Source: Dehalogenimonas etheniformans | GTDB lineage: Bacteria; Chloroflexota; Dehalococcoidia; Dehalococcoidales; Dehalococcoidaceae | Direction of reading: 5' to 3' | Assembly: GCF_014672715.2 (NCBI RefSeq) | Contig: NZ_CP058566.2 | Location: 1,736,001 to 1,800,000, forward strand | Length of the DNA: 64,000 nucleotides | Shown here: positions 1 through 64,000 of the stretch, piece after piece | Numbering within the stretch: the stretch's first letter is position 1 | Layout: the number at the start of each line of letters is the position of its first letter | Position numbers and translations under genes: made by a program | The notes under the pieces: model-generated | Database searches by the model: none | What the model was told of the DNA's origin: nothing | Seen by the model: only the letters and a program-made list of their open reading frames with translations

Positions 1-2
1 AC

Positions 3-668
3 CTCCGTTTCAAGAATCCGGCGTTATTGGAAACCGCGCTGGTGCACAGCTCCTACCTGAACGAACGACCCGGCCAGGGACGAATTTCCAACGAAAGACT
101 CGAATTCCTCGGCGATGCGGTTTTGGGGCTTTTCATCGCCGATATGCTGTATCGGACGTTTCCCGGCGAAGACGAAGGGACGCTCACCCGCTATCGGTCG
201 ATCCTGGTGCGCCGCGAAACTCTGTCTCGGCTCGGGACGTCGCTTAAACTAGGAGAATACCTGTACATGGGGCGGGGCGAGGACTCAAGCGGCGGCCGCG
301 CCAAGCCAGCCAATTTATCCCGCGCCCTGGAGGCTCTCATTGCGGCGGTGTACCTTGACCAGGGCAGCGAAGCCGCCGGACGGTTTATAAGGCGCCTATT
401 TGCCGCCGACATCGAGCGGCTGGAAGCGCTCAGCGCCATCGCCGATTCCAAAAGCCGGCTGCAGGAGATCGTTCAGAGCCGGTTTCAGACAACGCCGGCC
501 TATACCGAAACCGAGATATCAGGCCAATCCGGCGAGAAAATGTTCGTCGCTACGGTATCGGTCAGGGAAGCAGTAATGGGACGCGGAGAGGGGCGGACCA
601 AGAAAGAAGCCCAGTCACGAGCCGCGCAACAAGCCCTCGATGAATTGGGGACACGCTTTACACCCTGA
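3..668 (+). CDS. rnc: Ribonuclease III, 5' end outside the window
   Basis: Endoribonuclease that cuts double-stranded RNA in rRNA processing and mRNA turnover. The open frame enters from the window edge: codons from base 3 already read as family sequence, so the true start lies upstream and the TTG at 27 is not the start. The family signature ERLEFLGDAVLGL with its metal-binding acidic residues is near the visible N-terminus. The last 70 or so residues form a double-stranded-RNA-binding domain ending in the Lys/Ala-rich KKEAQSRAAQQAL helix. The protein ends normally at TGA 666-668, and the small basic ORF follows 50 bp later. Confidence 0.95.
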   Translation, partial: LRFKNPALLETALVHSSYLNERPGQGRISNERLEFLGDAVLGLFIADMLYRTFPGEDEGTLTRYRSILVRRETLSRLGTSLKLGEYLYMGRGEDSSGGRAKPANLSRALEALIAAVYLDQGSEAAGRFIRRLFAADIERLEALSAIADSKSRLQEIVQSRFQTTPAYTETEISGQSGEKMFVATVSVREAVMGRGEGRTKKEAQSRAAQQALDELGTRFTP

Positions 669-718
669 GTTCGCTTTGTTAAACTTGGATTCGAATAAAT
701 TCAAAATGAGGGACTCAA

Positions 719-862
719 ATGGGACAACGAGACAAAGGCGGAAGAGAACAGAAAAAGGCTAAAAAAGATGCCTCCAAGCCGATCGTTTCATCTTCTTTCA
801 CACCGCCACCCCCACCTGTCGAAGTAATGAAGACCAAGGGCAAGAAACCCAAGGCTGAATAA
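719..862 (+). CDS. Small basic conserved protein (47 aa)
   Basis: A short ORF beginning ATG at 719 behind a purine-rich GAGGGA ribosome site and ending TAA at 860-862. The N-terminus GQRDKGGREQKKAKK is strongly basic, followed by a Ser/Thr stretch and a run of five prolines, then a Lys-rich tail. Small proteins starting with a similar RDKGxREKKKxKK motif occur in many bacteria, with no function known to me. It sits between rnc and acyP on the same strand and may be cotranscribed. The assignment rests on the start context and the recognisable N-terminal motif. Confidence 0.6.
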   Translation: MGQRDKGGREQKKAKKDASKPIVSSSFTPPPPPVEVMKTKGKKPKAE

Positions 863-877
863 CGGGCAACCATCAAA

Positions 878-1159
878 ATGTCTAAAACCACGGCGGTGCG
901 CCTGTCATTCGGCGGGAGGGTGCAGGGAGTGAATTTCCGAGATTTCACCAGACGGGAGGCCGCCGGTTTTAAAATCGTGGGTTATGTCAAGAATATGCCT
1001 GACGGAACCCTCGAAGTTATCGCCGAAGGCCAACGGCCGGACCTACTCCACTTTATCGAAGTCCTCATGTCCGGTCCACCCGGCGCGATCGTCAATACAG
1101 TCGACACCCAATGGGTCGAGCCAACCGGTGCATACTCCGATTTCCGCATAGCGTTTTAG
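878..1159 (+). CDS. acyP: Acylphosphatase
   Basis: Small cytosolic enzyme that hydrolyses the carboxyl-phosphate bond of acylphosphates. The 93-residue length is typical. The hallmark GRVQGVNFR near residues 13-21 provides the phosphate-binding loop and the catalytic arginine, and the later GYVKNMPDGTLEV supplies the catalytic Asn. The ATG at 878 follows the small basic ORF by 15 bp. Nothing unusual is seen. Confidence 0.93.
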   Translation: MSKTTAVRLSFGGRVQGVNFRDFTRREAAGFKIVGYVKNMPDGTLEVIAEGQRPDLLHFIEVLMSGPPGAIVNTVDTQWVEPTGAYSDFRIAF

Positions 1160-1231
1160 AATCTCCACTCTCCCCTTTTTCCCGTTCATTCTATTGTTCA
1201 GCAGAGAATTTAAAGGATATAATCTGACGCC

Positions 1232-1876
1232 ATGAAATTCGCCTGGTATTACCGGTTGGTGCGCCTGTCTGCGAGAATCGTATTCATACTCACCCGGGTC
1301 AAAATCATCGGCAAGGAAAACGTGCCAACTTCCGGCCCAATGCTGGTTTGCAGCAACCACATTCACCTGGCCGATCCGCCGCTTTTAGGTCTCAATCTGC
1401 CTAGATATCCTGTTTATTTCCTCGCCAAGAAGGAACTCTTTAACAATAAATTCGTCGGATTTATTTTCAGGGGATCCGGCACCATACCGGTTAACCGCAC
1501 CGGCGTCTCCGGCGAAGGCATCAAATTATCCCAGTCCGCTTTTAAACGGGGCGGTGCGATCATCATCTTCCCGGAAGGCAAGCGCAACCCGGCGGCGACA
1601 TTGTGCCAAGCTCTGCCCGGGGCGGCTTACCTGGCAGCCACCTTCGGAGTGCCGGTGGTCCCAACAGCCATCCTCGGCACCGAGAACATCAAAGGTAAAT
1701 GGTGGTTTTTGAAGCCGCGGACGGTCACCATCAAGTTCGGTAAACCATTCAACCTGGATGCAGGCTCGGATAAGAACGATAGGGACGCACTCGCCGCCCA
1801 AGGCGAGCGGATAATGAAAGCGATCGCCGAACTGCTGCCGCAGGCAAATCGCGGCGTGTACGGGGAAGAAGCGTGA
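1232..1876 (+). CDS. plsC: 1-acyl-sn-glycerol-3-phosphate acyltransferase (PlsC family)
   Basis: Membrane-associated acyltransferase that makes phosphatidic acid from lysophosphatidic acid in phospholipid synthesis. The 214-residue protein has the catalytic NHxxxxD motif (N42, H43, D48) and the substrate-binding FPEGKR at 114-119, in the usual order and spacing. A hydrophobic N-terminal stretch fits peripheral membrane attachment. The TGA stop overlaps the GTG start of ispH by four bases (GTGA), so the two genes are translationally coupled. The exact acyl acceptor cannot be read from sequence. Confidence 0.9.
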   Translation: MKFAWYYRLVRLSARIVFILTRVKIIGKENVPTSGPMLVCSNHIHLADPPLLGLNLPRYPVYFLAKKELFNNKFVGFIFRGSGTIPVNRTGVSGEGIKLSQSAFKRGGAIIIFPEGKRNPAATLCQALPGAAYLAATFGVPVVPTAILGTENIKGKWWFLKPRTVTIKFGKPFNLDAGSDKNDRDALAAQGERIMKAIAELLPQANRGVYGEEA

Positions 1877-2718
1877 AAATCGAACGGGCGGCGGACCTCG
1901 GTTTCTGCTTCGGGGTCAGGCGTGCCCTCGGCATTCTTGAAGATGCGGCACGCCAAAAAGGCGGAGTCGAAACCCTCGGCGCCTTGGTGCATAACCGCCA
2001 GGTCATGGCAAGGTTGAACGGACTCGGTGTCAGGACAGTGAACGACGTTTCCGAAATTACCGGAAAAACCGTCGTCGTTAGTTCACATGGCGTGGGTCCC
2101 AGAGTGCTGCAGGACATCAGGGAGCGCGGCATCGAGATCGTCGACACCACCTGCCCGTTCGTGCAACGCGCGCAAACGGCGGCACGCCGCCTGTCCGAGG
2201 CGGGCTTTTTCACCGTCATCTACGGCGACGTCAATCACCCTGAAGTGAGGGGCATACTTGGCTGGGCTGAAGGCCACGGCATCGCCACCTTATCGGCCGG
2301 AGACCTCGACAGTATCGAACTGCCGCGTCACATCGGACTACTGTCGCAGACGACCCAGGTTCCCGCCCGATTCATCGATTTTGCCAAGCGGGTCACTGAA
2401 ACTGCAATGGTCAAGGACGCCGAGCTCCGCTTGGTGGATACCGTGTGTCACGACATCCGCAAACGTCAGGCGGCAGCCCTGGAACTTGCCGGCCGCGCCG
2501 ATCTGATGCTGGTCATTGGCGGGCACCACAGCGCCAACACGCGACACCTTGTGGACCTATGCGCCGCCAAAACGGAGACTCACCTGGTGGAAACCGAAGC
2601 CGAAATCGACCCGTCGTGGCTTAAAGGTAAAAACCTGGTCGGGGTCACGGCTGGGGCTTCCACCGCGCCCGAGACCATCGATTCAGTGGTGCGCCGCCTC
2701 GAAGATCTAGCAGGGTAG
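1873..2718 (+). CDS. ispH: 4-hydroxy-3-methylbut-2-enyl diphosphate reductase
   Basis: Last enzyme of the methylerythritol phosphate isoprenoid pathway: an iron-sulfur enzyme that forms IPP and DMAPP. The three [4Fe-4S] cysteines are present at C12 (GFCFGVRRAL), C94 (DTTCPFVQ) and C192 (VDTVCHDI). Substrate-site histidines are at H40 and H72, and the closing TAGASTAP motif is present. Its 281 residues are the normal length for this single-domain form. The GTG start overlaps the plsC stop, placing both lipid genes in one transcript. Confidence 0.95.
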   Translation: MKIERAADLGFCFGVRRALGILEDAARQKGGVETLGALVHNRQVMARLNGLGVRTVNDVSEITGKTVVVSSHGVGPRVLQDIRERGIEIVDTTCPFVQRAQTAARRLSEAGFFTVIYGDVNHPEVRGILGWAEGHGIATLSAGDLDSIELPRHIGLLSQTTQVPARFIDFAKRVTETAMVKDAELRLVDTVCHDIRKRQAAALELAGRADLMLVIGGHHSANTRHLVDLCAAKTETHLVETEAEIDPSWLKGKNLVGVTAGASTAPETIDSVVRRLEDLAG

Positions 2719-2843
2719 CCCCTGCGTCACCAACCCCAGACTGCTTCGTCGCCATGCTCCTCGCAGAGACGGCCGTTGAAAACCCTCGCATCGAAAGCGT
2801 GCGTTATGTTAAAATTGTCTTTCGTTAAGGAGTCTCATTTACG

Positions 2844-3818
2844 ATGAAAAAGCGCGTTTTTTCCGGCATCAGGCCTACAGGCCGCATCCACCTGGGCAAC
2901 TACCTGGGTGCGGTGCAGAACTACGTGGCGATGCAGGATGAGTTCGAATGCATCTATTGCGTTGTCGATATTCACGCCCTGACGACGCTTGAAGACACCC
3001 ATCTGCTTAAGGAAAACGTCCGCGAAATGATCACCGACCTGCTGGCGGCGGGACTCGATCCAAACAAATGCGCCCTGTTCGTCCAGTCTCACGTGCCGGA
3101 GGTAACCGAACTCTTCACTCTGCTGGGGATGGTGACACCTCTCAGTTGGCTGCTCCGGGTGCCAACCTTCAAAGAAAAGGTCAAGCAGCAGCCCCAAAAT
3201 GTCAATTACGGGCTGGTGGGCTACCCGGTGCTGATGACCGCCGACATCGTCCTGTACAAGGCTGAGGTGGTTCCGGTCGGCGAAGACCAATTGCCTCATC
3301 TTGAACTGGCGCGGGAGATCGTCCGGCGGTTCAACGACCAGTTTGGCGACACTTTCCCCGAACCAAAAGCCCGCATGACCACGTTCCCGATGGTGGTGGG
3401 TCTTGACGGCCGTGAGAAGATGAGCAAATCGCTGAATAACCACATCGAACTGGCCGCTACTCCTGAAGAGACAATGAAGAAGGTAATGAGCGCCGTCACC
3501 GACCCTGCAAGAATGCGGCGTACCGACGTGGGACATCCGGAAGTTTGCAATATTTACAAGCTGCAGCAAAACTTCAACCCGCAAGCCATCGATGAGATCG
3601 CTTCAGGCTGCCGGTCTGCTTCCCGCGGCTGCGTGGAATGCAAGAAGCAACTCGGAGCTTCCATCAATGAATTCCTGGCGCCCATCCGTACCCGCCGCAT
3701 CGAGATCGCCAAGGACCAGGCTTATATCGATAGAGTGATGAAAGAAGGCGCCGAAAAAGCCCGGAGTATTGCCATGGTAACGATCACTGAAGTGAAGCAA
3801 AGAATGGGGTTGCTGTAA
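2844..3818 (+). CDS. trpS: Tryptophan--tRNA ligase
   Basis: Class I aminoacyl-tRNA synthetase charging tRNA-Trp. The HIGH-type motif appears as HLGN at residues 16-19 and the KMSKS loop at 192-196. The 324 residues match the short bacterial form. The ATG follows an AAGGAG ribosome site. The upstream 125 bp shows no convincing T-box or attenuator. Confidence 0.96.
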   Translation: MKKRVFSGIRPTGRIHLGNYLGAVQNYVAMQDEFECIYCVVDIHALTTLEDTHLLKENVREMITDLLAAGLDPNKCALFVQSHVPEVTELFTLLGMVTPLSWLLRVPTFKEKVKQQPQNVNYGLVGYPVLMTADIVLYKAEVVPVGEDQLPHLELAREIVRRFNDQFGDTFPEPKARMTTFPMVVGLDGREKMSKSLNNHIELAATPEETMKKVMSAVTDPARMRRTDVGHPEVCNIYKLQQNFNPQAIDEIASGCRSASRGCVECKKQLGASINEFLAPIRTRRIEIAKDQAYIDRVMKEGAEKARSIAMVTITEVKQRMGLL

Positions 3819-3896
3819 TCTGTCCCAGGTTTGAGGGTGGCTTTTCACCCTCTCCTTTTATCCTTTCCCATCGAGGGAGAGGAAAATGAGAGCGAT

Positions 3897-4751
3897 ATGA
3901 CTTCTGTAATACTGAAAGTCACCTGTCAGGACAAAAAGGGGCTCATCGCCGCGGTTTCCGGTTTCATATCACAGAATCGGGGCAACATCATCACGCTGGA
4001 TGAATTCGTCGACAAGGCTTCCAATACTTTTTTCATGCGGATCGAGTGGGATATCCAGGATTTCTCGATCGCCCGCGAAAAAATCGCCCCGGCGGTTGCA
4101 CACGTTTTCGCAAGCGGCGGTTTCGGCGGTAAATGGGAATTGGTCTTTTCCGATACCAAGCCCCGGATGGCTATCTTCGCCTCCAGGTTCGACCATTGCC
4201 TGTGGGACTTGCTGCTGAGGCATAAGGCTGGTGAACTGCGGTGCGATATCCCGGTCGTTATCTCGAACCATGAAGATCTGCTGCCTGTCGCCGAGTTCTT
4301 CGGCGTGCCATACCACGTCGTTCCCAAGACCTCCGAGAACAAGTTCCAGGCCGAGCGCAAAGAGTTCGAGATCCTCGAGGACTACCAGATCGATTTCGTC
4401 GTCATGGCCCGTTACATGCAGGTCCTCTCCGAGGATTTCCTGTCACGGTACGAGAACCGAGTTATCAATATCCATCACTCGTTTCTTCCGGCCTTCGAGG
4501 GCGCCAAGCCCTATCACCAGGCATTCGAGCGTGGAGTAAAGATTATCGGTGCAACGGCTCACTTTGCCACGGTAAATCTCGATAAAGGGCCGATCATCCA
4601 CCAGGCAACGCTGCCGATCTCACACCAGGATACGGTTGACGATCTCATCACCAAGGGCCGGGATATCGAGAAGAGAGTTTTATCCGACGGGGTGAAGCTG
4701 TATATTGCCAACCGTGTCTTTGTCCACGGCCATCGCACGATCATTCTTTAA
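3897..4751 (+). CDS. purU: Formyltetrahydrofolate deformylase
   Basis: Hydrolyses 10-formyl-THF to formate and THF, balancing the one-carbon pool. The chosen ATG at 3897 gives 284 residues, the family norm; earlier in-frame starts would add a non-homologous leader. An N-terminal ACT regulatory domain (about 5-85) is followed by a formyltransferase-type catalytic domain. Its active-site residues are N191 and H193 in NIHHSFLPAF, with D229 in the LDKGPIIHQ segment. It stands alone between trpS and a convergent group of small genes. Confidence 0.93.
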   Translation: MTSVILKVTCQDKKGLIAAVSGFISQNRGNIITLDEFVDKASNTFFMRIEWDIQDFSIAREKIAPAVAHVFASGGFGGKWELVFSDTKPRMAIFASRFDHCLWDLLLRHKAGELRCDIPVVISNHEDLLPVAEFFGVPYHVVPKTSENKFQAERKEFEILEDYQIDFVVMARYMQVLSEDFLSRYENRVINIHHSFLPAFEGAKPYHQAFERGVKIIGATAHFATVNLDKGPIIHQATLPISHQDTVDDLITKGRDIEKRVLSDGVKLYIANRVFVHGHRTIIL

Positions 4752-4758
4752 ACACTAA

Positions 4759-4821
4759 AAGCCCGTCCATGGTTTGCTTCGACGAGCTCAGCACAGGCTC
4801 GCGCTCACCACGAACGGGCTT
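4759..4821. repeat. Dispersed hairpin repeat / bidirectional terminator
   Basis: Arms AAGCCCGT (4759-4766) and ACGGGCTT (4814-4821) enclose a loop containing TTCGACGAGCTCAGC and CTCACCACGAACGG. A related unit, with the same GACAAGCTCACCACGAACGG core, is at 40594-40639. It lies between the convergent ends of purU and the RidA gene, so it could stop transcription from both sides, although the T-tracts are weak. Confidence 0.55.
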
Positions 4822-4824
4822 GCA

Positions 4825-5235
4825 TTATGGCTGATTAGACTCCATCACCGCGATAGCATCCATCTCGATTAAAAAGTCAGGGTTGGCAAGGCCAGACACT
4901 ATGGCGGTAGTGACGGCGGGCGGGTTAGGCCGTCTGCCCCAGAACTCTTGGAACGCCTCGAAACCCAAGAGAAGAGACTGTCCCTGCACGAGATAGATGT
5001 TCCATTTAACGATATTCTCCGGAATGCCTCCCGCGGCTTTAACAGCCGTTTCCAGATTAGCCAGAACCTGCTTGGTCTGACGCTTGATATCGCCTTTCCC
5101 GACGATATTTCCTGATGCGTCGATCGGGTCCTGGCCTCCAATATAAATCGTCTTAGTATAGCCGAGAACCGAGACAACGTTAGTGAATACAGGGTTCTTA
5201 TTCAGCCCGTCGGGATTGAAGTACTGGATTGCCAT
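4825..5235 (-). CDS. RidA/YjgF family protein
   Basis: Member of the Rid family of small trimeric proteins; characterised RidA proteins hydrolyse reactive enamines and imines from amino-acid metabolism. The 136-residue sequence shows the family pattern IYIGGQDPIDASGNIVGKGD and, near the C-terminus, PPAVTTAIV. The arginine that binds the carboxylate in true RidA is not obvious, so the substrate may differ. It starts 3 bp after the stop of the two-domain VOC gene and is probably cotranscribed with it. Confidence 0.85.
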   Translation of the reverse strand: MAIQYFNPDGLNKNPVFTNVVSVLGYTKTIYIGGQDPIDASGNIVGKGDIKRQTKQVLANLETAVKAAGGIPENIVKWNIYLVQGQSLLLGFEAFQEFWGRRPNPPAVTTAIVSGLANPDFLIEMDAIAVMESNQP

Positions 5236-5238
5236 AGA

Positions 5239-6138
5239 TTATGATTTTCCTTCGAACGCCTTCACAAGCGCTACGAGATCGATCTTCTTCATCTTGAGGA
5301 AGACCTTCATCATCCTCTCGACTTTAACTGTATCAGGGTCCTTCATCATATCTGTCAGTGCGGCCGGCGTCACCTGCCAGGAAACACCATATTTATCTTT
5401 GAGCCAACCGCACACACTCTCCTCGCCGCCTTCGGTCAACCGCTCCCAGTAGTAATCGATCTCCTTTTGGTCTTTGCAGTCAACCATGAATGAAACTGCT
5501 TCGTTGAAAGCGAATTTGTGCTCCAGGGCGCTGTCCATGGCGACAAATTTCTGCCCGGCGAGGCTGAACACGCCGTGGTTAATTGTGCCCGGTTTGTCTG
5601 CTCCGCCTTCCCCATATCGAGATAACATTACGATCCCGGAATCAGGAAAGATCGAAACGTAGCGATTGATAGCGTCCTCGCAGTGACCAGCTTGCCTGCC
5701 GACGTACATGAGGCATGGCTGTATCTTCTGGGTAGGCTTTTCAGCCAGCATCACCTGCCATGAAAGTCCGAATTTATCATTCAGCCACCCGAATTTTTTG
5801 GCGAAAGGGTAATTCTGGTATTCCATGAGCACGGACCCACCCTGGCTAAGGCCTGTCCACATCCGATCGGCTTCCTCCTCGGTTTGGCACATGATGAAGA
5901 AAGAAACGGAGGGGTTGAATTTGAAAACCGGGCCACCATTAAGAGCAATAAAATCATAGCCTTCGAGCTGGAACTCGACGGTTAACACCGACCCTTCGGG
6001 CATACCGGACACTTTGGCTCCCTCGGCGCCGTAGTGAGAGACGTAGCCCTTGCGAGAATTGTTAAAGAGTGAAGTATAAAGGGCAACAGCCTCCTCGGCA
6101 TTGTTATCGAACCAAAGGTTCGGCGTTATCTTCTGCAT
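5239..6138 (-). CDS. Two-domain PhnB-like VOC protein
   Basis: A 299-residue protein of two tandem PhnB/3-demethylubiquinone-methyltransferase-like domains of the vicinal-oxygen-chelate fold. Both halves carry the repeated pattern of W-x-x-L-x-x-GG and FGLSWQV / YGVSWQVTP (about residues 128-134 and 250-260). The family binds small molecules, but the reaction is unknown here. The ATG follows a good AGGAGG-like site. It lies in a minus-strand group with another PhnB-like protein, RidA and DUF1428, all small putative detoxification proteins. Confidence 0.85.
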   Translation of the reverse strand: MQKITPNLWFDNNAEEAVALYTSLFNNSRKGYVSHYGAEGAKVSGMPEGSVLTVEFQLEGYDFIALNGGPVFKFNPSVSFFIMCQTEEEADRMWTGLSQGGSVLMEYQNYPFAKKFGWLNDKFGLSWQVMLAEKPTQKIQPCLMYVGRQAGHCEDAINRYVSIFPDSGIVMLSRYGEGGADKPGTINHGVFSLAGQKFVAMDSALEHKFAFNEAVSFMVDCKDQKEIDYYWERLTEGGEESVCGWLKDKYGVSWQVTPAALTDMMKDPDTVKVERMMKVFLKMKKIDLVALVKAFEGKS

Positions 6139-6171
6139 AATTTCCTCCTAACTTAACAAGCGGGAATTTGA

Positions 6172-6582
6172 TTACATGTCGCTTTGGCCAAACTGGAGCA
6201 TCCAGTTGAAACCAAACTTATCGATCAACTGGGCATAGGTGCCAAAAAATTCTTCCTTCAAGGGTTGTTGAATCTGGCCACCCTCCTTCAATTTGGCGTA
6301 GAAGCCGTCGATCTCCTCCTTGCTCTGGCATACCAGAGTCAAAGCCACCGTGTTGCCGGGAATGCGCTGTTCCGGAGTCAGCCAATCGGAAGCCATAATA
6401 ACCACTCCATCTGCGCGCAGGATGGAATGAAGAATCTTGTCCTTGACCTCTGGGCGCTGAACGGCCATAGGCGATTGCCCTACGGTCATGATCTTCAGTT
6501 CGCCGCCAAAGATCTTTTGGTAAAACTCCATTCCCTGCTTGCAGTCACCGGCGAAATGAAGGTACGCATTTAGAATGGCCAC
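6172..6582 (-). CDS. Single-domain PhnB-like VOC protein
   Basis: A 136-residue single-domain VOC protein (MAILNAYLHFAGDC start, FGFNWMLQFG end) related to each half of the neighbouring two-domain protein. It is separated from that gene by 33 bp on the same strand, which suggests one transcription unit and an origin by duplication. A divalent-metal or small-ligand site is expected from the fold but cannot be assigned. Confidence 0.85.
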   Translation of the reverse strand: MAILNAYLHFAGDCKQGMEFYQKIFGGELKIMTVGQSPMAVQRPEVKDKILHSILRADGVVIMASDWLTPEQRIPGNTVALTLVCQSKEEIDGFYAKLKEGGQIQQPLKEEFFGTYAQLIDKFGFNWMLQFGQSDM

Positions 6583-6621
6583 GATACCCTCCTTCGATAT
6601 ATTACTGTTCTAGTGAACTTG

Positions 6622-6993
6622 TTATAAATCTACGATAGCCTTGAAACCGCCAAAAGCCGTCCGCTTGACATCGAAAGGCATCGGCTGATTTGGCTGGGTA
6701 TTCATAAACGGATCCGCCATCACTTTGGCGTTCACTTCGTCACGATGCTCCCGCGATTTATAGACGATGAACGAAAAGGCGACAGTCTCGCCGGTTTTGG
6801 CGCCGGCAATCTCAGGGAATGTAAGCCCTTTCATTTCTCCAGGCGTCTCAGGGTTCAGATCATCGCCTATGCATTCGACATACTCAAGCGCCCCATATTT
6901 TTTCCAGATCTGGCCGGATTCCTCTGCAAGTTTGCGATAGGCTTCAAGATTTCCTTTGGGTACAACGATAACAAATCCGTCAACGTACCTCAT
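6622..6993 (-). CDS. DUF1428 family protein
   Basis: A 123-residue cytosolic protein of the DUF1428 family, an alpha/beta-barrel dimer fold of unknown activity. Recognisable features are MRYVDGFVIVVPK at the start, the central ALEYVECIGDDL, and MPFDVKRTAFGGF near the end. The start at 6993 has an AGGAGTCTTGGAG ribosome site directly upstream; the in-frame ATG 54 bases earlier would add a basic leader unlike the family. It heads the minus-strand group of small putative detoxification genes. Confidence 0.85.
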   Translation of the reverse strand: MRYVDGFVIVVPKGNLEAYRKLAEESGQIWKKYGALEYVECIGDDLNPETPGEMKGLTFPEIAGAKTGETVAFSFIVYKSREHRDEVNAKVMADPFMNTQPNQPMPFDVKRTAFGGFKAIVDL

Positions 6994-7411
6994 CTCCAAG
7001 ACTCCTTTCCTGTTTCGCTTGTTCCGAATATAAAGAAGCGCAGACAACCGTTAATTGCACCTATGGATAAAAAAATGCCGGGATCTGCTACTTCGACCCG
7101 AGGTAGCAATGCCAGTCCAGGGACTGTTCCGCTTCCATTTCAGGGCTGCGACCGGAGAACCCGGGCAACGGCATTTGAAAACCACCCACCATCGGCGGAA
7201 CGGCGCATGCTTTTTGGCCGAGGCTTAGCAGCTGGCGTTCCGGAGGAACAGAGACAGCCGGCAGCAATGCTACCAAATGCGTATCTTGCACGACTTGTTT
7301 CGTGACCATCGCAATTACTTATACCCCATTGCCGGCGTGATTGGAATAGGTAGTTTTACCTAATTTTGCAGGGAAAAACCCGAGATTACAGAGGTTGGCC
7401 GGCTGAGAGGT
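6994..7411. other. Intergenic region without a convincing gene
   Basis: About 420 bp separates the DUF1428 start from the next minus-strand stop. It holds some short inverted repeats, for example GCTGGCGTTCC paired loosely with GAACAGAGACAGCCGGC around 7230-7262. A 73-codon minus-strand frame at 7088-7309 has composition and residue order unlike a protein. I compared it by eye with common riboswitch and SRP consensus sequences and found no match. Confidence 0.4.
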
Positions 7412-7798
7412 TCACCGTTTCGGTTTTCCAACAGGTTGGAACCGCATCGCCGACCAGGTATCGTCAATCGAAATCATGGCGATCCCGGCCATGCCGAACT
7501 TGGCCATCTCGGCCCATAAAATGTAGCGGTTAACATCGGCCGGCATTCTGGAGTTATTAGCTGAATAAGCGATCCATAACAGACCGCCGGGCTTCAATGC
7601 CCGAAGGATTTTCGGTAACTGAAGAAGGAATTCCAGCTTGCCAGTGACAAAAACCTGGATAAAATCAAGGCTCGCTTTGATCGATATATCGTCCATTACC
7701 GGAATCCCGATCCGATCCAGGTAATCCGGCGGAGCATTAAGGATGGCGGCTTGATATTCCCTTTTAAAGAGGAGTTTCTTGACTAATTCTTCGTCCAC
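7412..7798 (-). CDS. DUF3052-like hypothetical protein
   Basis: A 128-residue protein with alternating hydrophobic strands and a LNAPPDYL motif near residue 20, then LPKILRALKPGGLLWIAYS in the middle. This resembles the DUF3052-type group, whose fold looks like a degenerate methyltransferase Rossmann domain; no SAM-binding glycine loop is clear. It stands alone, tail to tail with nothing, and starts 60 bp from the divergent DUF488 gene, so a shared promoter region lies between them. Function unknown. Confidence 0.7.
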   Translation of the reverse strand: MDEELVKKLLFKREYQAAILNAPPDYLDRIGIPVMDDISIKASLDFIQVFVTGKLEFLLQLPKILRALKPGGLLWIAYSANNSRMPADVNRYILWAEMAKFGMAGIAMISIDDTWSAMRFQPVGKPKR

Positions 7799-7858
7799 TG
7801 AGCCAGCATATTACGCCGGTCTTTTTGAGTCAATGATAAATTGGAGTAAATTGGTCTT

Positions 7859-8212
7859 GTGACGATACAGATCAAGCGGGCTTACCAAGCAGCCGAAAAA
7901 TCAGACGGCTACCGCATTCTGGTCGACAGGCTCTGGCCGCGTGGCATCTCTAAAGAAAAGGCTGGAATCGACCTCTGGCTCAAAGAAGTGGCGCCGAGCA
8001 CTGAACTTAGGAAATGGTTCGGGCACGATCCTGAGCGCTGGCTGGAGTTCAAGTCCAAATACCGGACTGAACTCAAGGATCACACGGACCTAGTGGACCA
8101 GTTGAAGCAGGCTGAAGCTGACCACAAAACGATTACACTGGTTTATGCAGCCAAAGATGAGAGCCACAACGAAGCCGCTGTTTTGAAACAGGCGCTCGAA
8201 GCTACCAGATGA
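7859..8212 (+). CDS. DUF488 family protein (YeaO-like)
   Basis: A 117-residue DUF488 protein. The diagnostic stretch [14 protein letters not shown] is at about residues 22-35, followed by [14 protein letters not shown]. The family is widespread and uncharacterised, with a conserved Arg/Trp-rich surface. The GTG start at 7859 has GGAG about ten bases upstream. It ends 4 bp before the convergent end of the hydrogenase-4-like operon. Confidence 0.88.
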
Positions 8213-8216
8213 CAGT

Positions 8217-8741
8217 TCAGCCCTTCTGCTGAATCGCCCGCATAAATGTCAGGAGCCCGCGCATTATTTCGAGCGGAGAAGGCGGATTGCCGGGGATCTT
8301 GAAGTCGACGGGAAGGATTTTGTCGGCGGCGCCGAGAACCGCATAGCTGTCTTTGACCAAACCGATGCCGCAAGCATCGTCACCCACCGCCACTACCCAA
8401 CCCGGTCGAGGCATGGCTTCGAAGGTCTTCCTGGCGGCTTCGGCTATGGCCAGCGTCACCGGCCCGGTTATGACGATGACATCGGCATGCCGGGGAGAGG
8501 CGACAAAACTGACCCCGAAGCGCTCGACGTCATAATGGGGTGTGCCGAGGTTATTGAGCTCGATCTCCGCCGAGTTATCGGAACCCGAATCCACCTCACG
8601 GATAGCCAAGCTTCGTCCAAACACACGGTCGATTTCTGATTTAAGCACAATCCCGACAGTTTCGAATTCCTCGTCCCGGAAGGCGACCGCGCCAGCGCGC
8701 TTGGGCGAGAGAATATTGTTTATCAGACTTTTTGTGCTCAT
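8217..8741 (-). CDS. NuoB/HyfI-like small subunit lacking all cluster cysteines
   Basis: Last gene of the six-gene membrane-complex operon. The fold is clearly that of the 20-kDa NuoB/HycG/HyfI subunit: RSLAIREVDSGS at 43-54, VERFGVSFVASPRHADV at 72-88, VAVGDDACG at 117-125 and PVDFKIPGNPPSP at 144-156. In active relatives the four [4Fe-4S] ligands are C, C, C, C at the positions here occupied by D55, A58, D122 and N152. The proximal/N2 cluster therefore cannot be bound in the usual way. The rest is not decayed, which argues for a retained structural or conformational role rather than a pseudogene. It overlaps the large-subunit gene by four bases. Confidence 0.9.
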   Translation of the reverse strand: MSTKSLINNILSPKRAGAVAFRDEEFETVGIVLKSEIDRVFGRSLAIREVDSGSDNSAEIELNNLGTPHYDVERFGVSFVASPRHADVIVITGPVTLAIAEAARKTFEAMPRPGWVVAVGDDACGIGLVKDSYAVLGAADKILPVDFKIPGNPPSPLEIMRGLLTFMRAIQQKG

Positions 8742-10312
8742 AGATCATTGCCCGCGTATGATAAGTTCAGACTCTTGTTGATGAGAGGGAAGTCCGGCAC
8801 GATATTGCCAATGACCGCGTGTTGAATGGCCAGCCAGTTACTGAAGGAGGACGTCCTGACCTTCCAGCGGTCAACTCGTCCGTCTTTGAGGCAGACCCAA
8901 TTCAAGTTCTGCCCTCTTGCAGCTTCAACCAGCGACAATGCATACCCGCTTTCCGGCCGGCAATCAACTCTCACCGGACCGGCTTGGGTTTTGGTAATAA
9001 TGTCCCCGATCAGACGTAGCGATTCTTCAATTTCACCAGCTTTAACCTGGAACCGACTCAGGACATCGCCGGAATCCCCGATCTCAACCTCAGGCTTGAA
9101 CTCCTCATATAATCCATAGGGGTGATCGACCCGGGTATCAATAACCGTCCCGGAGGCGCGGGCGGTCGGTCCCGTAAGGTTTAGCGGCGCAACAAGTTCG
9201 CGCTTCACGATGCCGGTGGTTTCAAAGCGGTCTATTACCCAAGCGGAATCATAAATTCCGTCAAGAGCCTGGTTGAAGCGGTTTGAAAAGCAAAGGGTGT
9301 ATTCTTTCAGATCTTCAAGGTGTTCGTGCGATAAATCCCGGGCGCAGCCGCCCGGCACAATGAAACCCTTGAGAAACCGGGAACCGGTCAATTCAGCGTT
9401 CCAGCGCATTATCTCCTCGCGGAGGACGAAGAAAGGAGCCGCCCCAACCGGATAAGCCACATCCACCGACATTCCGGCCAGGTCGCCGAGGTGGGAGTAG
9501 ACCCGCTCGAGCTCGAGCACGATCATCCGCAACTCCCATCCACGCCGCGGCACATTCACGCCGGCGATGCATTCGACCGCCATGGCGAAGCCGCAGGCGT
9601 TAACCGCGCTTTCGTCGCCCGAGACCGTCTCCGCCAGTTTCAATGCTTCATCAGTGGTTTTCCCCTCAGCCAGTTTCTCTATACCGCGATGTTTCCAGAA
9701 ATGTCTGATCTCCAGGTTGAAAATGGTTTCGCCGATAACGCTGAACCTGAAATGACCGGGTTCGATGATACCGGCGTGGACTGGTCCCACCGGGATCTGG
9801 TAAACGCCCTCACCTGTGATCTCTTTAAACCGGTACTCCCGCGCCGGAGTGATTTTGGCGGATTCAGGACGGTGGCCATCGAAAGATTTCAAGAGCGGAT
9901 GAAAATCATCCGCGTAAGCCTCGTGGAGAAACAATCTGCGGGTATCGAACGAACCGGTGAATTCGATGCCAAAACCGTCGGCGATTTCTCGCTGGAAGTA
10001 GCTGGCGATGGGGTATTCAGAAGCTATGGAAATCGCCCGGTTGCCCACCAGCCTTACCTCAAGGACGAAGAGGTCCCTGGCGCCACGCCATTCGAAGCAA
10101 TAGAACAAGGTGAAACCGTCGTTTGTAAAATCCTGGGCCGCCCAGAGACCGATCAACAGCACGTCCTGCTGTTTTTTCAATAAAGCAACGGCTTCAACCA
10201 GAGCCACAACGCTGACTGACAAGTGAGTTTCACCGCTGGATCCTTTGCGGCTGCGGCTATCGAAACCCTTGTTATAGAGGTGTTGTTCAACCACAGATAT
10301 CAGATTCTGCAT
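8738..10312 (-). CDS. NuoCD/HyfG-like large subunit without nickel ligands
   Basis: A 524-residue fusion of a NuoC-like N-terminal domain (about 1-150, including YFQREIADGFGIEF) and a NuoD/HycE-like domain (about 170-524, with VGPVHAGIIEPGHFRF at 175-190). In [NiFe] hydrogenases this subunit binds nickel through an N-terminal CGxC and a C-terminal CxxC. Here these places read SGDE (231-234) and NKSLNLSYAGNDL at the very end, so no Ni-Fe centre can form. It resembles the energy-converting hydrogenase-related (Ehr) complexes described as intermediates between complex I and group 4 hydrogenases. The gene is 3 bp from its upstream neighbour. Confidence 0.9.
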   Translation of the reverse strand: MQNLISVVEQHLYNKGFDSRSRKGSSGETHLSVSVVALVEAVALLKKQQDVLLIGLWAAQDFTNDGFTLFYCFEWRGARDLFVLEVRLVGNRAISIASEYPIASYFQREIADGFGIEFTGSFDTRRLFLHEAYADDFHPLLKSFDGHRPESAKITPAREYRFKEITGEGVYQIPVGPVHAGIIEPGHFRFSVIGETIFNLEIRHFWKHRGIEKLAEGKTTDEALKLAETVSGDESAVNACGFAMAVECIAGVNVPRRGWELRMIVLELERVYSHLGDLAGMSVDVAYPVGAAPFFVLREEIMRWNAELTGSRFLKGFIVPGGCARDLSHEHLEDLKEYTLCFSNRFNQALDGIYDSAWVIDRFETTGIVKRELVAPLNLTGPTARASGTVIDTRVDHPYGLYEEFKPEVEIGDSGDVLSRFQVKAGEIEESLRLIGDIITKTQAGPVRVDCRPESGYALSLVEAARGQNLNWVCLKDGRVDRWKVRTSSFSNWLAIQHAVIGNIVPDFPLINKSLNLSYAGNDL

Positions 10313-10315
10313 ATG

Positions 10316-11788
10316 CTACAAACCCAGGTCCGAAACGATGGTGTTCAGAGTCGTATTCAGCCATCCGGGGAGGTAGACGCCGAGGGCAAACAAGCCGATT
10401 AAAACCGCCACTATGGGAGCTTTCATCGCCAGGGGTGTTATATAGGGCTGGATAGTCTCGTCATCCGGCTGGGAAAATGCCCGCACCAGGTAATAGCCAA
10501 AACCCGCCGCCACCAGCAAAAAGCCAGCCAAAACAGCGATGAACAAAGGCAAAGCCTGAGAAGCCATGACCGACAGGACATTGAACTTTGCCAAAAATAC
10601 CGGCAGAGTCGGCGTGCCTACGGCGGCTGCTGAGCCGAGGATTAAACCCCAGGCCGCCAATGGCTGCAGCCTGAACGGACTTTTCACGGCAAAGAACTTG
10701 TTGGAATTGTACTGGCGGTGGAAAATGCCCGCGGAGAAGAATAGCAAGGCTTTAACCAGTGCATTGCCGGCTTTGTGAAACAGTGCCCAGAACAGAGCTA
10801 TCGGGGAACCCAAACCTATCGCGATAAGTATCAGTCCCGCCTGTTCCACGCCAGAAAAGGCGATGACCTTCTTAGTATTGGTTCGAGCGATCAAAGCTAA
10901 GGCGGCCACGAAAATGCTGACGGCTCCGAATGTTATCAAAAAGGGGTTCAGAAAACTATCGTCGCCAGCCCGGTGCCCGATGGCGTATAGCCGGATGATG
11001 GCGTAAAGTCCGAGATTGAGTACGGCACCGGAAATGACGGCTACCACCGATGGTGCCCTGACATAGACCGTGGGCAGCCAAGTATGGAAGGGGACGATAG
11101 CCGACTTGGCAGCGAAGCCGATAAACAGAAGCACGAAGGCAAAGGTATAGAGCTTAGGGGGGATGGCGGAGGCTGCCGACATCAGGTCGGTCCAATTGAG
11201 GGTACCTCCCGGAACTGCGGAGCGCGATAGGGCGAACAGGACGATGACGCCGATGAAAGCGAATAGCATGGCCGTCGACGTCACGAAAACGTACTTTAGC
11301 GCTGCGGTGATGTTCTCCCTGGCTTTTAACGTTACCAGGAGAACGACCGAGAACAGCGTGGAAAGCTCTGCAAAGATCCACATCAGCGCGATGTTGTTGG
11401 CCAAAAAGCCCATGACCAGGACTAGTGGCAACAGGGCAAAAGCACCGTAAAACAGGCCAAGAAGCGACCTCTCGATCTCCCCTCGCTCCAGGAGTGAAGC
11501 CAGGTAGCCACGGGAATAAACCGCCGATAAAAGAAAGAGCACGGTGGTGATCAATATCTCGTAAGCGCCGAAAGTATCAGCAAAAAGGTAGTGATTGCCC
11601 ACCAGAAAACGCGGAAGGTCGGACACCGCAAGCCACACCGCCAGACCCAGATAAACGACCGACTCGGCGATGAGCAGGCTGTTGAGCAAGCGTCCATCGG
11701 TCTGGGGATGGAAACGTCCCAGTAAGAACGACACCGCGGCAATTATCACCGCCGGCGCGGCAAACCCGACTATGATCATGAAATCCAT
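10316..11788 (-). CDS. Proton-translocating antiporter-like subunit (HyfF/NuoN type)
   Basis: A 490-residue membrane protein with about 14 predicted helices, of the Mrp-antiporter/NuoLMN superfamily. The signature FHTWLPTVYVRAPS is in the middle, followed by ALFHKAGNALVKALLFFSAG, which contains the lysine of the proton channel. Conserved acidic and lysine residues of the channel appear kept, unlike the metal ligands of the soluble subunits. Its ATG and the upstream gene's TGA share the sequence TGATG at 11788. Confidence 0.9.
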   Translation of the reverse strand: MDFMIIVGFAAPAVIIAAVSFLLGRFHPQTDGRLLNSLLIAESVVYLGLAVWLAVSDLPRFLVGNHYLFADTFGAYEILITTVLFLLSAVYSRGYLASLLERGEIERSLLGLFYGAFALLPLVLVMGFLANNIALMWIFAELSTLFSVVLLVTLKARENITAALKYVFVTSTAMLFAFIGVIVLFALSRSAVPGGTLNWTDLMSAASAIPPKLYTFAFVLLFIGFAAKSAIVPFHTWLPTVYVRAPSVVAVISGAVLNLGLYAIIRLYAIGHRAGDDSFLNPFLITFGAVSIFVAALALIARTNTKKVIAFSGVEQAGLILIAIGLGSPIALFWALFHKAGNALVKALLFFSAGIFHRQYNSNKFFAVKSPFRLQPLAAWGLILGSAAAVGTPTLPVFLAKFNVLSVMASQALPLFIAVLAGFLLVAAGFGYYLVRAFSQPDDETIQPYITPLAMKAPIVAVLIGLFALGVYLPGWLNTTLNTIVSDLGL

Positions 11789-12465
11789 CAGTCTTCAGAC
11801 TCCAGGCCGAGCTGGCTCAACCGCTTGTGAAAGGCTTCAACCGAAGAATCTATGCCGAAAGCGAGAACCGTAGACAGGACGATGATCATCAATAAGTCAA
11901 CCACGATCAAAACCTCGATGATGAAGGGCATTTCGGCAATAAAGAGTGAAAACAGCAGCACGCCGTTCTCCATGGTGAGATAACCGATGATCTTGGTGAC
12001 AACCTTACGGCGGCTCATCACGACTAGCATGCCCATGAGCGCCAGCGATACACCGATCACCGCTCCGAGAAGGAACAACGGACCGACCGAAAGTGAAGCC
12101 GAGAACACGTTGAATGCTGTGTAGACGACGAAAAACAGAGCCGCCGAGAGCATGATGGAGCCTATCGGCGTCAAATAACGGAACTCCAGGTCGCGCTTGA
12201 TGGGCATCACCGCCAGAAGGCGGCGCAGGAACATGGGGATGATGATCACCTTGGACAATATTGTGAGCAGCGCCATCAGAAGCAGGCTCAAGGTCGCCTC
12301 GCGGGAGAACAGGACCAAAGCGATCGCCGCGAGTATACCCGACTGCAACGCATAAATCGAGAAAAGCGATGTTAAAGACCGCTGAGTGATAATCAGGGCG
12401 GCGCTGCCGATCAAGAATACCAGTAATATCTTGATGATGTCATCGCCGAACAGCATATCTGTCAT
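11788..12465 (-). CDS. HyfE-like small membrane subunit (NuoK-like)
   Basis: A 225-residue integral membrane protein with about six helices, equivalent to HyfE/NuoK-type subunits that sit between the antiporter-like modules and the NuoH-like subunit. Charged residues inside helices include E in the segment TMENGVLLFSLFIAEMPFIIEV. It overlaps both neighbours by a few bases, as expected for a tightly coupled membrane-complex operon. Confidence 0.85.
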   Translation of the reverse strand: MTDMLFGDDIIKILLVFLIGSAALIITQRSLTSLFSIYALQSGILAAIALVLFSREATLSLLLMALLTILSKVIIIPMFLRRLLAVMPIKRDLEFRYLTPIGSIMLSAALFFVVYTAFNVFSASLSVGPLFLLGAVIGVSLALMGMLVVMSRRKVVTKIIGYLTMENGVLLFSLFIAEMPFIIEVLIVVDLLMIIVLSTVLAFGIDSSVEAFHKRLSQLGLESED

Positions 12466-13400
12466 GCCAGCAACTCAAAGACAATAGTAGCGAAAGAGAA
12501 AAACAGCGCCAGGATAAAAAAGCTGGGCAGGCGGAACAACCTGATCTTGGCCATCATCGATTCAAATACCCCGACGACAATGGAGAAAATCATCACTTTG
12601 GCCGTAAAACTCACTATCGACACGATAATCGGAACGACCCCCACATTCGCCGCAAGACCGACGGGCAAAATAATGTTGATCGAAAGCGCCATGAGGATGG
12701 TCTGCTTGATGCCCTGCGATAGTTCCATGAGGGCCAGCTTGGGCCCGGTCTGCTCGAGAATCATAGCCTCGTGAATCATGGTGAGTTCAAGATGTGTTTC
12801 CGGGTTATCCACCGGGACACGGGCAGTCTCGACGATGATGACGATGAATAGCGAAAACGCCACCAGGATGAGGGTGGGGTACTGGGAAATCGATCCGTTC
12901 AGGGTTGTCGCAAACATCTCAGGGATATCGGTAGATTTGAGTACAAACGCGAGAGCCGCGACCGAGGTAATGGTCACCGGCTCGATAATGGCAGACAGGC
13001 TCATTTCACGGGAAGATCCCATACCGCCGAAGGTCGACCCGGCGTCCAAACCGGCCAGTGCCACAAAGAATTTCGCCGTCACCATAAGGTATAAGAATAA
13101 AATGATGTTACCGATCCCCGAAACATCCGGGAGGAAAACCATAGGCACCATCACCGAAGCAGCCAGCAGGAATCCGATATTCAGATACGGCGCCAGGCGC
13201 ATGATAAACGAGGAATTTTGAGAGTAGACAATCTCCTTCTTAAACAGCTTGAACAGGTTGTAGTAACCCTGAAGGAGCGGAGGGCCGATCCTGCCTTGAG
13301 AGTAGGCTTTCACCTTTTTTACCAGGGTCATGGCCAATGGCGATAGAGCCACCACGAAAATGGTATTCAACAAGAGATAAAGAGCAGTGTTCAAGATCAC
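12462..13400 (-). CDS. HyfC/NuoH-like membrane subunit
   Basis: A 312-residue eight-helix subunit that joins the soluble arm to the membrane arm in complex I and group 4 hydrogenases. The cytoplasmic loop QGRIGPPLLQGYYNLFKLF (about 35-53) and the acidic loop PVDNPETHLELTMIHE (about 194-209) are the family landmarks and contain the conserved glutamates used in quinone or proton coupling. The start overlaps the stop of the HyfB-like gene (ATGA). Confidence 0.92.
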   Translation of the reverse strand: MILNTALYLLLNTIFVVALSPLAMTLVKKVKAYSQGRIGPPLLQGYYNLFKLFKKEIVYSQNSSFIMRLAPYLNIGFLLAASVMVPMVFLPDVSGIGNIILFLYLMVTAKFFVALAGLDAGSTFGGMGSSREMSLSAIIEPVTITSVAALAFVLKSTDIPEMFATTLNGSISQYPTLILVAFSLFIVIIVETARVPVDNPETHLELTMIHEAMILEQTGPKLALMELSQGIKQTILMALSINIILPVGLAANVGVVPIIVSIVSFTAKVMIFSIVVGVFESMMAKIRLFRLPSFFILALFFSFATIVFELLA

Positions 13401-15328
13401 AGCAGTTGCCCAACCGCCAGTAAGATGATCACGATGACTGCGAAAACGTACATGACATTGGCATCAAGGTCAACGTTATGGAGCGCGGAGACCCATGACG
13501 CAATGCGCTTGACGAACAACGCTATGGGCAAATAGATTCTCTCCTCAAAGAATTGCAGGGTATGAACTTCGCCCGAACCGCCAGAAACGATCGATTTATC
13601 CTTATCGGCGAACTCCCGCTTACCGATCTTCCTGGTGCGGAAAATGGGACTGAATATCGTGATGATAGGTTCGGAGAATCCGGAGGCGGTGTACTCCATG
13701 CGGCTTGTCTGGGTATGGATGCCGCAACCCCAAGTTTCTGAGATACGGGCTCTGGTCTCCATCCGCCTGACGGCTAGTACCGCCAGACCGAAAACCAGAA
13801 GAGCCACCAGGCTCACGGGCAGGACATTGGGCACCGGCAAGTCCAGACCGACAACTTTAAGAATCTGATAGCTTAAGACACCGAGGACAACACAGGCCGC
13901 CGCCAGGATGCCGGGGCCGACAAGCATCGCCCTCGGCGCCTCATGGGCATGTTCCGCTTCATGCGACCTGGGAAGTGCCAGGAAGACCGCGCCGAACGCC
14001 TTCACGAAACAGGCGGCAGCCAGGGCGCTCATCAACGCAAAACCGGCCAGCGCGGTGAACAACAACACGGCCGTCAAGGGACTGGGCACCTGGAAAGCGC
14101 CGAGGTAAGCCTGGAAAAGCATCACCTCCGAAGCGAAGCCGTTTAAAGGAGGCAGCGCCGAAATGGCGACCGAGCCGATCAAGAAAATCACCGCCGTCGC
14201 CGGCATGGTTTTTACAAGACCGCCCATTTCCTCGATGTTACGGGTATGGGTGGCAGCTACCACTGAACCGGCGGTCATAAACAGCAGGCTCTTGAATATC
14301 GCGTGGTTTAGAATGTGGAACAAAGCTCCAAACAGGGAAAGGTCGGCCAGAGTGCTCAAATTGTAATGGCTGAAAATGACCCACAAGCCGAGGCCGACGA
14401 CGATGATCCCGATGTTCTCGATCGAATGAAATGCCAGTAATTTCTTGAGATCATGTTCTTTGAGGGCATAGATGACGCCAAGAACCGCCGAGACGGTGCC
14501 GAAGACCAACAATAGTGTCCCCCACCAAAGTTCAGGCGACAGGACATCGAGCAGGATTCGAACCAAGCCATAGATCGCCACTTTGATCATGACACCGGAC
14601 ATCAGGGCAGAGATGTTCGATGGAGCGGCGGCATGGGCGAAGGGCAGCCATTTATGGAAAGGTATGATTCCGGCTTTGGTGCCAAAGCCGATAAAGAACG
14701 CGCTAAAAATAATTCCGGCCGTCGAGAGGGTCAGTCCGCCGGCAGACGTGATATCGAAGGTCCCGGTGTACCGGTGTAATAAAAGAGCACCAAGCAAGAG
14801 GAAGAGAGTCGAAAATTGGGTCATCACCAAGTAATAAATCCCGGCTTTGGCAGTTTCTGCCTTTTCCCGGTCAAACATCACCAGAAATAAAGATGACAGC
14901 GACATCAGTTCCCAGAAAAAGATAAAGGCGAAGAAATTGGCCGAAGCCACGACCAGCACCATAGAAAGGATGAATACCGACATCGCCGCCACCGACATGT
15001 CGCGGCGGGACTGGCTGCCGGTATGCTCGACGTAACGAAGCGAGTAGACGGCGACGCAGGCCGCCACCGAACTGATGATCAGTATGAAAAATGCTGCCAG
15101 ACGATCCAGGTGGAAGGAGATGCCTAGCTGCGGTGTAACCTGATGAAGCTGGAATGTAAGGTCGGAGTTCTCAGCAAGGACGATACCGGAAGCCGCTATC
15201 AAGGAGAATGCGCCGGCTATCACAAGCCCCAGAGCAACGCGCCGTCTGCCGCCCCGGTTCCCGGTGATCGCCGCTGCCGCGGCCAACACCAGAGCCGCCC
15301 CGCCGCCGAGGAATAGCCCCTCTATCAC
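13397..15328 (-). CDS. HyfB-like antiporter subunit
   Basis: First gene of the complex: 643 residues with about 16 helices and a hydrophilic C-terminal extension. It is a NuoL/HyfB-type antiporter-like subunit. The helix with the channel lysine reads SALMSGVMIKVAIYGLV, and the second half-channel motif reads HILNHAIFKSLLFMTAGSV. The start is GTG at 15328. A strong sigma-70 promoter and a leader hairpin lie just upstream. No HyfA or HyfH ferredoxin gene and no maturation protease gene is present in the operon. Confidence 0.92.
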   Translation of the reverse strand: MIEGLFLGGGAALVLAAAAAITGNRGGRRRVALGLVIAGAFSLIAASGIVLAENSDLTFQLHQVTPQLGISFHLDRLAAFFILIISSVAACVAVYSLRYVEHTGSQSRRDMSVAAMSVFILSMVLVVASANFFAFIFFWELMSLSSLFLVMFDREKAETAKAGIYYLVMTQFSTLFLLLGALLLHRYTGTFDITSAGGLTLSTAGIIFSAFFIGFGTKAGIIPFHKWLPFAHAAAPSNISALMSGVMIKVAIYGLVRILLDVLSPELWWGTLLLVFGTVSAVLGVIYALKEHDLKKLLAFHSIENIGIIVVGLGLWVIFSHYNLSTLADLSLFGALFHILNHAIFKSLLFMTAGSVVAATHTRNIEEMGGLVKTMPATAVIFLIGSVAISALPPLNGFASEVMLFQAYLGAFQVPSPLTAVLLFTALAGFALMSALAAACFVKAFGAVFLALPRSHEAEHAHEAPRAMLVGPGILAAACVVLGVLSYQILKVVGLDLPVPNVLPVSLVALLVFGLAVLAVRRMETRARISETWGCGIHTQTSRMEYTASGFSEPIITIFSPIFRTRKIGKREFADKDKSIVSGGSGEVHTLQFFEERIYLPIALFVKRIASWVSALHNVDLDANVMYVFAVIVIILLAVGQLL

Positions 15329-15374
15329 TTTGTTTTAATGTCCATACGACGCCGCGCCGGGTGCTGTGAAAAGT

Positions 15375-15401
15375 AAAAGGAAGCCCTCCCGGGACTTCCT
15401 C
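15375..15401 (-). terminator. Leader hairpin with T-rich tail (possible attenuator)
   Basis: On the minus strand AGGAAGTCCC and GGGCTTCCT-type arms form a GC-rich hairpin followed by TTTTACTTTT, the appearance of an intrinsic terminator. It lies between the promoter at 15429-15457 and the GTG start at 15328, inside the 5' leader of the six-gene operon. No gene upstream on that strand needs a terminator here, so conditional attenuation is possible. Confidence 0.5.
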
Positions 15402-15428
15402 ACATGCTGTCTTTGTTAATGGAAGAAT

Positions 15429-15457
15429 ATTCTAGACATCTCGTGCTGAGGTGTCAA
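15429..15457 (-). promoter_or_regulatory. Sigma-70 promoter of the membrane-complex operon
   Basis: On the minus strand TTGACA (plus 15452-15457), a 17-base spacer, then TAGAAT (plus 15429-15434). The -35 is perfect and the -10 differs at one base from consensus. The predicted start near 15421 leaves a leader of about 90 nt before the HyfB-like GTG. Confidence 0.8.
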
Positions 15458-15534
15458 GAGAAAGACCCCAGGGAGTAACCGCGCCGATAGCGGCGTTCCT
15501 CAGCGCCTCATGATAAATGGTATATAATCCAGAC

Positions 15535-15849
15535 GTGGTAAAAAAGAACAAGCGGCGAATTCCCAGCGACAAATCAACGGGACATCCCGGTTATCTTGAG
15601 GCTCTCCCGATTCTCGATCTGCACGCACTCACCGTGGTCGAAGCCTTGCCAAAGGTCGACGAATTCCTACATTCATCGTTCCAGGCGGGCTATTTCAGAG
15701 TGAGGATCGTCCACGGCAAAGGCACAGGCGTCTTGAAGATGGAAGTAACCCGGTATCTAGCTACCCATCCATTAGTGCTCCGCTACCTGCCCGCCGACTG
15801 TTATCATGGCGGTTCCGGCGTCACCGATGTGGACCTTACATACCATTGA
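15535..15849 (+). CDS. Smr domain protein
   Basis: A small Smr (MutS2 C-terminal-like) domain protein; characterised members nick branched DNA or cleave RNA. The landmarks LDLHALTVVEALPKV (the DLHG-like loop) and RIVHGKGTGVLK are present, with the ending GVTDVDLTYH. I place the start at GTG 15535 (104 residues) because the in-frame ATG at 15517 lies upstream of a TATAAT-like element at 15523-15528 that may be the promoter -10. If so, the mRNA has almost no leader. The ATG start would give 110 residues. Confidence 0.85.
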   Translation: MVKKNKRRIPSDKSTGHPGYLEALPILDLHALTVVEALPKVDEFLHSSFQAGYFRVRIVHGKGTGVLKMEVTRYLATHPLVLRYLPADCYHGGSGVTDVDLTYH

Positions 15850-15850
15850 A

Positions 15851-15881
15851 AAACGGGACGCAGTAAGTCTGCGTCCCGTTT
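15851..15881. terminator. Bidirectional intrinsic terminator
   Basis: A perfect 13-bp stem: AAACGGGACGCAG (15851-15863), loop TAAGT, CTGCGTCCCGTTT (15869-15881). It sits between the convergent ends of the Smr gene and the GH3-like gene, with A-rich and T-rich flanks on the two sides. Confidence 0.85.
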
Positions 15882-15903
15882 CGAGTCACGATTCAAGTCT
15901 GGT

Positions 15904-17541
15904 CTAGACGGCAGTGGTAACGGGCTCCGTTTCCGCCACCCGTACGCGATCTGCGATCGAAGTGAGAAATTCGACGATCGAATCTGAGGGATTGATGTGC
16001 GGCGGTTTCAAATGGGCCAGTTCGGCCCCGCTGGCCTGCTGCTTCATTTTGTACAATTTGAAAGCGCCATGGGGCAGGACAGTGGCATCCATCGGCTGCA
16101 GGCCGGTGAACTCTTCCAATTCGGCGTAAGGCGTGTCCAACTTTTTTAACTCAGAATGGATCGCCGACGCCACCTCCTCGGCCGACCTGGTTTCCTGCCG
16201 TTTCAGTTCGACATAAACGTGAAGCTCGGGCTTATCGCCGACGATCTCCTTGCGGGCAGTCCAATCTTCATATTCTACGCCGGAGTTTTCCAGCGCCTGC
16301 CAGATAACCTTTTCCGACAACCTGGTGAAACCCGCGATATCTATCTGGTCATCAAGCCTGGTCAGGAAGCGCATCTGCGGGATGTCGATATTCAGTGTGT
16401 CGTTCCGGAGAGCCGTTATCTCAACCAGGTGTCCCAAGCGGTATCTGACAAAGGCGCCTCCGTGAAGATTGGTGATCACCAATTCATACTTTCCCGGTTT
16501 GAGCTCGTCCATAAGGAAAGTCTCGGGTTGGTATGCCGAATCCTGCCAGCACTTGACGGCTTCGGCTTCGGGGATGAATTCGAAAAAGTTCATGTGGGGG
16601 ACGAAGGTCATACCCTCATGGTCCCAGGTCTGCATGGCGATTACAGGCGCTTCGGTGCAGCCGTGGAAGTCCAAGGGATACTGGCCCCACATGTCTTTGA
16701 TCTTTTCACGGAAGACCTCACCGTCGATACCGTAGGTGATCAGGCCTTTGAGTTTCCACAGGTCTTTGGGCAGCATCTGACGCCCAGCCAGTTTTGAGAC
16801 GACCTTACCCTTGACCAGACGCGCCAGCGTCCGGGGACGCTTCAACAATTTCTTGATATCTACCGAGCCGCCGCTATGCTTGAACCGCTCGCCGATGGCA
16901 TAAGCCACACTGGACATAGATAGAACCCAATCCATGCCATGGTCCAGTCCCATCTTGAACCCGGTGTTGATGCGTTCTTCAAACGAGGCCTGCTCCGCTT
17001 CCGACACCGGTGGCAGGAAATCGAACATCTCGTGGGGGAAGACACGAGTCATCGTGCCGGTGGCGTAGGGTGGCGGAGCCATCCCGTACAGGACGCGGTC
17101 ACCGGGGCGGATCTTGATGTCGTATCTCTTTGTAGCCGCAGAAAAGAAAGACAGGGCGAACACCAGAGCCTCAGTTTCGTCAAGCATCCTCGCGGTCACC
17201 GGCGCCCAGCGGTAAGAGTATTCCGCGCTCTTCCCTGAGGTGTACTGCCAAAGGATAGGTTTGCGGGGCAGCACCTCCCAACGGCGCTTCAAAAGGTAAG
17301 GGGCATAGTCCTCGTAGCTGGTCAACGGCACCATCTTGCGGAACTCTTCAACGTTCGTCGGATTGGCACCCTTTAAAATGCCCTTGCCTAATTGGCAATT
17401 TTTCAGGAGTTCGAGTTGCTCCATAAGCAGCCTCTTCTGGATACCCATGAACTCCTGGAGCGAAAGGTCGATGAAGCCGCAGCAGCGGTCCCACATCTCA
17501 TCGTATTTACCCTGGCGGAATAGTTCTGAAAGCTGGCTCAC
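15904..17541 (-). CDS. GH3-like adenylate-forming enzyme
   Basis: A 545-residue protein of the GH3 auxin-responsive superfamily, which adenylates carboxylates and often conjugates them to amino acids. The ATP-loop counterpart reads QYTSGKSAEYSYRWAPVT, and further family features are FHGCTEAPV and the C-terminal PHGAFKLYK. The GTG at 17541 is preferred: it has GGAGG nine bases upstream and does not overlap the preceding gene. The first in-frame start at 17598 would overlap that gene by over 50 bases. The substrate is unknown. The upstream membrane methyltransferase-like gene is probably cotranscribed. Confidence 0.85.
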   Translation of the reverse strand: MSQLSELFRQGKYDEMWDRCCGFIDLSLQEFMGIQKRLLMEQLELLKNCQLGKGILKGANPTNVEEFRKMVPLTSYEDYAPYLLKRRWEVLPRKPILWQYTSGKSAEYSYRWAPVTARMLDETEALVFALSFFSAATKRYDIKIRPGDRVLYGMAPPPYATGTMTRVFPHEMFDFLPPVSEAEQASFEERINTGFKMGLDHGMDWVLSMSSVAYAIGERFKHSGGSVDIKKLLKRPRTLARLVKGKVVSKLAGRQMLPKDLWKLKGLITYGIDGEVFREKIKDMWGQYPLDFHGCTEAPVIAMQTWDHEGMTFVPHMNFFEFIPEAEAVKCWQDSAYQPETFLMDELKPGKYELVITNLHGGAFVRYRLGHLVEITALRNDTLNIDIPQMRFLTRLDDQIDIAGFTRLSEKVIWQALENSGVEYEDWTARKEIVGDKPELHVYVELKRQETRSAEEVASAIHSELKKLDTPYAELEEFTGLQPMDATVLPHGAFKLYKMKQQASGAELAHLKPPHINPSDSIVEFLTSIADRVRVAETEPVTTAV

Positions 17542-17545
17542 CTTC

Positions 17546-18127
17546 TTAGGCCTCCGGTAATTTATTTCTTCTAAAGCCTTCAAAGAAGGCAGAAACACTA
17601 TTTCGATTAGGCACGATCATCGGGGTAGTCTTCTGGTAAATGGCATAACCGGAAAACATGTGCGGGAAGATTTTCCGGTCCTGAACGTAAACCAGGATCA
17701 GGGACAGGATTGTCCAGGCTATACCGGCTTCAACTGCCAGTATTGAACGAGAACCCAGCGCCAAGCCGGTCATGGAAAGGGCGAAGAACAATAGCCAGGG
17801 ATGGCGGACGAGGGCATAGACCCCGCGAGTTACCAATTGGCCACTGCTCCCGGGTTTGATGTAAGTTCTGACCGCGGGCAGGGCGAAATAGAGCGAGTAA
17901 ACCGTGAGCCAAGCTGACACGCCCATGATCGCCCAACCGGCTATTGAAGCCCACTCAGGTAATCCGAATTTCCGGCAGGCGATGGCAACCATCGTGGCGG
18001 AGACAGCAATCAGCATTGTCCCAAAAAACGAAAGAGCCGGTTTGATGAAGGGCGCCTTTTTTATGGACGCAAAGTCCAGAAGGTGCATTAGCAGAAACCC
18101 GGCGGCGCCCAGCAGAATGTATGTCAT
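17546..18127 (-). CDS. Membrane protein of the isoprenylcysteine/phospholipid methyltransferase type
   Basis: A 193-residue protein with five or six hydrophobic segments. The stretch GQLVTRGVYALVRHPW at about residues 98-113 matches the conserved GxYxxxRHP core of ICMT/PEMT and NnrU-like membrane methyltransferases, which bind SAM at the membrane face. The second part of that motif is less clear, so activity is inferred. It precedes the GH3-like gene by 4 bp. A perfect palindrome at 18185-18203 lies about 58-76 bp upstream of its start. Confidence 0.7.
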   Translation of the reverse strand: MTYILLGAAGFLLMHLLDFASIKKAPFIKPALSFFGTMLIAVSATMVAIACRKFGLPEWASIAGWAIMGVSAWLTVYSLYFALPAVRTYIKPGSSGQLVTRGVYALVRHPWLLFFALSMTGLALGSRSILAVEAGIAWTILSLILVYVQDRKIFPHMFSGYAIYQKTTPMIVPNRNSVSAFFEGFRRNKLPEA

Positions 18128-18184
18128 AGTACTTTTTCGGGAGACACTATGACATTCGTAGGATACGATTGGAAGGTATAAAGT

Positions 18185-18203
18185 ACTAGAATAATGTTCT
18201 AGT
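18185..18203. promoter_or_regulatory. Perfect palindrome, candidate operator
   Basis: ACTAGAA, spacer TAATG, TTCTAGT forms a perfect inverted repeat with 7-base arms. It lies upstream of the membrane methyltransferase-like gene. A related ACTAGTACTATTATACTA sequence sits in the divergent region at about 19048-19065 in front of the winged-helix regulator gene and pilT. The local winged-helix regulator is the obvious candidate binder. Confidence 0.45.
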
Positions 18204-18221
18204 CAAAGCTGGGTCACGAAT

Positions 18222-18249
18222 AAAAAAATTCCCCCGGGATCCGGGGGAA
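18222..18249 (-). terminator. Intrinsic terminator
   Basis: On the minus strand the stem TTCCCCCGG/CCGGGGGAA is followed by seven T residues (plus A-run 18222-18228). It directly follows the 18288-18710 gene and ends the two-gene regulatory unit. Confidence 0.85.
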
Positions 18250-18287
18250 GCAGTTTGTGCGCCATTTTCCTGGGTTCTTTTGTACTG

Positions 18288-18710
18288 CTATTTCCACTTG
18301 ATCTTGACTTCCCGGCCCTCTTCCGGGACGTCTTTGTTGGCTTCCTTATCCAGGCCAGCCATCTTGCTGGTGATTTCTTTCATGTCGATAGGCCCGTCTT
18401 TGCCGAGCTCAAGACCATAACCGATGAAAAAATCGACAAAGCTCTTGAGAAGCTTCTTGGTATCTTCCTGGAAACCGGCCATCTCATCTTTGAGGGCATA
18501 TTTGTAGCTCTCTTTGTTGAGCATCTTGGCGACATCGGCCTTGACAGCTTCAAGGTCTTCGCGAGTCACGACGCTGGCGGGAGACGGCGAGCCTTTGAGA
18601 TGGCTTTCGATCAACAGATCGATGAATTCCGCCTGTGAGGTGTCGCCGCGGTTATCATCGATTTTCTTAACCAGCTCGACTGGTAAGATGAGCATGCGTT
18701 TTTCGGTCAT
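18288..18710 (-). CDS. Hypothetical protein with a short RHH-like N-terminus
   Basis: A 140-residue soluble, charged protein. The first 40 residues (MLILPVELVKKIDDN followed by SQAEFIDLLIESHLKG) look like a ribbon-helix-helix or similar small DNA-binding fold. The rest is helical, rich in Lys and Glu, and could form a coiled coil. The ATG has AGGAG seven bases upstream and begins 12 bp after the winged-helix gene, so the two form one transcript ended by a strong terminator. No known family recognised. Confidence 0.6.
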   Translation of the reverse strand: MTEKRMLILPVELVKKIDDNRGDTSQAEFIDLLIESHLKGSPSPASVVTREDLEAVKADVAKMLNKESYKYALKDEMAGFQEDTKKLLKSFVDFFIGYGLELGKDGPIDMKEITSKMAGLDKEANKDVPEEGREVKIKWK

Positions 18711-18722
18711 ACAGGCTCCTGT

Positions 18723-19004
18723 CTAGGGCGTCTCTTCGCCGTCGTCTTTGAGATTGAGGGTGTCGAGGATCTCGTCGATGTTCCGCAAAAGACTAAGCCC
18801 CTTCTTGGTTACCCGGTAGGCGACCGAAGGATTGCCCAGCTTTACTCTGTCGATCAGTTCCCGCTCGACCATAAAATTGAGGTACTTCTGCAGTTGAAAA
18901 TAACTCATATTGACGGAGTACATTATCTCCGTCTTGCCTGCTTCGCCTAAGCGTAGCATATCGGCAATTATTTCGATACTTGACCGTCGGCGGTCTAATC
19001 TCAT
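18723..19004 (-). CDS. Winged-helix transcriptional regulator
   Basis: A 93-residue single-domain winged-helix protein. Its helices read IIADMLRLGEAGKTEIMY and MSYFQLQKYLNFMVERELI, followed by a wing ending in YRVTKKGLSLL. This layout is typical of small archaeal-style and MarR/PadR-like regulators. It is divergently arranged with pilT across 80-90 bp that contains the ACTAGTACTATTATACTA element, so it may control both sides. It is the first gene of a two-gene operon. Confidence 0.8.
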   Translation of the reverse strand: MRLDRRRSSIEIIADMLRLGEAGKTEIMYSVNMSYFQLQKYLNFMVERELIDRVKLGNPSVAYRVTKKGLSLLRNIDEILDTLNLKDDGEETP

Positions 19005-19092
19005 TCCTTAATCCAGAGAACCAAAGTTCTGTTTCTATCCAGATTAACTAGTACTATTATACTACCCAAGTCAAGGGTGGAGGGTGTATGAT

Positions 19093-20226
19093 ATGCGCAA
19101 CGCTGAAAAGCCCCTTCAGGAGGCGCGAATGAAGGCTGACGAACTGTTACGGGCAATGGTCAAGGTCGGAGCTTCCGATATGCACCTGAAAGTGCCCAAT
19201 CCGCCTGTTTTCAGGATCGACGGCGTCCTGAAAAGGCAATCTCAGTATCCCTGCATCAATGCCGCCGACATGGAACGGTTGATGCGGGAGATGACAACCC
19301 CGCAGCAGCAGGAGACTTTTTACGCCACCAAGGAATTGGATTTCGCTATCTCCGTTCCCGATGTCTCAAGGTTCAGGGTAAACATTCTCTTCCAACGCGG
19401 CACAATTTCCATCGCCGTGCGCATGGTGCCTTTCCAGATTATGACCATCGATATGCTGAATCAGCCGACGATATTCAAAAGCCTGATCATGAAACCCAGG
19501 GGTTTGATCCTGGTCACCGGACCGACCGGTTCCGGCAAATCGACCACCATGGCAGCCATGTTGCAGCACCTAAACGAGAACCGCAACTCAAGCGTGATCA
19601 CGATCGAAGACCCTATCGAATACGTCTTCCAGGACAACAAGTGCATCATCGCCCAGCGGGAACTCGGCGGGGACACCAACTCCTATCCTATCGCCCTGCG
19701 TCATGCGTTGCGCCATGACCCGGACGTCATCGTCGTCGGCGAGATCCGTGATGTGGAGAGCCTGACCACCGCCATCGCCGCCGCCGAAACCGGCCACCTG
19801 GTGCTTGGAACCCTCCACACCATCAACGCCGTCCAGACGGTAGACCGGGTTATCGACATGTACCCGCCGGGACAACAGCACCAAATTCGGCTTCAACTCT
19901 CCCAAGTATTGGAAGCCATAATCTCCCAAACCCTGGTGATCCGGTCAAACGGCCGCGGCCGTGTCGGCGTTTACGAGATACTACTGGCCACTACGGCTGT
20001 CCGGAACCTGGTCCGCGAGGGCAAGACGTTCGAACTGCAGTCGATAATGCAGCTCAACCGGCAGATGGGAATGCAGACGTTAGACCAGCACCTGGCGGAA
20101 CTTGCCGCCAACGGAGTTATTGCCAAAGAAGAAGCCTTGATGAAGAGCGATAATCCCGAACGGCTCGAGCGTCTGATCGAGGAAGCCAAACGTAACGTCA
20201 AGGGGCCTGATCCCTTCAAACGCTGA
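19093..20226 (+). CDS. pilT: PilT-type pilus retraction ATPase
   Basis: Hexameric ATPase that powers retraction of type IV pili. With the ATG at 19093 (GGAGGG eight bases upstream) it has 377 residues. Walker A GPTGSGKST is at 143-151, an Asp box around TIEDPIEYVF, Walker B region GEIRD at 216-220, and the His box TGHLVLGTLHT at 233-243. These define the PilT rather than the PilB branch. No other pilus gene is nearby; the GGDEF/HD-GYP protein follows on the same strand. Confidence 0.92.
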   Translation: MRNAEKPLQEARMKADELLRAMVKVGASDMHLKVPNPPVFRIDGVLKRQSQYPCINAADMERLMREMTTPQQQETFYATKELDFAISVPDVSRFRVNILFQRGTISIAVRMVPFQIMTIDMLNQPTIFKSLIMKPRGLILVTGPTGSGKSTTMAAMLQHLNENRNSSVITIEDPIEYVFQDNKCIIAQRELGGDTNSYPIALRHALRHDPDVIVVGEIRDVESLTTAIAAAETGHLVLGTLHTINAVQTVDRVIDMYPPGQQHQIRLQLSQVLEAIISQTLVIRSNGRGRVGVYEILLATTAVRNLVREGKTFELQSIMQLNRQMGMQTLDQHLAELAANGVIAKEEALMKSDNPERLERLIEEAKRNVKGPDPFKR

Positions 20227-20396
20227 CGGCCATTCAGGTTTGAAATCCGATTTCGCCCAAAGAGGCGGCATGGGTGATGGGCGAGAACGAAGATGGTACT
20301 TTCGGACGAACGCCTTACGTTTGCCCGCCTTTGACTTCTCAACAGAGAATCGACATAATGTGCCATCGAAGTCTTATTCTCGGGGGACGTTGACCT

Positions 20397-22943
20397 TTGA
20401 ACGCCTGGGCCCTGATCCCCCTGGCCGCCAGCCTCGTTTACATTGTCCTGCTCCTGATGGTAATTCAGGACACTCAGCGTAAGGCTAACCGCTTTTTCGC
20501 TTACTTTCTTGGTGTCGCCGCATTCTGGAGTTTCAGCTCTTTCATGCTGGTGTTCAACCCGAGCGCCAGCCCTCAGCACTTACAACTCTGGAATGAGCTG
20601 GTGGTCACCGCCATCGCCTGGGTGAGTATCGCCTATTTCCATTTCGTCAGAGTCTACAACGACAAAACCGGCGGCATCTGGTCCTACCTGGGTTATGCCT
20701 TCACCTCTTTCATCCTGGTCATGGCATTATCGGGAAGAGTCGTCTCCAATGTCTCTTTGGTCAACGGATACCTGTTCCACGATATCCGGCCCTGGGACAT
20801 CGTCATCGGCGCCTTCATCGCCCCGTTCGTGGTTTCGGGACTAATAATGTTGATCAACCGGTATCGGCGGTCGACCGATCCATTCGACCGTAACCGCACG
20901 ATGTACCTGATAATCGGTTCCGGTGCCCTGATTCTTTTGAGCTATGTGACTCCGTTCACCCCGGCTCTGGCCGGACTGACCACCGATCATATCGGCAACA
21001 TCATCAACGCCGCGCTCATCGCGTACGCCATTTCCCGGTTCCAACTCTTCGACATAAAGCTGGTCGCCAGGCGCGGTCTGACTCTACTAGGCTTGATGGG
21101 TGCTATTGCAGTAACCTACGGCGGCCTAAGTTTCATTCTCATTCAACTCGGCGTCCCTAGCACGACGGTGGTCATCACCGCAGGTATTATAGTAACTATT
21201 GCGGCATTATCGGGCCGGTCGCTGGCTCATTTTATCAGTGTTTCGGTCGACCGCCTTTTCTACCAGGACACCTACCGCTACCGGCAGGATTTGGGGGATT
21301 TTTCCCGCAAGATGAGCCATATCCTCAACCTCGATGACCTATCCCAGGCTTTGCTCCCGCCCCTGACCAAGGCTCTTGGCGTGACCCATTCAGCTCTGCT
21401 TTTTCAGGACAACGCCGCCGCCGATTTCATTGTCCAATACACCTATCCGGACAACCATGAACTGAAAGGCAATCTTCGGCTCCCGGTGGACAACCCGATC
21501 ATCGAGTGGATGGACCGCAGCGGTAAACCCTTGACGCCTTCGCAGGTTGAGTCATTGCCAGAGTTTAAAGGATTGTGGCAGGCGGAAAAAGAACAACTCA
21601 CTAACGCTAACCTGGCATTGCTCCAACCGATAAAGAGCCGCGAAAAACTCATCGGATTAATCGCCATCGGACACAAGCGCCGCGGGGTAGTATACACTAC
21701 CGAAGACCTCGATCTGATAGACCGGATATCCTCACAGGCCGGGGTGATCATCGAAAACGCTCAACTCTATATCCAGGCAACGATCAGGGCCAACACCGAT
21801 GAACTGACAGGACTCTACAACCACCGCCATTTTCATGAACGCATCGAGCAGGAAATCGGCCGCGGCAGCCGCTTCGGCATCACCTTCTCATTGATCATTC
21901 TCGACCTCGATCTTTTCAAGGTCTATAACGACATCTACGGCCACCTTGCCGGCGACCAGTTGCTGCGCAAGGTTGGGAAACTCATCCAGTCCTCGGTCAG
22001 GACTATCGACCTGGCTTTCCGTTACGGTGGCGAAGAGTTTGCCGTGCTGCTACCAGAAACCCGTATGGAAGATGCCTTCCGCGTCGCCGAACGCCTGAGA
22101 AAGACCATCGAGTCGAAATCATCCTTCCGCGAGATGCCGGTGACCGCTTCGCTGGGCATCGCCAACTGGCCGACCGACGGGGTGATGAAGGAAGAGATCA
22201 TCCACCGCGCGGATACTGCGCTCTACCGGGCCAAGCAGACCGGACGCAATCGTACCTGCATCGCTTCGGACGGCCTTAAACTGGTAAACAATCCCAAGGA
22301 AGCCCCGGAAACAGAATCCCAACCCAAGCCGCTTTCCATCATTTACGCCCTGGCTGCAACGGTGGACGCCAAGGACCATTATACTTATGGCCATTCCCGC
22401 AAAGTCAGCGAGTACGCCGTATCTCTTGCCGAGGCCTTAAACCTGCCGCAAGATACGGTGCATACCATTCGCGCTGCCGGTTTGCTTCACGACATCGGCA
22501 AGATTGGTGTGCCTGACTCCATTCTAACCAAACCTGGAGCGCTTGAACAGAAAGAATGGGAGCCGATCCGGACCCATCCGGAACTTGGCGTGGAGATACT
22601 GAAGCACGTCGTCGACCTGTCCAAATGCCTGCCTGCCATCATGCACCATCATGAGAACTGGGATGGCACAGGTTACCCGCAAAGGCTAAAGGGCGAGGCG
22701 ATCCCGCTCGAAGCCCGTATCCTGTCAGTCGCCGATGCCTACGATGCCATTACTTCACCGCGGCCGTACCGCACCCAACTGGCTCTAAAGGACGCCCTCG
22801 ACGAACTCAGACGCTGCTCCGGCACCCAGTTCGATCCAGACCTGGTGCCTGTTTTCTGCAACCTGATGGAATGCGGAGCCAAGATCGGTCCGGTTTCAAT
22901 GGACAGGCGCGGCGAACCACAGTCGCCTCCGCTTGACGAGTAA
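20397..22943 (+). CDS. Membrane GGDEF / HD-GYP c-di-GMP protein with GAF domain
   Basis: An 848-residue signalling protein. Order: about seven N-terminal membrane helices of the histidine-kinase-7TM type (1-280), a GAF domain (about 300-460), a GGDEF domain with intact GGEEF at 544-548, and an HD-GYP domain with HDIGKIG from residue 698 and HHHENWDGTGYP at 750-761. It could both make and hydrolyse c-di-GMP; the GGEEF loop suggests real cyclase ability. The start is TTG with GGGGG upstream. It lies 170 bp after pilT, and a link to pilus-driven motility is plausible. Confidence 0.9.
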   Translation: MNAWALIPLAASLVYIVLLLMVIQDTQRKANRFFAYFLGVAAFWSFSSFMLVFNPSASPQHLQLWNELVVTAIAWVSIAYFHFVRVYNDKTGGIWSYLGYAFTSFILVMALSGRVVSNVSLVNGYLFHDIRPWDIVIGAFIAPFVVSGLIMLINRYRRSTDPFDRNRTMYLIIGSGALILLSYVTPFTPALAGLTTDHIGNIINAALIAYAISRFQLFDIKLVARRGLTLLGLMGAIAVTYGGLSFILIQLGVPSTTVVITAGIIVTIAALSGRSLAHFISVSVDRLFYQDTYRYRQDLGDFSRKMSHILNLDDLSQALLPPLTKALGVTHSALLFQDNAAADFIVQYTYPDNHELKGNLRLPVDNPIIEWMDRSGKPLTPSQVESLPEFKGLWQAEKEQLTNANLALLQPIKSREKLIGLIAIGHKRRGVVYTTEDLDLIDRISSQAGVIIENAQLYIQATIRANTDELTGLYNHRHFHERIEQEIGRGSRFGITFSLIILDLDLFKVYNDIYGHLAGDQLLRKVGKLIQSSVRTIDLAFRYGGEEFAVLLPETRMEDAFRVAERLRKTIESKSSFREMPVTASLGIANWPTDGVMKEEIIHRADTALYRAKQTGRNRTCIASDGLKLVNNPKEAPETESQPKPLSIIYALAATVDAKDHYTYGHSRKVSEYAVSLAEALNLPQDTVHTIRAAGLLHDIGKIGVPDSILTKPGALEQKEWEPIRTHPELGVEILKHVVDLSKCLPAIMHHHENWDGTGYPQRLKGEAIPLEARILSVADAYDAITSPRPYRTQLALKDALDELRRCSGTQFDPDLVPVFCNLMECGAKIGPVSMDRRGEPQSPPLDE

Positions 22944-23006
22944 GTCTAACACCGCTCAAAACCAACGGGGGTTAGGCATTCCTCCGATCCCGGGCAGTTT
23001 GAGCGA

Positions 23007-23870
23007 TCAGGCCTGGGGCGGCCTGCCGGTGACAAAGGACAGGCTGAAATCAATCGCCCTGGCCGAGTGAGTGATCGCGCCGATCGAAATAACATCCACT
23101 CCGGTTTCAGCCACCGCCCTGACATTTTCCAGATTAATGCCGCCCGATGCTTCCAGGCTGATTGAGGCGGGCACCATTTTGGCGCCCTTCTTCATTTCGT
23201 CTACAGGCATATTGTCCAGCATGATGATATCCGGTTTGCCCAAGATCGCCTGTTGAAGCTGTTCCAGGTTCTGAACCTCGATCTCGACCTTCATGCCCTT
23301 GGCGCCCGCTTTAGCCTTGGCGATGGCTTCGGGGATGCTCACCCCCCTGGCAGCAAGGGCTACCAGGTGGTTGTCTTTGATAATGATGCCCGAAGCCAGG
23401 TCAGGCCGATGGTTCTGACCGCCGGCGGCATACACGGCGTATTTCTCGAGGAGTCTCAGCCCAGGCAAGGTTTTGCGGGTATCGCTGATCTTGACATCAA
23501 GCCCCTTGACTTTTTCTACGAAGTGCGAGGTCGCCGTGGCGACACCCGACAAATGTGAGAGGAAATTTATTGCAACTCTCTCAGTCTTTAAGATGCTGGC
23601 GACTCGGCCGGTGATCAGGAGCACCGGATCCCCAGCTTTGGCCTTCTGGCCGTCGGGGATATTCACCTTGATCTGGAGGGTCTGGTCAACTTTCATGAAG
23701 GCGATCCTGGCAATTTCGCCGCCGCAAATCACCGCGGGTTCTTTGGCAATGATAGCGGCGGTGCCGCCCATACTCGGCGGGATGACTAGTTCGGTGGTAC
23801 GGTCACCGCGACCGAGGTCTTCGGCTAAGGCGACGTCGATGATCTGTTCTATCTGAGCCTGCGTTGCCAT
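23007..23870 (-). CDS. nadC: Nicotinate-nucleotide diphosphorylase (carboxylating)
   Basis: Converts quinolinate and PRPP to nicotinate mononucleotide in de novo NAD synthesis. The 287-residue length is normal. Family landmarks include EDLGRGDRTTE near the start, the SDTRKTLPGLRLLEKYAV catalytic stretch, GGQNHRPDL, and the C-terminal EASGGINLENVRAVAETGVD phosphate site. It starts 8 bp after nadB and is cotranscribed with it. No nadA (quinolinate synthase) is in this window. Confidence 0.95.
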   Translation of the reverse strand: MATQAQIEQIIDVALAEDLGRGDRTTELVIPPSMGGTAAIIAKEPAVICGGEIARIAFMKVDQTLQIKVNIPDGQKAKAGDPVLLITGRVASILKTERVAINFLSHLSGVATATSHFVEKVKGLDVKISDTRKTLPGLRLLEKYAVYAAGGQNHRPDLASGIIIKDNHLVALAARGVSIPEAIAKAKAGAKGMKVEIEVQNLEQLQQAILGKPDIIMLDNMPVDEMKKGAKMVPASISLEASGGINLENVRAVAETGVDVISIGAITHSARAIDFSLSFVTGRPPQA

Positions 23871-23878
23871 TTTTCCTC

Positions 23879-25414
23879 CTAGTTTCCAGTGTTAATAACT
23901 ATATGCCGCCGCCATTTCTCCGAAGTCCAGGGGAAATCGGCTCGGAAATGAGCACCGCGGCTTTCTTCTCGATACAGGGCGGCTTCGGTCATCAACCTGC
24001 CGCAGGTGATCAAGTGGCTGATCTCGTAATCTTCCCGCGACTGGAGGACTGAAGCGGCGGTTTGCCAGTTCGCGAGTTTGAGCGCGGCATCGGCCAGCCC
24101 AGCGGCATCGCGTACGATCCCGACGCTGCGCCACATGATCTCCTGGATATCTTTCTTTCCGGGTAAAGATAGTACCGCACCGGACTTGGCTTCAGCAAGC
24201 CTGCGGCGCTGAGCGGGAACCATCGCCATGGATTCACCCCGCCCAACCGAATTTTCGATGATGCGGTGAGAAAAAACTAATACTTCTAGCAGGGAATTGG
24301 AGGCCAACCGGTTGGCGCCGTGAACCCCGGTGCAGGAAACCTCTCCGGCGGCATAGAGCCCGGCCACCGAACTGGCGCCCCAGGCGTTGACCCTGACTCC
24401 GCCGATCATATAGTGAGCCGCCGGCGCAACCGGAATAAGATCTCTGGTAATATCGAGTCCCTGCTCCAGACAGTAGTGATAGATCTGCGGAAAACGCGCC
24501 AGAACCAGCGTCGATGGCAAATGCGTAACATCAAGGTAAACGTGATCAGCTCCCGTTTTATTCATCTCCGACACGATAGCCCTGCTGACCACATCCCGCG
24601 GAGCCAGCTCACCCTTGGGTGCGTAGTCGGTCATAAAACGTTTTCCATCGTTATTGCGTAAAATGCCACCCTCACCCCGAACCGATTCCGAAATAAGGAA
24701 GACGGGAACTCCCGGAAGCTTGAGCGCCGTTGGGTGGAATTGAAAGAACTCCATATCTATGATGTCCGCCCCGGCTTCATAAGCCAGAGCCACCCCGTCA
24801 CCGGTGGCAACGGAGGGATTTGTCGTAAGACTGAATAACTGGCCGGCGCCGCCGCTGGCGAGGACCAGGTGGCGACATGCGAGCACCTCGCGCTGGCCGG
24901 TGGATGCCGACAGAGTTTCGAGGCCTGCCGCTCTGCCGCCCTCGATGATGATCTTCGTCGCCAGGCAGTGCTCAAGAACCGGAATGTCAGCGGCGCGAAC
25001 ACGAGCGGACAGCGTCTCCTCGATGTAACGGCCAGTGGCGTCGCCTCCGGCATGGAGAATTCGAGGCACCGAATGCGCCGCTTCTAGGGTTAAAGCGACC
25101 TCGCCCTCGATAGTGTCAAACGGGACACCCAGTTCGATCAGATCTTTGATCCGGAGAGCGGCTTCGGTGGCAAGGATGCGCACCATCGTTTCGTCGGAAA
25201 GACCGGCGCCAGCAGCCATGGTATCCTTAAAATGGAGTTCCGGCGAATCACCGGCGCCTACCGCCGCGGCGATGCCGCCCTGCGCAAAACGGGTGTTGCA
25301 CTCCTCGATGCTGCCCTTGGTGACGATGAGAACCGAGCCGTATTTCCTAGCCAGGAGGGCGCTATACAGCCCGGCAATGCCAGAACCGACGATGATGTAA
25401 TCGTAAGACGCCAA
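23879..25414 (-). CDS. nadB: L-aspartate oxidase
   Basis: FAD-dependent oxidation of L-aspartate to iminoaspartate, first step of NAD synthesis. The N-terminal dinucleotide fold is VGSGIAGLYSALLARK, the active site includes FQFHPTALKLPG, and the RGEGGILRNNDGKRFM loop follows. The 511 residues match the full enzyme, including the C-terminal three-helix domain. The reading frame is intact. It lies 57 bp from yajC on the same strand. Confidence 0.95.
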   Translation of the reverse strand: MASYDYIIVGSGIAGLYSALLARKYGSVLIVTKGSIEECNTRFAQGGIAAAVGAGDSPELHFKDTMAAGAGLSDETMVRILATEAALRIKDLIELGVPFDTIEGEVALTLEAAHSVPRILHAGGDATGRYIEETLSARVRAADIPVLEHCLATKIIIEGGRAAGLETLSASTGQREVLACRHLVLASGGAGQLFSLTTNPSVATGDGVALAYEAGADIIDMEFFQFHPTALKLPGVPVFLISESVRGEGGILRNNDGKRFMTDYAPKGELAPRDVVSRAIVSEMNKTGADHVYLDVTHLPSTLVLARFPQIYHYCLEQGLDITRDLIPVAPAAHYMIGGVRVNAWGASSVAGLYAAGEVSCTGVHGANRLASNSLLEVLVFSHRIIENSVGRGESMAMVPAQRRRLAEAKSGAVLSLPGKKDIQEIMWRSVGIVRDAAGLADAALKLANWQTAASVLQSREDYEISHLITCGRLMTEAALYREESRGAHFRADFPWTSEKWRRHIVINTGN

Positions 25415-25471
25415 TCGGCCTCCGAAGGGTTTGCAAATAGGCAGCCCATGCCGCCCGTCATTTGTAGATCG

Positions 25472-25756
25472 CTAGGGTTGGACCGTTATTTCCTCTTCCT
25501 GCTTCATAGCCACGCCGCCGCGTACCAGGCGCAGCAGAGCGCCGGACTCGGTCTTAATGACGATGCTCTTCTCATCGAGGGCTTCGATAACGCCGAAGAT
25601 GCCGCCGATGGTAATGATCTTATCGCCTCTTTTGAGATCGGCAAGCATCGCCTGCTGCGATTTAGCCCGTTTCTGCTGAGGGCGGATGATCAAGAAATAG
25701 AACATGACGAACATGAGCACCATAAAACCGACGAGAGTTACCGTGTCGCTGGTCAT
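25472..25756 (-). CDS. yajC: Preprotein translocase accessory subunit YajC
   Basis: Single-pass membrane protein of the Sec-YajC complex, 94 residues. One N-terminal helix (about 7-27) is followed by the motif FLIIRPQQKRAKSQQ, then LKRGDKIITIGGIFGVI and the C-terminal beta segment. It overlaps the end of miaB by four bases (ATGA), so both are on one transcript. secD and secF, which often follow, are not present here. Confidence 0.92.
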   Translation of the reverse strand: MTSDTVTLVGFMVLMFVMFYFLIIRPQQKRAKSQQAMLADLKRGDKIITIGGIFGVIEALDEKSIVIKTESGALLRLVRGGVAMKQEEEITVQP

Positions 25757-27033
25757 TTATTCTCCTTTGATAATTCGATAGGGTCTCCCTGTAACGACCA
25801 GGGGCCCGCTTTTGTTATTCTTACCGGAACCAAACGCCCTTTGAGATCGATGCTAAGCGTGTGGTCACGTTTGACATTAAAGAATACAAGTTTACCACTT
25901 CGTTCCCGGCCTCGCCACTTGCCCCTATCTTCTCCTTCGACGAGGACCTCGATTATCGATCCGACCAGGCTAGAGTTGATTTCCGCCGCTATCCCGGTCT
26001 GAAGGGTCTCAAGCTCGGTCAAGCGTCTCGCCTTTTCTTCGCGGCTGATATCGTCCTCGAATTTCTCGGCGGCTTCGGTGCCCGGGCGAGGCGAATAAGC
26101 CGCCAAGTGGACAGCATCGAATCTCACAGTTTCGATAAGGCGGCGGGTGTTGGCGAATTGTTCCTCGGTCTCGCCGGGGAAACCGACGATGACGTCGGTG
26201 GTCAAACACACACCGGGTACCTTTTGCCGAATTGTCCCGACGAGCGCCCGGTAATCACCGACGGTATATCCACGCCGCATCCTTTCCAGGATATCATTGT
26301 CGCCCGCCTGGGCTGGTAGGTTGAGAGACGGACAAACTTTATCGAGCGAGGCCATCGCCTCGATGAGCCTGGGGCTCATGTCTTTGGGATGGTTGGTCAG
26401 GAAGCGGATTCGATAGAGCCCCTCGACATTGTTGATCGCTATGAGAAGGTCGGCGAGATCCACCGTTCCCGTCAGGTCGTGGCCGTAGGCGTTCACATTT
26501 TGTCCCAGGAGGGTCACTTCCCGGGCTCCCCGCTCCACCAACTCAGCTACCTCAGCGACGATGGTGTCAAGCGGCCTGGAAGTCTCCCTCCCGCGACGAT
26601 AAGGCACAATGCAGTAGGAACAGAAGTTGTCGCAACCTTGGATGATGGGGACATTGACCGATATGCCCGGTTTTTGGGGCAGGATGTCATCGGGCAGTTG
26701 ATCAAGAAAATCAGGCATCGCCCCTGCAGTAAAAAAATAGTCGACCATCGGGTATTGTTTTTTCATCAAGGCCAGGTCTTCTTCGACCATGCAGCCGGTG
26801 AGGGCGATTTTCATCGATGGTTTTTGATTTTTTAATCGTCGCAGGAGAGCCAGCCGGTTGGTGATACGATCCTCGGCGCCCTGGCGAACGGCGCAACTGA
26901 CGAGAAGGGCGAGATCGGCCTTATCAGCGGAATCGACAGGAGAATAGCCTTTTTGAAACAGCAGGCTTTCGAGGCGTTCTGCCTCCGCCTGGTTCATCTG
27001 GCAACCGATGGTAAAAATGAAATAATTCGGCAT
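25753..27033 (-). CDS. miaB: tRNA-2-methylthio-N6-dimethylallyladenosine synthase
   Basis: Radical-SAM methylthiotransferase that modifies A37 of tRNAs. At 426 residues it has the three expected parts: an N-terminal UPF0004 domain with GCQMN and further cluster cysteines (SCAVRQG, LTGCMVEE), a radical-SAM core with CDNFCSYC, and a C-terminal TRAM domain. TLLGQNVNAYG and ERMRRGYT place it with MiaB rather than MtaB or RimO. The frame is complete. It heads the minus-strand miaB-yajC-nadB-nadC group. Confidence 0.92.
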   Translation of the reverse strand: MPNYFIFTIGCQMNQAEAERLESLLFQKGYSPVDSADKADLALLVSCAVRQGAEDRITNRLALLRRLKNQKPSMKIALTGCMVEEDLALMKKQYPMVDYFFTAGAMPDFLDQLPDDILPQKPGISVNVPIIQGCDNFCSYCIVPYRRGRETSRPLDTIVAEVAELVERGAREVTLLGQNVNAYGHDLTGTVDLADLLIAINNVEGLYRIRFLTNHPKDMSPRLIEAMASLDKVCPSLNLPAQAGDNDILERMRRGYTVGDYRALVGTIRQKVPGVCLTTDVIVGFPGETEEQFANTRRLIETVRFDAVHLAAYSPRPGTEAAEKFEDDISREEKARRLTELETLQTGIAAEINSSLVGSIIEVLVEGEDRGKWRGRERSGKLVFFNVKRDHTLSIDLKGRLVPVRITKAGPWSLQGDPIELSKENK

Positions 27034-28208
27034 ATCTCTATTTAGAACTATCGCGCGGTAAAGCTATGGAACCGGATTCTCAATAATTATGTCAAGCAGT
27101 ATAGCATAAATTGGCGTCCAGCCGCAGCCTCGACGATTTGTTTTATTGAATTTTCAAAAATGATATTTTTTTGGGAAAACGACTCTAATTTTACGTTCGT
27201 TTTCGGCCGAAACGACTAACCGGTTTTTAAAACAACTACCCGTCTGTATCGTAAAAATCATGGCTGCGCGAATTGTTTCAACGGCAAATTGTTGCGTACA
27301 GAAAAACTACTCATCCTGAGCGTCGAGACCTGCCAGAGAGCGGGAAAACCTCGCCTGCACGCTCCTCACGATAGCAGAATGGTTGGATTAAACACAGGTG
27401 TTTTATTGCTTCTCATACGCGGGCATTATAGCACAGGCGTTCCTTTAGACTGTCAAGCGTTTCGTGTCGTTTTTGGAGAAATATTTTTACGACAAAAAAC
27501 CTAACTCCTGCCCCGAAATGGGGGATCAGATTCTTTACAGTAGCTAGCGCGTAACGCTTTTTCAAATCCGAAATCCGAATTTCGAAATACGAAACAAGTT
27601 CGAAAAACCAAATCCAGAAACTCTGAAACCAAAAAAGGAACCTAACCCCTGCCCCTTCCCTTCGGCTCGAAGTTGCTCGCCGTGGGAAGGGGTAAGTTTT
27701 TAAAGAGGTTCCGGCTCGCATGCCCCGCTCGCCGGAACCTCTAACCGTTGCACCACCCCACGATTAACACGCTGTTGGGACATTGTCTCGCCCTCACCCT
27801 GCCCTCTCCCGCGAGGCAGCGGGAGAGGGGATATTGAAGCCGGTGTACAATTCGCGGACGATTGCCACGGATTACCATTTAAGCCAATCCTCGCAAACCC
27901 AGTCCGGGGAGAGGTTTGCCCGCTCTTACCCTACCTCTCCCGCGAGGCCGCGAGAGAGGGGATTAGTTCGGAACTTCCTAGATGCCAGATTTTTGTTTCG
28001 GAGAAATCCCCATGACGAGGGAAGAGGATGGTTTACCGGTGGTGGGTTACACTACGTTTCACCCACCCTACTATTCGTGGACGATTGCCGAGGATTGCCA
28101 TTCAAGGCAATCCTCGCAAAGAGAGAAAAGGGAAAGGCTGCGGGGAGAGGGGATGTTTGATCAAAGGCTTCAGCTTGTATAACGACGACCAGGGATTGCC
28201 GCGGTTGT
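27034..28208. repeat. Gene-poor 1.2-kb region with internal repeats
   Basis: No credible gene. A perfect 11-bp hairpin CCCTCTCCCGC/GCGGGAGAGGG lies at 27802-27829, and a degenerate relative follows at 27930-27963. A 48-base unit occurs at 27850-27897 and again at 28073-28120 with a handful of differences; both contain GGACGATTGCC and AATCCTCGCAAA. Its first 18 bases recur at 33891-33908. The unusual AT-rich stretch 27160-27260 follows the miaB start. Frames on both strands here have repeat-like composition. Confidence 0.6.
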
Positions 28209-28424
28209 TTACTTTATGGTCAATACTTTGACGGGCACGGCGCTGCGATATTGCCACTTTTTCGATAGCTCGCAGATTTTTTCCGATCCGAATTCGATGA
28301 CGGAGATCATATCGTTCAATGAAATGGCGGGTTCAGAAAATTCGCAGGATTTTTGATCGAACGTCATTACCCTTGTCTCGGCGGGATATTTCTTCAGTTC
28401 TTCGATCAATTCCGATACTTTCAT
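28209..28424 (-). CDS. Small hypothetical protein (71 aa)
   Basis: A 71-residue protein starting MKVSELIEELKKYPAE, the pattern of short proteins that begin with an amphipathic helix followed by a strand (TRVMTFDQ). The centre is acidic and the end is beta-rich. The ATG is preceded by GAGAGGACC, a plausible ribosome site. No family recognised beyond resemblance to small domain proteins found beside mobile or regulatory genes. It points away from kaiC, with 450 bp between them. Confidence 0.5.
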   Translation of the reverse strand: MKVSELIEELKKYPAETRVMTFDQKSCEFSEPAISLNDMISVIEFGSEKICELSKKWQYRSAVPVKVLTIK

Positions 28425-28873
28425 CGGTGGTCCTCTCTGAATGTTTTTGAGGACGAAACGGCCTCGATTTCCGTATGATACCAGTATATGGCTCTGATGA
28501 CTACCCGATTTCGCCGTTGTCTTTATTCCTGGTAATCAGGCGACCAACCCTATGTGCTAATTCGCGTCGTTGGTGATGCGCCTCATTCCTCATTATTTCG
28601 CTCACGCCAATAAAATTCGTATTATACGCGAATTTCGTTGTTTTTTGAGGAAAATTTTTAAAAACACTCTTCAGATAACGTAACTAAATATAACTCCCCA
28701 TTGGCGCTTTATCTATTTTCAAAATAGACGTTGTTATTGAGGTAAATATATCGTTATTTTGATATTGACATTAGGTATCTGCGGGAGTAAGTTTTGAGTT
28801 ATCTCCTTTGACTCCCGAGATAGCCTGTGTGAATTTTCAAACAAGGTCTTGAGTTTTAGAACAGGAGGAATTA
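28425..28873. other. AT-rich intergenic region upstream of kaiC
   Basis: About 450 bp with lower GC than the surroundings and several A/T tracts (for example around 28640-28760). The only element I can support is the promoter-like sequence at 28765-28793. The ribosome site of kaiC, AGGAGG, is at 28862-28867. Confidence 0.5.
28765..28793 (+). promoter_or_regulatory. Candidate promoter of the kai operon
   Basis: TTGACA at 28765-28770, a 17-base spacer, then TAAGTT at 28788-28793. The -35 is perfect; the -10 is weak, so an activator or another sigma factor may be needed. The leader would be about 75 nt. Confidence 0.5.
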
Positions 28874-30601
28874 ATGTCCGCCAAATCCAGTTCCCCGACA
28901 GCCATGCCTAAATTGGAAAAAGTTTCTTCCGGAATCCATGGCCTCGATGAAATAACGGGGGGCGGTTTACCTAAAGGCAGACCTACCCTGATCTATGGCA
29001 GCGCAGGCTCGGGAAAGACGTTAATGTCTATCGAATTCCTGATCCGCGGCGCTATCCTATATAACGAACCGGGAGTATTCATAAGTTTCGAGGAGACAGA
29101 AGAGGAGCTGGCCACCAATGTCAGTTCACTCGGCTTCGATTTAAGCGGGCTTATCGCAGCAAAGAAGATATTCGTCGATTACGTGGCGGTGGAACGCAGC
29201 GAAATCGAAGAAACCGGAGAATACGACCTTGAAGGCCTGTTCGTTCGCCTGAGCAGCGCAATCAACGCCGTCAAGGCTAAACGGGTCGTTATCGATACAA
29301 TTGAAGTGTTATTTGCCGGATTAAACGATAAAGGCATAGTACGGGCTGAACTACGACGTCTATTCAGGTGGCTCAAGGGAAAAGGAGTCACTACCATCGT
29401 CACAGGCGAAAGAGGCGGCGAAACTACGCTGACCCGTCACGGCCTCGAAGAATATGTCTCCGATTGCGTCATCTTCCTGGATAACCGAGTTAATGACCAA
29501 CTGTCAACGCGCCGCATACGCATCATCAAGTACCGCGGATCAAGCCACAGCACCAACGAATTCCCATTCCTGATCGACGAACAGGGGCTATCGATCCTGC
29601 CAATTAATACAATCAGACTCAACTACCCGGTATCAAACGAAGGCGTACCAAGCGGCGTCGACCGGCTCGATATCATGCTAGGGGGGAAAGGATTTATCAA
29701 AGGAACGTCGATACTGGTGTCCGGCATGGTCGGCACGGGCAAGACCAGCCTCGCGGCCCATCTTGTCGACACCGCCTGCCGCCGCGGTCAGAAATGCCTT
29801 TACTACGCATTCGAGGAAGCACCGGACCAGATAATGCGCAACATGACCTCCATAGGCATTGATTTGAAACCGTGGGTGGAGAAAGGACTCCTGCACTTCC
29901 ACGCCACCCGGGTTTCGGAAGAGGGGCTGGAGAAGCATCTGCTGGTAATGCAGAAAGAGGCTGAAAAATACAGGCCGGACGTGGTCATCGTCGATGCGCT
30001 GACGGACTTTATTTCACTCGGTCCCGGAAATGAAGTCAGGTTGATGATCCTGCGCATCGTGGACTATTTCAAGATGCACCAGATTACAGCCATGTTCTCC
30101 AGCATGTCAGCGCGCGCCGACCTCGAAGAGACCGGAGTCGGTCTATCGTCGGCCTTCGACACCTGGATCCACCTGGTCAACGTCCAGAACAACCAGGAGC
30201 GAAACCGCACTATGACCATCGTCAAGTCACGCGGCATGGCACACTCCAACCAGGTCAGGGAATTTGTTTTGACCAATAAAGGCGTTAAACTGGTAGACAT
30301 TTACGCCACTCCAGCCGGCTCTTTCATGGGTACGGCGCGGATAGCACAGATGGCAGCGGACCAGGCAGCCGGGGTTACCCGTGAGGAAGGTGTGACTGCC
30401 AGGGAGAGACAATTGCAACAGCAACGGCGCGCCCTGGAAGCGAAAATAGACGCCCTGCGGGCAGAGTTCGAGGCAGAAGCCAAGGAATCAGAGTTGACCA
30501 TCGCTGAGGAGAAGGCAAAAATAAAGGCTATATCCGACGACCGCAAGATGCTGGACAGGCAAAGAAAAGCCGAGGACAAGAAAGCCAAGACCGGAGTATG
30601 A
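28874..30601 (+). CDS. kaiC: KaiC-like double-domain RecA ATPase
   Basis: A 575-residue protein with two KaiC domains. CI has Walker A GSAGSGKT at 42-49 and the paired glutamates in ISFEETEEEL; CII has GMVGTGKT at 284-291 and paired glutamates in YAFEEAPDQI. In cyanobacterial KaiC the CII domain autophosphorylates on S431 and T432. The equivalent place here, just before FDTWIHLV, has S425-S426, so a phosphorylation pair is possible. The C-terminal 80 residues are a charged coiled coil in place of the cyanobacterial KaiA-binding tail. Three kaiB genes and a histidine kinase follow. No kaiA is visible. Confidence 0.9.
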   Translation: MSAKSSSPTAMPKLEKVSSGIHGLDEITGGGLPKGRPTLIYGSAGSGKTLMSIEFLIRGAILYNEPGVFISFEETEEELATNVSSLGFDLSGLIAAKKIFVDYVAVERSEIEETGEYDLEGLFVRLSSAINAVKAKRVVIDTIEVLFAGLNDKGIVRAELRRLFRWLKGKGVTTIVTGERGGETTLTRHGLEEYVSDCVIFLDNRVNDQLSTRRIRIIKYRGSSHSTNEFPFLIDEQGLSILPINTIRLNYPVSNEGVPSGVDRLDIMLGGKGFIKGTSILVSGMVGTGKTSLAAHLVDTACRRGQKCLYYAFEEAPDQIMRNMTSIGIDLKPWVEKGLLHFHATRVSEEGLEKHLLVMQKEAEKYRPDVVIVDALTDFISLGPGNEVRLMILRIVDYFKMHQITAMFSSMSARADLEETGVGLSSAFDTWIHLVNVQNNQERNRTMTIVKSRGMAHSNQVREFVLTNKGVKLVDIYATPAGSFMGTARIAQMAADQAAGVTREEGVTARERQLQQQRRALEAKIDALRAEFEAEAKESELTIAEEKAKIKAISDDRKMLDRQRKAEDKKAKTGV

Positions 30602-30602
30602 C

Positions 30603-30929
30603 ATGGAAAAAGTAAAAGGCCCGCCCTATGGGGACACCGAGCCAGCCGAAGAATGGAAACTGCGCCTGTTCGTTACAGACTGGAATCCCCGGTGTATAGT
30701 GGCCTACCGGAACCTGAAAAAGATTTGCCAAGAAGACCTTGAAAACAAATGCTCTATCGAGGTAATCGACATACTGGAACAACCCGATATCGCCCGCCAG
30801 GAGCAAATTGTAGCTATACCCGCGCTCAAGAAAATTTTACCGAAGCCCAGCCGGATATTGGTGGGCGATTTTTCAAAGAAGGAGAAGGTCCTCAAAGCAC
30901 TGGATGTCGAACGGTGGCTGCACGGTTAG
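30603..30929 (+). CDS. KaiB-like protein 1 (divergent)
   Basis: A 108-residue thioredoxin-fold KaiB-family protein. WKLRLFVTDWNPRC, IEVIDILEQPDIA and AIPALKKILPKPSRILVGDFS follow the KaiB pattern, but it is the most diverged of the three paralogues: the usual AGxTP loop is TDWNP and the GDLS motif is GDFS. KaiB binds the CI ring of KaiC after a fold switch; whether this copy does is open. It begins 1 bp after the kaiC stop, so it is translationally coupled. Confidence 0.88.
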   Translation: MEKVKGPPYGDTEPAEEWKLRLFVTDWNPRCIVAYRNLKKICQEDLENKCSIEVIDILEQPDIARQEQIVAIPALKKILPKPSRILVGDFSKKEKVLKALDVERWLHG

Positions 30930-30956
30930 AATCATTATATTTTCAAGGAGTTTTGG

Positions 30957-31274
30957 ATGGCGACAAAGACAATAGAGAAAATACTTAAAAAACCGGAGAC
31001 ATGGCAGCTGCGCCTTTACGTCGCCGGGCAGACACCAAAGTCGCTGGCGGCGTTCGCCAACCTGAAAAAGATCTGTGAAGAACACCTTAAAGGTCAATGC
31101 ACTATCGAGGTTGTCGACCTGCTGGAAAACCCGAAGCTGGCTAAAGGCGACCAGATCCTGGCCATTCCCACCCTGGTGAGGAAACTGCCGCAACCTTTGA
31201 GAAAGATCATCGGCGACCTATCAAACACGGAACGTGTCCTTGTCGGCCTTAATATTCTTCCCCTGGAGATCTGA
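30957..31274 (+). CDS. kaiB: KaiB-like protein 2 (most canonical)
   Basis: A 105-residue KaiB closely following the cyanobacterial pattern: [16 protein letters not shown] at the start, [20 protein letters not shown] in the middle, then [18 protein letters not shown] and [10 protein letters not shown]. It is the best candidate for a true KaiC partner. The preceding 27 bp hold an AAGGAG ribosome site. The stop is 1 bp before the GTG of the next kaiB. Confidence 0.93.
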
Positions 31275-31275
31275 T

Positions 31276-31674
31276 GTGGAATATGAACGAGAGCCTGAAA
31301 CAACTTCAGCGACCGGAAAATTTGAAGCTGCGCTGATTGAAAGCGATAAAGGAAAATATGTCCTGAGGCTCTATATCACCGGCATGACCCGCCGTTCCCA
31401 GATCGCCCTCCGCAACCTGGAGAAGGTCTGTGCCGAGCACCTGGGAGACCGGTGCGAACTAGAGGTTATCGACATCTACCAGCAGCCGAACCTGGCCAAG
31501 AGCGACCAAATACTCGCCATCCCGACGCTGATAAAAAAACTACCTCTGCCGGTAAAACGATTAATCGGCGACCTTTCAAAAGAAGACAGAATTATCCTAG
31601 GCCTGAACTTAGAGCCAAAGCCTAAGCAAAAGAAAATGAAGACTGGCGATGGAACAGAACCAAAAAACGAATGA
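31276..31674 (+). CDS. KaiB-like protein 3 with terminal extensions
   Basis: With the GTG start at 31276 this is 132 residues: a 28-residue acidic leader, a KaiB domain ([49 protein letters not shown]) and a Lys-rich tail. The AGxTP loop is TGMTR. Its 3' end overlaps the kinase gene by 26 bases in another frame, a sign of coupled translation. An ATG-initiated frame from 31234 reads through the previous gene and is less likely. Confidence 0.9.
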
Positions 31675-33178
31675 ACTAGAAGCGGAGGTCAACCGCCTGA
31701 GTGAACAGCTCACCGAGTGCAAAGAGACACTCCGGGCAATCACAAGCGGCGAGGTTGACGCGCTGGTGGTCAACACTCCCATGGGCGACCAGGTGTTCAC
31801 ACTCCAGGGCGCCGACACCGTTTACCGCACGGCTATAGAGAATATCAACGAAGGCGCCATCACAGTATCCGCAGAAGGAATTATCCTGTATTCCAACCGC
31901 TATTTTTCAACGATGATGCAAACCGGTTTGAACCGGGTGATGGGATCTTCAATATTCGAGTATATCGTTCCGGAAAGCGTTGAACTTTTCCAAACGCTGC
32001 TTAAACAGAACGGCCATGGAGAAGTAAGGTTCCGTTCAAGACTCGGTCACAATGTTCCGGCCTTCGTTTCGGTTAAAAAATTGCATCTGGACAGCCTAGA
32101 TTCGGTCTGCGTCATGATAACCGATCTGACCCGCCAGAAACGCAGCGAAGAACTTATCAGACAAGGCGCAATGATACAATCAATCCTGGCACAATCGCCC
32201 AACGCGGTAATCGTCTGCGACGAATCAGGGACCATTACCTATGCCAGTTCTTCAGCCCACCACATATTCGGGCATCACCTTTTGGGTAAAACATTCGATG
32301 AAATCTCCGGCAATCTGCGGATCTCTAAAGAGAGACCATCCTTTTCATCTATAAAGAGCGGCAGTTTTCAGCCTGACACCACGACGGTTTTCGGGATGCA
32401 AAACGGCAGCCTCCAGCATTTCCTGCTGCGTTCAACCCAGTTTTGTTCTGACAAGCCGCTTGGTTATGTCATTACCCTGACGAATGTTACGGCACTCAAG
32501 GAGGCGGAACAGCTCAAAGACGACTTTATCGGGATGGTGTCGCACGAGATACGAACCCCGCTGACCGTATTGATAGGCGCCCTCGGTGTGGCGATGAGCG
32601 AGGGCGTGACTCCGGAAGACTCGAGTGCGATGCTGCAGGATGCCTTGGAAGGGGCTGAGTCACTGGAGCAAATAGTGACTAACCTGGTCGAATTGTCGCG
32701 CTACCAATCCGACCGCATAAACCTCCACAAAGAATTCATCGACATTGGCGCCCTCGTCAGGGATTTTGGTAAAAGGAGATTAACCAAGATCGCTTCGAAT
32801 CGATTGATATTTGAAATATCCGACAGCCTGGGGCGGGTGAAGGCTGACCGGGTCAGGATAGACCTGATCCTTTTGAACCTCCTGAGCAACGCGGTGAAGT
32901 ATTCACCCGAGGAAAGTAAGATAAAGGTCAGAGTAATTCGCGAAGATGGCAATGTCGTCATCAGTGTCATTGATAATGGCGTTGGAATCCCGATCGAACA
33001 ACAGGCGACATTATTCACTCCTTTTACCAGATTGGAAAACATAAGACGACCGGCAAAAGGCCTGGGGCTGGGATTACTGGTCTGCAAACGGCTTGTTGAA
33101 GCACACGGCGGTAAAATCTGGGTAGAATCCAAACCAGGAGAAGGTTCGACTTTCAGTTTTACGCTGCCGTTAGGCTGA
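31649..33178 (+). CDS. PAS-domain sensor histidine kinase of the kai cluster
   Basis: A 509-residue soluble kinase. A short N-terminal coiled coil leads into two PAS domains (about 50-160 and 170-285), then a HisKA dimerisation domain with VSHEIRTP and the phosphoacceptor H299, then an HATPase domain with NAVKYSP (N box), DNGVGIP (G1) and [18 protein letters not shown] (G2). It has no KaiB-like sensor domain, unlike SasA, the cyanobacterial clock kinase, so KaiC contact would have to be indirect or through the PAS region. The likely partner is the response regulator convergent to it. Confidence 0.93.
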
Positions 33179-33558
33179 TTTATTCTCCGCGGCCCTGGCC
33201 AGGACACTGCCGATCTTGTCCACCAGGGCATCAGGATTTATCGGTTTGGCAACGCAATCATCAGCCCCCATTGACTGTGCCAATTCGGCGACGTCGTGCG
33301 GGCTGAAAAGACGATTATCGGGACTTTAGAAAATTTCCTGACGGCATCAAGAACATCCAGGCCGGTCACTTCCGGCATGAAAATGTCCAGTAGGACTGCG
33401 TCGAAATGATCATTCCGGACCAGTTCGATGGCTTCGGCACCGCTACAAGTGGCTGCCACGTCATAGCCGGACAACTTCAGCTTCAGGCTGAAGATCTTGC
33501 CGATGTATGGCTCGTCATCGACGATAAGTATGCGTTTTTTGCAGGCGGGATCCGACAT
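33170..33558 (-). pseudogene. Response regulator receiver with a one-base frameshift
   Basis: A CheY-like receiver domain. The first frame gives D14-D15 in the acidic pocket, phosphoacceptor D58 in VLLDIFMP and VPIIVFSAR, then goes out of frame and stops at 33238. The second half continues in the next frame with HDVAELAQSMGADD, the switch lysine in CVAKPINP, and a normal final helix to TAA at 33170-33172. Adding one base in the CCCGCAC run near 33299-33305 restores a standard 129-residue receiver. This is either a recent inactivation or a sequencing error. The 3' end overlaps the end of the kinase gene on the other strand. Confidence 0.85.
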
Positions 33559-33940
33559 AGGCGACGATTTGATTGTATACCATAACTAAATGTTCAACAA
33601 AATTCTCTTTCATCTCTAGAAAACAGGACAGCATTGTCAGGATTAACACCCACGGACGATTAAACAATACGACCTTTCGATCAGTTGTGCTTCGCTTGAC
33701 TCCTCATTTTCTCGAATAAGAATGAGAAGGGATCATACGACAGGAAGAGGCTAATATTGTGGTTTGGTTTTTAGCGATCAGCCGCAGGCAAAAACCCGAT
33801 TTGACAAGGCTTTCATCGGGAGCTATTATTAACTTATCAATATAATTAATCCAATAGTATTAATGGGTGGCGAAATTACCGATGAAAAGCATTCGTGGAC
33901 AATTGCCGGATCCGTTTTGTCATCCGAGAGGGAGGTTTGA
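33559..33940. other. AT-rich intergenic region
   Basis: About 380 bp between the response regulator start and the PadR gene. It contains the partial repeat ATTCGTGGACAATTGCC at 33891-33907, shared with the repeats at 27850 and 28073. No gene or clear RNA was seen. Low-complexity AT sequence at 33830-33860 may hold a promoter for padR. Confidence 0.4.
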
Positions 33941-34312
33941 ATGGTCGATACTTACGAAGCGGTCAAAAAATTCCAGAAGGAACTAAACGGCGGCACGGCT
34001 GCCCTGGTTCTGCTCGGGGTTATGAACGGAGCCAAAAATCCAATGTACGGCTACCAGATCGCCAAGCACGTCGAGAAAAAGGCCAGAGACGTAGACATCA
34101 TGAAACAGGGGGCACTCTACCCTGTTTTGCGGTCGCTTGAAAGCTCCGGGCTTCTGGAAAGCGAGGTTGAGCCATCGGTTTCCGGGCCGCCGCGACGCTA
34201 TTACAGGATAACCCCTTCCGGACGCCAGACACTCCAAAGTTTCAAAGAAATCTGGAACGAGACCCGTGACTTCGTGGATTCTGTCCTAAGAGGAGAAGAC
34301 GATGATCAATAG
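33941..34312 (+). CDS. PadR family transcriptional regulator
   Basis: A 123-residue winged-helix regulator. LLGVMNGAKNPMYGYQIAK and QGALYPVLRSLESSGLL are the PadR DNA-binding helices, followed by the wing PPRRYYRITPSGRQTL and a short dimerisation helix. Its last 11 bases overlap the next gene, a PadR/HAAS pairing seen in many bacteria in which the regulator controls the membrane partner. The ATG has GGGAGG upstream. Confidence 0.92.
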   Translation: MVDTYEAVKKFQKELNGGTAALVLLGVMNGAKNPMYGYQIAKHVEKKARDVDIMKQGALYPVLRSLESSGLLESEVEPSVSGPPRRYYRITPSGRQTLQSFKEIWNETRDFVDSVLRGEDDDQ

Positions 34313-35228
34313 CATCGAGGAATATTTATCTGAACTCAAGAAAGAACTGGCAGGCAGCGATCCCGCCACCATTCAGGACGCACTGGCTGATGCCGAGGAA
34401 TATCTCATGACCGCCCTTAGCGGCGCTGTGGGTCAAAATCCAGACATCAATAAGGCTGAGGCGTTGTCCAGCATCATCAGCAAATACGGCGAACCGGTGG
34501 AAGTCGCTGCGGCTTATCGAGAAAACGAGTCCCGCACTCCTCCGGCATTTGCACATGTGACTGTACCTCATGTAGCCGAAGGCGTCCCGGAGGCACCTGC
34601 CCCCGACCGGCGCGGATTTTTCGGGCGGTTCTTCGGCGTGTTCGCTGAACCGAAGGCCTGGGGATCGCTGTTTTATCTGGTCCTGGCGCTGGTAACCGGC
34701 ACCATTTATTTTACCTGGGCGGTCACCGGCCTGGCCGTCTCCGTGAGCCTGTTGATCTTGATCATCGGCCTGCCTGTAGCCGCGCTGTTCCTGCTCTCCG
34801 TGAGAGGCATCGCGCTTGTCGAGGGGCGACTGGTGGAAGCACTGCTCGGTGTTAGAATGCCACGCAGAATGCGTTTCGCTCCAAAAAACACTTCACTCTG
34901 GCAAAAACTCAAGAACCTGCTTACGGACAGACATACCTGGTTTTCCATCGTGTATATGATCGTGCAGCTACCGCTTGGAATCTTCTATTTCACGCTGTTC
35001 GTCACGCTTATCGCCTTTTCGCTCGGGCTGGCGTTCGGGCCGATTGTACTGTCGATCTTGAACATTCCGGCATACAGCACGGACTCATATGAATACTTTG
35101 CCCCGGTCTGGATCACACCTTTTACCGCTGTGATCGGTGCGTTCTTACTGACCGGCACCATGCATTTGGCGAAGGCTCTGGGGAAAATTCAGGGAGCTAT
35201 AGCCAAGGGTTTGCTGGTGAGGCAATAA
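34302..35228 (+). CDS. HAAS/sensor-domain membrane protein paired with PadR
   Basis: A 308-residue protein. The N-terminal 75 residues form a helical HAAS-type (DUF1700-like) domain (YLSELKKELAG, IISKYGEPVEVAAAY). Two copies of a membrane 'sensor' unit follow, each starting with a SLFYLVLALVTGTIYFTW- or FSIVYMIVQLPLGIFYF-like stretch. About six to eight helices are expected. It overlaps padR by 11 bases. Role inferred: an envelope protein whose expression PadR controls. Confidence 0.82.
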   Translation: MINSIEEYLSELKKELAGSDPATIQDALADAEEYLMTALSGAVGQNPDINKAEALSSIISKYGEPVEVAAAYRENESRTPPAFAHVTVPHVAEGVPEAPAPDRRGFFGRFFGVFAEPKAWGSLFYLVLALVTGTIYFTWAVTGLAVSVSLLILIIGLPVAALFLLSVRGIALVEGRLVEALLGVRMPRRMRFAPKNTSLWQKLKNLLTDRHTWFSIVYMIVQLPLGIFYFTLFVTLIAFSLGLAFGPIVLSILNIPAYSTDSYEYFAPVWITPFTAVIGAFLLTGTMHLAKALGKIQGAIAKGLLVRQ

Positions 35229-35263
35229 TAAACTACAGACTGGAGGAGTAATAAGGCAGTTTG

Positions 35264-35296
35264 AGGCGGGTTAGACGACCCGCCTTACTGTTTTCT
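35264..35296 (+). terminator. Intrinsic terminator
   Basis: Stem AGGCGGGT (35264-35271) and ACCCGCCT (35278-35285), followed by TACTGTTTTCTC. It ends the padR unit and faces the convergent cupin gene. Confidence 0.75.
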
Positions 35297-35311
35297 CGAT
35301 GAACTCGAAGG

Positions 35312-35674
35312 CTACCCTTTAGTTCCCATCTCAACCGTCAGGTAGACGGCGGGTTCATTGCCAATTACCCAGGCATCATGTCCCGCAGGCACAATGTTGG
35401 GTTCGTCCGGGCCAACTTCAACTTCTTTGCCCTGGGCCAGCTTTATGACCATTCTTCCCGAGATTTGGTAGGCTACATGGGGGACCTGGTCAAAATCAGT
35501 CTTCATGATCGGCTTAATGTCTTTGGACCACCGCCAACCGGGTTGGAAAGTGTATTTGGTGAAAGTGTAATCACCCAATTTCACAATTTCGACTTTAGTG
35601 TTGGGCGGGGTCATCGTCTGGTCAGGAGTTTTGAAACTCTTATGCAAAATCTCATTGGTCATCACCGGTAACAT
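35312..35674 (-). CDS. Cupin-domain protein
   Basis: A 120-residue single-cupin protein. YQISGRMVIKLAQGKEVEVGPDEPNIVPAGHDAWV in sections matches the two cupin motifs, although one metal-binding histidine of motif 1 appears replaced (HVAYQISG). The ligand is unknown. The upstream 300 bp contains a G15 tract. Confidence 0.78.
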   Translation of the reverse strand: MLPVMTNEILHKSFKTPDQTMTPPNTKVEIVKLGDYTFTKYTFQPGWRWSKDIKPIMKTDFDQVPHVAYQISGRMVIKLAQGKEVEVGPDEPNIVPAGHDAWVIGNEPAVYLTVEMGTKG

Positions 35675-35982
35675 GGTTCGCCTCCTTCAAATTCCAATTC
35701 AAATATATCCCCGAAATCAGGCAAGGCGGTAATCGCCGTTTTCCGGGGGAAATACTCGCAGGTTAATCGAGATCAAAGAATTAGGAGGATATGGCGAACA
35801 GGACAAGCTACTCCATAGTTATTATGAGCTCTCTCCAGATACTTTGGGGGGGGGGGGGGGAAAGTTCTCTCGGGCGTGATTGAGATTGCTTCACCATGTT
35901 CCAATGGCTCGCAACGACGTTGGGGTGTGAAGTTAATTCAAGATCCTCATGGGGCAGTGCCTGGGCGGCGAGTATATTTCAA
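35675..35982. other. Intergenic region with a G15 homopolymer
   Basis: About 300 bp between the cupin start and the rsgA end. Its only outstanding feature is fifteen consecutive G at 35846-35860, flanked by ACTTT and AAAGT, which form a small inverted repeat around the tract. No gene seen. Confidence 0.6.
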
Positions 35983-37077
35983 TTAGCCTTTTTTCAGTTG
36001 TTTAACTAATTTCGCTATCGGCTTGAACTTCGCCTTTTCGTACTGGCGAGTATTGTCTGCTTCCCGAGAACTCACGTATTCCAGCTCTTTTTGCAACTTG
36101 CGATAATTTTCCAGCCTGGCCAAATCCAATTCTCCCCGATCAACAGCAGCGATGACGGCGCAACCAAATTCCGAGGAATGGCTGCAGTCATTGAAGCGAC
36201 AGCCGCGGGCGAGTTCGCTTATATCGGAAAAAGCCCCATCGAGACCGCTGTCATCGGTCCACATCTGGATTTCACGCATGCCCGGTGTGTCAATGACGAC
36301 TCCCCCTCCGGGAACTGGAATCAACTGCCGCATGGTAGTGGTATGCCTGCCCATGCGATCGTCGGCGCGGACTTCTCCAATATCCTGTTTCTTGTTGCCC
36401 AGCAAGGCGTTGATCAAGGCTGACTTGCCTACCCCCGACGACCCCAGAAATCCGATGGTGGTGCCCTCTGTGAGGTAGGATCGCAGAACGCCGAGCCCGT
36501 TCCCGGTTAAAGCGCTGACGGGATGGACCGAAATCCCGGGCGCGATTTCTTCGACGGCTCTGACAAAGGCGTCGGCGCTTTCGACCATATCCGCTTTGTT
36601 CAAGACGACGACGGGGACGGCTCCGCTGTTCCAGGCGAGCGTCAGGTAGCGTTCAATCCTTCTCAGGTTGAAACTTCTGCCGCCATCCAGGCCAGCGACG
36701 ATGAACACGAAGTCAACATTGGCGGCAACAACCTGCTCGGCGGCGCATTCTCCGGCGACTTTCCTTGAAAATGCGCTTTTCCGGGGCAACACACCGTGGA
36801 TCATTCCCTTTTTTTCGGCGGGTACAGGTTGAATCAAAACCCAATCACCTACCGCCGGGATGGCAGTTTCCGGTCCCATAGTTTGGAACCGCAGCTTGCC
36901 GGTCAGTCGGGCCGACATTTCACCTTCTACGGTTAATACCCGGTACAGACCTTTGGATTCCGAGCTTACCCTAGCCGGAAACGTTCCAGGGATTTTCACG
37001 GATTCATAATCGGCCTGGAAATTCGGATTCCAACCCAGTTGTTTAAGCCAACGATCAGAAGAGTACTCCATTCGCAC
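35983..37077 (-). CDS. rsgA: Ribosome small-subunit GTPase RsgA
   Basis: Circularly permuted GTPase that helps mature the 30S subunit. At 364 residues it has an N-terminal OB fold, G4 NKAD at 160-163 before G1 GSSGVGKS at 212-219 (the permuted order), then DTPGMRE (G3) and a C-terminal zinc knuckle with CRFNDCSHSSEFGC. The frame is complete, and the ATG at 37077 gives the usual N-terminus. Confidence 0.94.
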   Translation of the reverse strand: MRMEYSSDRWLKQLGWNPNFQADYESVKIPGTFPARVSSESKGLYRVLTVEGEMSARLTGKLRFQTMGPETAIPAVGDWVLIQPVPAEKKGMIHGVLPRKSAFSRKVAGECAAEQVVAANVDFVFIVAGLDGGRSFNLRRIERYLTLAWNSGAVPVVVLNKADMVESADAFVRAVEEIAPGISVHPVSALTGNGLGVLRSYLTEGTTIGFLGSSGVGKSALINALLGNKKQDIGEVRADDRMGRHTTTMRQLIPVPGGGVVIDTPGMREIQMWTDDSGLDGAFSDISELARGCRFNDCSHSSEFGCAVIAAVDRGELDLARLENYRKLQKELEYVSSREADNTRQYEKAKFKPIAKLVKQLKKG

Positions 37078-37221
37078 ATTATATAACGCCTGACAAGCAT
37101 AATGGATTCCCTATGTTCGAAAAAATTGAAAAACCACCAGATGGTTGAATACCAGAAGCATCCTCTTGTCCTCACCTAAGTCGTTTTACACCGTCAGCGG
37201 GAGAGGATGCATATAAACAAA

Positions 37222-37245
37222 TCCGCCGCCCTGGCGGGCGGCGGA
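37222..37245 (-). terminator. Intrinsic terminator
   Basis: A perfect 10-bp stem TCCGCCGCCC/GGGCGGCGGA with loop TGGC. On the minus strand it is followed by TTTGTTTATA. It ends the gene at 37265. Confidence 0.75.
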
Positions 37246-37264
37246 AAGGGAGGATAAGGGATGG

Positions 37265-38056
37265 TTAGCTTTTTACCGGAGATTTAGATTGGGCGATGAA
37301 GGTGGCGAAGTCAAAAACGACCTTTTTTTCGGTTTCGGTCTGTTCAGGCCTCGGCCGTTCAGGAGAAGCGGTCTCAGGTTTCTTCAATACCGGTTCTGGT
37401 GCGACAGCTTTTTCCGGCGGCGGATTCACCGGTACGGCAGCGTCTTTGTCCGCGGTTTCAATCGCCTTCTGTTTTCCTGTCACGGAAGGGACTTCTTTAT
37501 CAGCCGAGACCGACTCTGGCTTTTCCGGCGGATGGTTTGAGGGAGCTTCTGCGCGAGGTTCGGCGCCGGCTGTCAGCAGGTCCTGAGACATGCTTTCGGT
37601 CTCGATCTGCCAGCCGAGAACGAACTCATCCACGAGATTGAGGGCTTTTTTCTCGGTCTCCAGAAGTACTGCCTGACGTATCTGGGTGGCGATCCTGGCG
37701 CAAATCTCGTCTGCCAGGCGGACGCCTTCTTCCCTGATGGTGGATTGCATAGAACCGACGATTCCCTGCATCTGCCGCCGGTACTCTTTCATCAAATATG
37801 CCGAGGCGCGCTGGGCTTCCAACCTGGCTTGGGCAGCAAACTGATCTATAGCCGGGGCGGCGCTACCAACGGCGTTTTGGGTACCTCCGGTAGACTTTAT
37901 TATCCTGGATACGTCGATACCTCCAACCATATCCGGCTGATCGGAGTTTTCCGAAGATTTTTCGGCCTCGGTTTCTAGCATTCCCTCGGCGGCATCTTCG
38001 ACCTCTTCCGGCGCCCGGTCGGCATCAAGCTTGTCGACATTGATTTTCTTACCCAT
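37265..38056 (-). CDS. Hypothetical acidic/proline-rich protein
   Basis: A 263-residue soluble protein. The centre (about 70-160) is a long amphipathic helix rich in Gln, Arg and Glu (AAQARLEAQRASAYLMKEYR and following), suggesting a coiled coil. Both ends are low-complexity: an acidic N-terminus and a Pro/Glu/Lys-rich C-terminus ending FDFATFIAQSKSPVKS. No enzymatic motif. It is a monocistronic gene with its own strong terminator, next to tRNA-Ser. Function unknown. Confidence 0.65.
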   Translation of the reverse strand: MGKKINVDKLDADRAPEEVEDAAEGMLETEAEKSSENSDQPDMVGGIDVSRIIKSTGGTQNAVGSAAPAIDQFAAQARLEAQRASAYLMKEYRRQMQGIVGSMQSTIREEGVRLADEICARIATQIRQAVLLETEKKALNLVDEFVLGWQIETESMSQDLLTAGAEPRAEAPSNHPPEKPESVSADKEVPSVTGKQKAIETADKDAAVPVNPPPEKAVAPEPVLKKPETASPERPRPEQTETEKKVVFDFATFIAQSKSPVKS

Positions 38057-38229
38057 ACCCTACCTCAGTTTACGTTTTGTTACCGTTAATCGTAGTCCAG
38101 GCGGGGACGTGCCACAATCCCTCTTTAGTACTCTAAGCCATAATATAAAGTACCGACGAGGGAGAAATGGAAAATAGAAAATCGAGAATAGAAAATCGAG
38201 AATAGCAATTGAGATTTTTCAGTTAGAGG
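38057..38229. other. Short intergenic stretch before tRNA-Ser
   Basis: It contains a short tandem duplication (AAAATAGAAAATCGAGAAT repeated in part at 38169-38203). No gene. Confidence 0.4.
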
Positions 38230-38321
38230 TGGCGGAGGGAGGGAGATTCGAACTCCCGACCCCGGTTACCCGGGGTAAGCACTTAGCAGGCGCCCGCACT
38301 AGACCACTATGCGATCCCTCC
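38230..38321 (-). tRNA. tRNA-Ser(GCU)
   Basis: A 92-nt type II tRNA with CCA encoded (38230-38232). The acceptor pair GGAGGGA/TCCCTCC is perfect, the T loop is TTCGAAT in a GGGAG/CTCCC stem, and the anticodon loop CTGCTAA gives GCT. The long variable arm has a stable hairpin with ACCCCGG/CCGGGGT, as expected for serine. Confidence 0.95.
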
Positions 38322-38371
38322 GCGCGTCATGCTTGGCAAAGTTGTAATATACCATAACCGGCTTTGGTGGC

Positions 38372-38602
38372 TCAACCTGCCGGGGGTTGATCACCCGGTT
38401 TTTGATCGCCGGCCGGGGGCTCAACCTGGCTGGCGTCGTGCTCGCGGTGTGGCTTACCCAACCACCACAGGAGATTGCCGACGATGCCAAGAACCAGGGC
38501 GGCGATGAAAAGGCTCAACCTGTCCCCGATGAAAACGGCAGCAAGGATGGAGACGACACAGGCAGCGATAAGCACCAGCCCGGTTATCTGAAGTACGTTC
38601 AT
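38372..38602 (-). CDS. Small two-helix membrane protein
   Basis: A 76-residue protein with two hydrophobic helices (about 5-25 and 30-48) and a hydrophilic Pro/Gly/Asp-rich tail ending GDQKPGDQPPAG. The ATG has AGGAAG upstream. Small proteins of this shape are common and uncharacterised. It lies between tRNA-Ser and rsfS, divergent from the latter. Confidence 0.6.
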   Translation of the reverse strand: MNVLQITGLVLIAACVVSILAAVFIGDRLSLFIAALVLGIVGNLLWWLGKPHREHDASQVEPPAGDQKPGDQPPAG

Positions 38603-38688
38603 CTCACACTTCCTTTCAATCGGAGACGTTCAATGGTATATGTGATATAATCAATCCAATTCTAACATCATCGGGGGACTGTAAACCA

Positions 38689-39036
38689 CTGGAAAACATC
38701 GATATAGCCCGGCGGATCGCCGACATCGCATCAGAAAAACAGGCAACGGATATCATCGTCACCGACGTTCGGGGCATCTCAAGCATTACAGATTACCAGG
38801 TAGTACTGTCGGCGGATAACACCCGCCTGGCTCGCGCTATCCTCGACGAAGTCACCGAGAAATTGAAGAAGGAAGGCCAGCGGCCGCTTCATTCCGAGGG
38901 CATCGGCCCTGACCAGGATTGGCTCATTGTCGACTACGGCCCGGTGATGATGCACGTTTTCACCCCAGAAAAGCGGACTCTGTTCGATTTCGACCGGTTG
39001 TGGCCCGCCGCCAAGACGGTCCTCGCCCTTCAATAG
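38689..39036 (+). CDS. rsfS: Ribosomal silencing factor RsfS, CTG start
   Basis: A 115-residue protein that blocks subunit joining by binding L14. The frame reads IDIARRIADIASEKQATDI near the start, then VRGISSITDYQVVLSA and IGPDQDWLIVDYGPVMMHVF, the RsfS core, and ends at TAG 39034-39036. No ATG, GTG or TTG is near the conserved N-terminus. CTG at 38689 is the best start, ten bases after GGGGGA. The gene is easily missed because of this. Confidence 0.85.
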   Translation: MENIDIARRIADIASEKQATDIIVTDVRGISSITDYQVVLSADNTRLARAILDEVTEKLKKEGQRPLHSEGIGPDQDWLIVDYGPVMMHVFTPEKRTLFDFDRLWPAAKTVLALQ

Positions 39037-39042
39037 TACGGG

Positions 39043-39642
39043 TTAGCTGCCGGCCGCTTTTTTCTGGGCTTCCAGGGATTCCATGACTTTCACCGCCGTC
39101 ACCCTCACCGCATAGGCGCATTCGGCCACCGGCTGCAGGCAGCGTATCCCTTGTTCGTTCGGCAGGGAGGAAGGCCAGATACGGCAGGTTACGGGGCGGA
39201 TACTGTATATCTGGCATCGCCCGGTCTTCTGGTTCCACCACTGGCAGGGATGGGCGTTTTTGATGGTCCATTCGTTATTCCGCATGACGAAAAGGTCGTC
39301 TCTCTTCTGTTTAAGCTGGCGGCTGATCCGTTCGGCATCTTCAGCCGACACGACAATGTTGCCGGTCTGGGAGCAGCACCAACCGCAGCCGGCACAGGCA
39401 TCTTTCAGGCGTTTCATCATCGCCTGGGTATCCTCACCCACCGTGTCGACAAAAGCGATCAATTGCCGAAGCTGTGCCTCAGACATGCCGGCGAAGGTCC
39501 CGGGAAACTCAACGCGCAGCAACTGAGCTACCGTCCACAGGAAACGCTCGTACCTTTCGCCGTGCTTCTTTCGTTTCTGTCCGATCATTTCCAGCACGGA
39601 TTTCAAATTCTGTTCTGTTTTGGCGTTTTCGTTTTCCATCAT
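39043..39642 (-). CDS. YkgJ-type cysteine-cluster protein
   Basis: A 199-residue protein of the zinc/iron-chelating YkgJ family. The diagnostic cluster CAGCGWCCSQTGNIVVS is at about 87-103, with further Cys in PCQWWNQKTGRCQIYSIRP and TCRIWP. The family has eight conserved cysteines and unknown function, with metal binding expected. It is followed on the same strand after 12 bp by no gene but faces rsfS tail to tail (6 bp). Confidence 0.85.
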   Translation of the reverse strand: MMENENAKTEQNLKSVLEMIGQKRKKHGERYERFLWTVAQLLRVEFPGTFAGMSEAQLRQLIAFVDTVGEDTQAMMKRLKDACAGCGWCCSQTGNIVVSAEDAERISRQLKQKRDDLFVMRNNEWTIKNAHPCQWWNQKTGRCQIYSIRPVTCRIWPSSLPNEQGIRCLQPVAECAYAVRVTAVKVMESLEAQKKAAGS

Positions 39643-39654
39643 CCATTCACCTGT

Positions 39655-40545
39655 TCAAGGCACGATGAAATTGATTGCCCGGGGGCGCACCTTAATCGCC
39701 AGAGGCGTTTGGCCGATAATGTCTCCATCACCCTGTACAGACTGCTTTGCTATGCTAGAGATTACGATCTCCGAGCCTTCACCCAGGAAGCGAATGGCTC
39801 GTCGTTTCCTGCGCCTGAGAAGAACATCAAGCACGGCTCCGATAACGGTGGTCGGCAAAAGATTGGACAAGCCGAGCACCTCCACCTTGCCATCGTCGAT
39901 ATGGGACGTCTCATGGATGTGGTAGCGGGGCAAGCCGAGCACGCCGAGGTTGGTCACGTGGAGCTCTATTTCCCGGCCGCACACTTTTCGCCCGTCGATG
40001 GTTATTTCGTAGTCGCACGGCACAGCTTTGAGTGACGCCCGTGCCACCCCTATGACATAGGAAAACATGCCAACGGTGGCCTTGGTTTTCTCATTAAGGC
40101 AGTCAAGGGAAATCGGGGATAGACCCGCTGAGACGTTTAGCAGATATATCCGCCCGCCGACGTCCATACCGTCAATTGTGCGCGTTTTAGTTGAAGAAAC
40201 GGCCAGTTTTATGGCTTTTTTGGCAGACATGTTGACGCCAAGCACCCGGGCCATAAGGTTAGCTGTGCCAGCGGGAATTATGCCAAGCCGGTGCGGCTTT
40301 CCGTAGAGGCAAGAAGCGACAAGACTGATGGTACCATCGCCGCCTACCGCCAGATAGTAACGGCAACCAGCTTTATAGGCGGCTTCAATTTCTCCGGCAA
40401 GCTCTTTTTCATCCTCGATGTAATAGAAACGCAGGGGTATACCGGCGCGGGAGAAAGCCCGGGTAAGGTCGCGGCAAACATTGGGACGGAAATGCCCCGC
40501 CTTCTTCGAGATCAAAGCCAAAAAACCGGATTGTTCCATAGTCAA
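39655..40545 (-). CDS. Diacylglycerol kinase family lipid kinase
   Basis: A 296-residue lipid kinase of the DagK/YegS family. The nucleotide loop GGDGTISLVASCL is at about 83-95, followed by GIIPAGTANLMARVLGV. These are the family's conserved motifs. The lipid substrate (diacylglycerol, phosphatidylglycerol or another) cannot be read. It shares the strand with the YkgJ gene 12 bp downstream. Confidence 0.9.
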   Translation of the reverse strand: MTMEQSGFLALISKKAGHFRPNVCRDLTRAFSRAGIPLRFYYIEDEKELAGEIEAAYKAGCRYYLAVGGDGTISLVASCLYGKPHRLGIIPAGTANLMARVLGVNMSAKKAIKLAVSSTKTRTIDGMDVGGRIYLLNVSAGLSPISLDCLNEKTKATVGMFSYVIGVARASLKAVPCDYEITIDGRKVCGREIELHVTNLGVLGLPRYHIHETSHIDDGKVEVLGLSNLLPTTVIGAVLDVLLRRRKRRAIRFLGEGSEIVISSIAKQSVQGDGDIIGQTPLAIKVRPRAINFIVP

Positions 40546-40593
40546 CCGATTATACCAGCAGTCTTAATATTTAAGAAAAGGGTGGAAAACAAC

Positions 40594-40639
40594 TTGTTTC
40601 CGTTCATGGATTCGACAAGCTCACCACGAACGGAAACAA
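40594..40639. repeat. Dispersed hairpin repeat
   Basis: Perfect 12-bp arms TTGTTTCCGTTC (40594-40605) and GAACGGAAACAA (40628-40639) with a 22-base loop containing GACAAGCTCACCAC. It is related to the element at 4759-4821. It lies between ndk and the lipid kinase and could act as a transcription terminator for ndk. Confidence 0.65.
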
Positions 40640-40679
40640 AGTGCGGTTGATCACTGGCTACAATGCCAAGACGAACGGT

Positions 40680-41111
40680 CTATGACCGAAGCTGATATGA
40701 GACGATCTCTTCCGGCTTAAAGTAAAGGGCTACCTCAACCTTGGCGCTTTCCGGCGAATCCGAACCGTGAACCGCGTTCTTCTCGATGCTCTCGGCAAAA
40801 TCCTTGCGTATGGTGCCGGGTTCGGCGTTGGCGGGATTGGTGGCGCCCATGGCTTTGCGCACCTTGGTGACGACATCGGTGCCTTCAAAAACCGCGGCAA
40901 CCACGGGACCGGAGGTGATGAAGCCGACGACACTGCCGAAGAAGGGCTTAGCCTTGTGCGCTTCATAGTGCTTTTCGGCCAAGGCTTTTGGGATTTTCAG
41001 CATCTTGGCGCCAACCAGCTTGGCGCCGGTGGCTTCCAACCGGGCCAGGATAGCTCCGGTGTAGCCTTTTTCAACAGCGTCGGGTTTAACCAGGACCAGT
41101 GTTCGTTCCAT
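40680..41111 (-). CDS. ndk: Nucleoside diphosphate kinase
   Basis: Transfers phosphate between NTPs and NDPs. The catalytic histidine is in NAVHGSDSPESA near residue 116, and the N-terminus ERTLVLVKPDAVEKG is typical. The 143 residues are complete. It follows the TsaB-HAD gene by 11 bp and is probably cotranscribed with it and tsaE. Confidence 0.96.
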   Translation of the reverse strand: MERTLVLVKPDAVEKGYTGAILARLEATGAKLVGAKMLKIPKALAEKHYEAHKAKPFFGSVVGFITSGPVVAAVFEGTDVVTKVRKAMGATNPANAEPGTIRKDFAESIEKNAVHGSDSPESAKVEVALYFKPEEIVSYQLRS

Positions 41112-41122
41112 TTATACTCCTT

Positions 41123-42475
41123 TTAATTCTTGGCGTTGATAAGTTCCAGCAGTTGTGACGGTTCCACATCCTCAAGGGATGAAAGGACCAGGTCCGCCGC
41201 CGCCAGTTTTTCCCGCGGGTGGGTGTTGGTCACGGCGACCACCGCCATGCCACCTCGCTTGGCAGCCTCCACCCCCGCCACAGCATCTTCAATGACGAGG
41301 CAGGCTTTGGGCGATAGGCCGAGCTTTTCGGCGGCTTTCAGGAACACCTCGGGGTCGGGCTTCCCTCTGGATACACCAGAGGCATCGACTGTGGCCGATA
41401 TGAACGGTTCAAGCCTCATCTCTGCGATGACTAGCTTCAAGTTGTCGGCAGGCGCCGACGACGCCACCGCCTGCTTGAAACCGCCTTCTTTTAAAGAGCT
41501 CATGAGTTCCAGCACGCCAGGGAAAAAGCGGGCATGTCCTTTCACCATCCGGCGATAGTCCGCCTCTTTTTCCTTGCCTATAGCAGCGATTTCATCGGCT
41601 GATATCGGCTGCCGGATTATCCCGGCAATGATATCGTCGTTTCGCTGGCCGAATCCCTGCTCAAACTGTTCCCTGTCTATTGAAACATCGTGCCGGGCAA
41701 GGGTCTCCCGCCAGGCTTGGAAGTGTAAATCAGCGGAGTCGATTATAACACCATCAAGGTCCCAGATAACACCGCGCCCCGGTACTCCGGACATGTCCCG
41801 GGGCACTTTGGGAGGGGTTACCTGAGGGCGGCGGAGGTAGAGAGCCTGGAGAGACTCAGCGGAATCGGTCTGGCTACTCCGCAACCGGTCGAGAACGATC
41901 TGCCCTAATGCCACTGCGCGGGAAATGCCCGCCTCGCAAACGATGTCGATGTCCGGCGAAACATCCCGCAGGGCAAGAAGCAACCGCTCTGGTATGTCGC
42001 CGATGAGGAGGGCACGGGGCGGCAGGGTCCTCAACAGTTCTTCCGAAGTCATGGCTTGCTCTGGGACGGTGCGAACCCATTTGCCATCGATGGCATCGAA
42101 GAATGCTGCCGCATAATCGTGTCCAAGAGGCAGCACGGCCACAACGGCCCGTCCGAGGTCTTTGAAACGCCATGCTTCGGCTTCCAGGGTCGAAACACCT
42201 AAGAGAGGCTTATTCAAGGCAAAAGCCAGTCCCTTGGCAGCGGCAATGCCTACCCGGACGCCGTTGTAACTGCCGGGGCCGCGAGTAACAACGATTGCAT
42301 TAACATCAGGAAAAGCGACTCCGGCGTCACGCAGCAGCGCATCAAGCCTGGGGTATATCTCGACGGTCTGATTGTGCTTTGTCTGCCAGGACACCTCACC
42401 GATCGCGATCCCGTCGCGCAGGACCGCCAAACCTGTGTTAGCAGTGGCACAATCGATAGCCAGTACCAGCGTCAT
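41123..42475 (-). CDS. tsaB: TsaB - HAD phosphatase fusion protein
   Basis: A 450-residue two-domain protein. Residues 1-220 are TsaB, the scaffold partner of TsaD in tRNA t6A synthesis (AIDCATANTGLAV, TRGPGSYNGVRVGIAAAKGL, closing ALYLRRPQVT). A linker of about 12 residues leads into a HAD phosphatase/phosphoglucomutase-like domain (233-450) with the nucleophile motif DLDGVIIDS from 239, SSAPADNL and KPDPEVFLKA, and EDAVAGVEAAK. The frame is continuous through the junction. The start overlaps tsaE by four bases. Both domains look functional. Confidence 0.92.
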   Translation of the reverse strand: MTLVLAIDCATANTGLAVLRDGIAIGEVSWQTKHNQTVEIYPRLDALLRDAGVAFPDVNAIVVTRGPGSYNGVRVGIAAAKGLAFALNKPLLGVSTLEAEAWRFKDLGRAVVAVLPLGHDYAAAFFDAIDGKWVRTVPEQAMTSEELLRTLPPRALLIGDIPERLLLALRDVSPDIDIVCEAGISRAVALGQIVLDRLRSSQTDSAESLQALYLRRPQVTPPKVPRDMSGVPGRGVIWDLDGVIIDSADLHFQAWRETLARHDVSIDREQFEQGFGQRNDDIIAGIIRQPISADEIAAIGKEKEADYRRMVKGHARFFPGVLELMSSLKEGGFKQAVASSAPADNLKLVIAEMRLEPFISATVDASGVSRGKPDPEVFLKAAEKLGLSPKACLVIEDAVAGVEAAKRGGMAVVAVTNTHPREKLAAADLVLSSLEDVEPSQLLELINAKN

Positions 42476-42942
42476 CGCTTCTCCCCGAACTTCAAAGCCA
42501 GGTTATCCAACATCTCATGATATCGTTTGCCGTGGACTGTAATTTTCAGTTTCCTGGCTTTATCCCCAGCGTATTCCAGATCAACCCTCAGATGATCATC
42601 AGGCCATAGAGTCTCGGCACGATCAGCCCACTCGATGACGGTGACGCCGTCGCTGTAAAGATAATCATCAAGTCCCAGGTCGGTAATCTCAGGCATTTTC
42701 TCGAGGCGGTACAGATCCACGTGGTACATCTTGAGTCGCCCTTCAAGCTCCCGAGCCAGGACAAAAGTAGGGCTCATGACGCTGCCGGTTACCCCTAAGC
42801 TTTTGGCCATACCCTGCACCAGGGTCGTTTTGCCGGCGCCGAGGGGCCCAGCCAAAAGGATAATGTCGCCGGGTCGAAACTCCTTGCCGATAGTCTCGCC
42901 GATGCGGCGGGTTTTCACCGCAGATTTCGACTCAATAATCAT
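42472..42942 (-). CDS. tsaE: tRNA threonylcarbamoyladenosine ATPase TsaE
   Basis: P-loop ATPase of the t6A machinery, 156 residues. Walker A GPLGAGKTTLVQGMA is at about 32-46, followed by SPTFVLAREL and HVDLYRLEK. It overlaps the tsaB-HAD gene, and the order tsaE-tsaB agrees with the pathway. tsaD is not in this window. Confidence 0.93.
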   Translation of the reverse strand: MIIESKSAVKTRRIGETIGKEFRPGDIILLAGPLGAGKTTLVQGMAKSLGVTGSVMSPTFVLARELEGRLKMYHVDLYRLEKMPEITDLGLDDYLYSDGVTVIEWADRAETLWPDDHLRVDLEYAGDKARKLKITVHGKRYHEMLDNLALKFGEKR

Positions 42943-42970
42943 GGGTCTTTAATTCTACCTGAAAACACGG

Positions 42971-42993
42971 GGGCGGGTCACACAGACCCGCCC
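42971..42993 (-). terminator. Probable terminator after thiL
   Basis: Stem GGGCGGGTC (42971-42979) and GACCCGCCC (42985-42993), with CCGTGTTTTC downstream on the minus strand. It lies between thiL and tsaE, so tsaE probably has its own promoter. Confidence 0.6.
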
Positions 42994-43016
42994 TCTCGAT
43001 AAGACCCAATTTCATT

Positions 43017-44003
43017 CTAAAAATGATGCCAGCCGCCGTTCTCGAAAGGAATATTTTTGCCATCATTGTCCAAAACATCCAACTTACCGGCGCCGCGGGT
43101 AATCTCACCTATGATGGTAATAGGACAACAGGCTTCCGCCGCGACCTTTTCGATCGCTTCCTTCTTGCCGGTAAACAGGAGTTCGTAGTCCTCGCCGCTG
43201 GTGAGGGCGAGTTTCAAGCCTTCGAAACCGAGGACAGCCACCGAGGGATGCACCGGGACGCGGGCGGCTTCTATCCGGGCACCGACCCTGCTCATTTCAA
43301 GGATATGACCAAGATCGGCGACGAGCCCATCAGAGATATCCATGCCGCAATGGATACCGCTCTTTACCAAGATCCGACCGACATCGATTCTGGGTTGAGG
43401 ATACCAGAAGGCTTTTTCCAATATATCAGCATCGTTACGTGAGGGATGAAGCGAGCCCCCGAGGGTTCTCAGCCCGGCTGCCGCGGCGCCGAGTCTTCCT
43501 GTGACGGCGATCAGATCGCCTTTTTTAGCCTTCGACCTCAAAAGAACTTTACCCCGAGCCGGCACCTCTCCGATTACGGCGGCGTGGACTGCGATCTCTG
43601 ACGCCCTAGAGATGTTCCCTCCCGCGATAACTGTTCCGCTCTCGCTAGCAGCTTCCAGCATCCCTTTGTAAAGCCGAACCACATCTTCGACATCGGTATT
43701 AAGGGGGATAGCGAGTGAGACAACGGCGTATTTTGGCAAGCCGCCCATGGCGGCGATATCCGACAGGTTTATTGCCAGGGCTTTCCAACCGAGGGCGTTC
43801 CAATCGAGAAAACTCTTTTTGAAATGGACGTTTTCAACGAGGCAATCAGTAGTGGCCACCTGGTAGCGGCTGCGCGACCTGATAACCGCGGCGTCATCGC
43901 CGATGCCTGAGACGAGCGAGTTCCACTCGCCGGGTTTCACCTTGTTGATCTCGGATATAATCCTGTCAATGAGAGCAAATTCGCCCGTTTTGGAGGCTTT
44001 CAT
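43017..44003 (-). CDS. thiL: Thiamine-monophosphate kinase
   Basis: Phosphorylates thiamine monophosphate to the cofactor. The 328-residue protein has the PurM/ThiL fold with the motifs GIGDDAAVI, VENVHFKKSF, NLSDIAAMGG, SGTVIAGGNISRA, the ISDGLVADLGHI stretch and GEDYELLFT. All metal-binding aspartates of the first motif are present. Complete. Confidence 0.93.
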   Translation of the reverse strand: MKASKTGEFALIDRIISEINKVKPGEWNSLVSGIGDDAAVIRSRSRYQVATTDCLVENVHFKKSFLDWNALGWKALAINLSDIAAMGGLPKYAVVSLAIPLNTDVEDVVRLYKGMLEAASESGTVIAGGNISRASEIAVHAAVIGEVPARGKVLLRSKAKKGDLIAVTGRLGAAAAGLRTLGGSLHPSRNDADILEKAFWYPQPRIDVGRILVKSGIHCGMDISDGLVADLGHILEMSRVGARIEAARVPVHPSVAVLGFEGLKLALTSGEDYELLFTGKKEAIEKVAAEACCPITIIGEITRGAGKLDVLDNDGKNIPFENGGWHHF

Positions 44004-44068
44004 ACTTTGAATTATAACACACTACATCATCAAATCAGTCGCCACCTGGATATCAAATGTGAATCGAT

Positions 44069-44102
44069 AAAAAAAGCGCGGTGGTTTTGAAACCGCCGCG
44101 CT
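44069..44102 (-). terminator. Intrinsic terminator after the serpin gene
   Basis: A GC-rich stem AGCGCGGCGGTTT/AAACCACCGCGCT (one G-T pair) followed on the minus strand by seven T residues (plus A-run 44069-44075). Confidence 0.88.
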
Positions 44103-44123
44103 AAGTAATCACTGAACCGGTTT

Positions 44124-45389
44124 TCAGGAAGGATCAGTTACCCGTCCGGTAAATATGACCGCGCCGGTAGCGATGTCACGAATAAGGAAGAGGAAAGGAT
44201 GATCGAGGGTAACCGTCGCCTGATCCACTGGCATCGAGGTACCGCCGACGACGACACCGCTGGCAGCCGCAGCTTCGGTGCCGGCTTCATTAACAGAGAT
44301 AAAAGCTTTGTGGACGACGTCCTGGATTTGAAGGTCGGTCTTGCCGTCCATGCCTGAAAAATCAGCGTTATCGCTGAAGGCGATGGGCATGCCTAGTGTG
44401 GACAAGGCGGATTTCAACCCGAAGCTGGAATCGAACTCGAATTTGGGCATAGTCAGGTTGACCGAATTAGCTTTCAATCCGTCGATGATTTTTTCCAGTT
44501 TTTGGCCATCAAGGCCGCTTTCAAAACTGGAGAGAGTTCCTGCTTCGGGCAGGATAATGACCATGGAAAGTTCGCCGCTGTCGTATTTGAGTTCCACCGC
44601 CTGGTAGCCGGGACCGGAGGCATAACCCATGCTCTCGGTCTGGTTCATCATCGGTACGTTTACCTTCTGACCGCTGAGGAGGAAAAAGGAACCGTCCCTG
44701 GTGAGCGCCTTGTCGAAGGGAGTAAGCCAGCCGCCGTTGAAATAGACGGCATTGGTCAGCACGAGCTGCGTCAATTCGTTGATCGAGCCCTGGGGAATCA
44801 GGTCTTTGATCCGTTGTTCGGTCTCTTTGGCGACCCATTCGTTGATCGTCCTTCGGGATTCTTCTGGTGATTTGATAAAATCCAATATCCTAAGACCCGC
44901 GCCATAGTTCTGAGCCAGGAGGTCAAGATAGTCCGCCGTGAAAGTGAAATCCTTTTGGCCCCAAATGGCATTGACCACCTTGAGCACAAGAGGTTGGTCG
45001 TCTTTGCCTTTAGCGTCCTGGCCTCTAGAAGCCAGAGCGGCATCCAGGTAGTTGAAGGCAGCGTGCAAATCCGCCTGAGACAGGCTGAAACTCAGCGCAT
45101 CAGCCATCCGCTTTTCGGTTTCATTGCGAGCGCCGCCCCAGGTCATGGCGAGGGCTTCGGAAATGCTATAGGGCGAATAGAAAAGGTTGCCATCCTGCTC
45201 TCTCAAAACCTGATAGAGCGCCATGGCAAAATCGGTGTTGCCCGCGACTAATGCAGCTGTATCTGACGCCGAAGCATTCGAAATCAATCTCGCTTTATCC
45301 GATTTTAATTCCTCACCGTAAGTCGGTTTGGCGCAGCCGGAGAATAACATCGCCGCGGCCAGGATTATCGGTATGGCTATCTTTTTCAT
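44124..45389 (-). CDS. Lipoprotein serpin (serine-protease inhibitor)
   Basis: A 421-residue secreted lipoprotein. The N-terminus MKKIAIPIILAAAMLFSGC is a type II signal with a lipobox Cys at position 19. The remainder is a full serpin fold: NLFYSPYSISEALAMTWGGA near the start, NAVYFNGGWLTPF in the middle and HPFLFLIRDIATGAVIFTGRV at the end. The reactive-loop hinge ISVNEAGTEAAAASG keeps the small residues needed for loop insertion, so inhibition is likely. Counting along the hinge places P1 near the Thr of GGTSMP. It stands alone with its own terminator. Confidence 0.92.
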   Translation of the reverse strand: MKKIAIPIILAAAMLFSGCAKPTYGEELKSDKARLISNASASDTAALVAGNTDFAMALYQVLREQDGNLFYSPYSISEALAMTWGGARNETEKRMADALSFSLSQADLHAAFNYLDAALASRGQDAKGKDDQPLVLKVVNAIWGQKDFTFTADYLDLLAQNYGAGLRILDFIKSPEESRRTINEWVAKETEQRIKDLIPQGSINELTQLVLTNAVYFNGGWLTPFDKALTRDGSFFLLSGQKVNVPMMNQTESMGYASGPGYQAVELKYDSGELSMVIILPEAGTLSSFESGLDGQKLEKIIDGLKANSVNLTMPKFEFDSSFGLKSALSTLGMPIAFSDNADFSGMDGKTDLQIQDVVHKAFISVNEAGTEAAAASGVVVGGTSMPVDQATVTLDHPFLFLIRDIATGAVIFTGRVTDPS

Positions 45390-45573
45390 CGTTCGTTCCT
45401 CTGAACAATTCTATTTCAAAGCACACCAATCTCTATAACGCCAAAAAGGTGGAAAAGTTACCCGGCGAGAATTTCGTGAAGGAGAATGAAGGTCGTTGAT
45501 TCGTGAGTATCGGTGGATCTAAAGACAGCTGACCGGACGGTGGAACAACCCTTAGGATGCGAGGTGCGGGCTG

Positions 45574-45783
45574 TTACCAGTCGGTAGTCTGAGTCTGCTG
45601 CTTATCGGCTTCAGCTGTGATCTGGCACTCAGCAGAATTAACCGGAACTTTAACACCGTGCGCCAAAATGTAGTCCTGGCAAGCGATAACGATTTCGTGA
45701 CTGGCGCGGGGACATCGGCAGGGGTAGTTGTTCCGGTTACACGTGTCGCACAGCGGTTTTATGCCGCTTGATAATGGTTTCAC
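45574..45783 (-). CDS. Small cysteine-rich protein (69 aa)
   Basis: A 69-residue protein with Cys in the motif CDTCNRNNYPCRCPR near the N-terminus and more Cys later, a probable zinc knuckle. The GTG start at 45783 is six bases after GGAGG. It matches no family I recognise. It lies between the serpin and the ArsR regulator. Confidence 0.6.
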   Translation of the reverse strand: MKPLSSGIKPLCDTCNRNNYPCRCPRASHEIVIACQDYILAHGVKVPVNSAECQITAEADKQQTQTTDW

Positions 45784-45899
45784 CGAGATACCTCCGGGCT
45801 AAACAGCCCGAGCTTCGTATTTGAGCGGGATTATATGGCCGAAAATCCAGTTTAGCAAGAACTTTTTTATTTATGTCAAGTAAAATTGCGACAAGGTAC

Positions 45900-46274
45900 T
45901 CAACACTTGCCGGGCGACCGGGAAGGCTTGCCGTCCGCAGGGGGGCAAAGCCTCTCGCTCACCGCCAAACGCTTCCGGTCTTTGTCGGCTATTGGATTCC
46001 CAGCCAATGCCTCCCCGACCGCTTTCACGATGAGTTTGCGGTAATCATCAACCAGACCCGGAGTCAAAGAGTAGATGATCCAGAGCCCTTCAGAACGCCT
46101 ATCGAGAAGCCCGGCATCGTAAAGTTGGCTGAGACTTCTCGAAGCCCTGGTCTGGGAGATACCAAGAATCTGGACAACCTCACAGACGCAGCATTCCCTC
46201 AGCGACAGCAGGTTCAATACTCGAAGCCTGGTTTCATCCGACAGAGCCTTGAATACCTTGATAACATCTCTCAT
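45900..46274 (-). CDS. ArsR-family metal(loid)-responsive repressor
   Basis: With the ATG at 46274 this is 124 residues: VIKVFKALSDETRLRVLNLL, then the metal-binding ECCVCEVVQ at 27-35, then QTRASRSLSQLYDAGLL for DNA contact. The ELCVCD-type motif is typical of arsenic/antimony or cadmium sensors. No ars resistance gene lies beside it, so it may act in trans or be a remnant. A 16-residue longer start at 46322 is possible. An AT-rich partial palindrome (ATATGCATAT) is at about 46299-46308, overlapping the longer start. Confidence 0.87.
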   Translation of the reverse strand: MRDVIKVFKALSDETRLRVLNLLSLRECCVCEVVQILGISQTRASRSLSQLYDAGLLDRRSEGLWIIYSLTPGLVDDYRKLIVKAVGEALAGNPIADKDRKRLAVSERLCPPADGKPSRSPGKC

Positions 46275-46362
46275 TAAGTACCTGACATAATTGCGTAAAT
46301 ATGCATATGGTAGCTCGAACATAAATCGGGGTCAACGGTTCGATATCAACGCGGGGACAACT

Positions 46363-46407
46363 TGGTACCCCTGGCGCGATTCGAACGCGCGACACGCGGT
46401 TTAGGAA
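46363..46407 (-). repeat. Displaced 3' half of tRNA-Arg (att remnant)
   Basis: This 45-bp stretch matches the CCA, acceptor, T arm and variable region of the intact tRNA at 51505-51549 down to the anticodon loop TTAGGAA. Two differences fall in the T stem and compensate each other: GGGCG/CGCCC in the intact gene versus GCGCG/CGCGC here. Pairing is therefore preserved, as expected for a once-functional native 3' half. Confidence 0.8.
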
Positions 46408-46505
46408 TGCGCGTATATCGGCACCATTAGCTTCAAATACGCATTATTAGTCACCAGCTCCATATCCTAATTTACGTTTAATGGTATCTAATGGTTGTAA
46501 AAATA

Positions 46506-46527
46506 GAATAGCAAACGGAATAGCAAA
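46506..46527 (+). repeat. Paired direct repeat, distal end of island A
   Basis: GAATAGCAAA at 46506-46515 and again at 46518-46527, period 12. A matching pair is at 51430-51450 in the 3' end of the integrase remnant. It probably represents integrase arm-binding sites. Confidence 0.6.
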
Positions 46528-46799
46528 ACCAGGTGAGCCACTAGATTCGGATCCCCTCAGGTGGAGCTGAGGTATCAATAGGTAGAACCTTCAATCTCGA
46601 ATTCAGGCTTACCTAGACCAATAGATTCGAGGTGGAAATAACATGGCTATCTTAAAGTACCTCGGCTATTGATTGCACATTTGCAGAGACTGTGTTACTT
46701 GGACAAGGAGACGGGGGAGAGTCGAATTCTCTCCGAAACACGCTGGGGGGTTACTTGGGATTCTTATCGTATATCAAGATGGTAGTGAAATTATATTAA

Positions 46800-46834
46800 A
46801 ATAGGAGCTAAGACTTCAGATCTTAGCTCCTATT
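46800..46834. terminator. Perfect 14-bp hairpin
   Basis: AATAGGAGCTAAGA (46800-46813), loop CTTCAGA, TCTTAGCTCCTATT (46821-46834). The flanks are not strongly T-rich, so it could be a terminator or another structured element. Confidence 0.5.
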
Positions 46835-46943
46835 ATCACCTTCGTAAATTAATATTCAGAATGAAACAGAAACGTTTTCGCTATCGGCTCTTTATTATTA
46901 GCCCGGTTCAGGGAAGAGTAGAATCTTAGGGAAGTAGCTTATT

Positions 46944-47237
46944 ATGAGAACAACGGTGACAGAGCGAACAGAACAACACTTGGTTAAAATAACCAAAAAT
47001 CTGGGGGAAGTACGGACAAAGGAAATCATCGGATTAATCGGCAAACACATAACCGAATACAAAGGCAAAACAGAGGACAGGACCGAAGGCCGGCATGGAA
47101 TTCCGATGATGATTTTCGAAAGACAACAGGATGCTCATCTTTTCGCGAATGAGTTGAGCAAAAAGCTCGATTTTCCGAAGGAACATGTCGAATCAAACCC
47201 CGTACAAACCCGGTTCGACTTAACAGGGAGGACGTGA
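46944..47237 (+). CDS. Hypothetical island protein (97 aa)
   Basis: A 97-residue charged protein (TERTEQHLVKITKNLGEV to NPVQTRFDLTGRT). Mixed alpha/beta pattern with an ATG start, GGGAAGTAG upstream. No family recognised. It lies alone on the plus strand near the left end of island A; a real gene is likely but not certain. Confidence 0.5.
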   Translation: MRTTVTERTEQHLVKITKNLGEVRTKEIIGLIGKHITEYKGKTEDRTEGRHGIPMMIFERQQDAHLFANELSKKLDFPKEHVESNPVQTRFDLTGRT

Positions 47238-47337
47238 TTCGACATAATAAGGGTTAGGTTAGATTCCCAATTATCAGCGCGGACTAGGAGCAATAAACCA
47301 AATAGGGAGACCTGAAGGCTTTAGTCTCGGAACTAAG

Positions 47338-47613
47338 CTAACTTAATAAGGGTTGAAGCCGATTTGAGGGGGATTTGTTCCACCAAGTACCCCTCTCGAA
47401 CCACCCGATGGCTTTCAATCGCTGGTTGAGAGCTTCGTGCAGTTTTTTCTTTCTTTGGTCCGTTGTCGCTTGAACGGCAGACGGGAAGATCATACAGTTG
47501 CGGAATTGTACGCCTCCGTCTCTAGATCGCTTCAACCTTAGGTCATCGTTACCCCTCAAGAGAATGCTGATCAATTCATTCGCGAGGGGATTCATATCGC
47601 GGTCACAAGGCAT
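47338..47613 (-). CDS. Hypothetical island protein (91 aa)
   Basis: A 91-residue basic protein; the first half has leucine-rich helices (PLANELISILLRGN), the second is Lys/Arg/Trp-rich. The start context is weak. No family recognised. It is immediately downstream of the sigma-factor gene on the same strand, 130 bp away. Confidence 0.45.
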   Translation of the reverse strand: MPCDRDMNPLANELISILLRGNDDLRLKRSRDGGVQFRNCMIFPSAVQATTDQRKKKLHEALNQRLKAIGWFERGTWWNKSPSNRLQPLLS

Positions 47614-47740
47614 TGAGTTCCCACCGCGAAGACATTGTGATTTTAGATTGTCTATATAATTCTCCAGTTCTTTCTAATAAATCCATTATCGCCCAGTTAA
47701 ACGCTGTATCGGTAGTCCATTTTTCCGAGAATTACTTGAT

Positions 47741-49096
47741 TCATTCCAGATAGTCTCTTAGTTGGCGGCTCCGGCTCGGATGCCGCAGTTTGCGGAGGGC
47801 TTTAGCCTCGATTTGGCGAATACGCTCCCGGGTCACATTGAATTCCTTGCCCACTTCTTCAAGCGTTCGAGCTCTGCCATCTTCAAGCCCAAAGCGGAGT
47901 TGAATGACCCTTCGTTCTCGCGGTGTTATCGATCCAAGGACGCTTTCGATCTGCTCTTTCAGAATCTGTTTAGAGGCAGCATCCGGGGGTGCCACTGCGC
48001 TCTTATCGTCGATGAAATCTCCAAGAAATGAATCACCGTCCTCTCCAATTGGTGATTCAAGCGAAACCGGGGATTGGGACACTTTAATAATCTCTTGGAC
48101 TCTTTCCGGTGTAATTCCCATTTCAAGCCCGATTTCTTCGTTAGATGGATCGTGCCCCAGTTTCTGTGACAACCCGCGGGATACGGACAACAGTTTATTG
48201 ATCGTCTCTACCATGTGTACCGGAATACGAATGGTACGGGCTTGATCGGCGATAGCTCGGGTTATTGCCTGACGGATCCACCAGGTGGCATAGGTTGAAA
48301 ACTTAAATCCCCGGTGAAAATCGAATTTCTCCACAGCCCGAATAAGACCGATGTTCCCTTCCTGTACCAGATCAAGGAGAGGTATACCTCGCCCAATGTG
48401 TTTCTTAGCGATGCTGACCACGAGCCTTAAATTAGCCTGGATGAGATGCCTACTGGCCTTCGCAGATTCGATTCCAACTAGGTCAAAGTGATTTTTAAAA
48501 GAAGCTTCGTAGGGTTCAAGTTTCAAAAGAAAACCTTGGTCGATCGTCAAAGCATTGATACACGAAATCTCCGCATCTTCGGGTATGGTGTCTAATACCC
48601 TTCGATGAAGCAGTTCAAGGTTGAGAGATATATTGATTAAAGACTGTTGTATCTCAGAGGGTGTTCGTCCCAATTGCTCGGCGATATTCTTGGTCAGTTC
48701 CGGGTCAATCTCCTGGTCGAAGCAAGCCCTCAACAATGGGTTGAAAAATGCCTTTTTGAAACTTGACGATACTTCCAGCCCCAGTCGTTTTCGTAAAAGG
48801 TGTACCGTGTCTCCAGCCAGGACCAATTCCTGGAGGATGCATATAATGGTTCCTCTCGCACTGGGATTATTGCCGCTCTCAGTTTTGAGCCGGCTCCGAA
48901 TCTCCTGAATACGCTTACCTTGCTCAACTCTTTGGGCCAGGATCCTTTCATTTGCACCGCTAAGTAGGGGGACTCGACCGATCTCACTCAGATACATTCG
49001 CACAGGATCGTCGGTCGGAATATGATCGAGCAATCCCAAGGGCGCGTCTAGAGCCGTTTTGGAATCCCCGGGATTCGTCTCTCCTTCTGAAGTCAA
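47741..49096 (-). CDS. RpoD-like sigma-70 factor carried on island A
   Basis: A sigma-70 family factor with regions 1.2 ([17 protein letters not shown]), 2 ([19 protein letters not shown], then [16 protein letters not shown]), 3 and 4 ([20 protein letters not shown]). The -10 and -35 recognition helices are nearly those of primary factors, so it should read ordinary promoters. The TTG start at 49096 gives 451 residues, but the frame stays open about 50 codons further upstream. There a good AAGGAGG at 49258-49264 precedes a CTG (49246) or ATA (49243) codon, so a longer acidic N-terminus is likely. A primary-type sigma on a tRNA island is unusual. Confidence 0.88.
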
Positions 49097-49257
49097 TTCC
49101 TCGTGCTTGAGGTCACTCTCGAGCGGTTCGCTAATAGGTGCATCCGCTTCCTCTTCGAGGCACTCGGTTTGGCTGGAAAGTTCTTCTTCCTTTGGGTTCG
49201 TTTTCCCTTGTTTGTCAGTCCGGGTTTTTTTTGGGGCAGTTATCAGGACTATTACGC

Positions 49258-49264
49258 CCTCCTT
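49258..49264 (-). promoter_or_regulatory. Ribosome-binding site upstream of the sigma gene
   Basis: AAGGAGG on the minus strand, followed 11 bases later by CTG (49246) in frame with the sigma factor. It supports a start upstream of the TTG at 49096, which lacks a well-spaced site. Confidence 0.5.
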
Positions 49265-49453
49265 ACAGATCTAAAAGATCTAGGAATGTATAAATTGGAC
49301 GTCACTAAGCCACAGTAGATGCGAACATCAATGGTTTTTTAACCGCAACTCAAAAGGGGTTATCCGAATCGCCCAAATACATGCGACCCACCATAGGTTC
49401 AAGTACTCGTGATTGCCAGGCGGTTGATCATAGTGGTTGAGGCGGTGTCTGTT

Positions 49454-49663
49454 TCAGGGTTTCCTTTTCATGGGCAAACGGTTTGCGACAGCTTGCCACA
49501 TGGCTCCCTCTCGACGCCATAAAACCGCTCCACAATGGTTGCAGGCGAGAGTGATTTGGTTGCCGTTCATTACTTCCTTAACTCTGACCAAACGCATATC
49601 TACAGGGCAGTAGGTCTTTTTAAGGGTGAGTTTTAGCTTTGGCTCCTTAGAAGGCATCGCCAT
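49454..49663 (-). CDS. Zinc-ribbon protein (69 aa)
   Basis: A 69-residue basic protein with one CPVD and one CNHC element that could bind a metal (YCPVDMRLVRV ... ACNHCGAVLWR). The ATG follows AGGGGAAAACAT. No specific family recognised. It is one of several Cys-rich small proteins on island A. Confidence 0.6.
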   Translation of the reverse strand: MAMPSKEPKLKLTLKKTYCPVDMRLVRVKEVMNGNQITLACNHCGAVLWRREGAMWQAVANRLPMKRKP

Positions 49664-49916
49664 ATGTTTTCCCCTTTTTTGGATTTTCCGTTTGGGTTGA
49701 CAGATGAAATTCTAAGAGCTAGCCCAAATAACCACTGGGCTAACCATTTTGTTTTGGGAGGATTTCGTCAGTATTCCTATCCACAATCATTTTTATTTTG
49801 TTGAGAAGCTTTATGGAACCGCCTCGATGATGAGAGGCTGGCTTTTTCACACTATTCCCATATTTTTTCATTGTTCTAGCCCTCCATAAATCATTTTGAA
49901 ATTTGGTGTCCGGTGC
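49664..49916. other. Short non-coding stretch on island A
   Basis: Contains a small inverted repeat (CTAGCCCAAATAACCACTGG to GCTAACC at about 49719-49746). Nothing else seen. Confidence 0.35.
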
Positions 49917-50222
49917 CTAAACCGACTGAACCTTTTGCCTTTTTCGAGTTCGACGACCGCCGGTTTCTTCTTGTGACATAGGTATAGCTTGGATAACGCT
50001 GATGATCCTACCGTCGAGACTTTTTCCATTCAATATAGATATGGCGAATTCCCCTTCATCTGTGGACGGCATCTGGACGTAGCTGTAAGCCCGCGGCTGA
50101 CCACTGCCAAAATGGGTGTCATCCATCATGGTGACAGTTGTGACGGTTCCGAAGGGAATGAATTCATGCCGCAGATCCGCCTCAGAAACAGTTAAGGCTA
50201 AGTTTCCTACATATATGTTCAT
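49917..50222 (-). CDS. RRM RNA-binding protein
   Basis: A 101-residue single RNA-recognition-motif protein. RNP2 is IYVGNL at 3-8 and RNP1 the RAYSYVQM segment at about 44-51, with a basic RRTRKRQK tail. Bacterial RRM proteins bind RNA and are often cold- or stress-induced. It sits on the island next to Cys-rich proteins and a sigma factor, so a regulatory cargo set is suggested. Confidence 0.88.
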   Translation of the reverse strand: MNIYVGNLALTVSEADLRHEFIPFGTVTTVTMMDDTHFGSGQPRAYSYVQMPSTDEGEFAISILNGKSLDGRIISVIQAIPMSQEETGGRRTRKRQKVQSV

Positions 50223-50321
50223 GGTACCTCAGGCTATTCCATTCTTCATAGATCTGGAGAAGTATGGAGAATAGTGTACAGGTTGGAAAATTCCGATCCG
50301 TACACTATTTCGAAGGATTTA

Positions 50322-50642
50322 CTACCGGTTGGCAGACACTTTGCGATAGCAGTCGCTACAATAGACGGGTTTGCCATTACGTGGTTCAAAGGGAACCTGA
50401 GTAGACTTGCCGCAATCTGAACAGACTGCAGGATACATTTGACGGGGAACGTAAATGTTATTGTAACTGGTGCTGTTACCTGTGTTGCCGCCGCGCTCCG
50501 TTTTGCGTGCTGTTCTACAAGTAGGACAACGTTTCGGGTCGTTTACGAAACCTTTGGATTGATAGAATTCCTGTTCAGTGGCGCTGAATTCGAAATTCAC
50601 TCCACAGTCGCAACAAGGAATTGATTTTGTTTGGAAGCTCAT
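50322..50642 (-). CDS. CxxC zinc-finger protein
   Basis: A 106-residue protein with four CxxC pairs: CCDCG near residue 9, CPTC, CSDCG and CSDC. The N-terminal half (SIPCCDCG ... KGFVNDPKRCPTCR) is a zinc-ribbon of the probable zinc-binding type common in Chloroflexota. It has a strong GGAGG ribosome site eight bases before ATG 50642. Function unknown. Confidence 0.82.
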   Translation of the reverse strand: MSFQTKSIPCCDCGVNFEFSATEQEFYQSKGFVNDPKRCPTCRTARKTERGGNTGNSTSYNNIYVPRQMYPAVCSDCGKSTQVPFEPRNGKPVYCSDCYRKVSANR

Positions 50643-50875
50643 TAGATGACCTCCTCTCTTTATTATTAGTCAGAGTCGGGGTCATCCAGTACTCAGGGAA
50701 TCTGAAGAGGTATTCCGGAAAGTGCTATAACCTAAACTGCAACCTTAACCACTATATACCCATTAAGGTTGGATAGCAAATCTCGAAGCACCTTCTATCT
50801 AATCACCAATCATCGAAGTGGAGATTGGCACCCAATCTTTTTATCTCGTCGTAGCTCTTTTTTTGATTGGAAAAC

Positions 50876-51124
50876 TTAATAGCGGGGAGAACCTGCCTGG
50901 CGACCTCGAGTTTTACTACTTGCAGCAGATTTCTTTTGGAGATAAGGTTCTAATTTCATGGGCTTTCCACAGCAAATAGGCCCTTCAAATGACATACTGC
51001 ATGAGACATAATCAATGACAACACCCAGACCGCACGTCTCGCAGGTCAACTTTTCCCCTTTCACTGGGATTCTCTTTTCCGAAGCGGCTTGAACCGGAAC
51101 AGATACATCTTTTTTGCTGGGCAT
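50876..51124 (-). CDS. Desulfoferrodoxin-like small protein
   Basis: An 82-residue protein with TCETCGLGVVID and PICCGKPMKLEPY, the CxxC ... CC pattern of desulforedoxin/desulfoferrodoxin N-terminal iron-binding domains. The N- and C-termini are basic. It could hold a rubredoxin-like iron. It starts 55 bp from the integrase remnant, on the other strand. Confidence 0.7.
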   Translation of the reverse strand: MPSKKDVSVPVQAASEKRIPVKGEKLTCETCGLGVVIDYVSCSMSFEGPICCGKPMKLEPYLQKKSAASSKTRGRQAGSPRY

Positions 51125-51179
51125 GTGACTCCGCCTTATTAGGTTTACGTAATCTAATTATCTTTTAATTATACTATAA

Positions 51180-51446
51180 TTGTATGTTCCAAAAAGGCCA
51201 ACCAATAACTTAAAGAGGGGTCAATATTTAGCATTGACCACCCACATCCATTTTCACTCGTTGCGGCACAGTCATTCCACGCTTTTATTGCAAGAAGGCA
51301 TTAGCCCGAAGGTCATCTCAGAACGGCTTGGGCATGCAAACGTCAACACGACAATGAACATTTACGCTCACGTGACCCCGGGAATGCAACGGGAAGCAGT
51401 TGAAGTGTTTGACAGAATATTGGAAAACAGAATAGCAAAAGAATAG
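51180..51446 (+). pseudogene. Tyrosine integrase, C-terminal remnant
   Basis: Only the last third of a phage-type integrase is left: FHSLRHSHSTLLLQEGISPK, ISERLGHANVNTTMNIYAHV, with the H-x-x-R box, the second His and the nucleophile Tyr in place. The arm-binding and core-binding parts and the first catalytic Arg are absent. It ends 58 bp from the CCA end of tRNA-Arg, as expected for the integrase of island A. The paired repeats encode its last residues. Confidence 0.85.
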
Positions 51447-51450
51447 CAAG
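51430..51450 (+). repeat. Paired direct repeat, integrase end of island A
   Basis: GAATAGCAAA (51430-51439) and GAATAGCAAG (51441-51450), period 11, matching the pair at 46506-46527. Confidence 0.6.
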
Positions 51451-51504
51451 TCAGATAAAACGGCAGTTGGAAAAACCGATAATTGAGTAAATTACGTTCA
51501 AAGT

Positions 51505-51581
51505 TGGTACCCCTGGGGCGATTCGAACGCCCGACACGCGGTTTAGGAAACCGCTGCTCTATCCAACTGAGCTACAGGGGC
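51505..51581 (-). tRNA. tRNA-Arg(CCU), integration target of both islands
   Basis: A 77-nt tRNA with CCA encoded at 51505-51507. The acceptor GCCCCTG/CAGGGGT pairs with one G-T, the anticodon loop is TTCCTAA (anticodon CCT) in a GCGGT/ACCGC stem, and the T stem is GGGCG/CGCCC. The 5' half (51543-51581) is repeated exactly at 60455-60493, and the 3' half nearly so at 46363-46407. The last codons of the island B integrase lie inside the gene, on the same strand. Confidence 0.96.
51543..51581. repeat. attL core of island B (39-bp direct repeat)
   Basis: From the anticodon loop (TTAGGAAACCGC) to the tRNA 5' end. Identical to 60455-60493. Confidence 0.92.
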
Positions 51582-52752
51582 TCAAAGCTAATTTTTGAAG
51601 AGTTGGCGACATTTTGGCGACAGAATTTTTTACCACACCTGCCGGGAGTACTCCATCCAATAATGCCATCGCATCTTCTTGCATACCGCTTATTATATGG
51701 GAATAGACGTCCATTGTGAAAGCAACCGAACTATGCCCCAGTGCTTCCGAGATAACTTTGGGCTTGGCGCCACGGAGAAGCATGAGTGAGCTAAAAGTAT
51801 GCCGCAAATCATGGAATCTTACGCCTTCCAACCCGGCACCTTTCACCAGCTTGGTAAAGGCATGAGTTAAACTGCACGGATCCACCGGCCGGCCTTCAAT
51901 ACCGGTAAATACCAGGGCGTCCAGCCCGAGCTTCTGTTTAAGATCCGCATAGAGCTCCTCGCGTTGCGCCCGGTAACCCCGGAGGAATATTGCCAACTTG
52001 GGAGTCATGGACACCCGGCGCCGGCTATGGGCTGTCTTGGGCTCTTTGAAAAGGCAAACACCGCGGCGCTTGTATAAGACCTGGTTGACCGATATCGATA
52101 AGAAGTCGAGGTCGAGATCTCGCCACCTGAGCCCCAGAAGTTCAGCTTGCCGGAGTCCACTACTTAAAGCCATATAGATCACCGGGTAGTAATGGCTGGA
52201 TTGAGCTGACTCAAGGAGGACTTCGACCTCACCAGGGGTCAAGGTCCGCATGGTTTTCTTCCGAGGGGCTGGTGGATCTACGAGCTCGGCCGGGTTTCTG
52301 CCGAGATAGCCTTGCCTGACAGCGTACTTGAGCGACTGGAAGAGTACCCGGTGATGATGATGGACCGTCCTCGCTGACAGGCTCTCGCAGGCCTTGCCGT
52401 AATATGCCTGGATAGACTGGGGGTGAAGCTGTTTCAACTTGATTGAGCCAAGCGCTGGAATGAGGTGAACATCGATAATCGACTGGTAGCCATCCAACGT
52501 CCGGGGCGAGCAGTTGGTTTTGACGTAGCCTTTGAGCCAGTTTTGAAAGTGATCGGCCACAGTGAGACGGCCGGACTGGGAATAGGTTCCCTTATCGAGG
52601 CTGACCAGCAGATCGTTGAGCCGACGTTGGGCATCTGAGCGGCGGCCGCGGACCGTTTCGTAATGCCGTTGACGCTTCCCACCAGGCCCTTGGCCAGTAT
52701 CCAGGATGATCTGCCAGGACTGCTTACCCTTGCTGCGGATGTAGCCTCTCAT
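51559..52752 (-). CDS. Tyrosine site-specific integrase of island B
   Basis: A 397-residue phage-type integrase with an AP2-like/arm-binding N-terminus, a core-binding domain (65-150) and a catalytic domain with R201 (SSGLRQAELLGL), H314-R317 (FHDLRHTF), H340 and the nucleophile Y350. All catalytic residues are present. The seven C-terminal residues SPCSSVG and the stop are encoded by the 5' end of tRNA-Arg on the same strand, so recombination exchanges the gene's tail. The start overlaps the upstream gene by four bases. Confidence 0.93.
   Translation of the reverse strand: MRGYIRSKGKQSWQIILDTGQGPGGKRQRHYETVRGRRSDAQRRLNDLLVSLDKGTYSQSGRLTVADHFQNWLKGYVKTNCSPRTLDGYQSIIDVHLIPALGSIKLKQLHPQSIQAYYGKACESLSARTVHHHHRVLFQSLKYAVRQGYLGRNPAELVDPPAPRKKTMRTLTPGEVEVLLESAQSSHYYPVIYMALSSGLRQAELLGLRWRDLDLDFLSISVNQVLYKRRGVCLFKEPKTAHSRRRVSMTPKLAIFLRGYRAQREELYADLKQKLGLDALVFTGIEGRPVDPCSLTHAFTKLVKGAGLEGVRFHDLRHTFSSLMLLRGAKPKVISEALGHSSVAFTMDVYSHIISGMQEDAMALLDGVLPAGVVKNSVAKMSPTLQKLALSPCSSVG
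51602..51621 (+). repeat. Paired TTGGCGAC repeat, left end of island B
   Basis: TTGGCGAC at 51603-51610 and 51614-51621, period 11. A 19/20 copy of the whole unit is at 60327-60346. Likely integrase arm sites; they lie in the 3' end of the integrase gene. Confidence 0.65.
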
Positions 52753-53702
52753 TGGTTGCCTCCGGTTGCTTGCTTTTTCGCTCGTTCTCTAGACCAAACC
52801 GTTCGCCTGTCGCAACGTGAGCAATAGCGCTGATTGCCATGTCCCCAATGTAAACTTCCGCATGCTTTACATGTCTTGATGTGTCTCTTTTTTGCTTGAT
52901 ATTCTTCTAAAGAGAGCGTCGTTAATAACCCCAATTGGTAATGACAGACATCGAAAAGGGATTTAACACTGAGATAGAACTTTGGCCCGAGAAACGTGTA
53001 GTGTAAAGAAATACCGCTGAGTTGTTGATCTAGACACATTCCAACATTCTGTCTGATCGCCTCGAGCATATTCATATTTTCTTTTTCGAGATATTTTGTT
53101 CTGAACTGGTCAGCTGTCAATGGCTTCAAGAAAAATGGGTGCGTTATTAGGAGCCAGGTAAGGTGTTTAAGCCGGTCAGTTGACTCGATGTCCGTTTTCG
53201 AAATTTCGATTTCACGTAGTAGGTCATTGATTTCAAATAAGAGATAAATAGTCGCAATACTGATCTTGAATTTTTGTAGCGGATAACCCCATAAACCATG
53301 TGTGTATGCATCCCCGCTATGTCCAGGTAATCCCCATTCCTCCAGCCATTTGACAACTCGTTTCAAAGGGATTGCACCCTTAAATGATTCTGTCCACGAA
53401 GGCGAAGTCGTCGTAAAGTCTTCCCAATTCCAAGCTACTGTCCCATCTATCACATCGATTGTTGAAACAAGCAAACGATTGTAATCATCCGGCCTTAATT
53501 GTTTGCTATACAGCCGGTCGACGCGTTTTCCGGGCCAATCCGTACTATTTTCGTCGTCGATTATATGCAGGGTACCGTTAACGCCCATCAAAGAATAAGC
53601 TTTAGCATCCAACAGATAACCGACGTTCAGATCTGAATTGATCACTTCCCCAGGAGGGAAGATGTACCGAAACTCAGACGCATTATCAGACGAATATGCC
53701 AT
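52749..53702 (-). CDS. Hypothetical island B protein with C-terminal zinc finger
   Basis: With the ATG at 53702 this is 317 residues. No catalytic motif is recognised in the body. Residues near the C-terminus read CKACGSLHWGHGNQRYCSRC, a four-Cys zinc finger similar to CGNR-type fingers, followed by a basic tail. It overlaps the integrase by four bases and is divergent from the XRE regulator. Its start codon lies inside the operator-like palindrome 53687-53715. Accessory or defence cargo is possible, but nothing in the sequence proves it. Confidence 0.65.
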   Translation of the reverse strand: MAYSSDNASEFRYIFPPGEVINSDLNVGYLLDAKAYSLMGVNGTLHIIDDENSTDWPGKRVDRLYSKQLRPDDYNRLLVSTIDVIDGTVAWNWEDFTTTSPSWTESFKGAIPLKRVVKWLEEWGLPGHSGDAYTHGLWGYPLQKFKISIATIYLLFEINDLLREIEISKTDIESTDRLKHLTWLLITHPFFLKPLTADQFRTKYLEKENMNMLEAIRQNVGMCLDQQLSGISLHYTFLGPKFYLSVKSLFDVCHYQLGLLTTLSLEEYQAKKRHIKTCKACGSLHWGHGNQRYCSRCDRRTVWSRERAKKQATGGNQ

Positions 53703-53715
53703 ATATTTTCGTCTG
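53687..53715. promoter_or_regulatory. Operator-like inverted repeat between divergent island genes
   Basis: CAGACGAA (53687-53694) and TTCGTCTG (53708-53715) are perfect inverted arms with a 13-base spacer; another AGACG half-site is seven bases left. The repeat covers the start codon of the leftward gene. A minus-strand TTGACA...TATACT (15-base spacing) lies at about 53724-53749, so a repressor here would block leftward expression. Confidence 0.6.
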
Positions 53716-53760
53716 AATAGAGTATACCCTATAAAACGAAATGTCAAGATGGAGGAAAAA

Positions 53761-53991
53761 ATGAAAAGTATCTTAAGGGAAAAAAGAGAAGCCCTTGGGA
53801 TTTCTCAGGTCAGGCTTGGGAGTTTGAGCGGATTAGCAAATAACGTAATCTCAGATTTCGAACGAGGAGCGAGGCGGCCTTGGCCTCGAGCACGGAAGGC
53901 CCTTGCCCGGGCGCTGCGCGTCCCGGAGGCCGAGCTCTTCCCTGAGGTTGGCGTGGAGGCTGGTGAGGGAGGTGTCCAGAATGGCCACTAA
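53761..53991 (+). CDS. XRE-family regulator of island B
   Basis: A 76-residue helix-turn-helix protein: SILREKREALGISQVRLGSL and SGLANNVISDFERGARRP form the HTH, with the usual Leu-rich helix after it. The ATG at 53761 has GGAGG five bases upstream; an ORF from 53638 would read through the divergent promoter. As the first rightward gene it is the likely master repressor, acting at the palindrome next to it. It overlaps the AlpA-like gene by 11 bases. Confidence 0.88.
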   Translation: MKSILREKREALGISQVRLGSLSGLANNVISDFERGARRPWPRARKALARALRVPEAELFPEVGVEAGEGGVQNGH

Positions 53992-54190
53992 GGAAAGCTC
54001 CACTAGCCTCACCATGACGATCCCCGAGTTCGCCAAGGCCGCAAACATATCTCCAGGACTGGCCTATGATCTAGCCCGGAAAGACGATCTACCGGTCAAG
54101 GTAATCCATTTTGGCCGGCGCATGCTGCTCTCCCGCCGGGCGGTCGATGAATTGCTGGGGACATCCACCCAGAACGGCGCTTTGGCTTGA
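53981..54190 (+). CDS. AlpA/excisionase-type DNA-binding protein
   Basis: A 69-residue MerR-like helix-turn-helix protein: TMTIPEFAKAANISPGLAYDL, then PVKVIHFGRRMLLSRRAVDELLG. This is the pattern of AlpA/Xis-like proteins, which in satellites and prophages activate excision or replication genes. The ATG at 53981 lies within the end of the XRE gene. Whether it acts as excisionase or activator is open. Confidence 0.82.
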   Translation: MATKESSTSLTMTIPEFAKAANISPGLAYDLARKDDLPVKVIHFGRRMLLSRRAVDELLGTSTQNGALA

Positions 54191-54230
54191 AGAAGTATTT
54201 TTCAAGAAATAATGAATAAGGACTGACAAA

Positions 54231-55001
54231 TTGGCTAGTCCCCAGCTTGAAAACGGCTTCCTCCGCATCGCTTGCGAATTGATTGAGGCAATCTCTCGCA
54301 CACGGTTTAGCCCGAGGGAGAGTCAAGTATTCTGGTCGGTTGTCCGGCGGACTTACGGATGGAATAAGAAGGCTGACCGGATCTCATATAGTCAACTCGA
54401 AGAGTCAACAGGTCTCAATAGACGCCATATCGCAGATGCGCTCTCTCGTTTGATTCGCCGGAACATCATCTCCCGCTGTGGATCAGGATACAAGCTTTCT
54501 TACGGAATCCAGAAGGATTACCAGCTTTGGATTGTTACCGATAGGGGCAATAATTCAAAGCTATCATTACCGAAGGGGGCAACAAATAGAATCATTACCG
54601 AAACCGACAAAGGTTCATTGCTCCCGGGGGCAACAAAATCATTACCGAAAAGGGAACACACAATAGATAAAAAAACATCTTCAAAAAACAACCCTCGAGA
54701 GGATTTCCAAAAGCCTGCAAAACAAGCCTTTGGCGAATTTAAAAACGTCCTCTTAACGGCCGAAGAGCGCGAGAATTTGACGGCTAAGTTGGGGTTGGCT
54801 GCCGCGGAAGCCTCCGATCTGATTGAGCGCCTCTCGGCTTACCTCGAAAACCATCCCAACAAAAAATACGCCAGCCATTACGCAACGATAAAAACGTGGG
54901 CACTTGACGATGTAAAGAAGCGGACCGCCGCGGGCCCCCGGCAGGATAGATTTACAAATCTACCTCCTGGCGCTGACTTAAAAAAATGGGAGAACGTGTA
55001 G
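54231..55001 (+). CDS. RepO-like replication initiator
   Basis: A 256-residue protein whose N-terminal 95 residues match the lambda-O-type replication domain (MASPQLENGFLRIACELIEA, RESQVFWSVVRRTYGWNKK, LNRRHIADALSRLIRRNII). The C-terminal part is hydrophilic, with a helical segment. It would bind the element origin and recruit the helicase loader encoded next. TTG start with AGGA upstream. The origin, often within the gene, may be the repeated CATTACCGA units at 54560-54650 (ATCATTACCGAAGGGGGCAA, then related copies). Confidence 0.85.
   Translation: MASPQLENGFLRIACELIEAISRTRFSPRESQVFWSVVRRTYGWNKKADRISYSQLEESTGLNRRHIADALSRLIRRNIISRCGSGYKLSYGIQKDYQLWIVTDRGNNSKLSLPKGATNRIITETDKGSLLPGATKSLPKREHTIDKKTSSKNNPREDFQKPAKQAFGEFKNVLLTAEERENLTAKLGLAAAEASDLIERLSAYLENHPNKKYASHYATIKTWALDDVKKRTAAGPRQDRFTNLPPGADLKKWENV
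54562..54651 (+). repeat. Iteron-like repeats inside repO, candidate origin
   Basis: Short repeats with ATCATTACCGAAA/G and GGGGGCAACAAA occur three times between about 54562 and 54651. Lambda-type elements keep their replication origin as iterons inside the O gene, so these are origin candidates. Copies are imperfect and were aligned by eye. Confidence 0.5.
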
Positions 55002-55718
55002 ATGGAACAGAATTTTTTAGAAAAAGCAGCTGAAAACTTGGGCAAACTCAAACCTACCGCGACCTGTGAAACATGCGGAGCCACAGCTTATAGCGGTGCC
55101 GAGCTCGAACATGAGCCGCGCTGCCTGAAGGACCGCGAAAATTGGATGCGCCGGGTGATCTCCTTTTCACAACTCCCGGCTAACAAACCACGGACCTTTG
55201 ATGGTTTCAAGAAAATTGATGGTACTGCAAAAGCTCTCGCCGCGGCTAAGTTGTACTGTGATCCGGCACAGCGCCGGCATCCATTCCTGACATTTATCGG
55301 TCCTCCTGGGGTCGGCAAGACCCATCTGGCCCAAGCGATCGGTTGGTGGTGGGCTGAGAGTTTGAAGTTCAATTTTCGTTATGTCCAAGCCGAGAAGATG
55401 CTGGACCAACTCCGACGATGTTTCGACCGGCGAAGCGACAGTCCGGAGGATGATTTTGATACTCAACTCAATTTCCTCTGTAAGGTTCCGCTCCTCATCT
55501 TAGATGATCTAGGCACCGAATCATCGAGCGACTGGTCCAGGGCGAAACTGCAATCGGTCATCGACGACCGTTATGAGAACGGGCGATTGACCGTTGTGAC
55601 CACTAACGACCCAGCAAAAATACCTTCGCGCGTTCTCTCAAGGTTAAGAGAGGGCGTAATTGTTGCCATTGATGCGCAGGATTACCGATTAACAATAGCA
55701 TCAGAAAGATCAGTGTAA
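55002..55718 (+). CDS. DnaC-like helicase loader ATPase
   Basis: A 238-residue AAA+ protein of the DnaC/IstB type. An N-terminal zinc motif (CETCGATAYSGAELEHEPRC) is followed by Walker A GPPGVGKTHLAQA at about 103-115, Walker B VPLLILDDLGTE and a sensor region VVTTNDP. It starts directly after repO, and the pair is the standard phage replication module that loads host DnaB. Confidence 0.88.
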   Translation: MEQNFLEKAAENLGKLKPTATCETCGATAYSGAELEHEPRCLKDRENWMRRVISFSQLPANKPRTFDGFKKIDGTAKALAAAKLYCDPAQRRHPFLTFIGPPGVGKTHLAQAIGWWWAESLKFNFRYVQAEKMLDQLRRCFDRRSDSPEDDFDTQLNFLCKVPLLILDDLGTESSSDWSRAKLQSVIDDRYENGRLTVVTTNDPAKIPSRVLSRLREGVIVAIDAQDYRLTIASERSV

Positions 55719-55741
55719 TCACTCAAGAGGCTGGTGGAGTA

Positions 55742-56887
55742 ATGCCGATTGCAACCGAGAAAGACCTGCCGCGCCGGGATATGGAAATGATAGCGAACTC
55801 CGGGGCCGTCTGTGGCACATGCGGCGCCGTGCTGACGGTGGCATGGGGTGGAGAACTCGGCTGGATCCTCCGCTGTGGCCGCAGCCTGGAGCACAATACC
55901 ATGCGGCGGCTCAGTGCCAAATCATCAAAAGAACTCGAGGGCGAGAAAGTTTACAGGAGAATGAAGATGCAAGGAACCGAACTCACCACCATATCACCCG
56001 AGAAGATGTTGGCCGAGCGCATGCCGGCAGCCATGTTTCCCCAGTCTATGTCCATGGAACAGCGCCTTTTCATTGCCAAGATCGCCGTGAGCTACGGCCT
56101 GGACCCGATGATGAATGAGCTGACCGTCTACCAGGGGCAGCCGTTCGTCAGCCTGGCGGCTCGACTCAGGAAGGCTCAGGAGACCGAGCAGCTTGATGGC
56201 GTGGACATGCGCCCGGCTACCACTGAGGAAAAGACCGGTCGCGGCCTTGAGGCTGGTGATTACCTCTTTATGGCTGAGGTGTGGCGCAAAGGCAGCTCCC
56301 GGCCGTTCATGGGCTGGGGGACTGTCAAGAAAGCGGAGATCGATCGCGCGGTAGGGAACGCCCGGAGCAATAACCGCGATCCGTTCTTCCTTCCCCTGGT
56401 TAAGGATCCGGCTTCGATGGCCGAGAAACGAGCAATAGCGAAAGGCCTCAAACTGGCTTTCCACCTGCCGCTACCTTCCGTCGAGGACATCGGCGGCGAA
56501 GATCCTCTCATGCCTGACTCTTCCCCAGTCCCTCCGGCGGTTCCGGTATCTCGTGCCAATACTCACCCCCAGTCTATTCCCAGCAACACGCCCCCAGCCT
56601 GTTCGGTGATCATCGACCAGTCTCCCGCTGAGGGAATGGTGCAACCTTCTGAAAATCCTGAGCGTGCGGCCACCAGGCCCTCAGCCAAGCCCACCAGGGA
56701 CCCGGCCAGCATAAAGATCTTGGCCGACTGCTGGAAGGCCTGCCATGAGGACTTCGGGCTTCAACCAAAGGATTGCTTGAGAGAGCTGGGAGCATCCAAC
56801 CAGGCCGATATCGTTACTACCCCTTCCGAGTGCTACCTGGTTTTGAAGAAACTGAGGGAGGACCAGGGAAGGGGTGGAGGCGGGTAA
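55742..56887 (+). CDS. RecT-like single-strand annealing protein (probable)
   Basis: A 381-residue protein. An N-terminal CGTC ... C element is followed by a region (about 75-250) with the RecT/Bet layout: KIAVSYGLDPMMNELTVYQG, the central RLRKAQETEQLDG, and DPASMAEKRAIAKGLKLAF near the end. The C-terminal third is Pro-rich with a helical end domain. Phages use such proteins to anneal single strands during recombination. The family match is by pattern only; a nuclease partner is not seen. Confidence 0.65.
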   Translation: MPIATEKDLPRRDMEMIANSGAVCGTCGAVLTVAWGGELGWILRCGRSLEHNTMRRLSAKSSKELEGEKVYRRMKMQGTELTTISPEKMLAERMPAAMFPQSMSMEQRLFIAKIAVSYGLDPMMNELTVYQGQPFVSLAARLRKAQETEQLDGVDMRPATTEEKTGRGLEAGDYLFMAEVWRKGSSRPFMGWGTVKKAEIDRAVGNARSNNRDPFFLPLVKDPASMAEKRAIAKGLKLAFHLPLPSVEDIGGEDPLMPDSSPVPPAVPVSRANTHPQSIPSNTPPACSVIIDQSPAEGMVQPSENPERAATRPSAKPTRDPASIKILADCWKACHEDFGLQPKDCLRELGASNQADIVTTPSECYLVLKKLREDQGRGGGG

Positions 56888-56968
56888 ATTCTTCGGAGCA
56901 AACGTTTTTCCAAACCGTTTGCCCAACTACGCGCACAAAATCGCAGTTGAGATGAAAGGGGATTAAAA

Positions 56969-57451
56969 ATGCCGAATCATAAAAAACCTACCGCCATGCG
57001 CCGCTTGGAGGGCAATCCAGGGAAGCGTCCTTACAACGAGAATGAACCTCAGATCTCGGCCTCCCAGCCCTCTTGTCCCTCCCACCTCACCAGCCCAGCC
57101 CGGAGAGAATGGCAGCGGATCGTGCCGATCCTGGCCCGGGTAGGCGTTCTGACTGAGATCGACCGGGCGGCACTGGCCGCCTATTGCCAGGCATACGGTC
57201 GTTGGGTTGAAGCGGAGAGGCTAGTGAAAAAAGAGGGGATGGTGAAAGAAACTGCCAATGGATATCCGATAATCTCGCCTTACTTGGCCATTGTTAACAA
57301 AGCCCTAGAGCAAATGCACAAGTACCTGGTGGAGTTCGGGTTGACTCCTTCCAGCCGGTCCAAGGTCAGCGCGGTCCCCATGGTAAAAGAAGAGGATCCG
57401 CTTGAGACGTTGATGCGCGAGGCCGAGGAGAGGGCTGGTATAACAGGTTGA
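56969..57451 (+). CDS. Phage terminase small subunit, P27 type
   Basis: A 160-residue small terminase. The start with RRLEGNPGKRPYNENEP is diagnostic for the P27/Terminase_4 family; helices typical of DNA-binding TerS follow (LTEIDRAALAAYCQAYGRW). In a complete phage the large subunit gene comes next; here only a 70-residue protein and a terminator follow. A lone TerS is a hallmark of satellites that redirect a helper's packaging. The ATG follows AAAGGGGATTAAA. Confidence 0.92.
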   Translation: MPNHKKPTAMRRLEGNPGKRPYNENEPQISASQPSCPSHLTSPARREWQRIVPILARVGVLTEIDRAALAAYCQAYGRWVEAERLVKKEGMVKETANGYPIISPYLAIVNKALEQMHKYLVEFGLTPSSRSKVSAVPMVKEEDPLETLMREAEERAGITG

Positions 57452-57660
57452 AGCGGCCGGTGAGCCTATACGAATGTTCCAATGCGATCGTCCAGGGCGA
57501 TGTTATCAAATGCATCGCTGGCCATCATCTCGCCCGAAATGGGGAAGTCTGGGCAGACCGGCTGCAATCCGGGGAGGAGCTGGTATTTCAGGTCTGCCAG
57601 AATTGTAAGGACCTTGACCGGGCTGGCCGGCCGGTACCGGAAAAAGAAAGAGGCTGGTGA
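57448..57660 (+). CDS. Small CxxC protein after terS
   Basis: A 70-residue protein starting TTG at 57448 within the terS stop. It contains VIKCIAGHHLARNGEVWAD and VCQNCKDLD, possibly one zinc site made of separated Cys and His. It ends at a strong terminator. Function unknown; translational coupling to terS suggests a role in the same process. Confidence 0.6.
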   Translation: MKRPVSLYECSNAIVQGDVIKCIAGHHLARNGEVWADRLQSGEELVFQVCQNCKDLDRAGRPVPEKERGW

Positions 57661-57679
57661 CGATTACACCAGCCTCTTT
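57650..57679 (+). terminator. Intrinsic terminator of the rightward operon
   Basis: A 10-bp stem GAGGCTGGTG/CACCAGCCTC with loop ACGATTA, then TTTCT. It overlaps the stop of the preceding gene. Confidence 0.88.
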
Positions 57680-57860
57680 CTACAATGCACTTGAACTTAT
57701 ACCCCCCTTTGCTAATTTCCCAGACAGAAAAATCTAGCTGTCAATCCGCTTTAAACCGAACGCTTTTAGAGTTTTGATGAGGCTTATCCCCTTTGTATAT
57801 CCGGACAACCAGGAGATGCAATTTTCGCCTCCCGGTTGTGATAATTGCCCATTTTAACGC

Positions 57861-58397
57861 TCATTTTCCTGTGATTTGCACGCAGTTTTGAGCCTTCACC
57901 AGCCCCGCTCCAGCTTTGAGCTTACCGGCTATGATAGTCTTTAGGTCATTCGTAATCGGGTCAGTTGGCGGGATAAACCCATTGAGGATCATATCCGCGG
58001 CGATCTTCGCGAAAGACTGCAGCTCTATGCTGGCTCTTTCCTCCGGGGAGCTGCCGCGGGCCCACCCGCCCTTACCCTTGCTGCCATCTTTTACCGGTTG
58101 GCCATCGTCGTAGAGTTGAATCACCTTGCGGTGAGGGTATTCCTGGCCGCCGGCCGTGACGAACTTGGAAAATTCTACATCAGCGTCGAGCTCGGCGCCG
58201 TCTTTGATGTGCTCGAACAAGGCTTTAGCTGTGCATTCAAAAGGAGACTGGGGGCGGCTCTGCACACCAGCCATTACGGCTGTGAATTCGACTTTTGGCA
58301 CGGCGCCGTTCTGCCCCTGGAAGGTCTTATCGACTGGTGAACCTACCACCAGGAGCTTGAGCCGTTTTACTTGTTTTTCTAATGTCTGGGCTGCCAT
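57861..58397 (-). CDS. Hypothetical phage-type protein
   Basis: With the ATG at 58397 (GGAGGACAATC upstream) this is 178 residues. Alternating strands (VKRLKLLVVGS, PKVEFTAVMAGV, HRKVIQLYDDG) suggest a beta-rich, possibly OB-type fold as in single-strand-binding proteins, but no motif proves it. It is the last gene of the minus-strand block. Confidence 0.6.
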   Translation of the reverse strand: MAAQTLEKQVKRLKLLVVGSPVDKTFQGQNGAVPKVEFTAVMAGVQSRPQSPFECTAKALFEHIKDGAELDADVEFSKFVTAGGQEYPHRKVIQLYDDGQPVKDGSKGKGGWARGSSPEERASIELQSFAKIAADMILNGFIPPTDPITNDLKTIIAGKLKAGAGLVKAQNCVQITGK

Positions 58398-58410
58398 GAT
58401 TGTCCTCCTC

Positions 58411-59139
58411 TTATTTTGTTGTGACCCTGATCGTTTCTTCCTGCCAGGCCTTAATACCCGGAACGCCGCCACCAGCCTCAATTACCTTGCGGATCCTGCC
58501 AGCATCGAGCACCTTGAACTGCTCGGGGACCTGCGCCTGGTCGACGCATTCCCACTTCCAGATCTTCGATGTACCGGCTGTCCCCAGGCTGCCACGGACG
58601 TTTTTGGCGACGAAAGGGACTGGTAATTGAGAGACCGATTCGGAGATCTCCCCAGTCCCCGAAAGCTCGGCCTCACGCCGGGCGGCCTCTTCCCTGAGCC
58701 GGTTGATCTCCTCTATCTCCCGGCGTTTTCGCTCTTCTTCCTGATGGTAAGCCAACAGCTTCTGCCGGTTTATCAGATCGGCGGCTTCAAACGGGGCCAG
58801 AAGTCCTTTGACAGTCTCCCGGACCGCTTTCAGGTGGGCATTGATAGGGTCGGTGTACTCTTTGCCCTTCTCTTCGACAGCCTTCTTAAACTTGGCGATC
58901 ACGGCCAGATCGTCGGCAGCATCCTTGGCGGATTCCTGGCTGGCGATGATGCGGCCTGTGGCCAGGTTGTTAAGGCAGACGCCTTGGCTGAAAAGATCGC
59001 GGAGTACAGCATCAGCGTCCGGCGATACCCTAATGAGTGCCGTTATCGGCTCCCCAGCCTCTCCCCTCAGTTCAACCGGAGGCTGGGGACTCTGGCGATC
59101 CTCCTCCCAGGGCATTGGGTTATTGATGTTTAGTGTCAT
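58411..59139 (-). CDS. Coiled-coil phage protein
   Basis: A 242-residue protein with a central coiled coil (about 85-165, Glu/Lys/Arg-rich, ending REEAARREAELSG) and a C-terminal part KIWKWECVDQAQVPEQF ... VPGIKAWQEETIRV. This arrangement is seen in early-region phage proteins found beside single-strand-binding proteins and exonucleases (DUF1351-like). ATG 59139 has AGGAGG eight bases upstream. Role in DNA metabolism inferred. Confidence 0.7.
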   Translation of the reverse strand: MTLNINNPMPWEEDRQSPQPPVELRGEAGEPITALIRVSPDADAVLRDLFSQGVCLNNLATGRIIASQESAKDAADDLAVIAKFKKAVEEKGKEYTDPINAHLKAVRETVKGLLAPFEAADLINRQKLLAYHQEEERKRREIEEINRLREEAARREAELSGTGEISESVSQLPVPFVAKNVRGSLGTAGTSKIWKWECVDQAQVPEQFKVLDAGRIRKVIEAGGGVPGIKAWQEETIRVTTK

Positions 59140-59179
59140 GGTTGTTGTTCCTCCTTGATATTTTTCGAAAAATAATCTG

Positions 59180-59446
59180 CTAGCTTGGCCGTGCCGCTTC
59201 GAAACCCATGGAGAAGACGCAAGCCTGATGCTGCAGCTCATCATCTTCACCAAGTACGAAAGTGGCTGGTGAGGTCTTGAGATAGTTGACGATGTATTCC
59301 CTGGTGGCCACCCGGATCTCCCCAGTCAATTCGAGATTGTCGAGGATGCTTTCGATCGTTTTGTCAGTCTCCCCTTCCTGTTCTCTCCAGCAAATGGTAT
59401 AGGCGCCGTGGGGGCCGATGAATTCATGGATCTTGGTAACAGCCAT
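59180..59446 (-). CDS. Hypothetical island B protein (88 aa)
   Basis: An 88-residue acidic protein (MAVTKIHEFIGPHGAYTICW start). No family recognised. AGGGAGAAAC is upstream of the ATG. It is part of the minus-strand block read from the promoter at 59730-59758. Confidence 0.6.
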   Translation of the reverse strand: MAVTKIHEFIGPHGAYTICWREQEGETDKTIESILDNLELTGEIRVATREYIVNYLKTSPATFVLGEDDELQHQACVFSMGFEAARPS

Positions 59447-59489
59447 TTTTTGTTTCTCCCTTTCGTTTATTCTCCATGCTGGAAGAGAT

Positions 59490-59699
59490 CTACTCTCCCA
59501 GCATCATGGCCAGTTTCAGGGCTTCGACCGCTTCCCTGGAGGCTTCAAGCCGGGCATCGATGCAGCCCTGGCACTCAAAGACCGGCACGTAACCTTGGCC
59601 GCCGATGTATTCGAAATATCCAACCAGGTCTGTCCCGGTATGGCCGCATTCGCAGCAGCTCTGGAGTTCCTTTGTCTCAGTGATCGTCATGGTGGTCAT
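59490..59699 (-). CDS. Small zinc-ribbon protein of island B
   Basis: A 69-residue protein with CCECGHTGTDLVGY and CQGCIDAR, a two-CxxC zinc ribbon followed by a helix (EASREAVEALKLAM). First gene of the minus-strand block, starting AAGGGAACAAGAAAATG. Function unknown; small ribbon proteins often act as anti-repressors or inhibitors in phages. Confidence 0.65.
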   Translation of the reverse strand: MTTMTITETKELQSCCECGHTGTDLVGYFEYIGGQGYVPVFECQGCIDARLEASREAVEALKLAMMLGE

Positions 59700-59721
59700 T
59701 TTCTTGTTCCCTTCTTTATTT

Positions 59722-59806
59722 CTACCAGTATTCTACCATTATTATAGTAGTATGTCAATAGGTTTTTAAAATATTTTTTGTAGATTGTATTTACTTTACT
59801 GGTAGT
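59722..59806. promoter_or_regulatory. Inverted CTACCAGTA/TACTGGTAG pair in a divergent control region
   Basis: CTACCAGTA at 59722-59730 and TACTGGTAG at 59798-59806 are exact inverted copies 67 bp apart. They flank the minus-strand promoter and precede the XRE gene. Candidate operators for that regulator, with possible looping. Confidence 0.5.
59730..59758 (-). promoter_or_regulatory. Strong sigma-70 promoter of the minus-strand block
   Basis: TTGACA (plus 59753-59758), 17-base spacer, TAGAAT (plus 59730-59735). Close to consensus. It overlaps the CTACCAGTA element at its -10, so a repressor there would shut it. Confidence 0.85.
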
Positions 59807-59839
59807 TAGTGCTAACATCTGGCTTGAAGGAGAACGGAC

Positions 59840-60058
59840 ATGAAATTAAGAGAAGCAAGAGCTAATGCCTTAATGACAGCCCAGAGTTTGGCTGATAAGG
59901 GGGAGGTATCCGTGGCAACCATCAACAAAATCGAGCAGGGGGCCTGGTTACCATCCCTAAAGACAGTGAAGAAGCTGGCCGACGTCCTGGGGATTAAGCC
60001 TGGTGACGTCGAAGAATTCCAGGCCGCGATCAATAAAGCGGCTGGGAAGGGTAAGTAA
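59840..60058 (+). CDS. Second XRE regulator of island B
   Basis: A 72-residue helix-turn-helix protein: LREARANALMTAQSLADKGE, then VSVATINKIEQGAWLPSLK, then VKKLADVLGIKPGDVEEF. Standard single-domain XRE. It is preceded by AAGGAGAACGGAC and shares a control region with the strong minus-strand promoter, so it probably represses that block. The stop and the next ATG overlap (TAATG). Confidence 0.88.
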   Translation: MKLREARANALMTAQSLADKGEVSVATINKIEQGAWLPSLKTVKKLADVLGIKPGDVEEFQAAINKAAGKGK

Positions 60059-60288
60059 TGTACGGGCAGCCCAAGAATCCACGCCGCCAGGCTGCCGGCG
60101 CCAAAGGAGGACGAAAGGTCGTTGAGATCTTTGGCGTCGAACATATGCGTGAGATCGGGCGCAAAGGCGGGCGTCCCCGGCTGCCAACGCTCGAAGAAAT
60201 GAGGGCTAAGAACCCTCCACCTCAGCCTGCTTCCGGCAGCCTACGCGATCTCAAGAAATGGTTCCGGGAAACCTTCGGGAAGAAATAA
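60058..60288 (+). CDS. KGG-motif protein
   Basis: A 76-residue basic protein with repeated KGG elements (RQAAGAKGGRKV, REIGRKGGRPRL) as in stress-induced KGG-repeat proteins, then a Pro-rich linker and a short helix WFRETFGKK. KGG proteins are nucleic-acid-associated in other bacteria. Coupled to the XRE gene; last gene before the right end. Confidence 0.65.
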   Translation: MYGQPKNPRRQAAGAKGGRKVVEIFGVEHMREIGRKGGRPRLPTLEEMRAKNPPPQPASGSLRDLKKWFRETFGKK

Positions 60289-60326
60289 CCCAACTGGATG
60301 CTCCATGTACGGAACAATCGCATAAA

Positions 60327-60346
60327 GTTGGCGACAATTTGGCGAC
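60327..60346 (+). repeat. Paired TTGGCGAC repeat, right end of island B
   Basis: GTTGGCGACAATTTGGCGAC, one mismatch from 51602-51621, same period and orientation. Confidence 0.65.
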
Positions 60347-60359
60347 GAAGTAAAAGCAA

Positions 60360-60383
60360 GAGGCGGCAACCAGCCGCCTCTTT
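60360..60383 (+). terminator. Intrinsic terminator of the xre-KGG pair
   Basis: Stem GAGGCGGC (60360-60367), loop AACCA, GCCGCCTC (60373-60380), then TTTAGCTTT. Confidence 0.75.
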
Positions 60384-60423
60384 AGCTTTGTGGAGATAAT
60401 CTAAAAACCTGTCAACCAAACGT

Positions 60424-60451
60424 TAGGCGAGGCCTTGATAAGCCTCGCCTA
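60424..60451. repeat. Perfect 10-bp hairpin next to attR
   Basis: TAGGCGAGGC (60424-60433), loop CTTGATAA, GCCTCGCCTA (60442-60451). No T-tract on either side. It starts 4 bp from the tRNA 5' half; transcripts from the displaced promoter would pass through it. Confidence 0.7.
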
Positions 60452-60454
60452 GAA

Positions 60455-60493
60455 TTAGGAAACCGCTGCTCTATCCAACTGAGCTACAGGGGC
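60455..60493 (-). repeat. attR core: displaced native 5' half of tRNA-Arg
   Basis: Exact copy of 51543-51581, from the tRNA 5' end through the anticodon loop. No 3' half follows, so it cannot give a complete tRNA. Confidence 0.92.
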
Positions 60494-60503
60494 ATAATTT
60501 ACG

Positions 60504-60533
60504 ATTATATCAATAAACTGGTGCGCCTGTGAA
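60504..60533 (-). promoter_or_regulatory. Displaced native tRNA-Arg promoter
   Basis: On the minus strand TTCACA (plus 60528-60533), an 18-base spacer, TATAAT (plus 60504-60509), about ten bases upstream of the tRNA 5' half. Placement and spacing fit a tRNA promoter. It is now about 9 kb from the intact tRNA. Confidence 0.75.
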
Positions 60534-60623
60534 CTAGTCAATAAACACACACAAGCCGGATGTCGCTGGCTTTCGATGACAGGATTTGAAGTCAAACGAA
60601 CCTTCTCCCGGTACCACAGAGGA

Positions 60624-61628
60624 TTATTTGGCCTTTTTTGATTGGGTCGCGGCTAAGACCGCAATTTGCTGCCTGTTTTTCAATTCGAGTTTTTGAAGGA
60701 TGTTTTTTACGTGTACCTTAACTGTGTGTTCGGATATGAACAATTTGCTGGCAAGCTCTTTGTTCGTTGCCCCTTGTGAGACTAATTCGGCAATCTCTAA
60801 TTCTCGCTTAGACAAAATAGAAGCAATAACTGAGATCGGCTCGGGCTGGTCCGGCTCGTTAACAGGCACAGGGGTTTGGTGCTGGAGAAAATCAACAGAA
60901 GTTTTGACCGCCTCCGGACTATCGATAAACCTTGTTACAACCTCCTTAATAAAACGGCTATTGGGAATGATCACCAAATTGCCTTCAGGGGTCAATACCT
61001 CAATATTCTGCCAATTCAATTTAGAAATGATGCCCTGCAACCCATTTTGAAGCTTAATCGATTCCCCAACCCCGATGTGTTTCCACATCGCCAATTGTAA
61101 GGCTGCCGCGTAATCAGGACCTGTGTCCCTGAGAGCCAATAACAAAAGAACTGTGAGCCCTGCAATAAAGATCAACAACGGACTTGTTTCAGCACCCCAT
61201 ACCAAGAGCAACACCAAGACTGTGAGTACCAAAACTATGATCACTAACGAGACCTGAATCGCTCTCGTGGCGCCGGGAAGGTTCAATCGCTGACCATAAA
61301 AACTCGCCAGGCTCTGAAGAATATTGAGCAACGTAAGCATTACCGCGAGTATCGCAAACGATAAAAGCGCATTCGGCGGTGCATATCCCCATCCTCCCGA
61401 CCAGGGAGCGGCTAACAAACCGGCGTGGGCACTTATCAAAAGTAGAAAGACAATCGCCGACCGCTTGATTCCGGAATAGAGACTGGAGAATACCGGATGG
61501 TTGTGCTTTTTGGTCCAGGACTCGATTTTATCAAGAGCAAATCTTAAAAGCAGCCACAGAATCACGGCGCTAAAGATGAAAACAGCGACGGGCACGACCA
61601 AGTTGACCAAAAATCGAATCAAAGCCAA
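60624..61628 (-). CDS. MscS-like channel fused to a LuxR-type DNA-binding domain
   Basis: A 334-residue protein with an unusual layout. About five N-terminal helices (to about 170) lead into an MscS beta-domain at 186-230, whose VGESIKLQNGLQGII and GNLVIIPNSRFIKEVV match mechanosensitive channels. A Pro-rich linker then joins a complete LuxR/NarL helix-turn-helix at 272-327 (LSKRELEIAELVSQGATNKE, HTVKVHVKNILQKL). A membrane-bound regulator responding to membrane state is inferred. The channel part may still conduct. The frame is continuous and the junction is not at a repeat, so a chimera by assembly error is unlikely. Confidence 0.88.
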   Translation of the reverse strand: MALIRFLVNLVVPVAVFIFSAVILWLLLRFALDKIESWTKKHNHPVFSSLYSGIKRSAIVFLLLISAHAGLLAAPWSGGWGYAPPNALLSFAILAVMLTLLNILQSLASFYGQRLNLPGATRAIQVSLVIIVLVLTVLVLLLVWGAETSPLLIFIAGLTVLLLLALRDTGPDYAAALQLAMWKHIGVGESIKLQNGLQGIISKLNWQNIEVLTPEGNLVIIPNSRFIKEVVTRFIDSPEAVKTSVDFLQHQTPVPVNEPDQPEPISVIASILSKRELEIAELVSQGATNKELASKLFISEHTVKVHVKNILQKLELKNRQQIAVLAATQSKKAK

Positions 61629-61819
61629 ATACCTTCTGATTTATTATATCATCACCTCTTGGAATAGCCCGATAACACATAACACCGGACCGAACGGAAA
61701 AAAGATCTAAACATATGCGATCACTCCACAATTCGCATATTTCACATGATGTCGGCCGGCGGTTGAGATGGATTTCGGTAATACCAGGCCGCGTAGTACT
61801 ATTGTGAAGAGGAGGAAAC

Positions 61820-62200
61820 ATGTACGCATTTAAACGAGAAGTCGAGGGGTCTTTTGAAGATGCAGTGACCAGGGTTAGAACCGAACTTAAAAAAGAAGGT
61901 TTCGGGGTTATTACCGAAATCGACGTGCAAAAGACAGTTAAAGAAAAACTAGGCGCTGATTGTGAAAAATATATAATCCTGGGGGCATGCAACCCGCCAT
62001 TCGCATACAAAGCAATAATGGCGGAGAGGGATATCGGATTGTTCATGCCATGTAACGTCATTATTTATGAAGAAAACGGAAAGGTTTTTGTGGCCTCCGT
62101 AAAGCCCACCCTGGCTATGAGCATGACCGGTAATCAGGCTCTGGAACCTCTCGCCCAACAAGTAGAAGCAAAACTGAAGAAGGCGATCGATAGCGTTTAG
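61820..62200 (+). CDS. DUF302 family protein
   Basis: A 126-residue DUF302 protein. AVTRVRTELKKEGFGVITEID, then the GACNPPFAYKAI segment, GLFMPCNVIIYEE and PLAQQVEAKLKKAID cover the fold. Function unknown; often found with metal or redox stress genes. AGAGGAGGAAAC precedes the ATG. Confidence 0.92.
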   Translation: MYAFKREVEGSFEDAVTRVRTELKKEGFGVITEIDVQKTVKEKLGADCEKYIILGACNPPFAYKAIMAERDIGLFMPCNVIIYEENGKVFVASVKPTLAMSMTGNQALEPLAQQVEAKLKKAIDSV

Positions 62201-62217
62201 ATGAGGGCTGACGTCCG

Positions 62218-62247
62218 TTGCCGGAAAATCCGCACATAGGCTATAAT
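62218..62247 (+). promoter_or_regulatory. tRNA-Thr promoter
   Basis: TTGCCG (62218-62223), 18-base spacer, TATAAT (62242-62247); the tRNA starts 17 bases later. Confidence 0.75.
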
Positions 62248-62263
62248 GGCCTTTGGCTCAGGC

Positions 62264-62339
62264 GCCAGCGTAGCTCAGTCGGTAGAGCAGCTGTTTCGTA
62301 AACAGCAGGTCGGAGGTTCGAGCCCTCTCGCTGGCTCCA
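62264..62339 (+). tRNA. tRNA-Thr(CGU)
   Basis: A 76-nt tRNA with CCA encoded at 62337-62339. Acceptor GCCAGCG/CGCTGGC is perfect, anticodon loop TTCGTAA (anticodon CGT) in a GCTGT/ACAGC stem, T loop TTCGAGC in GGAGG/CCTCT. No insertion seen at this tRNA. Confidence 0.95.
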
Positions 62340-62397
62340 CTATTTGACGCGGCAAACACCTGGTCCAGTCAAAAAAATAAATTCCCAGGATAAAGAA

Positions 62398-63108
62398 ATG
62401 GCCAATAAGTTCAGTGAGCAACTGGAAAAAATAATCCGTGGCGGTTCCCGCCCTTTGGGTTTCGGACAGTATGCCGCCCCTGCCAAACCAAGGCTCTTCG
62501 TTTTGGCCGAAGCCCAAACCATGGATAACGGCATCAAATTAAAGGGCATAGATGCCGTTCTGGTACCGGGCCCCTGCAAATGTCCAGCCAAAAAGTCCGA
62601 AATCCTCATGGGCTGCTCGATTCGAGAAAATATCGAGCACAAAGGGTGTGATTTCGTCGTGCTTGACCTTGAAGGCGCTATCGTCGGTATCGAAGAAAAT
62701 ACCGCACGTGTTCTTCAAATCGGAGGCGATCTCACCGACGCTCAACTTCGGGCGTTGGGCGGATTGGATGCCGCAGCGCTGATCGCCGACGCCGGACTTG
62801 GCGATTCGCTGATTTTCCGAGACCTCCTGGCAGTGCAACGGTTGGTGGATTTCTACGGCAAAACGCTGTTGCTCAGACTGCCGAAGATCTATGGGAAAGC
62901 TGAAATGCAGGCTCTTTCAGACCGCGGCATCGCCGGTGTGGTCGTTGATGGGGCCAAGATCGATACCGCCGCGCTGCGTAAGGCAATCGAGGAACTGGAA
63001 CCGAAGAAAAAGGGCAAAGAAAAGAGCACCGCAATTGTAAACTGCCCGCCGCCCGCGGCACACACCGAGGAAACCGAACCGGAAATCGAGCCAGACGAAG
63101 ACGAATAG
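62398..63108 (+). CDS. Hypothetical cytosolic protein (236 aa)
   Basis: The start at ATG 62398 (CCAGGA upstream) gives 236 residues. The N-terminal part has VPGPCKCPAKKSEILMGCSI, then VVLDLEGAIVGIEENTARV with a possible phosphate-binding or barrel-like pattern; the centre resembles a small TIM-barrel fragment (LLLRLPKIYGKAEMQALSDR). The last 50 residues are low-complexity and acidic. No family recognised; it lies between tRNA-Thr and rsmI. Confidence 0.65.
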   Translation: MANKFSEQLEKIIRGGSRPLGFGQYAAPAKPRLFVLAEAQTMDNGIKLKGIDAVLVPGPCKCPAKKSEILMGCSIRENIEHKGCDFVVLDLEGAIVGIEENTARVLQIGGDLTDAQLRALGGLDAAALIADAGLGDSLIFRDLLAVQRLVDFYGKTLLLRLPKIYGKAEMQALSDRGIAGVVVDGAKIDTAALRKAIEELEPKKKGKEKSTAIVNCPPPAAHTEETEPEIEPDEDE

Positions 63109-63179
63109 GGCGAATAACCAAGGTACAAGAGACAACCAATCAGGATTACTAGTCAGTAAAAGTGTCCTTTGGGGGTAAT

Positions 63180-63998
63180 ATGCCGACGCTGTTCGTCGTC
63201 GCGACGCCAATCGGTAACCTGGAGGATATAACCCTCCGGGCGATGAGAATTCTCAAAGAGGTTAGTCTCATCGCCGCCGAAGACACCCGCCACACTCTAA
63301 AGCTGCTCAACGCCATGGGCATAAAGACGCCCCTGACCAGCTATTATGAGCACAACAAGTCGACCAAATTGGATTACGTCCTTGACCAACTCGAAAAGGG
63401 AGATGTTGCGCTGGTTTCGGACGCGGGGACTCCGGGCATCGCCGACCCGGGTAGCGAGCTTATCGCCGCGGCTATCAAACGGGGATTCAGGGTAGAGGCG
63501 GTTCCCGGCCCTTCCGCAGTGATGACAGCGCTGGTAGTCTCAGGGCTGCCGACGGCGCAATTCAAGTTCATCGCTTTCCTGCCGAGGAAGGTTTCCGAAC
63601 GGCGGACAGTGATCCAGGAATTGTCCGGTGAGACGGCTACCATTGTGTTCCTGGAGGCTCCGCACCGGTTTAGAACGACCGCTGAGGCACTTCTGGAGGG
63701 GCTAGGCGATCGGAGGGTGGCGATCTGCCGCGAACTCACCAAGATCCATGAGGAAGTATTCAGGGGCAAAATTTCAGATGCACTGGCGCATTTCATTGAA
63801 CCACGGGGTGAGTTCGTTTTAGTAGTTGAAGGCAAAGGGATAGTCGAAGCGAAACCCATGCCTGTCAACGAAGTCGAAACCCAACTATGCAAGTTGAAAC
63901 GAAACGGGGTTAGCGCCAAAGAAGCAACAACCATGTTGGCAGACAAAATGGGGCTGTCACGCCGTGAATTGTACAAGGCTTGGCTTAAATTGGAATAA
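63180..63998 (+). CDS. rsmI: 16S rRNA (cytidine(1402)-2'-O)-methyltransferase
   Basis: SAM-dependent tetrapyrrole-methylase-fold enzyme that methylates C1402 in the 30S decoding centre. With ATG 63180 it has 272 residues. VVATPIGNLEDITLRA, the AAEDTRHTLKLL stretch, SDAGTPGIADPG and PGPSAVMTALVVSGLP are the family landmarks. The frame ends two bases before the window edge with TAA. GGGGGT precedes the start. Confidence 0.94.
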   Translation: MPTLFVVATPIGNLEDITLRAMRILKEVSLIAAEDTRHTLKLLNAMGIKTPLTSYYEHNKSTKLDYVLDQLEKGDVALVSDAGTPGIADPGSELIAAAIKRGFRVEAVPGPSAVMTALVVSGLPTAQFKFIAFLPRKVSERRTVIQELSGETATIVFLEAPHRFRTTAEALLEGLGDRRVAICRELTKIHEEVFRGKISDALAHFIEPRGEFVLVVEGKGIVEAKPMPVNEVETQLCKLKRNGVSAKEATTMLADKMGLSRRELYKAWLKLE

Positions 63999-64000
63999 AA

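Follow-up and report, generated by a model that had tools for sequence, protein, structure and literature searches.

A hydrogenase-4-like operon of Dehalogenimonas etheniformans lacking the known ligands of both metal sites, possibly encoding a redox-silent, ion-coupled complex

A six-gene operon of the complex I/hydrogenase-4 type, found in the 64,000-nucleotide stretch of Dehalogenimonas etheniformans DNA analyzed here (the window), encodes a whole membrane arm and two soluble subunits, B and D, from which all eight known metal ligands, four for the [NiFe] centre and four for the proximal [4Fe-4S] cluster, are missing. The operon is maintained by strong selection in dehalogenating bacteria and in methanogenic archaea. 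Because the known metal sites for electrons have been lost and the ion-pumping machinery has been kept, the complex is probably engaged in a task different from the redox pumping performed by its relatives. The explanation we prefer, to which sequence comparison lends about an even chance, is that the operon would specify a redox-silent, ion-coupled complex, the former Fe-S pocket being now a conserved acidic, perhaps cation-binding, site.

The six ORFs are contiguous, reside on the minus strand (8217-15328) and follow the order A-C-E-F-D-B; Pfam and NCBIfam assign them to the HyfB, NuoH/HyfC, HyfE, HyfF, NuoC+NuoD and NuoB types, respectively. A (13397..15328, 643 aa; NCBIfam NF006418, 855 bits) is a HyfB/HycC-like antiporter-like subunit, C (12462..13400, 312 aa; Pfam NADHdh) a NuoH/HycD-like membrane anchor, E (11788..12465, 225 aa; NCBIfam NF008556, 8.9e-16) a HyfE-like small membrane subunit, and F (10316..11788, 490 aa; NCBIfam NF006427) a second, HyfF-like, antiporter-like subunit. 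D (8738..10312, 524 aa; Pfam 30 kDa and 49 kDa domains) is a fused NuoC+NuoD protein matching HycE at 4.5e-105, and B (8217..8741, 174 aa; Pfam Oxidored_q6) is NuoB/HycG-like, with an AF2 pLDDT of 90 and MbhJ (6cfw_J) as the best PDB fold. None of the operon genes encodes an electron-input subunit. The ferredoxin gene is absent from the operon, as the sequence-only reading had remarked, but this is not peculiar to the clade to which the operon belongs, since nearly all the cluster-keeping Ehr relatives examined lack it too; the absence is an older trait of this Ehr branch, separate from the erasure of the cluster, and a joint loss of ferredoxin and cluster is unsupported. No conserved neighbour genes hinting at function were found, the flanks differing in nearly every genus.

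Alignment of D to E. coli HycE places S231-G-D-E234 (9611..9622, minus strand) where HycE has CGIC, and S518-Y-A-G521 (8750..8761, minus strand) in place of the C-terminal CxxC (LNLSYAGND vs. LDPCYSCTD). The [NiFe] cysteines of HycE are hence represented by S231, E234, S518 and G521, and D lacks the [NiFe] ligands typical of group 4 enzymes. N516 occupies the position of the canopy Asp preceding the C-terminal motif (D529 in HycE; PMC9474812). In alignments of B to MbhJ and HycG, the four cluster cysteines are matched by D55, A58, D122 and N152, leaving no proximal [4Fe-4S] ligand of the group 4 type: D55 and A58 (8568..8579) lie in GSDNSAE, vs. GSCNxCE, D122 in GDDACG, where it is followed two residues later by a conserved cysteine, C124 (8370..8378 for both), and N152 (8286..8288) in PGNPP, vs. 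PGCPP, all on the minus strand. The SGDE motif, the missing C-terminal CxxC and the four changes in B had been read from the letters alone, and hold in the alignments. Only eight positions of B separate the clade from cluster-keeping Ehr complexes, and three of them are cluster ligand sites; in D, two residues of the former active site, E234 and N238, are among the separating positions, E234 being strictly conserved within the clade and replaced by H, N or T in cluster-keeping Ehr.

The membrane arm, described in the sequence-only reading as complete and with intact channel lysines, is so in the alignments. A retains TM5 Glu140, TM7 Lys218, Lys249, His338, His342, Lys346 and TM12 Glu401, as well as Cys535 of the ND3 loop (HycC alignment), F retains E141, K228, K306 and K346, and the E-channel acids of C (E132, E140, E191, E201, E205 and E211; HycD alignment) are invariant in the clade. 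The loops joining soluble and membrane arms are intact, as are the ion-path residues. The two antiporter-like subunits are of the MrpA/MrpD type, with the conserved Glu/Lys/His ion path; the six operon genes include one HyfE-like subunit, and none for the small Mrp subunits B, C, E, F and G.

The same pattern, i.e. D, any residue but Cys, D or E, and N or D at the four ligand sites, plus C124, was found in all of about 40 species inspected, so that sharing across related genomes, which had been put forward as a check, is verified. Carriers are Dehalococcoidia and archaea, including Methanosarcina- and Methanoregula-like genomes. Position 58 of B varies freely in the clade (A, T, V or P), and the order of the genes is strict. 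An identical pattern in every member inspected shows that the loss of cysteines is due neither to chance nor to error; a sequencing or assembly error is ruled out by its occurrence in many independent genomes, single-contig ones included. In one genome, A is interrupted by an in-frame stop close to its C-terminus, and the operon is missing from one genome of a congener. Purifying selection acts on each of the six genes (omega mostly 0.03-0.2). The dN/dS check confirms the earlier view that the operon is not decaying, and the fixed substitutions common to clade members rule out decay as well.

Trees of D and of B nest the clade within Ehr complexes (SH-aLRT 95-96), and its subunits are, like those of Ehr, of the group 4 type without [NiFe] ligands. 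Retention of the proximal [4Fe-4S] cluster, a property of the Ehr relatives examined here, does not extend to this clade. A second group of Chloroflexota complexes, called here group (i), has acidic residues at the same three cluster sites, and its complexes still have [NiFe] cysteines, together with a fused ferredoxin domain. This group lost its cluster ligands to acidic residues independently: a single shared loss, by descent or by exchange of the B subunit, fails the AU test both for D and for motif-masked B (p 4e-5 and 3e-4). HypD was undetectable in 6 of 8 group (i) genomes, and the [NiFe] cysteines may accordingly hold no NiFe centre.

Mrp antiporters and DabAB are examples of complex I relatives that work without performing redox chemistry themselves. 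According to the preferred explanation, the operon product would be an assembled machine of the complex I/hydrogenase-4 type turned redox-silent, in which the two antiporter-like subunits may still transport protons or cations, a substrate that we infer, as we do the direction of transport. The NuoB/NuoD-like cap would remain seated on the NuoH-like anchor via the conserved loops, and the electron site would have become an acidic pocket, presumably free of redox cofactor, lined by D55, D122, N/D152 and C124 of B, with E234 of D nearby, a geometry deduced from homology of the four ligand positions. Protons or a divalent cation are the most likely occupants of the pocket, and ion movement would be set or gated by their binding, or by chemistry at the site, instead of by electron transfer. 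The complex would act as an ion antiporter or channel under regulation; catalysis of a reaction that involves no redox change, for example the hydration of CO2, is a lesser possibility. Several points weigh against this explanation. Complexes of the second lineage have their acidic pocket placed between a ferredoxin domain and [NiFe] cysteines, where electron flow is expected; the operon carries no canonical Mrp Na+ subunits; and C124 could serve as a ligand. In addition, since cluster-keeping Ehr relatives also lack the ferredoxin gene, B itself may be the docking site of a soluble donor.

In the main rival, unlikely in our estimate, the carboxylates, the Asn and C124 would hold a redox cofactor, be it an Fe-S cluster of an unusual kind or iron in mono- or binuclear form, in a redox pump fed by a soluble donor on B. 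The sequence-only reading had concluded that no electron path would be left; the known ligands are indeed lost, but a conserved acidic set plus a cysteine took their place, and a cofactor held by other residues is possible, because these residues are fixed, hence non-random, and the same set evolved separately in complexes whose [NiFe] cysteines are retained alongside a fused ferredoxin domain. Fe-S clusters with a single Asp ligand are known, but we know of no cubane in which three of four cysteines are swapped for O or N ligands. The free variation of position 58 and the doubtful NiFe centre of group (i) further weaken this rival, and Pyrococcus MBS, which lost one ligand, retains three cysteines (PMC7684303).

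Non-redox chemistry is less probable still. Zn2+ or Mn2+ bound at the acidic/Cys site would support a hydration or hydrolysis, for instance of CO2, coupled to proton movement. CO2 uptake by complex I-type modules is established for cyanobacterial NDH-1MS and for DabAB, and the carriers of the clade, whose identity is inferred, are mostly CO2-dependent anaerobes; yet no conserved neighbour gene indicates CO2 chemistry, and sites of the carbonic anhydrase type normally have His ligands, none of which is found here. We regard as improbable a structural or chaperone-like role, in which a cysteine-free B/D cap would merely stabilize the antiporter arm and the pocket would bind nothing. Mrp-like membrane arms work without a NuoB/NuoD cap, but D55, D122, C124 and E234 are fixed and recur independently, which suggests a specific function of the pocket. 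That the operon is the relic of a decaying hydrogenase, as the truncated A and the operon-less congener might hint, is hardly credible given the omega values, the strict gene order and replacements identical over bacteria and archaea.

A broader proposal, somewhat more tentative than the preferred explanation itself, is that in one lineage of the complex I superfamily, spanning bacteria and archaea, the movement of ions may be coupled to an event other than redox chemistry, at an acidic site that grew out of the old Fe-S pocket, the replacement having been invented independently at least twice. How electron transfer is coupled to ion pumping in complex I is debated, and with a natural homologue that has pump and coupling loops but no known site for electrons, the requirements on the soluble arm can be tested directly. 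Genetics would be possible in Methanosarcina if it carries the operon, as Anderson et al. 2009 (PMC2686161) suggests. The Dehalococcoides "Hyc hydrogenase", counted as an electron-transfer enzyme, would need re-annotation, which bears on models of organohalide respiration.

Among known systems, respiratory complex I is recognized by the tandem cysteines of N2 in NuoB and the quinone-site His/Tyr in NuoD; B has no ligand cysteines, and D is most similar to HycE, not to NuoD. The Ehr complexes of CPR (PMC7304191) are alike in gene set and order, in a large subunit without [NiFe] ligands and in the SGD motif. Those compared here retain all four proximal [4Fe-4S] cysteines, of which this clade has none, and lack its E234 and N238. 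No description of cluster loss in such operons was found in the literature searched, the founding Ehr paper (Marreiros 2013) falling outside its scope. Loss of [NiFe] cysteines is already known for the large subunit of "Pmh", a putative membrane-bound hydrogenase likewise encoded by six genes (Mhun_1817-1822, with homologues in M. acetivorans and M. mazei), noted in 2009; the passage on Pmh in that paper (PMC2686161) mentions only these cysteines, and nothing on cluster ligands. Content and type of genome, though not locus tags, link Pmh to the loci studied here, and it very probably represents the archaeal members of the clade. The Dehalococcoides Hyc operon (PMC2930330, PMC8516407), of the group 4 type, comes from the same family as D. 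etheniformans and its product has been detected by proteomics (PMC6113397); it is listed as a hydrogenase, but the loci analyzed here lack metal ligands at both sites. E. coli formate hydrogenlyase/hydrogenase-4 (7z0s; PMC9474812), which among homologues of solved structure ranks first for A, C and D and second for B, has the [NiFe] site, the proximal cluster and ferredoxin subunits, all absent here, and shares coupling loops and E-channel with the operon. Pyrococcus MBS sulfane sulfur reductase (6u8y; PMC7684303) is also a complex I relative without a [NiFe] centre, but besides its three cluster cysteines possesses another two Fe-S clusters, in MbsN. Mrp antiporters lack NuoH, NuoB and NuoD subunits and have others not encoded in this operon, but their antiporter-like subunits are homologous to those described here, and work without redox chemistry.

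The operon comprises six genes on the minus strand, in the transcription order A (13397-15328), C (12462-13400), E (11788-12465), F (10316-11788), D (8738-10312) and B (8217-8741), assigned by profile to the HyfB, NuoH/HyfC, HyfE, HyfF, NuoC+NuoD and NuoB types, respectively; adjacent genes overlap or are separated by a few bases. The source genome (G000) is one contig of 2.07 Mb, with the window at C1:1736001-1800000. The operon is not the sole member of the superfamily there, the genome also encoding, near 524 kb, a group-4 hydrogenase large subunit in which both CxxC motifs are present and, near 769.6 kb, an ordinary NuoD. Upstream, a gene for a GH3-family protein (15904-17598) adjoins a phospholipid methyltransferase-like gene; the family is best known from plant acyl-acid-amido synthetases. 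No clue to function emerged from the flanking genes when the neighbourhoods of relatives were compared.

The known ligands of both metal sites are missing, as a sequence-only reading had proposed. Among solved structures D is closest to HycE from the E. coli formate hydrogenlyase (FHL), and in the alignment S231, E234, S518 and G521 occupy its [NiFe] ligand positions, N516 that of the canopy aspartate D529, which is reported to be invariant across hydrogenases and complex I (PMC9474812). In B, aligned to MbhJ and HycG, D55, A58, D122 and N152 replace the four proximal-cluster cysteines, C124 being the single cysteine left. The AlphaFold2 model of B is a confident NuoB fold (pLDDT 90) with MbhJ (6cfw_J) as top PDB match, and positions 55, 58, 122 and 152 should on this ground all still line one pocket.

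Contigs of relatives and whole-genome searches covered about 1,300 genomes. The window's clade, lacking all four cluster cysteines, includes about 23 species of the same class and archaeal members (18 matches in the phylum of locus L010, 3 in that of L009). Loss of the cysteines at the four sites is shared by bacteria and archaea alike: every B sequence inspected, a set leaving out a few matches (e.g. genomes G051, G985, G1043), has D55, A, V, T or P and never Cys at 58, D/E122, C124 and N/D152. D residue 234 is strictly E in the clade, archaeal additions included, and H, N or T in cluster-keeping Ehr complexes. Gene order is constant among relatives. Omega is 0.02-0.13 for the nearest congener pairs and below 0.2 in most others, with a few values of up to 0.34 where divergence is low. 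As dS comes close to saturation in several comparisons, the pairs of low divergence (L062/L063, L067/L068 and L067/L069) are the most trustworthy. Shared substitutions and low omega rule out decay, as anticipated. The operon is absent from the complete genome of a congener (G002, single contig, 1,686,510 bp), and is thus dispensable in that lineage. In genome G010 (locus L069, 15131-17062) an in-frame TAG interrupts the HyfB-like A gene 27 codons before its end; the remaining five genes are open.

A second cluster-less group is formed by eight Chloroflexota complexes (L112, L113, L122-L127), whose B subunits have an N-terminal ferredoxin domain, D/E55, D/E122, C124 and D152 (S in one), C58 being retained in some, and whose D subunits keep all four [NiFe] cysteines. 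In the D tree this group nests within complexes having both metal sites, the window's clade within cluster-keeping Ehr, also with more archaea added. A single clade of the two is rejected for D (p-AU 4.4e-5) and for B with ligand columns masked (p-AU 3.1e-4), values to be taken as indicative, the groups being defined by the cluster-less trait itself and not named in advance. Cluster loss in the second group is independent, and this group may have two origins (p-AU 0.06). Where the two groups converge is in having acidic residues at positions 55, 122 and 152; Cys124, found also in several cluster-keeping relatives, may therefore be ancestral. HypD had no match in six of the eight genomes of the second group, some about 94-96% complete, and the [NiFe] cysteines may hence hold something else; likewise, among five related cluster-keeping genomes, four show no HypD. 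In L113 the stretch 7-2198, a few kb ahead of the group's operon, holds genes for a formate/nitrite transporter and a SLAC1-type anion channel.

The antiporter channel lysines, thought intact, are so. Glu140, Lys218, Lys249, Lys295, Glu304, His338, His342, Lys346 and Glu401 of A are invariant in the 13 clade sequences aligned; Lys218 is at the TM7 lysine position, where FHL itself has Leu208, and Glu401 aligns with HycC Glu391. The ND3-loop cysteine, A Cys535 (HycC Cys537), is invariant (alignment A3). F retains Glu141, Lys228, Lys306 and Lys346, histidine 342 being variable, and in C residues E132, E140, E191, E201, E205, E211 and E216 are invariant in the clade. The D beta1-beta2 loop motif GPVHAGIIEPGHFRF is retained in most members, its glutamate lost in L009-L011. 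With these residues conserved, the ion-movement and arm-joining machinery looks functional, the electron site being gone. Given the conservation of A, C, F and the interface, and the replacement of all redox ligands by the same acidic residues, we favour a redox-silent ion-coupled complex, a reading about as apt to hold as to fail: the membrane arm and interface would still serve ion movement, and the old electron site would have become an acidic pocket in B binding a proton or cation.

The main rival, that the pocket holds a redox cofactor without cysteine ligation, is rather unlikely, and keeps its place because the second group retains a ferredoxin domain next to its acidic pocket, and because cluster-keeping Ehr relatives do without ferredoxin genes as well, so that B could serve as docking site for an external donor. 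The operon does lack a ferredoxin gene, as noted from the sequence, but so do most cluster-keeping Ehr relatives, and the absence is not specific. At L164 12047-12397 and L165 11828-12586, archaeal Ehr-type operons pair B with a two-cluster ferredoxin, as a separate gene or a fusion; both retain the proximal cluster cysteines and, in the D tree, group with the Ehr complexes that keep the cluster. A third option, hydration of CO2 or metal chemistry of a similar kind, is improbable.

As far as the accessible text of the sources goes, Ehr complexes lack [NiFe] ligands and are of unknown function (PMC10284858, PMC7304191, PMC6349859); Anderson et al. (2009) describe a six-gene operon of Methanospirillum hungatei whose large subunit lacks the [NiFe] cysteines, with homologues in Methanosarcina acetivorans and M. 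mazei (PMC2686161); Hyc is counted among five hydrogenases of Dehalococcoides (PMC2930330, PMC8516407), and its proteins were detected in strain CBDB1 (PMC6113397), the accessible part of the CBDB1 complexome (PMC6005880) not reporting this complex. The same portions of the literature on Ehr, Hyc, MBS and the methanogen operon make no mention of proximal-cluster loss; [NiFe] loss is already known, and that of the cluster seems not to have been described in the literature reached. MBS, a relative of known structure without [NiFe], keeps three cluster cysteines (PMC7684303), whereas B in the window's clade keeps none of four. The operon shares with Ehr the absence of [NiFe] ligands, but the Ehr relatives compared keep the cluster which the window's clade lacks; it is a real, widespread and conserved Ehr variant.

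Follow-up and report, generated by a model that had tools for sequence, protein, structure and literature searches.

A phage-derived, satellite-like island candidate in the tRNA-Arg(CCT) gene of Dehalogenimonas etheniformans

The island and its insertion site

The window analysed here, a 64-kb stretch of Dehalogenimonas etheniformans DNA, contains an island delimited by two identical 39-bp direct repeats, the spacing of which gives it a length of 8,912 bp (Table 1). These exact att repeats, already proposed in the initial annotation, were borne out and represent the sole direct repeat of more than 19 nt within 48-64 kb of the window. In the congener G005, the site is empty: tRNA-Arg(CCT) is uninterrupted and identical to the window tRNA in 75 of 77 positions, and the DNA upstream of it runs on as the right flank of the window. 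Because the exact 39-bp repeat is accompanied by an intact tRNA on the left and by the empty site in G005, the island is a precise insertion at tRNA-Arg(CCT) and not a chance repeat; the perfect att repeats argue for a recent event. The att sites of PICIs are described as never used by prophages; a related integrase, possibly that of a prophage, is located near tRNA-Arg(CCT) in another locus (L102), and the window itself contains a remnant of one, likewise of possible prophage origin.

The att repeat lies on the 5' side of the tRNA gene rather than on the usual 3' side, which poses the separate question of how the repaired tRNA is transcribed. The native promoter, a site that is present in the empty locus of G005 as well, is now separated from the tRNA. 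A candidate replacement lies within the 3' end of int and is one of only five sites matching the consensus in at least 11/12 positions in the 64-kb window (both strands).

Table 1. Features of the island and its borders (positions in the window).
Feature	Position	Strand	Evidence or remark
tRNA-Arg(CCT), intact at attL	51505..51581	-	5' half contributed by the island
attL core, 39 bp	51543..51581	.	5' half of tRNA-Arg(CCT)
Tyrosine integrase (int)	51559..52752	-	PHROG integrase 8.6e-74; stop codon within att core
Candidate replacement tRNA promoter, TTCACA-17-TATAAT	51692..51720	-	Inside int 3' end; consensus match only
317-aa protein (from ATG), C-terminal Cys4 motif	52749..53702	-	Family: none
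Xre-type regulator	53749..53991	+	HTH_3 8.6e-9; heads rightward operon
Putative AlpA/excisionase-like small HTH protein	53981..54190	+	HTH_17 E 4.3e-5, under cut-off; PHROG excisionase/regulator E 0.007
Replication initiator RepO, lambda O-like	54231..55001	+	Pfam Phage_rep_O 5.2e-23; NCBIfam phage_O_Nterm above cut-off
Candidate lambda-like origin	54564..54649	+	Three iteron-like TCATTACCGAA repeats inside repO
DnaC-like helicase loader	55002..55718	+	PHROG 2.2e-43
Putative RecT/Bet-like annealing protein	55742..56887	+	PHROG Bet-like 7e-5; Pfam RecT 9.5e-4, under cut-off
P27-family terminase small subunit	56969..57451	+	Pfam 2.1e-32; PHROG 2.7e-53; NCBIfam sm_term_P27 2.9e-27, above cut-off
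orf9, 70 aa	57448..57660	+	Overlaps terminase stop; family: none
Intrinsic-terminator-like hairpin	57645..57681	+	15 perfect pairs; -26.7 kcal/mol, z -9.6
orf10	57861..58397	-	Family: none in Pfam, PHROG, NCBIfam
orf11, phage recombination-module protein	58411..59139	-	PHROG_10477 exonuclease 1.9e-13; relatives in L318, L319
orf12	59180..59446	-	Family: none
orf13, small Cys-rich protein	59490..59699	-	Family: none
Promoter-like site, TTGACA-17-TAGAAT	59730..59758	-	Ahead of orf13-orf10
Second Xre-type regulator	59840..60058	+	HTH_3 6.5e-12
orf15, small protein	60058..60288	+	Relatives known from phages and islands within the same family and order
Terminator-like hairpin	60424..60451	-	Just inside attR
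attR core, identical 39 bp	60455..60493	.	Orphaned tRNA 5' half
Native tRNA promoter, TTCACA-18-TATAAT	60504..60533	-	Now separated from the tRNA

In the left arm, the integrase gene is overlapped by ATGA (52749-52752) by a second leftward gene, which occupies the same place as iolg of PICMI satellites and stl of SaPIs; this arrangement recurs in L102 and, by coordinates, in L315. The initial annotation had named a divergent repressor, but what lies divergent to the first xre gene codes for an unclassified 317-residue protein, for which Pfam, PHROG and NCBIfam searches returned no family, and not a recognised repressor. A plasmid match to its Cys4 end (Sutcliffiella, 41% over 60 residues) is of unclear bearing and was set aside. 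Its AlphaFold model (332-residue reading; mean pLDDT 36.6) was unusable and was kept out of fold searches, as was the equally unusable model of orf10 (206-residue reading; mean pLDDT 33.9).

Profile matches for integrase, RepO/DnaC replication and P27 small terminase are strong, as expected from the initial annotation. The AlpA-like and RecT-like proteins named there do match the corresponding profiles, but their Pfam matches are under cut-off and both assignments are weak (Table 1). Across the 64-kb window, the sequence TCATTACCGAA has exactly three copies, all of them within repO. At the end of orf9, a hairpin closes the right operon, at the point where a phage would run on into the large subunit. 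In its right third, the island has a second xre gene along with four genes read leftward, none of which was listed in the initial annotation.

The main ORFs of the island are open, and no truncated genes were recognised. Among the island ORFs searched (Pfam, PHROG, NCBIfam), there are no large terminase, portal, capsid, other virion or lysis families, in agreement with what had been claimed, and no relaxase, mobilisation or competence families were found among those searched. PADLOC detected no defence genes among the eight island proteins given to it.

P27 terminase loci and relatives of the island

Where 6 kb or more of DNA is available downstream of a P27 terminase, portal or capsid genes are present in 66 of 70 loci with a large terminase vs 0 of 41 without it (Fisher p 3e-26). 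An integrase lies in the locus in 23 of 30 lone-terminase loci vs 4 of 46 with a large terminase (p 1e-9); both p-values are nominal because the P27 loci are partly related. Six duplicate loci were omitted from these counts and short-flank loci were set apart; in the portal/capsid count, 40 of the latter had a large terminase, 8 were lone and 21 were edge loci. The 41 lone loci belong to the same broad terminase family as the island, and none of them showed a capsid module, which had been named beforehand as contrary evidence for the element family. Four large-terminase loci with long flanks show neither portal nor capsid, and L046 and L058 likewise show neither. Among 19 lone loci whose upstream DNA is short, 11 showed no integrase.

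The terminase tree was built from 173 of 184 rows, each of at least 125 residues; rows from loci that are short duplicates (L077-L097 and, with nine exceptions, L001-L040) were omitted. In this tree, the island terminase groups weakly (support 89, not starred) with three terminases accompanied by a large subunit (L195, L202, L042) and with one lone terminase (L141), outside the lone-terminase clades. Its expected grouping with the lone terminases of Dehalococcoidia was contradicted.

Related lone-terminase loci do exist in uncultured Dehalococcoidia. Four of them (L044, L045, L049, L041) combine an integrase/recombinase with a P27 small terminase, as the island does, and there are no large terminase, portal or capsid matches in these loci. 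L044 shares the AlpA-like gene as well. They differ from the island in primase-type replication (L044, L045, L041), in further genes (a DISARM-like cargo in L041; in L045, genes of ParB-methylase and RAMA/DUF2924-like type) and in the position of their terminases in other parts of the tree. No usable att repeats were found in L044, L045, L046, L048 and L049, and these islands were therefore not delimited; the far half of comM, sought in L109, was not found. Our literature search retrieved no satellites described in Chloroflexota, which agrees with the proposed novelty of such an element in this lineage, but the loci in uncultured Dehalococcoidia qualify that claim.

In the collections searched, single modules of the element recur, but none of the matches is a relative of it as a whole. 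Scans for the RecT-like gene (viral and genome collections) and for the integrase (viral contigs) gave no confirmed relatives, and the phage collection contained none of the RecT-like gene, orf10 or orf11. Relatives of RepO, DnaC, orf11 and orf15 are located in phage-like loci of the same order, one of them intact-looking. In G118, two contigs end in the same 141 nt of repO; this is probably an assembly junction, and the element is therefore not traceable further there.

Comparison with known mobile elements

In Gram-positive PICIs/SaPIs, as presented in the available part of PMC6092414, int and a same-strand gene are followed by a divergent regulator, an excision-like gene, replication genes and terS. 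The island matches this order and likewise possesses no virion or lysis genes: int and its same-strand neighbour diverge from a rightward xis-replication-terS operon, although the gene in the stl position belongs to no family and its repressor role is only putative. As in some PICIs, terS is present. As far as the available descriptions go, however, PICI replication relies on Pri-Rep with an ori just 3' of it, and PICIs are about 15 kb in size; the island has lambda O and DnaC, with the repeats inside the initiator gene, in 8.9 kb. Capsid-size or interference genes, known from SaPIs/PICIs, were not recognised in the island, and instead of genes unique to PICIs it has RepO, orf11 and orf15, all with relatives in local phages. 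Gram-negative PICIs of the EcCICFT073 type resemble the island in an AlpA-like gene before the replication genes, and terS is reported for some members (available part of PMC6092414). They are described there as transcribed in one direction and using Pri-Rep, unlike the island with its leftward int and leftward orf10-13 block.

Like the island, PICMI satellites of Vibrionaceae are small, possess an AlpA-like gene and have int overlapped by ATGA by another gene, which in their case is iolg; iolg is needed for excision, and the excerpted account does not name terS among the six genes of the prototype (PMC10803314). They are characterised by int, AlpA and a primase (DUF3987/DUF5906) at fis, whereas the island, with a weak AlpA match, is located at tRNA-Arg and has no primase. 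cfPICIs differ in having their own capsid genes. The island agrees with a phage satellite in the broad sense in being integrated, with a packaging function and without virion genes; movement in the particles of a helper, the other trait of such satellites, is putative for it. Site-specific islands also occur at ssrA in Dehalococcoides/Dehalogenimonas, i.e. in the same family; many of them carry reductive dehalogenase genes, in contrast to the island, and the accessible parts of the reports name no terminase (PMC3146451, PMC13390414).

Origin and possible life cycle

We regard the island as an integrated phage-derived, PICI-like satellite-like element of unusual type, with a probability of roughly 60% on the basis of its sequence. 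Genes for excision, copying and marking of DNA for packaging are present and particle-building genes are absent, so that it is probably carried from cell to cell in particles borrowed from other viruses. Several features count in favour of a satellite: the perfect att repeats and the empty site; open main ORFs with strong matches for integrase, replication and terminase; the closed operon; the lack of a PF03354 large terminase and a PF04860 portal in the complete genome; the iolg-like overlap, which recurs in L102 and L315; and the occurrence of P27-type phages in Chloroflexota. The comparative class of lone P27 loci supports this reading. Against it stand the missing whole-element relative, the terminase grouping, the early-gene relatives in phage-like loci and the weak AlpA and RecT calls. 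The PICI-like reading of the initial annotation is thus retained for the satellite-like anatomy, but a strict PICI label is weakened by the lambda-O/DnaC module in place of Pri-Rep, by the genes shared with phages and by the weak grouping of the terminase with those accompanied by a large subunit.

The main rival is a cryptic prophage, which we consider rather unlikely: a lambda-like temperate phage of Dehalococcoidales would have lost its late and part of its early region, retained its early genes and small terminase by chance, and would no longer be transferable. Early genes matching those of phages from the order fit such an ancestry: G489:C79, a phage that looks intact, carries relatives of orf15 and orf11, a protein with a C-terminal segment in common with the RecT-like protein of the island, and a RepO relative, after which come its terminase (with a large subunit), portal, protease, capsid and tail genes; the island terminase, too, groups with phage terminases. 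However, this phage has a different small terminase without a P27 profile match, and its orf11 relative lies forward before RepO, whereas orf11 is leftward at the far end of the island. Furthermore, neither truncated genes nor a residual late module were recognised, the terminator-like hairpin closes the right operon at the terS-orf9 end, and the perfect att repeats suggest recent insertion. A related intact prophage at the same site, which the initial annotation had regarded as contrary evidence, was not found, G005 being empty there.

It is improbable that the island is an integrative element moved by natural transformation, conjugation or general transduction, with the small terminase kept as a DNA-binding protein for another use. 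The same family does have islands (L313, L314, L316) that combine a related integrase with an AlpA-like gene and in which no P27 terminase was detected by profile, and integrase-AlpA islands therefore need not be satellites; but the ORFs searched include no relaxase, mobilisation or competence genes, and a P27 terminase that is full-length and lies in an operon with a terminator would be hard to explain without packaging. A young phage with an unrecognised virion module is very unlikely: the 317-aa protein, orf9, orf10, orf12 and orf13 could not be assigned to any family, and the structure predictions obtained were of too low quality, but together these ORFs amount to about 2.2 kb, which would be too little for portal, capsid and tail.

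For the satellite-like element, the insertion, tRNA repair, gene set, closed operon and absence of virion genes are sequence-based; the existence of a helper and every dynamic step of the cycle we infer. The island would stay silent in tRNA-Arg(CCT) until infection by a helper phage or induction of one. It would then be excised by the integrase together with the AlpA-like protein and perhaps the product of the int-overlapping gene. RepO would bind the repeats within repO and, with the DnaC-like protein, load the host helicase, and the RecT-like protein may join island copies to concatemers. The small terminase would mark island DNA and recruit the P27/HK97-type large terminase of the helper for packaging in helper particles. 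In a new cell, the island would reinsert at the tRNA-Arg 5' half, restoring the tRNA and providing a substitute promoter from the int end. The search for a helper prophage, suggested by the initial annotation, was negative: the complete D. etheniformans genome contains neither a PF03354 (P27-type) large terminase nor a PF04860 portal, and a resident helper prophage of that type is therefore absent. P27-type phages can be found elsewhere in Chloroflexota: a Dehalococcoidaceae prophage in G001 (L054) and one in L147.

Tentatively, the island may be the first case in cultured Chloroflexota of a widespread, unclassified group of satellites with an integrase and a lone P27 small terminase. The island would then recruit the large terminase of HK97/P27-type phages, would have taken its replication module from local phages and would mirror the usual tRNA strategy by entering the 5' half and supplying its own promoter for the repaired tRNA. 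Dehalococcoidaceae are bacteria of bioremediation, the Dehalogenimonas host being a pollutant-breathing one; as routes of DNA transfer for their vinyl chloride reductase islands, conjugation-like transfer and phage packaging were both considered in the available part of PMC3146451. If a strain in culture carries a satellite, phage-borne transfer in these bacteria becomes directly testable. According to the comparison, many and diverse compact integrase islands, found in Chloroflexota, Alphaproteobacteria and further phyla, may be marked by a lone P27 small terminase, and islands with this combination are searchable by a simple rule.

Boundaries and gene order of the island

The genome carrying the island is a single contig of 2,068,322 bp (the window being C1:1736001-1800000), and the accessible text of PMC7729418 gives one circular chromosome of this size for "Candidatus Dehalogenimonas etheniformans" strain GP. 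The exact att repeats proposed in the initial annotation were confirmed as a 39-bp direct repeat without mismatch, the sole direct repeat longer than 19 nt within 48-64 kb. The repeat corresponds to the 5' half of tRNA-Arg(CCT), and the intact tRNA lies at the left end of the island. In the congener G005 this tRNA gene is uninterrupted (75/77 identity to the window tRNA), and its upstream DNA can be aligned to the right flank in the window, beginning at the repeat itself. This makes the island a clean insertion of 8,912 bp, a real, precisely delimited and intact-looking element. A remnant of a second tyrosine integrase (40-56% identity to integrases of related islands) lies at the 3' side of the same tRNA, which has thus been hit from both sides.

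As the att repeat spans the 5' half of the tRNA, and not the more usual 3' side, insertion separates the tRNA from its own promoter. The native promoter (TTCACA-18-TATAAT, kept in the congener) lies ~10 bp outside attR, and a second consensus match, TTCACA-17-TATAAT, is found within the 3' end of int, ~110 bp ahead of the repaired tRNA. These are two of only five promoter-like sites scoring at least 11/12 on both strands of the 64-kb window. The int-internal site overlaps codons which we take to be near the integrase active site, so that it may have arisen by coincidence. The stop codon of int falls within the att core, and a terminator-like hairpin directly inside attR would come after int in the excised circle.

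The gene for a protein of 317 aa, which bears a Cys4 motif at its C terminus, and int are read leftward in this order, with an ATGA overlap between them. The rightward operon encodes Xre, AlpA-like, RepO, DnaC-like and RecT/Bet-like proteins, the P27 small terminase and orf9, and is followed by a hairpin (15 perfect pairs, -26.7 kcal/mol, z -9.6). Then comes a leftward block from orf13 to orf10, in which orf11 matches a family labelled as phage exonuclease (1.9e-13), and the right end has two rightward genes, a further Xre gene and orf15. PADLOC recognised no defence genes among the eight proteins screened. TCATTACCGAA is present in three copies in the window, all inside repO, as expected of a candidate lambda-type origin; in lambda, the origin repeats lie inside the initiator gene.

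Coordinates and content of the island ends, neighbouring features and compared loci
Feature	Position	Content
attL core	window, 51543-51581	
attR core	window, 60455-60493	
Integrase remnant	window, 51180-51446	C-terminal part
Membrane protein	window, 60624-61628	MscS-like domain fused to LuxR-type HTH
Its paralogue	own genome, 720362	39% identity
PF05065 match	C1:1959976-1960527	~160 kb past the island
L041	G252:C5, 4320-19045	D5-type primase, lone P27 terS, putative serine recombinase, three DISARM-like genes (NERD-helicase, MZB, helicase)
L046	G091:C20, 8345-17271	int, AlpA, primase, small and large terminase
L316	G005, 3468-10876	two AlpA-like genes, putative DnaB-like helicase, related integrase by tRNA-Met
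L102 (same order)		int, ATGA-overlapping gene, AlpA-like gene, RepO start; tRNA-Arg(CCT) 1.5 kb from int; ends at contig end
L100		int, AlpA, RepO; ends at contig end
L044		int and terS; int near tRNA-Lys
L045		int and terS; int near tRNA-Tyr
L049		int and terS; int near tRNA-Leu

Lone small terminases and the search for a helper

A helper prophage with a P27-type large terminase had been suggested as a check, and the search for PF03354 in the own genome returned none. The portal profile PF04860 was likewise without a match there; three of the 11 family genomes have one. The capsid profile PF05065 gave one weak match (3.4e-11); of the eight genomes of the genus, seven have a similar match of ~310 residues, and this HK97-fold protein is perhaps a conserved encapsulin-type gene product. 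The own genome has one P27 small terminase; 2 of 11 family genomes were matched, and none of the seven congeners searched.

Scanning with an alignment of the terminase yielded 80 loci from genomes and 80 from viruses; within the DNA covered, 52 and 7 of them, respectively, showed no partner matching the large-terminase profile, many being cut by contig ends. Portal or capsid was found in 0/41 lone loci vs 66/70 loci with large terminase (at least 6 kb downstream; Fisher p 3e-26; both genes in 65 of these 70), and integrase or recombinase in 23/30 vs 4/46 (at least 8 kb upstream; p 1e-9). Both p-values are nominal, given the relatedness of the loci and the use of these same loci to build the profiles for large terminase, portal and capsid. 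Lone loci cluster in the terminase tree (21 changes vs 44.4 in shuffles); the window terminase groups (support 89) with the lone L141 and with three loci that have a large terminase (L195, L202, L042). In many alphaproteobacterial loci (in L116-L187) the P27 small terminase is lone and often doubled in tandem, and several of these loci have an integrase 0.6-2 kb downstream; they probably represent an unnamed satellite group.

Related loci and phage ancestry

Within the class, relatives were found in 19/393 genomes for the terminase (own included), 8/393 for RepO (10/156 of the order) and 6/393 for the RecT-like protein, mostly as the C-terminal segment alone. L041, whose insertion point follows the initial portion of a putative comM-like gene, is possibly a satellite with a defence system as cargo. 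L046 matched neither the portal nor the capsid profile. Large terminase was found in 8 of 20 chosen genomes; the lone-terminase genomes G059, G202 and G207 had none in this search. L316 is a different island, carried by the congener G005. In G118, two elements (end of L059, start of L102) carry the same 141 nt of repO at their ends, probably an assembly junction from a replication segment that both share in identical form.

A locus of the same order, G489:C79, looks like an intact phage or prophage. It contains orf15, orf11, a protein with the RecT-like C-terminal segment and RepO, followed by a small and a large terminase and by genes for portal, protease, capsid and tail (late-gene names read from translations). 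The shared genes imply local phage ancestry for the early genes of the island. The island may itself derive, long ago, from an unseen phage; the origin of satellites from defective prophages is discussed in the available part of PMC11389934. However, the small terminase of G489:C79 belongs to another family (no P27 profile match), orf11 is inverted and relocated in the island, and the right operon of the island ends in a hairpin. These three differences rule out a plain deletion of this phage. The island most likely functions as a phage satellite, of mixed type and fitting no named family tested.

Comparison with known satellites

The initial annotation had called the island PICI-like. This holds for the layout, which follows the plan of Gram-positive PICIs with the replication genes replaced (accessible text of PMC6092414); the Pri-Rep, size and unique-gene tests for PICI gave a negative result, as did the primase and site tests for PICMI, and therefore the island should be filed under neither. 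The int-overlapping gene recalls iolg of PICMI, which is needed for excision (PMC10803314, available part). Candidate PICIs of Mycobacterium, defined by a capsid gene in the accessible part of PMC10654092, are the opposite of the island, in which none was recognised. The accessible literature searched describes no satellites of Chloroflexota, Dehalogenimonas and Dehalococcoides included, and the words prophage, integrase and satellite do not appear in the available text of PMC13390414.

Outside the island, the neighbouring MscS-like/LuxR-type membrane protein has a 78% identical copy in G005, and the remaining nine of the 11 genomes in the family matched its HTH part alone.
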